Shown one piece after another: positions 1 through 41,447 of a DNA stretch of 41,447 nt (the first letter of the stretch is position 1; every line of letters starts with the position of its first letter). Under the pieces are notes generated by a model. The model was not told the origin of the DNA. It saw nothing but the letters and a program-made list of their open reading frames with translations, and did no database searches. The position numbers and the translations under genes are program-made. This stretch comes from Micropruina sp. (GTDB lineage: Bacteria; Actinomycetota; Actinomycetes; Propionibacteriales; Propionibacteriaceae), in contig NZ_JAPUED010000107.1 in NCBI RefSeq assembly GCF_027492755.1, positions 1-41,447 on the forward strand, written 5' to 3'.

Positions 1-248
1 GCGATACCCGCGACCCGCCGTCATCCCGGCGAACGCCGGGATCTCGATACGCGCCCACCGCTGGTTAAGCCTGTCGGAACCACCCGGCCACCCGGGGTCT
101 CGACAAGCTCGACCAACGCGAGCCACCGCTGGTTGAGCTTGTCGAAACCCTTTGTCGGCGCGATGGCGTTGGAGGTCTCGACAAGCTCGACCAACGATCG
201 TCGGCATGGCCTTGGTGGGAGATCCCGGATCAAGTCCGGGATGACGGC
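1..248. repeat. Intergenic palindromic repeat cluster (REP-1 and REP-3)
   Basis: This stretch holds no credible gene. Two repeat families found throughout the window alternate here. REP-1 (core CTCGACAAGCTCGACCA) occurs near 98-117 and 176-195, with inverted copies near 130-150. REP-3 is a hairpin (CATCCCGG / CCGGGATC) near 22-44 and again near 222-246. The units lie in both orientations, as expected for dispersed palindromic elements. Confidence 0.8.
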
Positions 249-341
249 GCAGATCGGCAGACGAAGCGGGGCCGGACGCCGTCCGGGTTGCCCCGCGGGC
301 GACGATTGGGCTACCTTCGAGGCGAAGATTGATTCTTCGTC

Positions 342-372
342 AGGGTTGTTAGTCCGTAAGGACGCAAGGCCT
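342..372 (+). promoter_or_regulatory. RAT site (ribonucleic antiterminator) of the beta-glucoside operon
   Basis: The leader reads GGGTTGTTAGT, a short spacer, then GACGCAAGGCCT. This resembles the RAT consensus bound by BglG/LicT/SacY proteins (GGNTTGTTACT...GGCAAAACCT). Its 3' side overlaps the first strand of the terminator starting at 366, so the two RNA folds exclude each other. The operon encodes its own BglG/LicT protein as third gene. I infer that substrate-activated LicT stabilises this fold and allows read-through. Confidence 0.75.
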
Positions 373-402
373 GAGGCGTAAGCGCGCCTCAGGCCTTTTT
401 TG
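366..402 (+). terminator. Intrinsic terminator in the bgl operon leader
   Basis: A perfect 12-bp stem (arms 367-378 and 385-396, AGGCCTGAGGCG and its complement) with a 6-nt loop is followed by a run of six T. It lies 30 bp before the PTS gene and shares bases with the RAT site. That arrangement is the classic LicT/BglG-controlled attenuator. Confidence 0.85.
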
Positions 403-431
403 TTGCCCTGATCCGGATAGGAGAGGAACAC

Positions 432-3744
<3,313 letters not shown>

Positions 3745-3781
3745 CCAGGGCTGATACGAGGATTCGAAGGAGGTGGGCGCG

Positions 3782-4624
3782 ATGAAGGTACTGCGGGTGT
3801 TCAACAACAACGTCGTGCTCACCCGTGACGAACTCGGACGCGAAGTGGTCGTCACCGGGCGGGGCGTGGGGTACCAGGCCCGGCCCGGTGACGCCATCGA
3901 CGAGGCGCTGATCGCCCGCCGGTTCGTGCCGGCCGACAATCCCGATTCGGTGGCGAAGGTGATCGCCGACATCCCGATCGAACGGCTGGCACTGGTGGAG
4001 CGGCTGTTCACCGAGGCACTGCGCGAGCTGAACGCGGTGCTGCCGCCGCTGGCGATCGTCGCGGTGGCCGACCACATCCATCAGGCGATCGAACGGGTGC
4101 GGCGCGGTGAGGTGATGGAATACCCGCTGCGCGCCGAGGTGGCCCACCTGCACCCGGAGGAGCTTGAGGTCGCCGAGCACCTGCTGGCGAAGCTGAACCG
4201 TCAGATCGAGACTCCGCTGCCCAAGGGCGAGGCGATCGCGCTGGCGATGCACCTGTTCCACGCGGTGACCGGCAGCCCGAGCATGGAGCAGACCTTTCTG
4301 CAGTCCCGGTTGATCCGGCAGATCTTCGACATCATCGGGCAGGCCTACGGCGACGAGTTCGACCCCGATTCGATCGACGCCGCGCGTTTCGCCACCCACC
4401 TGCGGTACTTCTTCGCCCGTGCCCGGGCGGGCAAGCAGCTTTCCGGTGGCGCGCCGGCGGTCGCCGTCGTGGTCTCGGACAGCAACAGCCGGGCCTATCA
4501 ACTGGCGCTGCGGATCAAAGCGGTGCTGGAACTGCGGCTGCAGCATCCGGTCACCACCGACGAGGTGGTCTACCTCACCATGCATGTGGCACGGCTCGAG
4601 ACGGGCATGCGCACCCGGGCCTGA
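3782..4624 (+). CDS. licT: BglG/LicT-family transcriptional antiterminator
   Basis: RNA-binding antiterminator expected to act on the RAT/terminator at 342-402. Domains: CAT RNA-binding domain (1-55, starting MKVLRVFNNNVVL), PRD1 (about 65-170) and PRD2 (about 171-280). Candidate PTS-phosphorylated histidines are H98/H100 and H157/H160 in PRD1 and H206 and H268 in PRD2, nearly the numbering of B. subtilis LicT. I chose the ATG at 3782 rather than the GTG at 3773 because the GTG is part of the ribosome site GAAGGAGGTG; the product is 280 aa. Having the regulator last in its own operon implies autoregulation: the permease would phosphorylate and inhibit it when no sugar is present. Confidence 0.93.
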   Translation: MKVLRVFNNNVVLTRDELGREVVVTGRGVGYQARPGDAIDEALIARRFVPADNPDSVAKVIADIPIERLALVERLFTEALRELNAVLPPLAIVAVADHIHQAIERVRRGEVMEYPLRAEVAHLHPEELEVAEHLLAKLNRQIETPLPKGEAIALAMHLFHAVTGSPSMEQTFLQSRLIRQIFDIIGQAYGDEFDPDSIDAARFATHLRYFFARARAGKQLSGGAPAVAVVVSDSNSRAYQLALRIKAVLELRLQHPVTTDEVVYLTMHVARLETGMRTRA

Positions 4625-4664
4625 ATTCTGTCGGCCGGTCTCGTCGACACCCTCGGTTGCCTCC

Positions 4665-4735
4665 GCTGATTGAGCTTGTCGAAATCCCTTGTCCCGTATG
4701 GGTCTCGACAGGCTCGACCGACGAGCGTTTTGATC
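4665..4735. repeat. REP-1 repeats after licT
   Basis: Two inverted REP-1 units (TTGAGCTTGTCGAAA near 4670 and GGTCTCGACAGGCTCGACC near 4700) follow licT. I see no T-tailed terminator here; the inverted units may fold at the operon end. Confidence 0.6.
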
Positions 4736-4737
4736 CT

Positions 4738-4965
4738 GGACGTGCGGAGAGCCGGGTCGTGGACGCTCCTCCTGCGTCCTGACCCGGCTCGATCCGTCTT
4801 CACCGCTGTGAGCAGTTTCCCCCCGCCGTTTCCGCGTCCCCCCGAACGCGGTCCCGGTAGCTGCTGTGGCGGCTGGCCCCCCGACCTGAGAAGAACTCTG
4901 CCGGATCGTCCTCAACGGTTTGTAAAAGCAACCTCAAGGTGAGCCCAAGGTCCGGTCGGGATCGG
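4738..4965 (+). repeat. 228-bp direct repeat, copy 1
   Basis: This block recurs without any difference that I can see at 5326-5553, 588 bp downstream. It contains a long hairpin (4749-4790) and a region with three C6 runs (4819-4824, 4838-4843, 4877-4882). ORFs read through both copies on either strand are identical because the DNA is duplicated; none looks like a gene. The block ends just before REP-3 sequence. Confidence 0.95.
4811..4905 (+). ncRNA. 6C-like small RNA candidate, copy 1
   Basis: The actinobacterial 6C RNA is defined by stem-loops that present runs of six or more cytosines. Here CCGCGT (4832-4837) pairs with ACGCGG (4846-4851) around a loop with six C. A second run of six C sits at 4877-4882 after a GGCGGCTGG segment, and a third precedes the first hairpin at 4819-4824. 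The strand is set by the C runs. Ends are approximate. The 6C assignment is from motif recognition only; a covariance search with the Rfam 6C model would decide. Confidence 0.6.
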
Positions 4966-5065
4966 GTCCACCCTCGGATACCGGTGGTCCCGGGCTTACC
5001 CGGGATCTCGTCCGGAGCGCTTGCTGGCTGTGGACCCCCCGGGAGATCCCGGCGTTCGCCGGGAC
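4966..5065. repeat. REP-3 repeats between the duplicated blocks
   Basis: Hairpin-type units CCCGGGCTTACCCGGGAT (near 4988) and AGATCCCGGCGTTCGCCGGGA (near 5043) belong to the REP-3 family. No gene seen. Confidence 0.65.
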
Positions 5066-5094
5066 GACGACAGCCATCTCGCCGGTCTCGCACG

Positions 5095-5195
5095 TCCGGT
5101 TCGCACGTCGGGGGACGGTTCTTCCGCGTTCGAGAATCGCACGCCGAAGAACCGTCCCCGGACATGCGAACCGAAAGGAACCGTCCCTGAACTGG
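5095..5195. repeat. REP-2 repeat cluster (GGGGACGGTTCTT family)
   Basis: GGGGGACGGTTCTT near 5110 and its inverted partner GAAGAACCGTCCCC near 5145 form a palindrome; a third shorter copy (GGAACCGTCCC) follows near 5180. The same family recurs at 5675-5775, 29290-29310, 37872-37946 and 39015-39185. Confidence 0.75.
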
Positions 5196-5325
5196 AAGGG
5201 CACTGTTCCCGAGGCGGACGGGCTTGGCGGCGGCCGGCTGGATTGGAGCCGATGGGCGGTTTGCCGGGCGGCAGTGGCACGGGAGGGTGCCAGGCAGTTG
5301 AGGCGTGCGCCACGAGCGGGCGTCC

Positions 5326-5553
5326 GGACGTGCGGAGAGCCGGGTCGTGGACGCTCCTCCTGCGTCCTGACCCGGCTCGATCCGTCTTCACCGCTGTGAG
5401 CAGTTTCCCCCCGCCGTTTCCGCGTCCCCCCGAACGCGGTCCCGGTAGCTGCTGTGGCGGCTGGCCCCCCGACCTGAGAAGAACTCTGCCGGATCGTCCT
5501 CAACGGTTTGTAAAAGCAACCTCAAGGTGAGCCCAAGGTCCGGTCGGGATCGG
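5326..5553 (+). repeat. 228-bp direct repeat, copy 2
   Basis: Second copy of the block at 4738-4965. Identity stops sharply at both ends: the left flanks differ, and past the right end GGTCC in copy 1 meets CCCTG here. The lack of divergence suggests recent duplication or gene conversion. Confidence 0.95.
5399..5493 (+). ncRNA. 6C-like small RNA candidate, copy 2
   Basis: Same C6-loop hairpins as the candidate at 4811-4905, in the second 228-bp repeat. If the first is a genuine 6C RNA, this is a tandem second gene for it. Confidence 0.58.
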
Positions 5554-5569
5554 CCCTGCCACCCGGCAC

Positions 5570-5775
5570 AGGTCGTTCCAGGCTTGACCCCGGGATCTTC
5601 GTCCAGCGTGGTCAGTGAGTGCTGAGATCCCGGCGTTCGCCGGGATGACGACAACCCGTCAGCCGATCTCGCATGTCCGGGGACGGTTCTTCGGCGTGCG
5701 ATTTTCGAATGTGGAAGAACCGTCCCCCGGCGTGCGATTTTCGAATCTGGAAGAACCGTCCCCGGGTGTGCGAGA
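5570..5775. repeat. REP-3 then REP-2 repeats before the giant gene pair
   Basis: REP-3 units lie at about 5580-5650 (including GATCCCGGCGTTCGCCGGGA). REP-2 units follow at about 5680-5770, with GGGGACGGTTCTTC in one orientation and two GAAGAACCGTCCCC in the other, separated by a repeated GTGCGATTTTCGAAT. The cluster abuts the 3' end of the gene at 5782. Confidence 0.75.
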
Positions 5776-5781
5776 CCCCGG

Positions 5782-8700
5782 TCAGGGGGTGCCGAGTTCG
5801 AACTCGTCGGCATAGATCAGACGGTTTTCCCTTGTCGGGGTGCTGTTGGGATCGCCCAGGTTCTCGGGGTCGCCGACGAAGGTCTCCCATTCCTCGATCC
5901 GGACGCGGTGCGTGCCGGGGGTGGTAGGCCGGGTGAACGGCAGGCCCTCGGGGACGTCGAGCTCACCCGTCCAGACCAGGTTGGCCAGGGTGCCGGCGTA
6001 GCCGCGGACCACCAGATCGGTCTGGTCGACCGTCGTCCAGGCCAGGTCGGAGGTCTGGCCGGCGTCCCGGGTCTGCAGCTTGGCCCGCAGGACCCGGTTG
6101 GCGCCCACCAGCAGCGGGCTGTTCGCACCGCGCACCCCGCCGACCGCGGCCAAGCCGATCGGTGCGGTACCGACACCGGTGTCGTGCAGACCCACCGGTC
6201 CGCTGACCAGCACTCGCACCCGGCCCTCGGCCGTCCGGCTCACCGACGCCGTCCGCTCCGGCGGCACCTGGACGAAATCGCAGCGCACCGGCTTGGAGAT
6301 GTGCCGTCCGGTCACGCTGTAGGGCTGGTAGCGCACCAGCGACAGCTGCACGAACGGCCAGAACCGGGCCGGAAAGCCGATGTCGGCGAACCACTTGTGC
6401 CGCTCCAGGCTGTACTGCGGCCGGTAGGGGATCACCATCACCTTGATGTTCGGATCGTCCGCGGACGGATAGATCTCCGGCTTCCCGGACGGCCCCGCGA
6501 CCGAGTCGTAGTCGTCCAACCCGATCGCGCTGAGCAGATCGGTGACCTGGACGGCCTCCCGGTCGGCGACGTTGCTGCCGAACCAGAACGGATCGCCGCC
6601 CCACTGGCTGGTGAACGTGGTCGTCGGACGCTCGCCGACGGCCAGCACCACACCCAGCTGCTCGTCGGCACCGGTGGTGAACCAGGGCCGCTCCAGGTAG
6701 ACCCGCACCCCGCTGCGGCGGACCCGGCGCCGGGCCATCGGCTGGTCAGGCTCGGCGCCCTCCTCCCAGCGGAACAGCGGGATCACCGAATGCACCAGCG
6801 GCGGGGCCGGCAGCGAGGTGTTCGGCACATGCAGCTCGATCTCGGCGCTGACCGTCGAGCGGCCGTCGTCGACCGGCAGCGCCGGATCGTCCGACGGCGC
6901 ACTCGGTGCCAGTTCCTCGGGTGCGAAGTACTCCCGGAACCGGGTGGTCGCCCGGAGCCGGTAGCGCACCAGCCGATGCTTGGTGTCGCCGAACTCGTGC
7001 ACCGCCCTGTGCGAGCGCACATGCCCGACCAGCTGGTCGTCGTAGGTCTGGTCCGGGTGCCCGCCGGCCAGGATCGCGATGTCCTCCCAGGGTTCGATCG
7101 CGGTGGTGGCAGCCACCTGCCGCTGGTTCGGCAACGTCTTCCACTGCGGGTCGGACAGGTCGTCGAGCACCTCGTCCCAGCGGGCGTCCACGATCAGCGA
7201 ATCGGTGCTCGGGCCGTCCAGTTCGACACCGCCGAGCAGCATCACGTTGGTGGCGCTGGCCGCGCGGTAGATCCGGAAACCGATCGGTTCCGGCGCCCGG
7301 ATCGGACGCGGCACCGCGTGCACCAGGGTGAGCGAGGTCGACGGGGTGAGCGCCCACAGCCAGCCGTTGACAGCCGCCTCGACGACGCCGGGCAGTTGGC
7401 GGACCGACTCGGGCAGCTGCAGCCAGGGGCCCAGCACGCCCAGGTCATCGGGGGTCAGCGTGGAGGAGACCCGGGTGCGCAATGCCGTGCCACGCGGCAG
7501 CGACAGGGTGATCAGGTGCGGCTCGACCCGCCCGGTCAGGTCGGCGGCGCCGTCCAGCACCAACCGGTAGCCGTCGGTCGACGGCCACGCGGACGGCGTA
7601 TCCGCCGTGGCCAGGGCGCCCGGGTAGCGGGCGGTGAAGCCCTCCACGCCGAACGGCGGCACGATGGTGAACTCCTTGCCGGCGTCCGGGAACACGAAAC
7701 CCAGCCCGCGCGCCAGCACGTCCGGCAGGTACGGGGTGTGCACCAGGTCGGTGTCGTGCACCACGTACTGTCCCGGCCCGGGCGCCTCACCGGCCGGCAG
7801 CGGCAGGGTTCTCAGCTCGGCGGGGGACGCCCCCGGCCCGTGCACGAGCTCCACGCCGTCCTGCGGGTCACGGATCGACGGATCGTCCAGCCGGGGCAGT
7901 TCCTGGTCGAACAGGGTGCCCGACTCACGGATCGCGGCGTGCAGCCACAGCGCGCGGACGCCGGCGTCGGCCGACCCGATCGCGGCGTCGAAGGCGCCGT
8001 GCTGCTCCGCCTCCAGTTGGCTGGTCTTGGGCGGCACCAGGTGTCTTTCGCAGGTCGCCCAGCGGCCCGGGTTGGCGTCCGCGTACTCCTGCGGGGTGCC
8101 CGTGCTCATCTTCAGGGTGGCCGGATCCTGGCTGACCCAGGAGCGGACCACCAACACCGCGTTGGACTCGCCCTCGGAGTACGGGCGGCGCGGCACCACC
8201 GCCGGCGGCGGCACCGGCTGCCAGCGCACGAACGGCAGTTCCGCCGAGATGGCGGCGGCTTCGGCGGTGGCGATCGGGTCGTTCAGCAGGTCGCGGTCGA
8301 GCGCCAGCCCCGAACGGATGACAGATGGGTTCAGCACGGCCGTCCCGGCCGGCGCCAACTCGTCGTCGGCGAGACCGGTGGCGAGCGCGCCGCGGACCTC
8401 GGCCAGTGGCGAGGCGACGGCGGCCTCGACCCGCTCGCCGCGAACCTCCTGCAGCCGTCCGACGATCTGCGGCAGCACCTCGGCCAGCCGTTGTCCCGCC
8501 GCCCCTTGTCCGGCTGTGATCGGCGGGGCGACCACAGCACCCTCGATCGGACGTTCCCGCAGCCGGCGCAGCGCTCCGCTGCGGAAGTCGCGCAGTCCGC
8601 TGAGATCGGCGCTGACTCGGACGGTAGGCTGAGCGTCGCCGTCACCGGGCGCACCCTCGTCCGGCAGGTCGGGGTCCGGCCGGGCCGGCCGCGCCCCGAA

Positions 8701-10407
8701 CCGGTGCGGACGCGAGTTGCAGGCCAGGTCGACGCCCCAGACCCGGAAGCTGTACCGGCGTCCGAATCGCAGCCGGGGCAGCGTGCCCGGCGCCGCCGTC
8801 CGTTCGATCAGGATCGGCGTGGACGGATCGTCCGGCGGTTGCGGATCGGTGACCACCTTCTCCTCGCCGTCGGAATGCACCACCGGCAGGGCCGGACGGG
8901 GCGCCGACAGGCTCCAGCCGTCCCAGCCGAAGACCGCCTCGTGGACATGGATGGGCGAGTTGTCCTTGCCGGCGTGGGTGGGTGCCGACTCCTGCAGGAA
9001 CGCCACGTCGTCGAAGGTCAGGTCGCGGCCGCCGATCACGTCGGCCTTCACCGTGACCTCGTGCAGCGAGCGCCACAAGCCGGTGACATCGTCGTGCACC
9101 TCGACCCGGACGCCCTGCATCACGTCCTCGGTGGTCATCAGCGGCGCGTTCGCCGCGGACTGGTTCGGCGGCTGGGCGCGGACGGTGTCGAGCACCGATC
9201 CCTGCCGCTCCATCGCGCCGGCGGTGGTCGCGCCGTTGTTCTTCCGGGCGACGGTGAAGCCGGTGGTGCGCAAAGCGGGGGGAGCGGCGTTGACCGGCGC
9301 GCCCTGCAGTGCGGCGGCCACGCTGCGCAGATACGACGACAGGTACTGCTCGGTCTTCAGCGCGGCGCCGTCCGGGTCGAGGTCGAGCAGATCGAACGAG
9401 TCGGCGTTGCCGACCGGCAGCCGTCCGTTGATCCATTGCGATTCGTTCTCGGCGCGGGTGACCAGCGCCCGGCCGACCCGACGGGTGGCGACCCGTACCA
9501 CCTTGGTGGCGTCCTCGCGCTGCGGGATCAGGATGCGGCCGAGCAGCCACTGACTGCGCGCCAGCCGATCCGGGTCGGACTTCACATCGACCACCAAGCC
9601 GAGCTTGCGTTGCAGCGGCCCGTGGTCGTTGACCAGCGAGACCCGGGCGTGGAAGTCGGGAATCTGCTTCTCGGGCCCGGGCGGACCGGGATTGTCCGGC
9701 TCGGGGCGGTCGCGGTACTCGGTCTCCTCCTCGGGGTGGGAGTAGAAGCGCCGCGCCCGGTGCAGCTCCACCATGGTCTTCCCCATCGTGTCCCCGCCGG
9801 GGAAACCTGCCGCCAGATCCTGATTGCTGAAGTACTCCACGGGTGCGCCGACCTCGCGCAGCGGGATGCCTTCGCGGGTGGCGTGGTCCAGCGACTCGGT
9901 CATGCCCCGCTCGTAACGCGCGGCCAGGTCGAGCGGGTTGTAGCGTTGCCGCCCCACCTCGCCGCCGAACTGGGCGATGATGTCGGTGCCGTACCAGGGC
10001 AGCTGCTGCACGGTCGGCGGCTCGACACCGTTCACCAGGGTGGCCATCAGGTTCACCATCCGGGCGATGCCGGTGGTGGCGCCCGGGTGGAAGGTGCGCC
10101 AGGGCCGGTTGGTCCATTCGGGTGCCGTGAACGTCGTCACCGGTGTCTCAGCCGGGAAGACCTCCTCCCACAGGCCGTCCTCGATGGCGCCCAGCAGCGG
10201 CTCGCAAGCCAGCTCGCCGTCCTGGTCCTCGAGCACGAATCGGGCCTCGGCAAGGGCTTTCGTCCAGTGTTGGAACAGCTCGGTGACGGCCAAGGTGTCG
10301 CGCGGGTCGTCCACCTCGATATCGGGCGAGACGAAGAACGAGACGTGGAAATCGGCGCTCGGGCCGCACGAGTACGGCAGAGCGACGACGGTGAACTGTT
10401 CACGCAT
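5782..10407 (-). CDS. Giant uncharacterised protein (1541 aa), second gene of a coupled pair
   Basis: I do not recognise a family. The protein starts MREQFTVVALPYSCGP and has no signal peptide, membrane segment or enzyme motif that I can see. An N-terminal region (about 1-240) is followed by a Pro-rich stretch near 245-265 (PDNPGPPGPEKQ). Two segments (YSFRVWGVDLACN, and GFRIYRAASATNVMLLGG further on) look like fibronectin-III-type beta strands, suggesting a long multi-domain, beta-rich protein. Its ATG lies inside the end of the upstream 1373-aa gene (8-bp overlap), so the two are probably co-translated partners. Codon use is ordinary for the window. A structural or surface role is only a guess. 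Confidence 0.85.
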   Translation of the reverse strand: MREQFTVVALPYSCGPSADFHVSFFVSPDIEVDDPRDTLAVTELFQHWTKALAEARFVLEDQDGELACEPLLGAIEDGLWEEVFPAETPVTTFTAPEWTNRPWRTFHPGATTGIARMVNLMATLVNGVEPPTVQQLPWYGTDIIAQFGGEVGRQRYNPLDLAARYERGMTESLDHATREGIPLREVGAPVEYFSNQDLAAGFPGGDTMGKTMVELHRARRFYSHPEEETEYRDRPEPDNPGPPGPEKQIPDFHARVSLVNDHGPLQRKLGLVVDVKSDPDRLARSQWLLGRILIPQREDATKVVRVATRRVGRALVTRAENESQWINGRLPVGNADSFDLLDLDPDGAALKTEQYLSSYLRSVAAALQGAPVNAAPPALRTTGFTVARKNNGATTAGAMERQGSVLDTVRAQPPNQSAANAPLMTTEDVMQGVRVEVHDDVTGLWRSLHEVTVKADVIGGRDLTFDDVAFLQESAPTHAGKDNSPIHVHEAVFGWDGWSLSAPRPALPVVHSDGEEKVVTDPQPPDDPSTPILIERTAAPGTLPRLRFGRRYSFRVWGVDLACNSRPHRFGARPARPDPDLPDEGAPGDGDAQPTVRVSADLSGLRDFRSGALRRLRERPIEGAVVAPPITAGQGAAGQRLAEVLPQIVGRLQEVRGERVEAAVASPLAEVRGALATGLADDELAPAGTAVLNPSVIRSGLALDRDLLNDPIATAEAAAISAELPFVRWQPVPPPAVVPRRPYSEGESNAVLVVRSWVSQDPATLKMSTGTPQEYADANPGRWATCERHLVPPKTSQLEAEQHGAFDAAIGSADAGVRALWLHAAIRESGTLFDQELPRLDDPSIRDPQDGVELVHGPGASPAELRTLPLPAGEAPGPGQYVVHDTDLVHTPYLPDVLARGLGFVFPDAGKEFTIVPPFGVEGFTARYPGALATADTPSAWPSTDGYRLVLDGAADLTGRVEPHLITLSLPRGTALRTRVSSTLTPDDLGVLGPWLQLPESVRQLPGVVEAAVNGWLWALTPSTSLTLVHAVPRPIRAPEPIGFRIYRAASATNVMLLGGVELDGPSTDSLIVDARWDEVLDDLSDPQWKTLPNQRQVAATTAIEPWEDIAILAGGHPDQTYDDQLVGHVRSHRAVHEFGDTKHRLVRYRLRATTRFREYFAPEELAPSAPSDDPALPVDDGRSTVSAEIELHVPNTSLPAPPLVHSVIPLFRWEEGAEPDQPMARRRVRRSGVRVYLERPWFTTGADEQLGVVLAVGERPTTTFTSQWGGDPFWFGSNVADREAVQVTDLLSAIGLDDYDSVAGPSGKPEIYPSADDPNIKVMVIPYRPQYSLERHKWFADIGFPARFWPFVQLSLVRYQPYSVTGRHISKPVRCDFVQVPPERTASVSRTAEGRVRVLVSGPVGLHDTGVGTAPIGLAAVGGVRGANSPLLVGANRVLRAKLQTRDAGQTSDLAWTTVDQTDLVVRGYAGTLANLVWTGELDVPEGLPFTRPTTPGTHRVRIEEWETFVGDPENLGDPNSTPTRENRLIYADEFELGTP

Positions 10408-13400
10408 GATTCGGCTCCTCAGCGAAGGCCAGGCAGTAGTCGTCCCACAGCGGTGAGGTGAAGTCGGGTTGGACGCCCATCACCTCGGCGAAGCTCGGGT
10501 CGCCGTTGCTGCCGGCGAATTTGCGTTCGCACGAGACTTCGACCGACGCCGAGAAGCAGAACACCTTGACCTTGACGGTGATCACGGCCCGGCCGACCAG
10601 CTTGCCGCTGGGGAAGTCGTAGGTGAGCGAGAGGTAGAGCTCGATGGAGGCGCTGATCAGGCCCAGCACGTCCACCTCGCCGCGCAGCCGGAAGTAGGCG
10701 GTCAGCGAGCCTTTGTCGGCTTCCATGCGCAGGTAGATGCCGAGCGCGATCGACACCGAGCCGGACGCCACCCCCAGATTCACCGACAGATACGCCCCGG
10801 CCTCCAGCCCGAGCTCGAGCACCTCCAGGCCGCGCGGCGAAAGCCGGATGCCGAACCAGCCACCACCGCCCAGGCACATCACTGCCAGGTTGAACGGACG
10901 CTCCCGGGTGCAGAAGCCGAAGCCGACCGAGACGATGTCGCCCAGGAACGGCACCCGGACGTCGGCGGCCAGCGACATGTTCGACAGGCTGAACACGCCG
11001 ATCGCCAGGTTCGGCAGCTCCAGGGTGAATCCGGCCACCACGCCGTCCGGGGCGACGTCGACGTAGGGCGGGTCGGAGAAGCCGTCCAGCGGGATCAGCT
11101 GCTTGATCCGTTCGACGAAGCTCAGGATGCCGACGAACTCGATGTTGCCGACGGCGGCGTCCACCTCGACCTTGCCGGAGCTACCCGCCTTGAACGACAG
11201 GTGGTCGAACGGCAGCTTCATCATCGGCTCGCCCGGCGGCAGGATCAGCCCGAAACCACGCAGCTCGGCGAGCACCTCCGCCTTGGGATGCGCACCGGCC
11301 TGGCCCTCCACGGCCAGGGTGAGGCCCTTCTTGGGCAGGGTCAGGATCGGGGCGTCCTTCGGCCAGGACTGCAGCGTGGGCTGCCACTTGAACGAGAACC
11401 GGGCGTCGGTGACGGCGGTCGCGATGCCCTGGACGAAATCGATCACCGACTGCACCATCTCGACGTCGGTGGCCGCGGTGCGCAGCGCGGTGACGAGCGC
11501 GGTGAGCCGGTTCTTCGCCAGCGGGGTCAGCTTGGCAGCCGCGACCTCGACCGCGGTCAGCGCGTTGGCCAGGTTGGTGAGCGCGGCAGCGAGTTTGCCC
11601 GGTGCCGCGGTGAGATCGCCGGGAGCGTCGATGATCGCCTGCAGCACGCCGTCGGCAGCGGTGATCACCGGGTTGACCAGGTCGGCCGCGCTGTTGGCGG
11701 CGTCGGTGGCCTTGGCGAGCACCTCGTTGGCCAGCCCGTCGCGACCCTGCGCGATCAGGCCCTTGGCGGTCTCCTTCGCCTGGGCGAGCGCGGCCTGGGT
11801 CTGCTCGGCGGAGTCTTCGACGGTCTGCTTGAGTTCCTTGAGGTCGGCCATCAGCGCCTCGACCTTGGCCAGCGACTCGGTGACCAGGGACGGCGCGTCG
11901 TCGAGATTGACGCCGGCGGCCTCCAGGATGTCGATCAGCGAGACGAAGCCGAACAGCTTGGGCAGCGCGTTCTTCAGGAACTCCTTCGGATTGAAACCGC
12001 CGGACGCCGTGGTGGCCAGGTCACCGACCGGACCCGCGCTGCGGGACAGCCCCTCGATCGGCAACGACGGCGCGATGAAGCCGCCGGCGCCGCCGCTGGA
12101 GGCACCGTCCTTGCCGAAGCCGAGCGTGGTCGGGGTGGTCAGCGCCGCCCACAGTTGCCCCGGGTTGCCGGCACCGAAGCCGTGCTGCAGCCAGGCGTCC
12201 GCGTAACCGAACTCCTGAGGGCCGGTCGGGTTCATCCGTTCGACGGCCGGAATGGTCGATCGGCCCTTCACGAAGGACGGCACCGCGGTGCCCACCTGCG
12301 GCGTCCCGGTGAAGGTCAGCCCGACGGTCGGCACCGAGGTGTCCTTGCCTCCTGGCTCGGACGGCACGAACGAGATGCTCTGGCCCAGGCCGTTGATCTC
12401 GGGGGTGCCGGCGTAGGCGTCCTTCGGATTCCCGTGCGGCCACGGTGCGTGGTAGTGCTCGGCGACCCAGACCAGCTGGGCCGGCAGCTTCACCTGGCGA
12501 TCGTCGCGGTCGACGCAGTGCAGGACGAAGTGGAAGGGCTGATCGCCGACCTCGACCAGAAAGAACCAGTCCTGCTGAGCAGCCGGGTCCGGGGACAGCG
12601 TGGGCGTGATCGTCGGGGTGATCTCGACCCGTTTGAACGGCATGTCGAGCGCCGAATAGGTTTTCACCGGTTCGCCGACGACCAGGAATTTGCGCTGGTA
12701 GAGGCCGGCGCGCGGGTTGGTCTTGTCCTTGATCTTGCGTTCGGTGACCTTCACCATGGTCGCCCGATGGCCGAACGGGAACAGGTAGCCGGGGTAGGCG
12801 ACCCGGACGTACTGGTCGCGTCCCATCGGTGCCTCGTGGTCCCAGGACAGGATGGACGCCATTCCGGGTTGCTGCTGCGACCAGGGCAGCGTCAACCATT
12901 GGCCGTGCAGGTCGAGCCAGGCTCCCAGGCTGGACAGGTACAGCCGGGTGGCCTCGAACGGTGTCGGGTCGGTGATCTTGCGGCGGTTCCGGGCCCAGGT
13001 CTCCGACGACTGCCGGACCAGCATGTGCCGGTCCTTGGAATCCAGCGACATCCGGAACGGCTGGTCGTCGTGCCCGAACTCGGTGGTCGACCAGTCCGGG
13101 AAGCGCTCCCTGTCGCGGGCCCAGAGGGCCCGCATGGTTTGCGGAACCTCGTCGACCTTGCCGTCGGCACGGCGGCCGAGCCGGGTGTGCCACAGTTCGA
13201 TCGCGGTGTCGGAGGCGTCGGGCACGGGCTGGTTGGCGTGTGTCCAGCCGCTGTCGGCCGACGGCGAGATGGCCAGCCGATAGGGCGCCTCGATGGAGGT
13301 CTCGCCGAGACCCGCCGGACGGCTCAGCTTCTGCGGGTTGCGGAAGATCGGCGGCATCCGGTCGACGGGGATCCGCCAATCGGTGACCAGCTCCTTGATC

Positions 13401-14521
13401 GGAGTGCGCGGATCCGGGCCGCCGAGGGCTGCCCGGACCTGCGCCAGCGTCCGGGCCAGCTGAGCGACACCGGCGACCGTATTGGCAGGATGGATCTCGT
13501 CGGCCGCTGCCGGCGGCGCGGCCGCGGAGTTCAGCAGGCCACCCTCGATCAGCACCTTCAGCTTGCCCGGGTCGAGCAGGATCAGCGCACCGCCGGCGTA
13601 CGGTTCGCCCGGGGTGGCCAGCGGGTGGACGGCCATCGGATGGGTCTCCAGGGCGTCGAGGAAGGCAGCGGTGCTGACCTCGATGGTCGTCCCGGCCGGA
13701 ACCTGGACGACGACCCGGCTGGCGCGGGCGGGAATACCCCTGACGATCGGCGGCAGGGCGACGGCGGTGCCGGTGATCTTGGCCGGTGGCTGCTCGGGAT
13801 GGTTTTCGTTCGGGACGGGCATGTCCTCGCCCGCTTCGCCGTCGTAGACGGCCTCCTCGCCGAGGTGCTGGAAGGGCAGGGTGAAGATCAGCAGACCGGG
13901 TCCTGGTTCGCGCGCGGTCAGCACGCCCGCGTCCAGGTCGAAGCCGCTGGTGCTGACGATCAGCGAGACCAGATCGGCCGACCGGATCACCTCGAAGCTG
14001 TGCTCGACCTCGATCTGCTGCGCCGGTGGGACGGCCAGGTCGCCCAGGTCGGGGAGGTGAATGGGTGTTCGCCAGATCGGGTCGAGCTTGTCGATCGGGA
14101 TCCGGGGATCGAGGACCGGACGGGTGATGACCGGTGTGAGACCGCCGATAGGTAGGCGTTCGACGCGGCGCGGATCGAGCGGCCGCTCTCCGCCGACCGG
14201 GCGCTCCCGATCGGGGATCCGCTCGACGGGGATGCGCTCGATGGGTTGGTTCTCGATCGGCTGCCGCCCGATCGGCTGCCGCCCGATCGGCTGCCGCCCG
14301 ATCGGGGTGCGCTCGATCGGGGTGCGCTCGACCGGGCGGGTGCCGCCGATGGGGTGATCAAGGCGTACCTTCCCGCCGCTCGGGGGAGGGGGCTGTTCCG
14401 GCTCAGCGGGCCGGCGCTTCGTCGCGGACGCGGCGATCTCTGCGGACGCGGCAGCGTCCACGCGCGTGGCCTTCGCCTTGCGCTTCAGGTTCTTGCCGGG
14501 CAGTTCGGTCGATCCGGACAC
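10400..14521 (-). CDS. Giant uncharacterised protein (1373 aa), first gene of a coupled pair
   Basis: Not assigned to a known family. GTG start behind a strong GGAGGAGGT site. Residues 1-60 are charged and disordered (TKRRPAEPEQPPPP). About 60-100 is a pentapeptide repeat (PIGRQ variants) made by a 15-bp tandem repeat. The middle includes a long Ala-rich helical region (roughly 870-1030, with ESLAKVEALMADLKELKQTV) likely to form a coiled coil. The last 250 residues are alternating hydrophobic and glycine-rich (FNLAVMCLGGGGWFGIRL, VSIALGIYLRME), as in an extended beta sheet. No signal peptide is seen. The stop overlaps the start of the 1541-aa gene, which argues for one complex. Confidence 0.87.
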   Translation of the reverse strand: MSGSTELPGKNLKRKAKATRVDAAASAEIAASATKRRPAEPEQPPPPSGGKVRLDHPIGGTRPVERTPIERTPIGRQPIGRQPIGRQPIENQPIERIPVERIPDRERPVGGERPLDPRRVERLPIGGLTPVITRPVLDPRIPIDKLDPIWRTPIHLPDLGDLAVPPAQQIEVEHSFEVIRSADLVSLIVSTSGFDLDAGVLTAREPGPGLLIFTLPFQHLGEEAVYDGEAGEDMPVPNENHPEQPPAKITGTAVALPPIVRGIPARASRVVVQVPAGTTIEVSTAAFLDALETHPMAVHPLATPGEPYAGGALILLDPGKLKVLIEGGLLNSAAAPPAAADEIHPANTVAGVAQLARTLAQVRAALGGPDPRTPIKELVTDWRIPVDRMPPIFRNPQKLSRPAGLGETSIEAPYRLAISPSADSGWTHANQPVPDASDTAIELWHTRLGRRADGKVDEVPQTMRALWARDRERFPDWSTTEFGHDDQPFRMSLDSKDRHMLVRQSSETWARNRRKITDPTPFEATRLYLSSLGAWLDLHGQWLTLPWSQQQPGMASILSWDHEAPMGRDQYVRVAYPGYLFPFGHRATMVKVTERKIKDKTNPRAGLYQRKFLVVGEPVKTYSALDMPFKRVEITPTITPTLSPDPAAQQDWFFLVEVGDQPFHFVLHCVDRDDRQVKLPAQLVWVAEHYHAPWPHGNPKDAYAGTPEINGLGQSISFVPSEPGGKDTSVPTVGLTFTGTPQVGTAVPSFVKGRSTIPAVERMNPTGPQEFGYADAWLQHGFGAGNPGQLWAALTTPTTLGFGKDGASSGGAGGFIAPSLPIEGLSRSAGPVGDLATTASGGFNPKEFLKNALPKLFGFVSLIDILEAAGVNLDDAPSLVTESLAKVEALMADLKELKQTVEDSAEQTQAALAQAKETAKGLIAQGRDGLANEVLAKATDAANSAADLVNPVITAADGVLQAIIDAPGDLTAAPGKLAAALTNLANALTAVEVAAAKLTPLAKNRLTALVTALRTAATDVEMVQSVIDFVQGIATAVTDARFSFKWQPTLQSWPKDAPILTLPKKGLTLAVEGQAGAHPKAEVLAELRGFGLILPPGEPMMKLPFDHLSFKAGSSGKVEVDAAVGNIEFVGILSFVERIKQLIPLDGFSDPPYVDVAPDGVVAGFTLELPNLAIGVFSLSNMSLAADVRVPFLGDIVSVGFGFCTRERPFNLAVMCLGGGGWFGIRLSPRGLEVLELGLEAGAYLSVNLGVASGSVSIALGIYLRMEADKGSLTAYFRLRGEVDVLGLISASIELYLSLTYDFPSGKLVGRAVITVKVKVFCFSASVEVSCERKFAGSNGDPSFAEVMGVQPDFTSPLWDDYCLAFAEEPNHA
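14240..14345 (-). repeat. 15-bp tandem repeat encoding a pentapeptide array
   Basis: Units of the form CCGATCGGCTGCCGC repeat in tandem, drifting to CGATCGGGGTGCGCT at the right. In the 1373-aa gene they encode PIGRQ-PIGRQ-PIGRQ flanked by PIERT, PIENQ and PIERI variants. The unit keeps the reading frame, so copy number can change without breaking the gene. Confidence 0.8.
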
Positions 14522-14632
14522 GGTGACCTCCTCCGGAGTGCGGTCCAGCTGTCAGTCTTGACTGCTTTCCGGCCGCTAGCCACGGGAAGAATTGCGTAGT
14601 ATCGCTCGGTCGTTCGGCCACTCCGGGAGACG

Positions 14633-15364
14633 TCAGGAGATGCCGGCTGCCGCCGCCTCGTCCGGGGTGTCGACGTCGGCGGCGATCTCCGGTGCGGGAA
14701 TGTGCCGGACGTTCAGCCCCGCCATCAGACGACGCACCGAGAGTGACCGAGTGGCGCCGGCCGCGGCCAGCTGCGCGTCAAGTGCCGCCCGGCGATAGCG
14801 GGCAGCCAGATACTGCGGGTAGCTCTCCGCATCCACCAGGCAGACGCAGTCGACGGCGCCCTGTTGGTTTGCCGTTCGTTGGTCGAGCGTGTCGAGCCCC
14901 CGCTGCGGGTCTGCCGTCCGTTGGTCGAGCGTGTCGATACCTTTGCCGGCCGGTTTCGACTCCTGGTCGGTCGAGCTTGTCGAAGCCTCGGTTGCTGCTT
15001 CGGTTTCGACAAGCTCAACCAGCGGTGCGGCGTCCAACAGTGCCACGATTTCGCCCACATGCGGCAGGTCGCAGGCCAGCAGCAGCACCTCGTCGCCGGG
15101 CTCCGCGGGCGGGAGCGCTGCCATCCCGGCGGCAATGCCGGCCACCGGACCACCGAAGGGCGGATCCTCCAAAGTGCACGTCACGTGATCGGCACCGACG
15201 TCGTGAGGGAGGTCGGGAGTGACGGCGATGATGAGCTCGCGCTCCGCGCAGGCCTCCACGGCACGCGCCAGCAGGGAACGGCCGCGCAAGGTGAGGGCGC
15301 GCTTGTCCCGACCCATCCGGGCCGAGCGCCCGCCGCCCAGGATGATCGCGAATCGGCGCTGCAT
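14633..15364 (-). CDS. mobA: MobA-like NTP transferase (molybdenum cofactor guanylyltransferase family)
   Basis: Probable cytoplasmic nucleotidyltransferase that adds GMP or another nucleotide to molybdopterin. N-terminal nucleotide loop GGGRSARMGRDKRAL, then PFGGPVAGIAAGM and LLLACDLPHV, all diagnostic of MobA-like proteins. I chose the ATG that gives MQRRFAIILGGG (243 aa); a TTG 42 bp upstream would add 14 residues with no support. After the conserved strand ending ALLDAA comes about 55 residues of repeat-derived sequence (LVELVET, two GLDTLDQRTA-like units), then the family resumes at VDCVCLVDAESYPQYLAARYR. The tail ends with TPDEAAAAGIS. moaE lies 2.2 kb away. Whether the inserted segment leaves activity intact is unknown. 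Confidence 0.85.
   Translation of the reverse strand: MQRRFAIILGGGRSARMGRDKRALTLRGRSLLARAVEACAERELIIAVTPDLPHDVGADHVTCTLEDPPFGGPVAGIAAGMAALPPAEPGDEVLLLACDLPHVGEIVALLDAAPLVELVETEAATEASTSSTDQESKPAGKGIDTLDQRTADPQRGLDTLDQRTANQQGAVDCVCLVDAESYPQYLAARYRRAALDAQLAAAGATRSLSVRRLMAGLNVRHIPAPEIAADVDTPDEAAAAGIS
14865..15026. repeat. REP-1 units inside the mobA-like gene
   Basis: Two GTTGGTCGAGCGTGTCGA units (near 14879 and 14921), a GTCGAGCTTGTCGAAGCC unit (near 14970) and an inverted GTTTCGACAAGCTCAACCAG (near 15004) lie within the reading frame. They encode TLDQRTA, TLDQRTA, STSSTDQ and LVELVET. The reading frame stays open through all of them. Confidence 0.8.
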
Positions 15365-15494
15365 CGGGTCAGCGTAGACGGTCGACGACGACGGATTGGC
15401 GAACAAGGATCCGGATCGGGCTGGTCTGTTCCGGCCCGATCCGGATACCTATGCGGGCGCGGGGCGGACGGGCCGCTTTGCCGGGAGTGCCCCG

Positions 15495-15615
15495 CATGAG
15501 GGACCCCGGCGTTGGCCGGGATGACGACCGCTCCTGTCGGCCACCCCCGTCGCGGAGCGAGTTCTGTCGCCGGCACCGGTGTGCGTCATCCCGGGCTTGC
15601 CCCGGGATCTCCGTC
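15495..15615. repeat. REP-3 repeats
   Basis: Units GGACCCCGGCGTTGGCCGGGAT (15502 on) and CATCCCGGGCTTGCCCCGGGAT (15588 on) bracket a short spacer between the mobA-like gene and the Imm-5-like pair. No gene is seen in 15365-15642. Confidence 0.7.
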
Positions 15616-15642
15616 GCAGCTCGCCAGCCGTAGCCGACCGCG

Positions 15643-16158
15643 TCAGCAGTCGAAGACCGACCAGCAGATGCCATTGCGCAGCCGCTGATCATCAAGCACC
15701 AGGTCGCGGATACCGTCCGGAAGCTGCTCACGCTGCCAGCGGCACTCCGCCCGTCCGAGCTCGTCGGCACGGTCCAACGGCGCGGCGGCCCGGACGGCCT
15801 TGATCGCATAGGCGGCCGCCCCCAACTCATGCGCGGCGACATGTGCGACCGCGCCCGCCTGGCCGGCGGCGTAGGCGGCGAATCGGGGCGCACCACGCAG
15901 GTCGCGGGCCGCACCCATCGCGTGCCCACCCGCCGCGCGGGACTGCATCATCGGCACCTCGCCGCGGGTCCAGGCCCGGATGTGTTCGATCGCCTGACGT
16001 GGCCTTGGGTCGTCCGACCGGACCGTTTCGAACAACGGCAGTACATGCTCGGCGCAATCGGCCGCCCACAACGCCAGCAGCCGATGATCGGGGTCGGTCA
16101 GGGTGCCGCCGCGGCGAATTGTGATGAAGCGCGGATCGCGAACCGTGGGCAGAATCAT
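15643..16158 (-). CDS. Imm-5-like putative immunity family protein
   Basis: This 171-aa all-helical protein resembles the actinobacterial family annotated as 'putative immunity protein' (Imm-5-like). Typical pattern: LLALWAADCAEHVLPLFE, DDPRPRQAIEHIRAWTRGE, then HVAAHELGAAAYAIKA and a short C-terminal tail. Its ATG overlaps the stop of the upstream gene (ATGA), so the two are translated as a pair. The upstream partner shares the VLPxFE...DDPRPxxAIE signature, pointing to duplication. The true role is untested, and no cognate toxin is next to it. Confidence 0.75.
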   Translation of the reverse strand: MILPTVRDPRFITIRRGGTLTDPDHRLLALWAADCAEHVLPLFETVRSDDPRPRQAIEHIRAWTRGEVPMMQSRAAGGHAMGAARDLRGAPRFAAYAAGQAGAVAHVAAHELGAAAYAIKAVRAAAPLDRADELGRAECRWQREQLPDGIRDLVLDDQRLRNGICWSVFDC

Positions 16159-16757
16159 CGGCCGGCCACCGCGTCCGGGTCGACAGCCGAGCTTCCCTCG
16201 GCGGCCCGGCCATCGGCGCGCAGTAGGTCGTCCAGGCGACGCATCAACCGGGCGATCCGGCTCCGTCCGGCGGCGGCGGTGGGGTATCGGCTGAGCACGT
16301 CGATCAGTAGGGGTGTGGCCGATCGGCGTGATCGTTCCAGTCGAGCGTCAGCCAGCGCCGGGTCTCCGCCACCCGCCAACTCGCAGAGGTGTGCGGCAGT
16401 GGCGGAGGCGCGCAGGATGTGGCCCACCTGGGCCGCGTCGGCGATCGGATGCAGATAGGCGGCGGACGCGGCGTCGCCGGCGCTGCGGGCGGCAAGTCGC
16501 GCGATCTCGGACGGGGCAGATCGGGCGGCGCGGTGCGCGTCCAGTGCGGTCACCCGCTGCAGCTTCGTCCGGGCGGCACCCTCGGCGAAGCGGTGGGCGG
16601 CCTCGATCGCTGCGCAAGGACGTGGATCGTCAGGGACCGCCGCCTCGAACATCGGCAGGACATCGATGGCGTCCGCCAGGACGTAGCGCGCCACCTCTCG
16701 CAGTTCGTCCATGGCCAACTCGAAATCGCCGGAGACGATGCTTCTGTCCGATGTCAT
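16155..16757 (-). CDS. Helical protein related to the Imm-5-like family
   Basis: 200 aa, predicted helical and soluble. It repeats the signature of its neighbour (VLPMFEAAVPDDPRPCAAIEAAHRFAEG), then Ala-rich helices and a C-terminal LLIDVLSRY/RIARLMRRLDDLLRADG region that the neighbour lacks. First gene of a two-gene unit (4-bp overlap) transcribed away from the double-MerR regulator at 16847, across an AT-richer 89-bp gap. The regulator probably controls this unit. Related proteins are sometimes labelled exonuclease SbcC in databases, but I see no nucleotide-binding motif supporting that. Confidence 0.7.
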   Translation of the reverse strand: MTSDRSIVSGDFELAMDELREVARYVLADAIDVLPMFEAAVPDDPRPCAAIEAAHRFAEGAARTKLQRVTALDAHRAARSAPSEIARLAARSAGDAASAAYLHPIADAAQVGHILRASATAAHLCELAGGGDPALADARLERSRRSATPLLIDVLSRYPTAAAGRSRIARLMRRLDDLLRADGRAAEGSSAVDPDAVAGR

Positions 16758-16770
16758 GTTCCTGAATCGT

Positions 16771-16794
16771 ATCCTTGAAGATTTGGTAGAGGAT
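16771..16794. promoter_or_regulatory. Possible MerR operator in the divergent intergenic region
   Basis: Inverted repeat ATCCT-N14-AGGAT, centred in an AT-rich patch between the divergent Imm-5-like pair and the double-MerR gene. MerR-type regulators bind such dyads between promoter elements. Only five bases per arm are exact. Confidence 0.3.
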
Positions 16795-16846
16795 TTATCG
16801 TCACGCTACGCAGGCGTGTCCTCACACAACCTCAACAGGAGGTCAG

Positions 16847-17554
16847 ATGCGGCCGGTGGATCTGGCTCGGCGGCACCAGCTCTCGACGCAGGCCGTCCGC
16901 AACTACGAAGATGCCGGCATCCTTCCGGCGGCGCGACGAACCCGTACCGGACACCGGCAATACAGCGAGGTGCATCTGACCGGCTTGGCGGCCTATCTGG
17001 CGTTGGTCAGCGCGTACGGCCCGGCGCGGAGTCGTCAGATCATGCAGGCGATCACCGCCGGGCGACGCGATGCCGCGCTGGAACTTGTCGAGGCGGGCCA
17101 GCAGTTGCTGAGCCGCGACCGTGACACCTTGCGCAGTGCGGAGGCGGCACTGGCCGGCCTTGACGGACTCGATGAGGACGTCGCGATACCGGTCGTCGGC
17201 GCAGTGTTCAGCATCGGCGAACTGGCTCGCCGCCTCGGGCTCAATCCGGCCACCATGCGCGCCTGGGAGCGAGCCGGCGTGTTGACTCCCGGACGGGATC
17301 CGCGCAGCGGGCACCGCCGGTACGGAGCCTCGGACGTGCGGGATGCCGAGTTGGCGCACCTGCTCCGTCGTGGCGGACAACCGCTGGACGGCGTTGCCGT
17401 CGTCCTGGCGGAGTTGCGTGGTGCGGGGAGCCGAGGCGCTTTGGCGGCGACCGTCGAGGAATGGCGGCGCGACCTCCGGCTTCGCGGCATCGCGCAATTG
17501 CGGGCCGCCGGAAAGCTCGCCGACTACATCGACGCCTTGGACCAACCGGGCTGA
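16847..17554 (+). CDS. Double-MerR transcriptional regulator (TioE-like)
   Basis: 235 aa with two MerR-type winged HTH domains. The first is at residues 1-70 (DLARRHQLSTQAVRNYEDAGILP ... GHRQY). The second is at about 120-190 (FSIGELARRLGLNPATMRAWERAGVLTP ... GHRRY). A linker helix with EAGQQLLSRDRDTL joins them. This matches TioE-family regulators of actinobacteria. ATG preceded by AGGAGGTCAG. It is divergent from the Imm-5-like pair, its likely target. No cysteine cluster for metal sensing is present, so the effector is unknown. Confidence 0.85.
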   Translation: MRPVDLARRHQLSTQAVRNYEDAGILPAARRTRTGHRQYSEVHLTGLAAYLALVSAYGPARSRQIMQAITAGRRDAALELVEAGQQLLSRDRDTLRSAEAALAGLDGLDEDVAIPVVGAVFSIGELARRLGLNPATMRAWERAGVLTPGRDPRSGHRRYGASDVRDAELAHLLRRGGQPLDGVAVVLAELRGAGSRGALAATVEEWRRDLRLRGIAQLRAAGKLADYIDALDQPG

Positions 17555-17576
17555 TTTCCCGGGCCCGCGAGGACTG

Positions 17577-18011
17577 CTACGGGCAGTTCGACCACTCGGC
17601 GGTGCCGTCGGTGAACAGCTGCCGCTTCCAGATCGGCAGGCGTTCCTTGATCCGGTCGACCAGGTCGGAGCAGGTGCTGAACGCCTGGGCGCGATGGGAG
17701 GCGGACACGGCCGCCACCAGGGCCAGGTCACCGATCGTCAACGTGCCGACTCGATGCTCGACGGCGATCGCGTGGACGCCGTCGCGTCCGGTGAACTCCG
17801 CGGCGACCTCGGCGAGCACGGCGTCCGCGCTCGGGTGGCCGACGTACTCGATGCCGGTGACGCTGCGGCCGTGATCGTGGTCGCGGACCACGCCGGTGAA
17901 GGTGACGGTGGCGCCGGCCCGGTCGTCGGTCACCAGTGCGGCGAGACCGACGACGTCCAACGGTTGATCGCGGACGGCGGTCGCCGCTACCCGGGCTGGT
18001 GAGGTGGTCAT
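17577..18011 (-). CDS. moaE: Molybdopterin synthase catalytic subunit MoaE
   Basis: Large subunit of molybdopterin synthase, which puts dithiolene sulfur from MoaD thiocarboxylate into precursor Z (cPMP) during molybdenum cofactor synthesis. Seen: GATVTFTGVVRDHDHGRSV, the HRVGTLTIGDLALVAAVSASHR core, and the active-site lysines about K122 and K129 in RIKERLPIWK, spaced seven apart as K119/K126 in E. coli. I start at the ATG giving MTTSPARVAA (144 aa); upstream sequence in frame is antisense to the divergent gene at 18063. moaD is not in the window. Confidence 0.9.
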   Translation of the reverse strand: MTTSPARVAATAVRDQPLDVVGLAALVTDDRAGATVTFTGVVRDHDHGRSVTGIEYVGHPSADAVLAEVAAEFTGRDGVHAIAVEHRVGTLTIGDLALVAAVSASHRAQAFSTCSDLVDRIKERLPIWKRQLFTDGTAEWSNCP

Positions 18012-18062
18012 CCCGGCGATTCTATGCCCGGCCCCAGTGCGGATGCTGCGTAGCATCGCGGC

Positions 18063-18734
18063 ATGACAGCTGGCTCCGGAAGCGCGCTCGGACGGTTCGT
18101 GGGCCGGCTGGCCGCGGTGGGTGCGCTGCTCGGCGCGGCGCTGATCGTCGTGCCGGCCTGGTACGTCCGAAGGGTCAGCGACGATCGGATGAAGAGCATC
18201 GACGACGTGCCCGCGCAGCCGGTGGCGCTGGTGCTGGGTGCCGAGGTGTATGCCGACGGGCAGCCGTCGCGGTACCTGCGGGCCCGGCTGGACGTGGCCC
18301 GTGAACTGTTCGACGCCGGCAAGGTCGAGGCGATTCTGGTCTCCGGTGACGGTACCCGGCACTACAACGAGACCGGCGGCATGCGCGACTACCTGATCGC
18401 CCACGGAGTGCCCGCGCGCCGCATCGCGGGCGACTACGCCGGCTTCGACACCTACGACTCGTGCGTGCGCGCCAGGAAGGTCTTCGGCGCGACCCGGGTG
18501 ATCGTGGTGAGCCAGAGTTATCACCTGCCCCGCGCGCTGACCATCTGCCGGGCGATCGGCCTGGACGCCTGGGGCGTCGGTGACGACAGCGTCCGGAGCA
18601 ACCAGGAGATGTGGTCCTACGGCACCCTGCGCGAACTCGGTGCCAACCTCAAGATGATGTGGGATCTGGTGAGTCGGCGCCGACCCGTCCTCGGACCCCA
18701 CGACGACTCCCTCGACCGTGCGCTGCAGTCCTGA
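18063..18734 (+). CDS. SanA/YdcF-like DUF218 membrane protein
   Basis: 223 aa. One N-terminal membrane segment (about 12-33, LAAVGALLGAALIVVPAWYV) anchors a DUF218 domain outside the membrane: ALVLGAEVYADGQPS, RLDVARELFDAGKVEAILVSG, FDTYDSCVRARKVFG, VIVVSQSYHLPRAL. SanA/ElyC relatives act in envelope integrity in other bacteria; the biochemical activity is unclear. Divergent from moaE with a 51-bp gap. Confidence 0.88.
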   Translation: MTAGSGSALGRFVGRLAAVGALLGAALIVVPAWYVRRVSDDRMKSIDDVPAQPVALVLGAEVYADGQPSRYLRARLDVARELFDAGKVEAILVSGDGTRHYNETGGMRDYLIAHGVPARRIAGDYAGFDTYDSCVRARKVFGATRVIVVSQSYHLPRALTICRAIGLDAWGVGDDSVRSNQEMWSYGTLRELGANLKMMWDLVSRRRPVLGPHDDSLDRALQS

Positions 18735-18749
18735 ATCGGACGCCGCCGT

Positions 18750-18965
18750 CGTTGGTCGAGCTTGTCGAGACCCCTTTCCACCACTCGCTGGTGCCAGTCA
18801 TGAGCGTTGCCGCCAGCCGACGAACACGGCTCGGCCACCGTCGGTCGAGCTTGTCGAGACCTCGCTGCCAGCCGACGAACACGGCTCAGCCTCCGTCGGT
18901 CGAGCTTGTCGAGACCTCTCTGACGGCGCGTCCTCGGTCTCGACAAGCTCGATCAGCGGTGGGGT
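18750..18965. repeat. REP-1 repeat array
   Basis: Four units: GTTGGTCGAGCTTGTCGAGA (near 18750), two GTCGGTCGAGCTTGTCGAGA (near 18840 and 18896) and an inverted GTCTCGACAAGCTCGATCAG (near 18937). A 20-nt spacer, CAGCCGACGAACACGGCTC, is also repeated. No gene in 18735-18981. Confidence 0.8.
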
Positions 18966-18981
18966 CGATAAGCGGCTGAGT

Positions 18982-19803
18982 TCAGCGCCGATTCATGGTC
19001 TCCGGGTTGGAGCCGACCCGGTTGCCGGAGTCCACGCCGTCGATCGCGGTCATGTCATCGGCGGACAGTTCGAAGTCGAAGATGTCCGCGTTCTCGCGCA
19101 GCCGTTCGGGGCTGGAGGCCTTCGGGAAGACGATGATGCCGCGCTGAATGTGCCAGCGCAGGATCACCTGGGCGGGCGTCCGGCCGAGTCGTTCGGCAAT
19201 GCCGACGATCACCGAGTCGTCCAGGTCGGCGCGGCGTCCGAGCGGGCTCCACGCCTCGGTGACGATGCCCAGGCTGGTGTTGAAGTCGACCAGTTCGAAC
19301 TGCGCGAGGCTCGGGTGCACCTCGATCTGGTTCACCGCGGGGACGATGTTGCCGGCATCGAGCAGCCGCTCCAAGTGCTGTTGATGGAAGTTCGAGACAC
19401 CGATCGAGCGGGTCAGCCCCTGCGCCTGCAGTTGCTCCATGCTCTGCCAGGCCTCCACGTAGGTGTCGAACTGCGGCGCCGGCCAGTGGATCAGGTACAG
19501 GTCGACCTGGTCCAGCCCCAGCTTCTCCAGCGACTCGGCCAGCGCGGCGGGGGCGTCCGTCTGCCGGTTGTTCCACAGCTTGGTGGTGACGAAGATCTCG
19601 TCGCGCGGAATACCGGACTCGGCGATCGCTTCGCCGACCTCGCGCTCGTTGCGGTAGATGGCGGCGGTGTCGATGTGCCGATAGCCGTTGGCCAGGGCGA
19701 ACGCCACGTGCTCTTTGGTCTCCTCCGGCGGCATCAGGAAGACGCCGAGGCCGAACTGGGGAATGCGGTTGCCGTCGTTGAGGGTGATGGTGGGAACGCT
19801 CAC
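18982..19803 (-). CDS. Aldo/keto reductase (2,5-diketo-D-gluconate reductase-like)
   Basis: 273-aa NADPH-dependent carbonyl reductase of the AKR superfamily. Catalytic tetrad visible: D45 and Y50 (IDTAAIY), K75 (VTTKLW), H106 (LIHWP). Cofactor-binding C-terminus with IVFPKASSPERLREN. GTG start, 5 nt behind GAGGAG. It ends with NPETMNRR. Its substrate cannot be told from sequence. The tyrosinase-DUF2182 pair lies upstream on the same strand, but a 39-bp gap and no overlap make a shared operon only possible. Confidence 0.92.
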   Translation of the reverse strand: MSVPTITLNDGNRIPQFGLGVFLMPPEETKEHVAFALANGYRHIDTAAIYRNEREVGEAIAESGIPRDEIFVTTKLWNNRQTDAPAALAESLEKLGLDQVDLYLIHWPAPQFDTYVEAWQSMEQLQAQGLTRSIGVSNFHQQHLERLLDAGNIVPAVNQIEVHPSLAQFELVDFNTSLGIVTEAWSPLGRRADLDDSVIVGIAERLGRTPAQVILRWHIQRGIIVFPKASSPERLRENADIFDFELSADDMTAIDGVDSGNRVGSNPETMNRR

Positions 19804-19842
19804 GTTGCTCCTCGATCGGGTGTGTGCGGGTCGAGGCCGAGC

Positions 19843-20766
19843 CTATGCGGCGTCCAGGATCGCCATGCCTGCGACCGCCAGCCCGGACGCCAGCCAGCCG
19901 AGCGCGACCAGGGCCCGCCATTGCTCCGGACGGGTCAGCAGCTTCTGGGCTGCCATCACGATTGCGAGGGCCAGGGTCGCCCACCACGGGTGTCCGGCGA
20001 GCATCAGCACCACCATCGCCGGTCCGCTGACCAGCAGGCAGACGACGCCGTGCCGCAGTCCGTACTCGACCGCGGCCGCATCGGCGGAGGGCCCCGCGAA
20101 GCCGACCGGCATGGTGCGGCAGCAGCCGCGCAGCGCACGCCGCTTGATCGGGGTCAGCTCCCAGGCCCCGGCCGCCAGCACCAGGACCGTCAGCGCGGAC
20201 GCCGGAACCGGCCCGGGCATCACCGCTAGCAGCATGCCCGGCCCCAGCCATGCCGCGAGATAGCCGAGGGTGAACAGCGCGAGGGTGCGCTGACGGCGAG
20301 CGCGCCGGGTGTTGAAACCGAGGTAGCGCAGATGCGGGACCGTGGTGGGCAGCATCATCGCGATCACCATCAGCAGCCAGCTGAGCAGCTGGGCATCGAT
20401 CGGGTGCGGGTGGGCGGTGGTGCCGTCTGAGGTATGGTGGTGGCTGGATGGCAGCGCGCCCGCCGGCTCGAACCAGTCGAGGGCCAGGGCGAGTGCCACC
20501 CAGGCGGTTGCGGCGAGCAACATGGCCAGCCATTCGGGGTGTCGGTCCAGTCGGCTGCGGAAATGCTGACGCCAGGAGGGGGTCTCGACAAGCTCGACCA
20601 ACGGTGGATCGGTGAGCTTGGCCGGTGGGAGTTCGGTGGGCGGTTGGGTCTCGACAGGCTCGACCGGCGGTGGATCGGTGAGCTTGGCCGGCAGTGGCTT
20701 GGCGGGCGGCTTGGTCTCGACAGGCCGGGCCGACGGCTCGGTGAGCTTGGTCGGCAGGACGGTCAT
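19843..20766 (-). CDS. DUF2182 integral membrane protein with repeat-derived N-terminus
   Basis: 307 aa. The first about 65 residues are a Pro-rich tandem repeat (units like PAKLTDPPPVEPVET) encoded by REP-1-containing DNA. The rest is a polytopic membrane protein of the DUF2182 family, often called a predicted metal-binding membrane protein: LLMVIAMMLPTTVPHLRYLG, LGYLAAWLGPGM, AGAWELTPIKRRALRGCC, HPWWATLALAIVMAAQKLL. A His-rich loop (SSHHHTSDGTTAHPHP) follows the first membrane segment. The ATG overlaps the tyrosinase stop (ATGA), so the pair is translationally coupled. I infer a possible link to copper supply or location of the tyrosinase. Confidence 0.85.
   Translation of the reverse strand: MTVLPTKLTEPSARPVETKPPAKPLPAKLTDPPPVEPVETQPPTELPPAKLTDPPLVELVETPSWRQHFRSRLDRHPEWLAMLLAATAWVALALALDWFEPAGALPSSHHHTSDGTTAHPHPIDAQLLSWLLMVIAMMLPTTVPHLRYLGFNTRRARRQRTLALFTLGYLAAWLGPGMLLAVMPGPVPASALTVLVLAAGAWELTPIKRRALRGCCRTMPVGFAGPSADAAAVEYGLRHGVVCLLVSGPAMVVLMLAGHPWWATLALAIVMAAQKLLTRPEQWRALVALGWLASGLAVAGMAILDAA
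20578..20745. repeat. 63-66 bp tandem repeat built on REP-1, within the DUF2182 gene
   Basis: Almost three units, each starting GGTCTCGACA(A/G)GC(T/C) and continuing through GGTGGATCGGTGAGCTTGGC. The third unit is diverged. The repeat keeps the frame and encodes the Pro-rich N-terminus (VELVET, VEPVET, RPVET). Confidence 0.8.
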
Positions 20767-22190
20767 TGGATCAGCAGCGCGATGGTGCCGATCACCACCT
20801 CGGGCTCGGGCGGGGCGTCCTCGGCGATGGGATTGACCGGGGCGAGGGTGGCGCGGAACTGCTCGGCGTCCCAACGGTCCTCGGCGTCCAGCCGCTGCAC
20901 GACCGCGGTGATGTCGAACTGGTAGCTGAGTTCGTGCTCGGCGTCCGGCTGTTGTGATTCGAGCAGGCCGAACAGGGGCAGCGTGCCGACCAACACAGGT
21001 TCGCCGCTGGTGGGGTGCAGGAAGACGCCCCATTCGGCGCTGGGCAGCCGGTCGGCACGGATGTGTTCGACCGACACCAGGAACCGCTGGGCGGCCCGGG
21101 TGGTCGGCGCGTCGGTGGGGAAACTGACCTCGGTGGCGTCCTCGGTGAGTCGCACCGGTGTCTCGGCCGCCCCGACCCGTTGCGGTGGACGGCGATCGCG
21201 CGGTCGTTCCGGGCCGCGGTCGGGAGTGGGCATCTGTCCTCCTGCGCCCGCCGAGGCGGGGATCGAGGTGTCGGCGTAGCTGTAGCCGAGGTTGGCCAGG
21301 TTCAACACACTGCCGCAGGTCGGCTCGATGCGCAGGCCGGAGGCGTCCAGGAACTCGAAACTGCGGTCGACGAAACGGCTTCCGGCCGGGTCGAGACCGA
21401 TGCCGGTGTTGCCGCGCCATACTTCCCACAGCCGGTCGAGGTTGGCGTGATGCAACCAGAAGATGGCGTCGCCGGCGGCCTGGTTGAAGTCGCTCATCTT
21501 GCCGGTCGGCCCGCCGACGAAGACGTGCACCGAGCCGTGCGGGGTGATCTCCAGCGGTCCGGGAATGGCGTTCGGGGCGCCGGCATGGTTGAAGCCGGTC
21601 TCGGTGCCGGCGAACGCGGGGTCGAACTGGCTCGAATAGGGAGTCGCGAAGAACCACCCGGCTGCTGTGGTCTGGGCGGGCTGCAGCCGGGCCAGCCGCG
21701 GTTCGGGCTCACCGCGGAACCGGACGGGTGAGTTCACGCCAAGGTCGCGGGCCGGGTCGAACAGTGGGTTCGGGGAACCGTCGTCAAGGGTCGGGGCGCG
21801 GAACGCGGGCGGCAGCGAGCTGGATTCGGGACGGTCGTAGTCCCAGTAGGGGAGTGCCCAGGTGGCCTTGGTCTCGTCGTCCACCTCGTCGGATTCGGCG
21901 ATGATCGAGCGGCAGATCGCTTCGAACGCGTGGAGGTACATCCGATGCCAGGGCAGGAAGTACCAGCAGAAGTGCTGACAGGTGTTGCGCAGCCCGTCGT
22001 TCGGGTCGGGAAACATGCCGTGCACCTGGGTGTGGTGGCTCCACCAACGATGCTGCGGGCCGCTGTTGCGCTTCAACTCCCGGACGGCCACCGCATAGGC
22101 GGCGATGATCGGATGCGTCGGCGCGCCCTCGGGCTGCAGCGTGTAGACGTCCTGACGAACGAGGGCTTCGGCCTGAGGCGGTGTGAGCAT
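20763..22190 (-). CDS. Tyrosinase / polyphenol oxidase-like type-3 copper protein
   Basis: 475 aa. Type-3 dicopper oxidase expected to hydroxylate phenols or oxidise catechols to quinones. CuA ligands: H57 (THHQVHG region), H73 and H82 in CQHFCWYFLPWHRMYLHAFE. CuB ligands: HGSVH plus FWLHHANLDRLWEVW. A C-terminal beta domain (about 330-475) resembles the plant-type PPO tail rather than the short Streptomyces MelC2, and no MelC1-type caddie gene is adjacent. No signal peptide is visible, so it should be cytoplasmic unless co-exported. DUF2182 membrane protein gene overlaps its stop. Substrate unknown. Confidence 0.9.
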   Translation of the reverse strand: MLTPPQAEALVRQDVYTLQPEGAPTHPIIAAYAVAVRELKRNSGPQHRWWSHHTQVHGMFPDPNDGLRNTCQHFCWYFLPWHRMYLHAFEAICRSIIAESDEVDDETKATWALPYWDYDRPESSSLPPAFRAPTLDDGSPNPLFDPARDLGVNSPVRFRGEPEPRLARLQPAQTTAAGWFFATPYSSQFDPAFAGTETGFNHAGAPNAIPGPLEITPHGSVHVFVGGPTGKMSDFNQAAGDAIFWLHHANLDRLWEVWRGNTGIGLDPAGSRFVDRSFEFLDASGLRIEPTCGSVLNLANLGYSYADTSIPASAGAGGQMPTPDRGPERPRDRRPPQRVGAAETPVRLTEDATEVSFPTDAPTTRAAQRFLVSVEHIRADRLPSAEWGVFLHPTSGEPVLVGTLPLFGLLESQQPDAEHELSYQFDITAVVQRLDAEDRWDAEQFRATLAPVNPIAEDAPPEPEVVIGTIALLIQ

Positions 22191-22288
22191 GGCTCCTCCA
22201 GGGGGCGGTGTCCGTCCGATCCTGCCAAGGCTGCAGCGGCGGCGACAGGGGTAGTTCTGCCACCGGCCGAGGGCCTATCCGCGATTCG

Positions 22289-22378
22289 TCTGAAATCGAC
22301 CCCAGAGTGGTGGCTGTGTCGAGAGTTCTCAGGCGGTACTGAGTTCATCGAGACCCCGACTCTGGGGTCGATATCAGA
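22289..22378. repeat. 90-bp element with 20-bp inverted ends (MITE-like)
   Basis: The arms at 22289-22308 and 22359-22378 (TCTGAAATCGACCCCAGAGT and its complement with one mismatch) enclose 50 bp. It lies in the 333-bp gap between the tyrosinase and argS genes. It could be a miniature inverted-repeat element or a large regulatory dyad. I see no clear target-site duplication. Confidence 0.65.
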
Positions 22379-22523
22379 ACACTTTTGGACTTGCCACGCC
22401 GGATGACCGGCGCGAGAGCCGGCCAGAATGGGTCGTGGCAGTCGCGAGATGACGGTGTGCCGAGCAGCCGGGCATCGACCGACGGGTGGCCCGTTTCGAC
22501 AAGCCCCGCCCGGCGGCGGGAAG

Positions 22524-24167
22524 ATGGATGACGTGCTTTCCCTGCCCGTGTTGCTGACCGAACGTTTCCAGGCCGTCACCGGGGTCGATCCGGAGCTCCG
22601 TCCGGCTACCAAGCCGCAGTTCGGGCACTTCCAGTCGAACGTGGCGCTGCGCCTGGCGAAGGCCGAAGGCAAGCCGCCGCGCGAGATCGCCCAACGGATC
22701 GTCGCCGAGGCCGACGTCGCCGACCTGTGCGAGCCGCTCGAGGTGGCCGGCCCGGGCTTCATCAACATTCGGCTGCGCTCCGATGTGCTGGCCGGGGTGG
22801 TGACCGGCATCCTGCGCGACCCGGACGGCGTCATCGAGCAGACCACCGACCCGCAGCGGGTGGTGATCGACTACTCGGCGCCCAACGTCGCCAAGCCGAT
22901 GCACGTCGGCAACCTGCGTTCCACGATCATCGGGGACTGCTTCGCCCGGGTGCTGCGCGCCCAGGGCCACACGGTGATCGCGCAGAACCACATCGGCGAC
23001 TGGGGCACCCAGTTCGGCATGCTGGTCGAGCAGATCCTGTTCGAGGGCATCGACGCCGACACCCTCGACCTGGCCTCCTCGGTGGCGCTCTACCGGCGTG
23101 CCCAGGAGCACTTCCGCTCCGACGAGGCTTTCGCGGACGCCGCCCGTCGCCGGGTGGTGGCGCTGCAGTCCGGTGACGGGCAGACCCGGGCGATCTGGCG
23201 GTCGCTGATCGAGGTCTCCAAGACCGGCTTCAACGCGGCCTACCGCCGGCTCGGGGTGCTGCTCACCGACGACGATCTGGCCGGCGAGTCGATCTACAAC
23301 GACCTGCTTGCCGGTGTCGCCGACGACCTGGCCGCGGCAGGCATCGCCGTGGTCGACCAGGGCGCGTTGGTCGTTTTCGTGCCCGGCGACGACGCGCCGT
23401 TGATCGTCCGCAAGTCCGACGGCGGTTACGGCTATGCCGCCACCGACCTGGCTGCCGTCCGCTACCGGTTCGGCACGCTGGACGCCAACCGCTGCATCTA
23501 CGTGGTCGGCTCGCCCCAGGCGCACCACTTCTCGCAGGTGTTCGCGGTGTCCCGGATGGCCGGTTGGGTGCCCGAGGGCGGCGTGCTGGAGCACGTCGGC
23601 TTCGGTTCGGTGCTCGGTCCGGACGGCAAGATGTTCAAGACCCGCGACGGCAAGACCGTCACCCTCGACACCCTGCTCGACCTGGCCGAGGACGTCGCCG
23701 CGCCGGAGATCGCGATGGCGGCGGTGAAGTACGCCGACCTGTCCACCTCGCTGCACAAGGACTACGTCTTCGACGCCGACCGGATGACAGCCACCACCGG
23801 CAACACCGGCCCCTACCTGCAGTACGCCCACGCCCGGGTGAGCGGCATCCTGCGCAAGGCCGAAGCGGAAGGCTGGGCCTCCGACGGCGTCACCGTCCTG
23901 GACGATCCGGCCGAGCAGACGCTGGCCCTGCTGCTGTCCCGTTTCGGTGAGGTGGTCGCCGAGGTCGCGACCGGACTGCAGCCGCACAAGCTGTGCACCT
24001 ACCTGTTCGACACCGCCACCGCGCTGAGCACCTTCTACGAGCGCTGCCCGGTGCTGAAGAGCGAAGGTGAGGTGCGGACGTCCCGACTGGCGATCTGCGC
24101 TGCCACCCGGACGGTGCTCGCCAAGGGACTCGACCTGCTCGGGATTGTGGCGCCCGACCGGATGTAG
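22524..24167 (+). CDS. argS: Arginyl-tRNA synthetase
   Basis: Class I synthetase that charges tRNA-Arg. Add1-type N-terminal domain (FGHFQSNVALRLAK), HIGH-type motif HVGN at 127-130 within SAPNVAKPMHVGNLRSTIIG, the conserved NHIGDWGTQFGMLVEQ, the KMSKS-equivalent GKMFKTRDGKTV, and the C-terminal anticodon-binding helices ending TRTVLAKGLDLLGI. The ATG at 22524 (MDDVLSLPVL) gives 547 aa, normal for ArgRS. An upstream GTG would add 32 residues outside the family. No T-box or other leader structure was recognised; the repeat-flanked element at 22289-22378 lies upstream. Confidence 0.95.
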   Translation: MDDVLSLPVLLTERFQAVTGVDPELRPATKPQFGHFQSNVALRLAKAEGKPPREIAQRIVAEADVADLCEPLEVAGPGFINIRLRSDVLAGVVTGILRDPDGVIEQTTDPQRVVIDYSAPNVAKPMHVGNLRSTIIGDCFARVLRAQGHTVIAQNHIGDWGTQFGMLVEQILFEGIDADTLDLASSVALYRRAQEHFRSDEAFADAARRRVVALQSGDGQTRAIWRSLIEVSKTGFNAAYRRLGVLLTDDDLAGESIYNDLLAGVADDLAAAGIAVVDQGALVVFVPGDDAPLIVRKSDGGYGYAATDLAAVRYRFGTLDANRCIYVVGSPQAHHFSQVFAVSRMAGWVPEGGVLEHVGFGSVLGPDGKMFKTRDGKTVTLDTLLDLAEDVAAPEIAMAAVKYADLSTSLHKDYVFDADRMTATTGNTGPYLQYAHARVSGILRKAEAEGWASDGVTVLDDPAEQTLALLLSRFGEVVAEVATGLQPHKLCTYLFDTATALSTFYERCPVLKSEGEVRTSRLAICAATRTVLAKGLDLLGIVAPDRM

Positions 24168-24174
24168 ACCTCTC

Positions 24175-24325
24175 CTCTGGAGGGTTGAGCTTGTCGAAAC
24201 CCGGTCTCGATGGAGAAGGGGTCTCGACAAGCTCGACCAGCGGTGGGGGCGACAGGCTCTCGACCAACGGCCGGGCTCGCTCAACGAGGGTCTCGACAAG
24301 CTCGACCAACGGTGGGCTCGATCAG
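24175..24325. repeat. REP-1 repeat array downstream of argS
   Basis: At least four units in both orientations: GTTGAGCTTGTCGAAACC near 24184, and GTCTCGACAAGCTCGACCA near 24220 and 24290, with a diverged unit near 24250. No gene in 24168-24345. Confidence 0.8.
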
Positions 24326-24345
24326 CGGTGAGGTTTCGGACGGGA

Positions 24346-25374
24346 CTAGATCCCTGTACGTGGTGTGTAGGTCACCCGCTTGCCGGTGCCATCGGTGTAG
24401 CTGATGGAGCGCACCAGGCGATGTTTGGAGGAGTCGTAGGACACCTCTTGGTCGGCCAGGACGAAGTACCAGGCGGTGCCGTCCGCCATGGTGCCGACGG
24501 TCCAGCGCGCCTTCTCAGTCGGCGTGATGGTGACGGCCGAGGCGTCCGCGGGGAGCTTGCCGATCGAGGCGCGCCGTCCCGAAAGGGAGGTCCGCACATC
24601 GACCTTGTCGGGACGCCGCGCAGGCTGGGCTGCCCAGTAATCACCGGCCGCGTTGAACACGCCCCAGACGTCGTCCTGTGTGTCACGGAAGACGGTGAAA
24701 GTGGTGCCGTCGACGGCCAGATCGAGGCGGGGTAGTACCTCGTCGGGGGCGGTCCGCGCCAGGCCGTCCGACCCTATCCAGACGAGGCGGCCCGTCGCGT
24801 CCTTGGTGCCGGAGAGCCAGGTCGCGGTCAAAGTGAAGCCGGTCTGTGCGTCGGCCCAGTGCCGCACATCACCCCAGACGTGACCGACGGTCTGCACCGC
24901 GCGCACCACGTCGGGAATCAACCTGACCTCGAGGTGATCGTGCACCCGAACGGTGAAGAACTGGCTAGGCGGGGCGACGTAGCTGTGGTGAGTGGTTGCA
25001 GCGGGCCGACCCTCGACCTCGTCGGTCACGGTGATCAGCACTTGAGTAGCAGAGCTCTCGGCGCGGACCGTGACCGTATGGTGCGCCGCCGGATCGCCCC
25101 CCGTGAAGCCGAACACGCCGGTCGTTGTGCCCGACCGCACCATCGCGCTGGCCAGTGGCGCCGGCTGCACAGTGACCGGACGCGGAGCGAGTGCGAACCA
25201 GCCCAGTAGGCCGGCGGTGGTCACGGCCGCGCACGCCGCCACCAACTGGCGGATGCTTCGCTGCCGGTGACGACCCTCGACCAGGGCGATCACGTCCATC
25301 GCCCGGACGTTCGGGTCGGCCTCTTCGGCGAGTTCACGCAGGCCGTCACGCAGCCTGTCCTCGGCGATCCTCAT
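24346..25374 (-). CDS. Membrane-anchored protein coupled to an ECF sigma factor (putative anti-sigma/sensor)
   Basis: 342 aa. Short cytoplasmic N-terminus (1-42, RIAEDRLRDGLRELAEEADP), one membrane segment (about 43-62, LVAACAAVTTAGLLGWFALA) and a large extracytoplasmic beta-rich domain. The ATG overlaps the stop of the sigma gene (ATGA), so the two are coupled. The topology and position suit an anti-sigma factor or sensor for the neighbouring SigE-type factor. I see no HxxxCxxC zinc anti-sigma motif, so the mechanism is inferred. Confidence 0.8.
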   Translation of the reverse strand: MRIAEDRLRDGLRELAEEADPNVRAMDVIALVEGRHRQRSIRQLVAACAAVTTAGLLGWFALAPRPVTVQPAPLASAMVRSGTTTGVFGFTGGDPAAHHTVTVRAESSATQVLITVTDEVEGRPAATTHHSYVAPPSQFFTVRVHDHLEVRLIPDVVRAVQTVGHVWGDVRHWADAQTGFTLTATWLSGTKDATGRLVWIGSDGLARTAPDEVLPRLDLAVDGTTFTVFRDTQDDVWGVFNAAGDYWAAQPARRPDKVDVRTSLSGRRASIGKLPADASAVTITPTEKARWTVGTMADGTAWYFVLADQEVSYDSSKHRLVRSISYTDGTGKRVTYTPRTGI

Positions 25375-25883
25375 GACAGGTCTCCTTCCCTCATTGGGGC
25401 GTATCGGGCGCGCATGCCGGCCAGTGCCCGCGAGCAGGCGGACTTGACCGCACCCACGCTGATGCCCAGGCATTCCGCGGTCTGCGCCTCGGTGTAGTCG
25501 TCGAAATAGCGCAACACGACGATGCTGCGCTGCCGTGGGGTGAGGGTGGCGAGCATCCGTGCCACCTCGTCGCGGTCGCTGACCCGATCATGGGGCCATT
25601 CGCCGGACGGCGGATCCGCCCATTCGGCCGGGACCGGACGGCGCCGGCGCCGGTGGTCGATGCTGAGGTTGACCAGCACCCGGCGGGCATAGCCGGTCGC
25701 ATCCTCCAGCCGGACACGCTCCCAGGCGGCATAAGTCCTGGTCAACGCCTCTTGGACGAGTTCATCGGCGAGATCCTGACTGCCGGTCAGCAGGTACGCC
25801 GTCCGGCCCAGATAGGCCGACGACGACGTCACGAAGGCGGTGAACTCCGCCTCCCGGCGCGACCGTGCGCCCATCCCGACCAT
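25371..25883 (-). CDS. ECF RNA polymerase sigma factor (actinobacterial SigE-type)
   Basis: 170 aa, with sigma region 2 (YLLTGSQDLADELVQEALTRTYAAW, then GYARRVLVNLSIDHRRR) and region 4 (LTPRQRSIVVLRYFDDYTEAQTAECLGISVGAVKSACSRAL). There is no region 3, as in ECF sigma factors. Start chosen at the ATG at 25883 (MVGMGARSRREAEF), which sits behind GGAGGAG; the longer GTG frame would swallow that site. The membrane partner overlaps its stop. It follows the lanthipeptide-type genes on the same strand after a 182-bp gap that contains a purine-rich tract, so it may be an independent unit or control them. Confidence 0.92.
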   Translation of the reverse strand: MVGMGARSRREAEFTAFVTSSSAYLGRTAYLLTGSQDLADELVQEALTRTYAAWERVRLEDATGYARRVLVNLSIDHRRRRRPVPAEWADPPSGEWPHDRVSDRDEVARMLATLTPRQRSIVVLRYFDDYTEAQTAECLGISVGAVKSACSRALAGMRARYAPMREGDLS

Positions 25884-26065
25884 GCACTCTCCTCCATCGA
25901 CTACCACTCTCTACGCAGGAGCGCGCCGAATGGTTGCTCGTCGGCGAGAAAGAAGAGAGAAAGAAGGAAGGAAGTGGCGGTCGTGGTCTGCGCCGGGTTG
26001 TCGCGCGCAGCCCGTCTTGCGCTCATCGCCACCGCAATCGGGTGATGCGGTTCAGATCGCTGCCC

Positions 26066-29000
26066 TCAGCCGGACAGCAACAGTCCGCGCTCGGTGCGCA
26101 GCAGCAACTGGATCAGGTGCGGCTCGGAGGGATGCCCGGGGCCGACCATCCGGTTGTGGTGCATGTGCACCAGGCTCGGCAGGATTCCGGCCACCGATCC
26201 GTCCAGGTCGCCGGTCCGCTCCGCCGCGGCGAGAGCCAGGCCGTACGGCGTGACCGACGTCCGCAACGTCTGGAGCGCGTCGGCCAGTGGCCCATGCGCC
26301 GGTTCGCCGCTCAGCAGGGCACGCAGCCGGGTCTTGCGTTCCCGGTAATCGGCCCCGGCGGCGCGGCCGACCTGCGGGTCGTCGACCAAGGCGGCCTGCG
26401 TCTCGTAGAAGGTCACCCGCTGGGCCCGGTCCAGCCCGAGCCCCGCCAGCATCACCGCGGTCGACGCGACCAGGGCATCGGTGAGCGGCTGGCCGGGCAG
26501 GCTGAGTAGCCGGCGGACGGCGACACTGTCGGCATGGAAGAGGTCCTCGCACAGCTCCAGCCCGCGCAGTCCGCCATAGCGCTCGAGTTCGCGGTCGTAG
26601 CTGTCCAGCGCGAGCCGCGAGATCCGGCCTGCTTCCAGCAGTTGACCGGCGAAATCGCTCACCTGGGGCAGCAGGTGCCGCAGCAGCAGATCGGGCTCGC
26701 CCTGCCAGCGGATCCGCAGATGCGGCTCGGGATCGCTGTACCGCAGGAAGAACCAGCGCCTGGCGAGCCCGGAATTCTCAGCCATCTCGATCAGGTCGAC
26801 GAGGTGGGTGGTCAGCAATGGCGTGAGTTGCTCGTAGGGGGCGTAGAACTTGGCGAACAGCCAGTCGCCGCCGGGCAACCGGATCCGTTCGCGGACACTG
26901 ACCGGGTGCGCAGTCGGATGGACGCCGCGGATCGGTTCCACGGCCTGGACGGGGAACGCGGCGGGCGTCCGAGCGGGATCGTTCGAGGGTTGGCGGACCA
27001 GCGAGATCACCAATTCGGTCAGGTAGTGGCCATCCGGGCCGGGCAGCCAGGCGTCCCCGATGTCCGGCAGCGCCTCCTCCAGCCGCAGCGTGCCGCCGGA
27101 GTTCTTGAACTCGCGCCGCAACTGCTCGCGGTCGTCGGCCTGGGTGAGATCCAGCAGCAGCCGGTTGTCGGCCACGGTGACGTAGACCCGGTCGGGCAAC
27201 CCCCAGCGTCGGCGGGCCGTCTCGAGTGCGGACGTCACCGCGGCCTGTTCGGCGCCCTGCGACGGCGTCCAGCCGGGCGTGCTGAGTAGCCAACGGGCCG
27301 GGGCCAGCACCGTTCGTCCGACCTGGACGCGGGGGAGCACCGGCAGCGACTGCGCCGGCCCCCAATCGAAGGCCGAGAACTCGGCGGGTAGATGCTGGCC
27401 GACGGCGTCCAGGAACTGGCACACCGGTGGCGCGCCGTGGTGGTTCAGCATGTGCCGCGCGGTCGGACGGAGCCGCACCCCCAGGCTGGCCGACCGCAGG
27501 TAGAGTCGCGCGCCGTCGTGGCCGACCAGCAGATCGGACAGTCCCAGCTGATGTTCGGCGCTGCCGCGTCCGCTGACCACGATCTCGTGCTGGGCGACCG
27601 TCGGCCGGAGCACCACATTCGCGGATCGGGGCGTGGCCGGCAGATACACCACCTCGGCGGCAACCGTGTCGGGCTCGGCTGCGGTCTCCGCGCGGTCCAG
27701 CCAGTCGTAGAAGGCGTCGCCGGCGGAACCGAACAGGTCGGCGAACCGGCCCAGCCAGCGTCCGGCCGAACCGGCGCCCAGATTCGGGCCGAGCACCAGG
27801 GTGAACGCGCCGGCATCCACCGCGGCGGCGTCCGTGGCCAGCAGGAACGCCGACACATCCAGCGACAGTGGGGCATCGGCCGCGTTGCCGGGGGAGAGCT
27901 GCCGTCCGGTCGCCCCGGCCGGCCAGCCGCTGAGGGCGGCGACGATGTCGGTGTCCAAGATGACGTTGCGCCGCTCGTCCCGCAGCGCCTCCAGAGCCAG
28001 GCCCATCAGCGCCTCGGAGCGCCGCGCCTGGGTGCCCGGCTCAAGACCGGACGCCGCACCATGGGTGTGTGGCATCGCGCCGAGTCCGCGGACCGGATCG
28101 AACACCTCGGCCAGCGGCACCTCGTGGTCCGCCCCCCACCGAGCGAGAAATCGCCGTCCGTAGCCGGCCAGGTCGCCGCCCACCGACGGACCGGGGCCCA
28201 CTCGCAGCAGCACCTCGACGGCCTGGGCACACTCGCGGCCCACCTCCGCGGACAGGCCGCGTCCGTCGAGTCCACGAGCGAGATCGGTCTGGAAAGTCTC
28301 GGGGTGGTCATGCAGGACGCGCGCTCGCTCGGTGACTTGGGCGAACACACCGGACGGGGCGTCCGGCCGTCCGGACGCCCCGCGATCACCGATCATCGAT
28401 CCGCGGGGTTGACCGTCGGCGGCGGCGATGGCGGCGGTCAGCTCGGCGGCGGACTCGGCCAGCGACGCATCGGCCCGGCCGATCAGTGCTCGGGCGTCGG
28501 CGCCGGAGGTCGCCGCCTCCCCGGTGAGGGCGGGTGCCAGGTCGCTGTGCAACAGGCCCGCCCGGATCAGCTGCTCCAGCAGGCCGGCCACCTGGTCGGG
28601 GGTTCCGCCGGAGCCGGCGCCCACCCGTTCGACCAACTCGTCGTAGGCGATCCATGATTCGGCCGCCGCGATCGCCAGGCGGGCCGGCTCAGTGGCCCTG
28701 ACGGAGCCCCCGGTCTGGGTCAGCAACCGGTCGCCCACCTCGGTGATCAGCGGGTCGGCCCGCCAACGCAGCCGGGAACGGACGTCCGGGCGGTGCTCGG
28801 CGGCGGCCAGCATGCCGCGCAGCCAGCCCATGTCGGGCCGGGTTCTGGTGCGGTCGCCAGCGGCGAGGCGCAAGTCGGTCCCGGGCGCCCAATCGGCCAG
28901 CGACACCGCCGCGAACGCCCCGTACGGGGTGGGCCGGGTGGTCATCCGGATCAGGTAGCGGGCCAGGCTGGTGCGGGTCCGGGCCGCCTCCTTGGGATCG

Positions 29001-29341
29001 GGGTCGGAGCGCCGCGCCTTCTCCAGCAGGGTCGGGCTGCCGATGGCCAGTGCCCGGACGACGCGGGGGTCGTCCAACGCCTCGGACGGCTCGCGCACCC
29101 ACGGCAGTCGCTCGATCGGAAGCAGCGGCGTCCGGACCGTGACCCAGGGCACGACCCGGTACAGGGCGGTGCTTGCGGGCGCCGCCGTGGGGACCGGGCC
29201 GGATCGGTTCAGCAGTTGGTCCTCGCCGTTGGCACGCGGATCGGACGGGCCGAACGGCGGATCCTCGTGATACGCCAGTCCCTCCGGCGGACCGAAGGAA
29301 CCGTCCCCGCGGTTCAGGACAGCGCGAACATCCGGTCCCAT
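26066..29341 (-). CDS. lanB: Class I lanthipeptide dehydratase (LanB), full length
   Basis: About 1091 aa. LanB enzymes use glutamyl-tRNA to glutamylate Ser/Thr in a precursor peptide and eliminate glutamate, giving Dha/Dhb. The N-terminal glutamylation domain is visible from ALYRVVPWVTVRTPLLP through SLARYLIRMTTRPTPYGAFA to the middle (PPVCQFLDAVGQHL). The C-terminal SpaB_C-type elimination domain begins near GGDWLFAKFYAP, with ARRWFFLRYSDPEPHLRIRW. I chose the ATG at 29341 because it has GTGGAG five bases upstream and overlaps the lanC stop by 28 bp, indicating coupling. The first about 57 residues are not conserved-looking and include a REP-2-derived segment (NRGDGSFG). The full fused form argues for class I lanthipeptide rather than split thiopeptide-type enzymes. 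Confidence 0.92.
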   Translation of the reverse strand: MGPDVRAVLNRGDGSFGPPEGLAYHEDPPFGPSDPRANGEDQLLNRSGPVPTAAPASTALYRVVPWVTVRTPLLPIERLPWVREPSEALDDPRVVRALAIGSPTLLEKARRSDPDPKEAARTRTSLARYLIRMTTRPTPYGAFAAVSLADWAPGTDLRLAAGDRTRTRPDMGWLRGMLAAAEHRPDVRSRLRWRADPLITEVGDRLLTQTGGSVRATEPARLAIAAAESWIAYDELVERVGAGSGGTPDQVAGLLEQLIRAGLLHSDLAPALTGEAATSGADARALIGRADASLAESAAELTAAIAAADGQPRGSMIGDRGASGRPDAPSGVFAQVTERARVLHDHPETFQTDLARGLDGRGLSAEVGRECAQAVEVLLRVGPGPSVGGDLAGYGRRFLARWGADHEVPLAEVFDPVRGLGAMPHTHGAASGLEPGTQARRSEALMGLALEALRDERRNVILDTDIVAALSGWPAGATGRQLSPGNAADAPLSLDVSAFLLATDAAAVDAGAFTLVLGPNLGAGSAGRWLGRFADLFGSAGDAFYDWLDRAETAAEPDTVAAEVVYLPATPRSANVVLRPTVAQHEIVVSGRGSAEHQLGLSDLLVGHDGARLYLRSASLGVRLRPTARHMLNHHGAPPVCQFLDAVGQHLPAEFSAFDWGPAQSLPVLPRVQVGRTVLAPARWLLSTPGWTPSQGAEQAAVTSALETARRRWGLPDRVYVTVADNRLLLDLTQADDREQLRREFKNSGGTLRLEEALPDIGDAWLPGPDGHYLTELVISLVRQPSNDPARTPAAFPVQAVEPIRGVHPTAHPVSVRERIRLPGGDWLFAKFYAPYEQLTPLLTTHLVDLIEMAENSGLARRWFFLRYSDPEPHLRIRWQGEPDLLLRHLLPQVSDFAGQLLEAGRISRLALDSYDRELERYGGLRGLELCEDLFHADSVAVRRLLSLPGQPLTDALVASTAVMLAGLGLDRAQRVTFYETQAALVDDPQVGRAAGADYRERKTRLRALLSGEPAHGPLADALQTLRTSVTPYGLALAAAERTGDLDGSVAGILPSLVHMHHNRMVGPGHPSEPHLIQLLLRTERGLLLSG
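29290..29310. repeat. REP-2-like core at the lanC-lanB junction
   Basis: GACCGAAGGAACCGTCCCCG matches the REP-2 variants near 5180 and 39120. It lies just past the lanC stop and inside the predicted 5' end of lanB, where it encodes GDGSFG. Confidence 0.5.
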
Positions 29342-30741
29342 GTCGGCTCCACGTCGCTCGAGGCACTCAGCAGTGCCAGGCTGACCCCGGCCGCCCCGTC
29401 CAGGACGCCGGGCTGATCGACCTTGTTGTCGCCGGGTTCCATGTTGGCGATGCCCATCGGACGGTCCGGTTCGGCGGCGTCCAGGATCTGCCGGGTCAGC
29501 GCGGACGCCGCCTCGGCGAAGAGCGGCAAACCGGTGTCGTGGTGGAACCGCAGGGTGATCTGCAGCAGCCCGGCCACTCCGTGGCAGAAGGTGGGGGAGT
29601 CGATGCCGCGCCGCTCGACCGGACGCCGGTACACGGCGGCCATCGCCTCGATCGCCAGGTTGCGCAGGTCGGAACGATCCAGCGTCCGGCCGGCCAGGAA
29701 CAGCGCCCGAGCGGCACCCGGGGTTCCGTAGCACCAGGCGTCCCGGCCGACATCGTGCACGGGCAACTCGGCCAGGCCGCCCGGGCCGTGCACCAGCGGC
29801 ACCACCGTCTCCCAGCCGGGCCCGTCATCGCCCAGGGTGACGTGAGCGGCCAGCCACCCGGCCAGCTGGGTCGTCGCCTCCACGGCGTCCTGGGCGCCGA
29901 GACCGCAGTCCACGGCCAGCGCCAGCGCGGCGAGCGGCCCGGGGATGCCGTGGGCCAGGCCGAGGTTGATGTTGCCGGCCGGGTAGTAGGCCCGCTGCTC
30001 ATCGTCGAACAGGCATTCCGGCGGGGTGTACCAGCCGGGGGGCGATCCGGCGTCCAGAGCCAGCGCGGTCAACGCCCGGACGACGAACGGCGCCACCGGA
30101 CGCGCGGACCGGCCGGCGTGCGGCAGCGCGCACAGCAGGACTCCGGCCAGTCCCGAGATCTGGTCGAAGGTGCTCACCGGCATGCCGCGCCGGCCCCGGA
30201 TCCCGGCCGCCGTGGTCAGCGCGTCGTGGGCGATGACGCCGTCCAGTGCAGCGAGCGGTTGGGTCAGGTCGGGGTCGTCCAGCCGGCGCCCGACGAAGGC
30301 GATCCCGGACGAGCCGCTGACCGACCCCATCGGCGGACGGTAGCCGTACCGCAACGCCGCCGCGGTGGACGCCGCCCAGCTGCGAGCCCGGATGGCCCAG
30401 TCTGCACCGGTGTCCACCTCGGCGAGCGCGCCGCACAACAGCGCCTGACCAAGATCACCCTGGGCGATCGAGGTAGGTGCCCAGTGCAGTGCCCGTGGGA
30501 AATTCGTCTGCTGGTCGCACAACTGATTGGCGGTGGCCACGCCGTCCGGATCGGTGCATCGTTCCGCCAGCAGCAGCGCCGCGTCACGGGCCCGGGAGGC
30601 CAGCTCGGCCGGCAGCGGTGAGCGCCATGCCGCTTCCGGCGTGAGTCGATAGTGCTGGATCAGCCGGTGGGTGCGCACCGGTGCCGTGCCTGCGGGGACG
30701 GCGCCGCCCTCGTCGCCGTCCGACATCGGTCCATCCTTCAT
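29314..30741 (-). CDS. lanC: Lanthipeptide cyclase (LanC)
   Basis: 475 aa. Zinc enzyme that adds Cys thiols to dehydrated Ser/Thr to make (methyl)lanthionine rings. Zinc ligands C337 (AWCYGTPG), C386 and H387 (FCHGVAG), and the probable catalytic H264 (LAHGIPG), have the same spacing as H212/C284/C330/H331 in NisC. The fold's repeated helices read NINLGLAHGIPGPLAALAL and GVAGLLQITLRF. Alternative start: the second ATG (MSDGDE), 15 bp in, also has an AAGGA site. The gene lies 72 bp after the third precursor and overlaps lanB. Confidence 0.93.
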   Translation of the reverse strand: MKDGPMSDGDEGGAVPAGTAPVRTHRLIQHYRLTPEAAWRSPLPAELASRARDAALLLAERCTDPDGVATANQLCDQQTNFPRALHWAPTSIAQGDLGQALLCGALAEVDTGADWAIRARSWAASTAAALRYGYRPPMGSVSGSSGIAFVGRRLDDPDLTQPLAALDGVIAHDALTTAAGIRGRRGMPVSTFDQISGLAGVLLCALPHAGRSARPVAPFVVRALTALALDAGSPPGWYTPPECLFDDEQRAYYPAGNINLGLAHGIPGPLAALALAVDCGLGAQDAVEATTQLAGWLAAHVTLGDDGPGWETVVPLVHGPGGLAELPVHDVGRDAWCYGTPGAARALFLAGRTLDRSDLRNLAIEAMAAVYRRPVERRGIDSPTFCHGVAGLLQITLRFHHDTGLPLFAEAASALTRQILDAAEPDRPMGIANMEPGDNKVDQPGVLDGAAGVSLALLSASSDVEPTWDRMFALS

Positions 30742-30813
30742 GACACCGCACCTTCGTCGCGGCGCGGCTTCATCGCGCCGTCGCGCTCGTCCACACGCGT
30801 GCCCACCGCCGGC

Positions 30814-31665
30814 TCACCCGACCTGGCACTTCAGCGTGGGACAGATCCTCTGGCTGAGACATCCGGCATCCACGGTGACCGGACAGTTCCAGTTGCACGC
30901 GGTGATCCTGCAGGTGAGGCACGTCGCGTTGCCGACGGTGTGCCAACAAGCCGCGTTGAGGCAGGTTTCGCAGGTGCCGAGATCGCCAGTGACCGGGATG
31001 ACGCAGCCCGGCTGATGACAGGTTTGACAGGTGGCCTGATCGCAGGTTTGACAGGTGGCCTGACCACAGGTCTGACAGGTGGCTTGGTTGTTGCAGGTCT
31101 GGCAGGTCGTGCCGAAGCAGGTCAGGCAGGTTCCGTTGCCGCAGGTCTGGCATTGGGTGAACCAGCAGGTGGGCGTGTTCGTCGGTAGGCAGCGGGGGCC
31201 GCAGGTGCCGTCGACGGTCGGTAGCTGGCACCCGAGCGGCGTCTCCGGAAGGGTCAGAGTCAGGTCCGTGACGGTGTCGGTGGGGTCGGTCTGATCCGGG
31301 AGGAATCCCCCCTGCAGCCCTGCCCGGGCGTCGATGTTGAATGCGTCGGACGCCGCGGCTGGCCGCGAGTGGACGTAGGCCACCTGGGCGTCCCGGTTCA
31401 GGGCCACCCGGGTGGCATCCAGTCCGACGAAGGGCGGCTGGTCCGGCGAGACCGACTCGACGGTCAGCACGTCCTCGGTGCGGAACTCGACGTAGTAGTC
31501 CAGCGAGGTGTTGAGGTAGAGCCGGCGGTAGCCGTCCCGGTCGCTGTCGCCGAGCAGACCGGAGAGTTCGAAGGAGGCCGGAGCAGGCGTCCCCGGGTCG
31601 TTGATCCGGGAGGCCACGAACGGGTCGGGAGGACGGCCTTCGATGCCGCTGTCGTTGTCGGCCAT
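30814..31665 (-). CDS. Lanthipeptide-type precursor protein 1 (Thr-Cys repeat protein, 283 aa)
   Basis: Probable LanB/LanC substrate. Residues 1-145 contain no Cys and hold a block shared with its two paralogs (about 37-95: GLLGDSD, YRRLYLNTSLDYYVEF, DQPPFVGLDATR). Residues 146-283 carry all 27 Cys, 17 of them in Thr-Cys pairs. A three-copy 8-residue repeat CQTCxQAT lies near 190-215. The tail ends CPTLKCQVG. I start at the ATG behind GAGGAG (MADNDSGIEG), not at the longer frame. A precursor this long is unusual for class I. No double-Gly or other cleavage site is obvious, so the leader/core border is inferred from Cys onset. Alternative: a Cys-rich metal or disulfide protein. Confidence 0.85.
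   Translation of the reverse strand: MADNDSGIEGRPPDPFVASRINDPGTPAPASFELSGLLGDSDRDGYRRLYLNTSLDYYVEFRTEDVLTVESVSPDQPPFVGLDATRVALNRDAQVAYVHSRPAAASDAFNIDARAGLQGGFLPDQTDPTDTVTDLTLTLPETPLGCQLPTVDGTCGPRCLPTNTPTCWFTQCQTCGNGTCLTCFGTTCQTCNNQATCQTCGQATCQTCDQATCQTCHQPGCVIPVTGDLGTCETCLNAACWHTVGNATCLTCRITACNWNCPVTVDAGCLSQRICPTLKCQVG
31009..31107 (-). repeat. 24-bp tandem repeat in precursor 1
   Basis: On the + strand the units read (A/C)AGGT(T/C)TGACAGGTGGC followed by a CTGATCG/CTGACCA variable part. Three or four units encode CQTCxQAT. They allow in-frame gain or loss of ring-forming units. Confidence 0.75.
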
Positions 31666-31696
31666 GGGGCTCTCCTCTCGGTTTCCTGGTGAGGGT

Positions 31697-32599
31697 TCAG
31701 GCGCGGACGATGCACCAGGCCGGGTCGCTGACCGGGCAGCCACAGGTGCTGAACTGGCAGGTGTTGCAGGTATCGCAGGTGACCCAACACGTCTGCGCGC
31801 AGGTGTTCACACAGGTGTCGGAGCAGGTGCTGGCACAGGTGGCGTCGCAGGTGCCCCGGCAGCTCACGCAGGTGCCCAGACAGGTGTCCCAGCACGTCGA
31901 GCAGGTGTCATCGCAGGTGCCGAGACAGCTGGCGCAAGTGGCAGTCTCCACGCAGCCGGGGTCGCAGGTAAGTCGCTGACAGGTCTGGCAGGTGCCGGGC
32001 ATGGTGGCGCACCGCGGTCCCTGGCAGGTCTGGCAGGTGCCGCCGATACAGCTGACGCAGGTGCCCTGATCGCAGGTGGCGCAGGTGGCCTGGTTGCAGG
32101 TGGCACAGGTGCGGCCGCCCTGGGTGGGCCATTGCCCGAAGGTTCCGCCGCCGGGGTTGCCTCGGCCGCCCTGGCAAGGGTCGAAATCGGACTGGCCGAA
32201 GTGCACCGTGACACCGATGCACTGGGCCTCCCAGGTTTCCACGAACGGTGGCAGGACGATCGCGTCCGACACCTCCAGGGCGAATGCGTCGCTCGACGGG
32301 ACCGCGCGCCGCACCCAGTCAAGGGTGGCACCGCCGTTCAGGGTGACCCGGGTGGCGTCCAGGCCCGGGAAGGGAACATCGCCCGGGGCAACGTCGTCGA
32401 CGGCGACCACGTCGTCGGTGCGAAACTCGACGAAGTAGTCCAGTTGGGTGGTCAGATACAGGCGGCGGCAGCCGGCACGATCGCTGTCTCCGAGCAGCCC
32501 GGCCAGGGTGACGACATCGCGGCGCGGACCGCCGGCGACCGTCCGATTGCGGACGAACGGATCCTCGGGGCGGTTCACCAGGTCGCCTGGATCAACCAT
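31697..32599 (-). CDS. Lanthipeptide-type precursor protein 2 (Thr-Cys repeat protein, 300 aa)
   Basis: Paralog of the neighbours. Shared N-terminal block: TLAGLLGDSDRAG, RRLYLTTQLDYFVEFRTDDV, PFPGLDATRVTL. After WEAQC the tail becomes Cys-rich (about 33 Cys from RTCATC on, about 36 in the whole protein). Repeats have the form x-T-C every 3-4 residues (CATCASTCSDTCVNTCAQTC), and a few Ser-Cys pairs are present. It ends WCIVRA. A Gly-rich segment (GGRGNPGGGTFG) separates the leader-like part from the core. AGGAGG lies upstream of the ATG. It sits 31 bp before precursor 1 and 15 bp after precursor 3. Confidence 0.85.
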   Translation of the reverse strand: MVDPGDLVNRPEDPFVRNRTVAGGPRRDVVTLAGLLGDSDRAGCRRLYLTTQLDYFVEFRTDDVVAVDDVAPGDVPFPGLDATRVTLNGGATLDWVRRAVPSSDAFALEVSDAIVLPPFVETWEAQCIGVTVHFGQSDFDPCQGGRGNPGGGTFGQWPTQGGRTCATCNQATCATCDQGTCVSCIGGTCQTCQGPRCATMPGTCQTCQRLTCDPGCVETATCASCLGTCDDTCSTCWDTCLGTCVSCRGTCDATCASTCSDTCVNTCAQTCWVTCDTCNTCQFSTCGCPVSDPAWCIVRA

Positions 32600-32614
32600 G
32601 GTCGGTCCTCCTGT

Positions 32615-33412
32615 TCAGAAGCAGCGACAGGTGTTGCAGTGGGTTTGCAGCACCGTCGGGCAGCGGCCGACGGTTTCGCAGAGGCCAGGATTGCGGGTGA
32701 CCTGACATGCCGGCCCGCAGGTCGCGCCGCAGCCGGTAGGACAGGTGGCACAGGTGCCGGCGCAGGTCGCCGCACAGGTGTTGGCACACGTGGCCGCGCA
32801 GGTGTTGCCGCAGGTGACGTTCTGGGTCGGACAGTCACAGGTACGGCAGGTGTCTGCGCGGCGGCAGGTCTGGCAGGTGCCGCGGCAGGTATCGCAGGTT
32901 CGGCAGGTGGTGCCCTGGGTCTCCCGGCAGGTCAGCGGCTTGCACACTGTCCATCCGCTCGGGCAGTCGTTCGCGGTGGGGCATCCGATGTCGGTCGGGC
33001 AGCCGCCCCAGGACGGGCCTGGACACTCGGCCTCCCAGGTCTCGGCCTGTTGCATCAGCGGCCGTGCCTGCGACGTGAGTGGCTGGACGGCGAACGGATC
33101 GCCGCTCACTGTTGCGGTCCGGACGTAGTCGAGCTGAGCGTCGCGGACGATGGTGAGCCGGGTGGCGTCCAGGCCCTGGAATGGTGGCTGGTCGGGGCCG
33201 ACGTCCTCGACGGTCAGGACGTCCTCGGCGCGCACCTCCACCCAGTAGTCGAGCCGGGTGTTCAGGTACAGCCTGCGCCGGCCCGGACGATCGCTGTCGC
33301 CCAGCAGGCCGACCAGGGTGAGCGCCGGCGGCGGGCCGGCTTTCGGATCACTGATGCGTGCGGCGACGAAGGGGTCGGGCGGGCGCTTGGCGATGTCGTC
33401 GTTCTCGGCCAT
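32615..33412 (-). CDS. Lanthipeptide-type precursor protein 3 (Thr-Cys repeat protein, 265 aa)
   Basis: First gene of the set. Shared block: LVGLLGDSDRPG, RRRLYLNTRLDYWVEV, DQPPFQGLDATRLTI. No Cys until WEAEC (about residue 129); the C-terminal part then carries 29 Cys, 17 in Thr-Cys pairs (CGNTCAATCANTCAATCAGT), ending CNTCRCF. The same N-terminal start MAENDDIAKRPPDPFV as precursor 1 (MADNDS...RPPDPFV) shows recent common origin. ATG with a moderate GAGG site. As the first gene it should be the one closest to the operon promoter; an AT-rich patch at about 33447-33453 upstream is the only promoter-like feature I see, and it is weak. Confidence 0.85.
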   Translation of the reverse strand: MAENDDIAKRPPDPFVAARISDPKAGPPPALTLVGLLGDSDRPGRRRLYLNTRLDYWVEVRAEDVLTVEDVGPDQPPFQGLDATRLTIVRDAQLDYVRTATVSGDPFAVQPLTSQARPLMQQAETWEAECPGPSWGGCPTDIGCPTANDCPSGWTVCKPLTCRETQGTTCRTCDTCRGTCQTCRRADTCRTCDCPTQNVTCGNTCAATCANTCAATCAGTCATCPTGCGATCGPACQVTRNPGLCETVGRCPTVLQTHCNTCRCF

Positions 33413-33519
33413 GATGGGACCTCGATCCGAGCCAGGGGTGGCTTCGATTTATCGTGCCTCCTGGTCCGAGGATCCGGCCATGCGCAGAATTGCGCAAGCC
33501 TGCACCAGATCACCCCCGG

Positions 33520-33650
33520 TGTTCGTCACCCCGGCCGGCGTGCTCGTCATTCCCGGTGCGCGTCATCACGGCTGGCACTGTTCGTCACCCGGCTGGCGGC
33601 GTGCTCGTCACCCCGGTGTTCGTCATCCCGGCGAACGCCGGGATCTCCGC
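33520..33650. repeat. REP-3-like short repeats upstream of the lan genes
   Basis: Repeated GTTCGTCACCCCGG / GTGCTCGTCA(T/C) motifs (33521, 33540, 33577, 33600, 33619) lead into a full REP-3 hairpin, CATCCCGGCGAACGCCGGGA, near 33625. No gene in 33413-33660. Confidence 0.65.
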
Positions 33651-33660
33651 GGCCGGCGGC

Positions 33661-34518
33661 TCAGAGCCCCATCGGGTGCCAGACCGTCTTGATCTCCAGG
33701 AAACGGGTCATCCGGTCGAGTTCCGGTGTGGCGGCCAGGTCCTCAACACCCCGACGGCGTACCCGTTTCAGGTTGTCGGCGGCGGCGATCTCCAGGTCGC
33801 GGGCCAGGTCGGCGTCCGTCACCCCGGTCAGGTCGAGGCCGTTGACGTCCATGTGGGACGCCAGCCACGGGCCGATCTCGGCGGCGTCCCCGGTCAGGAT
33901 GTTCACCACCCCGCCCGGCACGTCGGACGTCGCCAGCACCTCGGCGAAGGTGATCGCCACCAGCGGCGCGGGCTGCGAGGCGACCACCACACAGGTGTTG
34001 CCGAGCGCGATCAGCGGCGCCACCACCGACACCAGCCCGAGCAGCGGGGACTGCGGCGCGAGCACCGCGACCACCCCGGTCGGTTCCGGCGTCGACAGGT
34101 TGAAGTACGGCCCGGCAACGGGGTTCGCGGCACCGTCCACCTGGGCGATCTTGTCCGTCCAGCCGGCGTACCAGACCAGCCGGTCGATCGCGGCGTCCAC
34201 CTCGGTGCGGGCTTCGGCCGGCTTGGCTCCGACAGCGGCGACGATCTCGGCCTCGAACTGAGCCCGCCGCGACTCCAGCACCTCGGCGATCCGGTAGACC
34301 ACCTGGCCGCGGTTGTACGCCGTCCGCGACGACCAGCCGCCGAACGCGGAACGGGCCGCCTTCACCGCGTCCCGGGCGTCCTTGCGCGAGGCTTTGGCCG
34401 CATTCGCCAGCAGGGCACCGGAGGCGTCGTTGACCAAATAGGTGCGGCCTGATTCCGAGCGTGGGAAGGCGCCGCCGATGTACAGCTTGTAGGTCTTGCG
34501 GACGTCGGTGCGGCTCAC
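33661..34518 (-). CDS. Half-length aldehyde dehydrogenase family protein lacking the catalytic domain
   Basis: 285 aa with a GTG start that overlaps the stop of the preceding dehydrogenase (GTGA). It matches only the N-terminal, NAD-binding half of ALDH: KLYIGGAFPRSESGRTY, ARSAFGGWSSRTAYNRGQVVYRIAEVL, PTGVVAVLAPQSPLLG, PGGVVNILTG. The ELGGK segment and active-site Cys motif are missing; the only Cys is in GNTCVVV. A natural C-terminal tail (DRMTRFLEIKTVWHPMGL) suggests a dedicated short protein, not a decayed gene. Probably a partner subunit of the adjacent full ALDH in the deoC unit. Confidence 0.85.
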   Translation of the reverse strand: MSRTDVRKTYKLYIGGAFPRSESGRTYLVNDASGALLANAAKASRKDARDAVKAARSAFGGWSSRTAYNRGQVVYRIAEVLESRRAQFEAEIVAAVGAKPAEARTEVDAAIDRLVWYAGWTDKIAQVDGAANPVAGPYFNLSTPEPTGVVAVLAPQSPLLGLVSVVAPLIALGNTCVVVASQPAPLVAITFAEVLATSDVPGGVVNILTGDAAEIGPWLASHMDVNGLDLTGVTDADLARDLEIAAADNLKRVRRRGVEDLAATPELDRMTRFLEIKTVWHPMGL

Positions 34519-35944
34519 TGCAGGTACCCTTCCAGCCCGTGCCGGCCGCCCTCGCGGCCGTACCCCGACTCCTTGTAGCCGCCGAACGGGCTGGCCGGGT
34601 CGAAGCGGTTGAACGTATTGCTCCACACCACGCCGGCACGCAGCTGCGAAGCCATCCACAGGATCCGGGAGCCCTTCTCGGTCCAGATGCCCGCGGACAA
34701 CCCGAACGGGGTGTTGTTGGCCTTCTCGACCGCCTCCTTCGGGGTGCGGAAGGTGAGCACCGACAACACCGGACCGAAGATCTCCTCGCGGGCGATCCGG
34801 TGCGCCTGGGAGACTCCGGTGAAGATCGTCGGTGCGAACCAGAACCCCTTGTCGGGCAGCGCGCAGGCCGGCGACCAGCGGCCCCCCCCTCGGCCTCGCC
34901 GATGTCGGAGAGCCGCCGGATCTTGGCCAGCTGCTCGGCCGAGTTGATCGCCCCGATGTCGGTGTTCTTGTCCAGCGGATCGCCCAGCCGCAGGGTGGCC
35001 ATCCGGGCCTTCAGCTTGGCCAGCACCTCCTCAGCCACCGACTCCTGCACCAGCAGCCGAGAGCCGGCGCAGCAGACGTGGCCCTGGTTGAAGAAGATGC
35101 CGTTGACGATGCCCTCGACGGCCTGGTCGATCGGGGCGTCGTCGAAGACGATGTTGGCCGCCTTGCCGCCCAACTCCAGGGTGACCCGCTTGTCGGTACC
35201 GGCCACGGTGCGGGCGATCGACTTGCCGACCTCGGTGGATCCGGTGAACGCCACCTTGTCGATGTCGTGGTGGGCGATCAGGGCGCGTCCGGTCTCACCG
35301 GCCCCGGTGATGATGTTGACCACGCCCGGCGGCAGGTCGGCCTGCTGGCAGATCTCGGCGAACAGCAGCGCGGTCAGCGGGGTGGTCTCGGCGGGCTTGA
35401 GCACCACGGTGTTGCCGCAGGCCAGCGCCGGGGCGATCTTCCAGGACAGCATCAGCAGCGGGAAGTTCCACGGGATCACCTGCCCGGCCACCCCGAGCGG
35501 CTGCGGGTTGGGCCCGAAGCCGGCGTATTCCAGCTTGTCGGCCCAGCCTGCGTAGTAGAAGAAGTGGGCGGCCGCGGTGGGCACGTCGACGTCCCGGGAC
35601 TCCTTGATCGGCTTGCCGTTGTCGATGGACTCCAACACCGCGAACTCGCGGGACCGTTCGGCCAGCAGCCGGGCGATCCGGAACAGGTATTTGCCGCGTT
35701 CGGCGCCGGACATCCGCGACCACGGACCGAAGGCCTTCCGGGCGGCTGCGACCGCGGCGTCCACGTCGGCCTCGGACGCCTCGCTCACCTCGGCCAACAC
35801 CTCCTCGGTGGCCGGATTGACGGTGCTGAAGCCGTTGCCGCGGCCGTCGACGAAATCGCCGCCGATGAACAGCCCGTAGGCGGGTTTGATGTCGACGATC
35901 GAGCGCGATTCCGGCGCCGGGGCGTAGTCGAAGCTGATGCTCAT
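34515..35944 (-). CDS. Aldehyde dehydrogenase interrupted by a frameshift
   Basis: Likely oxidises acetaldehyde released by DeoC. The reading frame from 35944 gives a standard ALDH: IPWNFPLLMLSWKIAPAL, AFTGSTEVGKSIAR, ELGGKAANIVFDD, and the catalytic Cys in NQGHVCCAGSRLLVQ. It reaches GEAEGG and then goes out of frame at a C8 run (34882-34889, + strand). The family sequence resumes in another frame (RWSPACALPDKGFWF, EEIFGPVLSVLTF, FGGYKESGYGREGG) to the stop at 34515. One extra C would restore GEAEGGGRWSP. Either a sequencing slip or a genuine slippage mutation. 13 bp after deoC. Confidence 0.85.
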
Positions 35945-35957
35945 GGGTGTCCCTGGG

Positions 35958-36908
35958 TCAGTCGAGAGTGAAGTAGTCGGGGCCGGAGTAGCGTCCGGTG
36001 GCCATCTTGGTGCGCTGCATCAGCAGGTCGTTCAGCAGCGTGGACGCCCCGAACCGGAACCAGTCCGGGCTCAGCCAGTCCGGCCCGGCGATCTCGTTCA
36101 CCATCACCAGATACTTGATCGCGTCCTTGGAGCTGCGGATGCCGCCGGCCGGTTTCACCCCGACCTGACGTCCGGTGGCCAGCCGGAAGTCGCGGACGGC
36201 CTCCACCATCACCAGCGTCACCGGCAGGGTGGCCGCCGGCTGGATCTTTCCGGTCGAGGTCTTGATGAAGTGGGCGCCGGCCAGCATCGCCAGCCAGGAC
36301 GCCCGGCGCACGTTGTCATAGGTCTGCAGCTCGCCGGTCTCGAAGATCACCTTCAGGTGTGCGCTGCCGCAGGCCTCGCGGACGGCGGCGATGTCCTCGA
36401 ACACCTCCAGGTAGCGGCCGGACAGGAACGCGCCCCGGTCGATCACCATGTCGATCTCGTCGGCGCCGGCCGCTGCTGCCTCGGTGACGTCGGCCAGCCG
36501 GACGCGACGTGACGCCCGTCCGGACGGGAACGCGGTCGCCACCGCGGCCACCTTCACCTCGGAGCCCTGCAGCGCGTCCTTGGCGATGCCGACCATGTCG
36601 CCGTAGACACAGATCGCCGCGGTGTGCGGGCAGGACGGATCGGCCGGGTCGGGACGCATCGCCTTGCTGCACAGCGCCCGCACCTTGCCCGGGGTGTCCA
36701 TGCCCTCCAGGGTGGTCAGGTCGACCATGCCGATGGCCAGATCGAGTGCCCACTGCTTCGCGGTGGTCTTGATCGACCGGCTGCCCAGGGACGCCGCCCG
36801 CTGGTCGGCGCCGACCTGATCGACGCCGGGCAGGCCGTGCAGGAAACGGCGCAGTGCCGCGTCCGAGGCCGTGACGTCGGCCAGGTTCGACTGCAGTGTC
36901 GTACTCAC
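35958..36908 (-). CDS. deoC: Deoxyribose-phosphate aldolase
   Basis: 316 aa. Class I aldolase that splits 2-deoxyribose-5-phosphate into glyceraldehyde-3-phosphate and acetaldehyde. Schiff-base lysine K216 in HFIKTSTGK, second active-site lysine K252 in VGVKPAGGIR, and the EIDMVIDRGAF motif (D153). The sequence CPHTAAICVYGDMV is typical of the longer actinobacterial and eukaryote-like form. The two aldehyde dehydrogenase genes follow on the same strand, matching the common deoC-ALDH-ALDH set for deoxynucleoside use. Confidence 0.95.
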   Translation of the reverse strand: MSTTLQSNLADVTASDAALRRFLHGLPGVDQVGADQRAASLGSRSIKTTAKQWALDLAIGMVDLTTLEGMDTPGKVRALCSKAMRPDPADPSCPHTAAICVYGDMVGIAKDALQGSEVKVAAVATAFPSGRASRRVRLADVTEAAAAGADEIDMVIDRGAFLSGRYLEVFEDIAAVREACGSAHLKVIFETGELQTYDNVRRASWLAMLAGAHFIKTSTGKIQPAATLPVTLVMVEAVRDFRLATGRQVGVKPAGGIRSSKDAIKYLVMVNEIAGPDWLSPDWFRFGASTLLNDLLMQRTKMATGRYSGPDYFTLD

Positions 36909-37008
36909 CCAGGCAGCATAGTGACCGGCTCAGACGGTTGTTCATCCGAGTCGTTCCGGGACGACGGCCTAAGTGGCATGACGGCCTGAGGGGACGGACC
37001 GGTGGGAA

Positions 37009-37767
37009 TCAGCTCGCTTCCGCCGCCGCCAGCCAAGCGGCGCCCACAATCCCGGCCCGGTTCTGCAACTGAGCCGGGACGATCGGCGTCCGCAGCTTCA
37101 GTTGGGGCAGGAATTTGTCGGCCTTCTTGCTGATGCCGCCGCCGACCACCATCAGGTCGGGGGAGAACAAGAACTCAACCGTCTCGTAGTAGCGCTGCAG
37201 CCGCGGCACGTACTCGCTCCACTTCAGGCCCTCGCGCTCGCGCACGCTGGCCGCCGCCCGCTTCTCGGCGTCGTAGCCGTCGATCTCCAAGTGGCCGAGC
37301 TCGGAGTTCGGCACCAGCACACCGCGGTGGATGATCGCCGATCCGATGCCGGTGCCCAGCGTGGTGACGATGACCAGCCCGGGATGGCCCTTGGCTGCGC
37401 CGAAGCCGACCTCGGCGACACCGGCGGCGTCGGCATCGTTGACCAGCACGATGTCGCGTCCCAAGGCGTCCTCGAAGATCTGCTCGGCCGGGCAGTTCAC
37501 CCAGGACTCGTGAATGTTCGCCGCCGAAATGGTGACGCCGTGTTGGACGATCGCCGGAATGGTGATGCCGATCGGTCCGTCGCCGAGTTGATCGGCGAAG
37601 TTCTCCACGATCTCGCCAACGATGGCCGCCACATTCGCCGGGGTCGATTCGGACGGCGTATCGATGCGCAACCGCTCTGTCGCGAAGTCACCGGCCGTCA
37701 GATCGACCAGGGCACCCTTGATGCCCGAGCCCCCGATGTCGATGCCGAGCGCAAAATTCGAAGTCAT
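37009..37767 (-). CDS. ppgK: Polyphosphate glucokinase (ROK family)
   Basis: 252 aa. Phosphorylates glucose to glucose-6-phosphate using inorganic polyphosphate (often ATP too), a hallmark of actinobacteria. ROK features: phosphate loop LGIDIGGSGIKGALVDL (7-23), GITIPAIVQHGV, VNDADAAGVAEVGFGAAKG, TTLGTGIGSAIIHRG, ELGHLEIDG. The C-terminal DLMVVGGGISKKADKFLP is close to PPGK proteins. It could use glucose released by the GH1 enzyme at the left end, although the genes are not linked. Upstream (37768-38018) it is divergent from galE. Confidence 0.93.
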   Translation of the reverse strand: MTSNFALGIDIGGSGIKGALVDLTAGDFATERLRIDTPSESTPANVAAIVGEIVENFADQLGDGPIGITIPAIVQHGVTISAANIHESWVNCPAEQIFEDALGRDIVLVNDADAAGVAEVGFGAAKGHPGLVIVTTLGTGIGSAIIHRGVLVPNSELGHLEIDGYDAEKRAAASVREREGLKWSEYVPRLQRYYETVEFLFSPDLMVVGGGISKKADKFLPQLKLRTPIVPAQLQNRAGIVGAAWLAAAEAS

Positions 37768-37871
37768 GACGGAACCCTAGAGGTTCCCCAGGTAGCCCTG
37801 TCGAGAGGACCGGCGCCGCCTGAGCAATCTCTTGGACACCTACCGTGAGCACAGGCTCACGCCCGTTCTCC

Positions 37872-37946
37872 GGTGACCAAGAGAACCGTCCCCACGGCCA
37901 CTAGGGACGGTTCTTTCGGTCACCGGGGGCGGTTCTTCTGGTGACC
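37872..37946. repeat. REP-2 inverted repeat plus third copy between ppgK and galE
   Basis: Arms at 37872-37892 and 37904-37924 (GGTGACC...GAACCGTCCC and complement) pair over 21 bp with two mismatches. A third diverged copy follows at 37925-37946. It lies between the starts of two divergent genes, so a terminator role is unlikely. Confidence 0.75.
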
Positions 37947-38018
37947 TGAGGAGTCGTACCCCTCAGCGGATGAGCCACCCGGTTGGGCGAGCAGGGCGGG
38001 GTTTGCCAGACTGTGACC

Positions 38019-38984
38019 GTGAGTTCATGGTTGGTGACCGGCGGTGCCGGATATATCGGTGCCCACGTGGTGCGCGCCTTTGCTGCGGTCGGCATTACCC
38101 CGGTCGTCTATGACGACCTTTCCTCGGGCTTCGCCGGCTTCGTTCCCGACGGCGTGCCGTTCGTGCAGGGCGATGTCCTCGACGTCGAGACCCTGACCGA
38201 GACGCTGTCCGCGCACGATTGCGCGGGTGTGGTGCACGTCGCGGGCTTCAAGTACGCCGGGGTGTCGGTGAACCGGCCGTTGCACACCTACAACCAGAAC
38301 GTCACCGGAATCGCCAAGGTGCTCGACGCGATGCACCGCGCCGGCGTGAACAAGATGGTGTTCTCGTCCAGCGCCGCCGTCTATGGCACGCCCGAAACCG
38401 AACTCGTCACCGAGGCGTCGCCCACCCGTCCGGAATCGCCCTACGGGGAGTCGAAACTGATCGGCGAGTGGCTGATCGCGGACGTGGCCCGCGCCTGGCC
38501 GGAGTTCGCCGGGGTCAGCTTGCGCTACTTCAACGTGGTCGGCTCGGCCAGCAACGAGGTCTACGACGCCAGCCCGCACAACCTGTTCCCGATCGTCCTC
38601 GAGGCGCTCATCGAAGGCCGGACGCCGAAGGTCAACGGCACCGACTACCCGACGCCGGACGGCAGCTGTGTGCGCGACTACGTCCACGTCGGCGACCTGG
38701 CGGTCTCGCATGTGGCGGCCGCCCAGGCACTGGAGGCGAAGCGCCCGCTGCGTCCGGCGTACAACCTGGGCAGCGGCGACGGACTCAGCGTGCTGCAGAT
38801 CATGGACGCCATGCGCCGCGTCACCGGCATCGAGTTCACCCCTGAGGTGGGCCCGCGGCGTCCGGGCGACCCGGCCCGGATCGTCGCCGACGGCCAAGCC
38901 GCCGCCGCCGACCTGGACTGGCAGATGCGGCACACCGTGGACGACATGGTGCGCAGCGCCTGGGACGCCCGCCGCGCCCACTGA
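38019..38984 (+). CDS. galE: UDP-glucose 4-epimerase
   Basis: 321 aa. Extended short-chain dehydrogenase that interconverts UDP-glucose and UDP-galactose. NAD-binding TGGAGYIG at 7-14, catalytic Y142 and K146 in SPYGESKLIGEWL, plus SSAAVYG and SCVRDYVHVGDLA, typical of GalE. I prefer the GTG at 38019 (VSSWLVTGG) over one at 38013 or the far GTG at 37983; none has a strong ribosome site. Upstream sequence holds REP-2 repeats shared with ppgK. It is not in a galactose operon here. Confidence 0.93.
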   Translation: MSSWLVTGGAGYIGAHVVRAFAAVGITPVVYDDLSSGFAGFVPDGVPFVQGDVLDVETLTETLSAHDCAGVVHVAGFKYAGVSVNRPLHTYNQNVTGIAKVLDAMHRAGVNKMVFSSSAAVYGTPETELVTEASPTRPESPYGESKLIGEWLIADVARAWPEFAGVSLRYFNVVGSASNEVYDASPHNLFPIVLEALIEGRTPKVNGTDYPTPDGSCVRDYVHVGDLAVSHVAAAQALEAKRPLRPAYNLGSGDGLSVLQIMDAMRRVTGIEFTPEVGPRRPGDPARIVADGQAAAADLDWQMRHTVDDMVRSAWDARRAH

Positions 38985-39014
38985 CCACCCAAGCTCTCGT
39001 CGGTCGAGTTCGTC

Positions 39015-39185
39015 GAACAATCGGGGACGGTTCTTTTTCATTCGAAATTCGCACGCCGGGGGACAGACCTTGCCGCGAGAGAACCGTCCCCCAACGTTCG
39101 AACCACACCCCATTGCCGCGAGAGAACCGTCCCTTCGACGTGCGATTTTCGCATCCGGAAGAACCGTCCCCCAATGTTCGAAGCA
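39015..39185. repeat. REP-2 repeat cluster downstream of galE
   Basis: GGGGACGGTTCTTT near 39025, inverted GAGAACCGTCCC near 39078 and 39119, and GAAGAACCGTCCCC near 39157. GTTCGAA and TGCGATTTTCGCAT spacers recur as at 5700-5750. Between convergent galE and the PH-domain genes. A REP-1 remnant (TCGGTCGAGTTCGTCGAAC) lies at 39000. No gene seen. Confidence 0.75.
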
Positions 39186-39214
39186 CCTCGGTGGTCGAGG
39201 TGGCTTCGATGGGG

Positions 39215-40729
39215 TCAGGCTTCGGGTGGCGTCCTCAGCAGGGTGCCCAGTCGCGCCGTCCGAGCTCGCGAGGTTTCCTCGAGCAGCAGGGTGCGGGCGA
39301 GGTCGGACGAGATGTTCCGGGCCGCGCTGGTGGCCAGGATCTGGGTGGTGTGGAAGCCGACGGTGGCCAGACCGAGCCGCCGCCTAATCGGACCCTGCTC
39401 GACCGCCAGGGACTGGACGCGGGCGTGCGGCACGATCATCTGCACCCGGGTGAACCAGCCGGCGCGGGTGAGCAGCACCGAGTCGTCGTAGCCCCAACCC
39501 ACCCAGCGATGGCTGAACGGCTGCAGCCAGCGCGCCCGCTCGGGGGACGGCCGGACGTCGATGTCGTCGAGCCGCAGTCCCGGCCAGATGGTGCCGAGCA
39601 CCAGTTCGACCTCGGCCTGGGTGCCGATCGGCAGCAGGATGCTGGTGGTGCCGGCCCGGTCCTCGTCGTGGGCCAGCCCGTGATTGCCCAGCACGGCCAT
39701 GTCCACCCGGTACAGACCGAGCCGGCGCCACCACAGCGGCTGCGCGATCCGCAACGACTGAATGCGGTGGCGAGGCACCGACTGGCTGGTCAGGCTGGTC
39801 AGTCCGCGGGTGACCTTCAGACCCGGTCCGCTGCGCAGGAACGCGTAGTTCCACTGCCCGATGACCCGGTGCAGGATGAAGCTCCACAGGCCGCCGAGCG
39901 CCGGCAGCAGCACGCCGATCAACAGCCAGGGACTGATCGCCACCGCCTCGCGGCCGCGTTCGTCGAGGGCGAGCGCAATGCCGATCAGCAGCAGCGGCAC
40001 CGTGACCAGCAGCAACTCGTGGGACAGCACCGCGCCCAGCACCAGACGCTGGGGCGGCACCCGCACCAACACCTCATCGGCCGCGCCGTGGTCGGTGAAG
40101 ACACCGGTCTGGACGTGCTGGGCCAGCTCCACCGGACGGATGCCGTGAGCGCGGGCCAGTAGGTAGTCGCGCACCGCCGCCGCGCGGGTGCGCGAGAGAT
40201 AGCGCAGCTTGTGTCCGCCCTCGGCGCCGACATCGATGGAGATCTCGGCCAGCCCGAGCAGCCGGGCGGCGAACGGCTCGGTGATGTCGACCGACTGAAT
40301 GCGGTCGAATCGGATGCGTTGCGAGGTCTTGGTGAAGACCCCGGTCTCGATCCGCAACTCGCCGTGGTCGACGATGAAAGAGGTGGCCCGCCAGTCCAGG
40401 TAGGCGAAGCCGATCAGCACGAGCACGATCACCGCGCCGGCGGCGGTGAGCCAGGTGAGCGGTGGCAGCCGGAAGCCGTCGCCGTTGTTGAGCAACTCTC
40501 GGCCGACCGCCCAGGCCACCGCGACGACAAGCACCCAGGCGCGCACCAGCGGAGTCAGCGGGTGCGGCTTCTCGACCAGCTTGCCCTGGGTGCCGCTGGA
40601 CGGCACCGAAACAGTGGGACTGTGGGCGCCGAACTCGGCAGCCCCGCGCACACCGCCGTCCGGGTCGGGTCGCCATCGCGACAGCCGAGGATCGGGGACG
40701 CCGGAGAACCGGCTCGGCGGAATGCTCAC
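39215..40729 (-). CDS. YdbT-like membrane protein with three bacterial PH domains
   Basis: 504 aa. Four membrane helices in two hairpins (about 63-80, 92-111, 233-252, 264-283) alternate with three bPH2 (YdbS/YdbT) domains. These are seen as DWRATSFIVDHGELRIETGVF...RIQSVDI, then LKVTRGLTSLTSQSVPRHRIQSL, then LLTRAGWFTRVQMIVPHARVQSL. The N-terminal 55 residues are disordered. Its ATG overlaps the stop of the smaller PH gene (ATGA), giving the usual YdbS-YdbT pair. In Bacillus such pairs help resist bacteriocins; here the role is inferred only. Confidence 0.9.
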   Translation of the reverse strand: MSIPPSRFSGVPDPRLSRWRPDPDGGVRGAAEFGAHSPTVSVPSSGTQGKLVEKPHPLTPLVRAWVLVVAVAWAVGRELLNNGDGFRLPPLTWLTAAGAVIVLVLIGFAYLDWRATSFIVDHGELRIETGVFTKTSQRIRFDRIQSVDITEPFAARLLGLAEISIDVGAEGGHKLRYLSRTRAAAVRDYLLARAHGIRPVELAQHVQTGVFTDHGAADEVLVRVPPQRLVLGAVLSHELLLVTVPLLLIGIALALDERGREAVAISPWLLIGVLLPALGGLWSFILHRVIGQWNYAFLRSGPGLKVTRGLTSLTSQSVPRHRIQSLRIAQPLWWRRLGLYRVDMAVLGNHGLAHDEDRAGTTSILLPIGTQAEVELVLGTIWPGLRLDDIDVRPSPERARWLQPFSHRWVGWGYDDSVLLTRAGWFTRVQMIVPHARVQSLAVEQGPIRRRLGLATVGFHTTQILATSAARNISSDLARTLLLEETSRARTARLGTLLRTPPEA

Positions 40730-41217
40730 AGGCCGTCCTGGTCGCCGATACCGATCGCGGTCAACCGGTCGCGCAACTGCTCGGCCTCATCCCGCGGCAG
40801 CCCCGGGATCTTGGCGCCCGATTGCAGGCTCGCTGTCACCAATTCGACGCTGGCAAGGCCCAATGATCTGGTCAGAGGTCCGCTCTCCACCTTGACGGCC
40901 TGCATCCGGCCATAGGGAATGACCGTGAGCTCCCGGAACCACAGCCCATGGGTCAGATACAGATCCTCGTCGCGCTCGACATAACCCCAGGCCCGCACCC
41001 ACCGAGCCAGCCGGAACCACTGCCACCCCGCCCAGATCAGGCCGACCAGGATCACCGCCGACCCCCAGCGCCAGTCGAGGAACAACCAGACCGGCACGGT
41101 GGCCACCCCGGTCATCACGGCCGTCGTCAGCAGCATCCGGACGCGCACCACCGTGGTGTAGGCGGGCGAGATCCGCAGCCATTCGTGCGCGGGCGGGGCG
41201 AACAGAGTGTCGTCCAT
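40726..41217 (-). CDS. YdbS-like membrane protein with one bacterial PH domain
   Basis: 163 aa. Starts MDDTLFAPPAHEWLRISPAY, followed by two membrane helices (about 27-45 and 48-65) and one bPH2 domain (YVERDEDLYLTHGLWFRELTVIPYGRMQAVKV...LGLASVELVTAS). Small partner and first gene of the two-gene unit with the three-PH protein. ATG at 41217; no strong ribosome site is visible in the repeat-rich DNA upstream. Confidence 0.9.
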   Translation of the reverse strand: MDDTLFAPPAHEWLRISPAYTTVVRVRMLLTTAVMTGVATVPVWLFLDWRWGSAVILVGLIWAGWQWFRLARWVRAWGYVERDEDLYLTHGLWFRELTVIPYGRMQAVKVESGPLTRSLGLASVELVTASLQSGAKIPGLPRDEAEQLRDRLTAIGIGDQDGL

Positions 41218-41254
41218 GCAGTTCAGCTTAGGGATTCGCTAGTCAAGGCTTCTC

Positions 41255-41325
41255 CATCGTCATCGCGGGCTTGATCCGGGATCCCTCCCCACCTGAGATC
41301 CCGGGTCGAGGCCCGGATGACGTGA
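41255..41325. repeat. REP-3 repeats
   Basis: Two units, CATCGCGGGCTTGATCCGGGAT and GATCCCGGGTCGAGGCCCGGAT, upstream of the YdbS-like gene. Confidence 0.7.
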
Positions 41326-41340
41326 ATGATCAGCGCCTTC

Positions 41341-41415
41341 TCAGGGAACAGCTGAATCTCGGCCGTCTCAGGGAACAGCTGAATCTCGGCCGTCTCAGGG
41401 AACAGCTGAATCTCG
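41341..41415. repeat. 27-bp tandem repeat, about 2.8 copies
   Basis: Unit TCAGGGAACAGCTGAATCTC plus GGCCGTC starts at 41341, 41368 and 41395 with no differences in the shared bases. The third copy runs directly into a REP-1 unit (41416-41437). No coding potential. Spacers are absent, so it is not a CRISPR. Confidence 0.9.
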
Positions 41416-41447
41416 TCGGTCGAGCTTGTCGAGACCCCGCCGGCGAA

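Follow-up and report, generated by a model that had tools for sequence, protein, structure and literature searches.

Three tandem Thr-Cys-rich genes beside lanC and lanB in Micropruina: candidate precursors of unusually long class I lanthipeptides

The window analysed here, a 41,447-nucleotide stretch of a Micropruina sp. genome (contig NZ_JAPUED010000107.1), carries three tandem genes on its minus strand that are followed by a lanC and a lanB gene (Table 1). All three encode proteins with a common N-terminal block of about 100 residues (N-block) and a Cys/Thr-rich tail at the C-terminal end, and over about 110 aa the blocks share 52–63% identity with the block of the first gene. For the third gene we chose the ATG at 31665, which is preceded by a good ribosome-binding site, over the GTG at 31743 that opens a mechanical reading frame of 309 aa. 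The candidate precursors 1, 2 and 3 contain 29, 36 (35 of them in the tail) and 27 Cys residues in total, and their tails hold 17, 26 and 17 TC dipeptides where 5.4–5.9 would be expected, a three- to fourfold excess over shuffled tails that was reached in none of 5000 shuffles for each of the three. The tail Cys residues are mostly 3, 4 and 5 positions apart, and the accompanying Ser and Thr residues are mostly Thr. Intergenic gaps of only 15, 31 and 72 nt from precursor 1 through precursors 2 and 3 to lanC are consistent with an operon. At the DNA level the tail of precursor 3 contains an eight-codon tandem repeat encoding ATCQTC(D/G)Q, and similar 24-bp arrays occur in the other precursor tails, so the tails probably lengthen and shorten by eight-codon units.

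Table 1. Features of the putative lanthipeptide locus, in window coordinates
Feature	Position	Strand	Description
Candidate precursor 1	32615..33412	minus	265 aa; N-block residues 1-104; box DPFAVQ 105-110; tail 29 Cys / 33 Thr+Ser
Candidate precursor 2	31697..32599	minus	300 aa; N-block; box DAFALE 104-109; tail 35 Cys / 42 Thr+Ser
Candidate precursor 3	30814..31665	minus	283 aa from ATG 31665; N-block; box DAFNID 107-112; tail 27 Cys / 35 Thr+Ser
lanC cyclase	29314..30741	minus	475 aa; PF05147 E 1e-39; motifs WCYGTPG, CHG, LAHG
lanB dehydratase, full length	26066..29341	minus	PF04738 E 2e-141 and PF14028 E 2e-48
24-bp tandem repeat	31012..31083	minus	3 copies, 89% match; inside precursor 3 tail
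Similar 24-bp arrays	31799-31854, 32033-32112, 32748-32815	minus	in other precursor tails

The LanB matches to PF04738 and PF14028 span the whole protein, with glutamylation and elimination domains both present. We propose the ATG at 29341, which overlaps the end of lanC, as the start of lanB; the mechanical reading frame begins at 29734. The active-site motifs are intact in either enzyme, LanB carrying RPTPYG, RPDxGWL, HLRIR, ERYGG and VHxxxNR, and LanC, which matches PF05147, its zinc-ligand motifs. The closest solved relatives by sequence are MibB (5EHK) and MadB (9G04) for LanB, with NisB also matched, and MadC (8BYK) and NisC (2G02) for LanC. These observations bear out the preliminary description of the locus, which had reported three tandem paralogous genes with a shared N-terminal block, about 27–36 Cys residues mostly in Thr-Cys pairs, and lanC and a full-length lanB following on the same strand. 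Elsewhere in the window, an ECF-type sigma factor-like protein and a partner protein are encoded directly after lanB and in the same orientation (24346-25907, minus), a pair that is not common to the other loci described below. A tyrosinase-like protein follows at 20763-22190 (minus), its match to NCBIfam MelC2 lying well below the cut-off, and two adjacent very long open reading frames of 1541 and 1373 aa occupy 5782-14521 (minus). The same genome encodes a second LanC-domain protein within a reading frame of about 1117 aa (L033, G000:C61:8000-14500, frame 2272-5625, minus), possibly a class II LanM-type synthetase.

Relatives were sought with the N-block alone as the query, without LanB or LanC. 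Nine further loci were found in Micropruina, Nonomuraea and Streptomyces, namely in Nonomuraea gerenzanensis, Streptomyces sp. NBC_01320, a Micropruina MAG, S. flavotricini, S. griseoflavus, S. sabulosicollis and three genomes of one Streptomyces-like genus, which together with the window gives a family of ten loci and 13 precursors. The preliminary description had proposed such a search as a check on the link between the N-block and its neighbours: no homolog was found without LanB and LanC beside it, and in all ten loci the order precursor(s)–lanC–lanB is kept on one strand with the enzymes directly downstream. The LanC tree firmly groups the window with Micropruina but is not informative on a single clade of the cassette LanCs. 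The family is rare, being confined to the genome of the window among 297 genomes of the class, to two of 147 genomes in the taxonomic family (one of them again that of the window) and to three of 393 in the Streptomyces-like genus. N-block searches of two phylum samples (396 and 376 genomes) yielded no credible new locus, and those of viral contigs and phage records no relatives. One weak match in a further genome (G476, E 2.7e-4), which covers part of the block and lies inside a 1047-aa frame, was left out of the family.

Individual loci differ in their state of preservation and in their surroundings. On the Streptomyces sp. NBC_01320 plasmid an IS66 transposase gene interrupts the cassette lanB, whose C-terminal part resumes downstream (L006, 10213-15039), so that this copy is probably inactive. 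At another locus (L031 in genome G1007, 6975-11755) lanC and lanB seem to be split over several frames, by decay or assembly indels, next to an intact precursor with 23 tail Cys residues. In N. gerenzanensis an aKG-HExxH-type peptide beta-hydroxylase (TIGR04267) is encoded directly upstream of the precursor (L005, 6087-7901), an arrangement that the FDLD cluster of Streptomyces sp. Mg1 shows too, and the long lanthipeptide of this strain may also be hydroxylated.

Beyond lanC and lanB we found no neighbouring gene common across the genera, and no exporter or protease (LanT/LanP) in the shared cassette, which thus consists of precursor, lanC and lanB without a dedicated exporter or protease. 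This lack of a linked exporter or protease would suit an alternative in which the tails belong to Cys-rich metal-binding or disulfide-knotted proteins with CxxC repeats, the neighbouring LanB and LanC acting elsewhere. The TCxTC spacing of the tails fits that pattern as well, CxxC being common in metal-binding proteins. Metal or disulfide binding, however, does not predict the immediate linkage to lanC and lanB in ten of ten loci, nor does it predict two further properties of the family, an FxLD box preceding the tail and a conservation of Thr that nearly equals that of Cys on the side that LanC chemistry needs. With these taken together, we consider this alternative quite improbable.

The first of these properties lies at the end of the N-block. 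In class I leaders the FxLD box is the site at which LanB binds, as described structurally for MadB, where R182 was reported to contact the FDLD motif (PMC12241602). In eight Streptomyces and Nonomuraea homologs the N-block ends with DEFDLD (6/8), DEFDLN (1/8) or DEFDFD (1/8), its terminus reading DEFDLDVR, and these eight thus carry the box expected of a LanA leader; the boxes of the three window copies (Table 1) stand at the same place and are degenerate, as are the Micropruina boxes as a whole (FNID, FALE, FAVQ, FLLE and FAVD). The homologs of Nonomuraea (193 aa) and S. sabulosicollis (221 aa) are among those with the canonical FDLD box. Nine of the ten LanBs of the family retain the counterpart of MadB R182, an arginine that lies in an S-x-R-A-T motif. 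AlphaFold predicts a confident small beta-domain for residues 31-100, with a block-mean pLDDT of about 85-94 from an 8-row alignment, and on this model the N-block of about 100 aa would be a small all-beta domain ending in an FxLD-type box. The block matched nothing in Pfam, NCBIfam or PHROGs, nor in the PDB by sequence profile, and comparison of the predicted beta-domain with PDB folds gave nothing below E 0.24.

The homolog box is also the motif found in Streptomyces sp. Mg1, where an annotated lanthipeptide of the FDLD family reads DDFDLDVR. That family (NCBIfam NF038155; WP_037792650) resembles the present one in its FDLDVR box, its C-terminal Cys core, the adjoining LanC and full-length LanB and its actinobacterial hosts, but its precursors have about 60 aa and 4 Cys and lack an N-terminal beta-domain, whereas those described here measure 193–307 aa with 11–35 tail Cys. 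The NF038155 profile matched neither five of the Streptomyces and Nonomuraea homologs at E 10 nor the window copies at E 1, while it does match the control peptide (L036).

Selection on the tails was assessed by comparing the window with its orthologs on contig L009 of the Micropruina MAG. Between these orthologs 91–93% of the tail Cys and 83–89% of the Thr/Ser residues are kept, with Thr-Ser exchange allowed, and Thr or Ser directly before Cys is retained in 27 of 29 and 17 of 17 cases, compared with 37–47% for the other tail residues. Synonymous differences are seen in 7 of the 26 conserved Thr codons and 11 of the 32 conserved Cys codons of one pair, and in 10 of the 28 and 9 of the 25 of another, and dN/dS in the tails ranges from 0.24 to 0.59 over three ortholog pairs. 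The Thr-Cys pattern is therefore held at the protein level despite the DNA repeats. Joint conservation of Thr and Cys would also fit a beta-solenoid or antifreeze-like fold with disulfides, for which no lanthionines are needed; insect antifreeze proteins, too, use TC repeats. Full-length precursor 2, however, gave no confident solenoid or other tail fold in AlphaFold (pLDDT about 30, weak evidence in itself given the shallow alignment of 8 rows), the repeat lengths are irregular with gaps of 3, 4, 5 and longer, and such a fold accounts neither for the FxLD box nor for the linkage to LanB and LanC, which makes it the kind of explanation that we would hardly credit.

A further argument comes from the geometry of the potential rings. 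According to a published bridging rule, a Cys joins the nearest preceding unbonded Ser or Thr at least three residues away, which reproduces 92 of 100 known patterns (PMC11251773). We applied this rule to the 13 tails with ring spans of 3-8, the upper limit of 8 being our own choice. Every one of the 277 tail Cys residues finds an unbonded upstream Ser/Thr partner at 3-8 residues, placing the matching Ser/Thr of a LanA core before each Cys, while 300 trials in which Cys positions were fixed and all other residues shuffled paired 189 on average and 202 at most. Read backwards, the same tails pair 216 of 277, and the pairing signal points in the direction that LanC requires. Pairing is complete in each tail and is matched by at most 4 of 300 shuffles in any one of them, the 13 tails being related and thus not independent trials. 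A Thr directly followed by Cys does not give the usual ring geometry, so that each ring would have to reach on to the following Cys.

We consider it very probable, judging from the sequences, that the three genes encode unusually long class I lanthipeptide precursors whose tails serve as the substrate of LanB and LanC. The idea of the preliminary description that these enzymes turn the tails into thioether chains is supported and strengthened, though not proven, by the conserved cassette in ten of ten loci and by three lines of evidence that go beyond it, the FxLD leader box, a correctly placed Ser/Thr for every Cys and the conservation of Thr along with Cys. The degenerate boxes of the Micropruina copies, the missing exporter and leader protease of the cassette and the adjacent Thr-Cys pairs speak against it. 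In the proposed pathway the precursor would dock through its FxLD box on LanB, at the leader-binding domain; LanB would dehydrate the Thr and Ser residues of the tail via the glutamyl-tRNA route, whereupon LanC would add the Cys thiols to the upstream dehydro-residues. If modification is nearly complete, the products of the window would contain about 27–35 small rings per molecule, in tandem or interlocked, mostly of methyllanthionine and with a typical Thr-to-Cys span of 4-5, and ring numbers across the family would range from about 11 to 35 depending on the gene. In-frame duplication of eight-codon TC units would change the length of the tail. The beta-domain may hold the precursor in position, keep it soluble or silent, or stay attached as an anchor.

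The fate of the modified tail is a separate matter. Some RiPP families use multi-core precursors, and the internal 8-aa repeats would fit a tail that LanB and LanC modify and that is later divided into several short lanthipeptides; the chemistry would be that of the long-product reading, and only the end product would be another. Between the repeats, however, no regular protease-site linker is visible, the bridging rule predicts rings that overlap along the tail, the loci have no protease gene in common, and the Streptomyces relatives have shorter tails, most of which lack repeats, so we regard such processing as unlikely. The product could serve as an extracellular or structural polymer, rigid and protease-proof, or act as a bacteriocin of unusual size. 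That the mature molecule combines a folded beta-domain with a tail of 150–190 aa and about 30 thioether rings, and acts not as a small antibiotic but as a structural or surface polymer, rigid and protease-proof, is a tentative proposal that we put forward with some reserve.

Compared with known systems, the enzymes and the leader logic are already familiar, while the precursor length and the predicted beta leader domain and ring number are new. Nisin, microbisporicin (NAI-107) and maddinglicin are made with homologous LanB (NisB, MibB, MadB) and LanC (NisC, MadC) enzymes with intact motifs and FxLD-type recognition, but from short precursors with few Cys. A leader domain that precedes the modified core, here a predicted one, is shared with the Nif11/NHLP-type leaders of prochlorosins and proteusins, from which the present domain differs in its predicted all-beta structure and in matching no leader family of Pfam or NCBIfam; those systems also use other modifying enzymes, class II LanM in the case of the prochlorosins. 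Short TC-rich cores may occur in some Bacteroidota class I lanthipeptides. These share the class I enzymes but come from another phylum and have an LxLxKx5L leader motif, often a GG cleavage site, and precursors within 30–120 aa (PMC7268733).

Precursor length also bears on why the family has gone unnoticed. The RODEO survey considered precursors of 30–120 aa only (PMC7268733), and a survey from 2024 those of up to 100 aa, with 78 aa given as the largest known lantibiotic precursor (PMC11251773). At 193–307 aa the present family falls outside the 30–120 aa range, a bound that is a survey filter and not a chemical requirement, and it is invisible to both surveys because precursors above 120 or 100 aa were discarded (PMC7268733, PMC11251773). 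In the open-access papers that our search covered, we found no description of long or many-ringed class I precursors. Owing to such length filters, other long precursors may be hidden beside lanB and lanC genes.

The bridges of known lanthipeptides number seven at most, eight being predicted for a single case, and the 2024 survey suggested that function and not synthesis may set the upper limit (PMC11251773), a question that the present family makes directly testable. If our interpretation is true, the number of thioether rings per ribosomal product would rise from the known seven to about 30, and a class I LanB/LanC pair would work its way along a tail of 80–200 residues, which would point to ribosomal synthesis as a way to long polypeptides laddered with thioethers.
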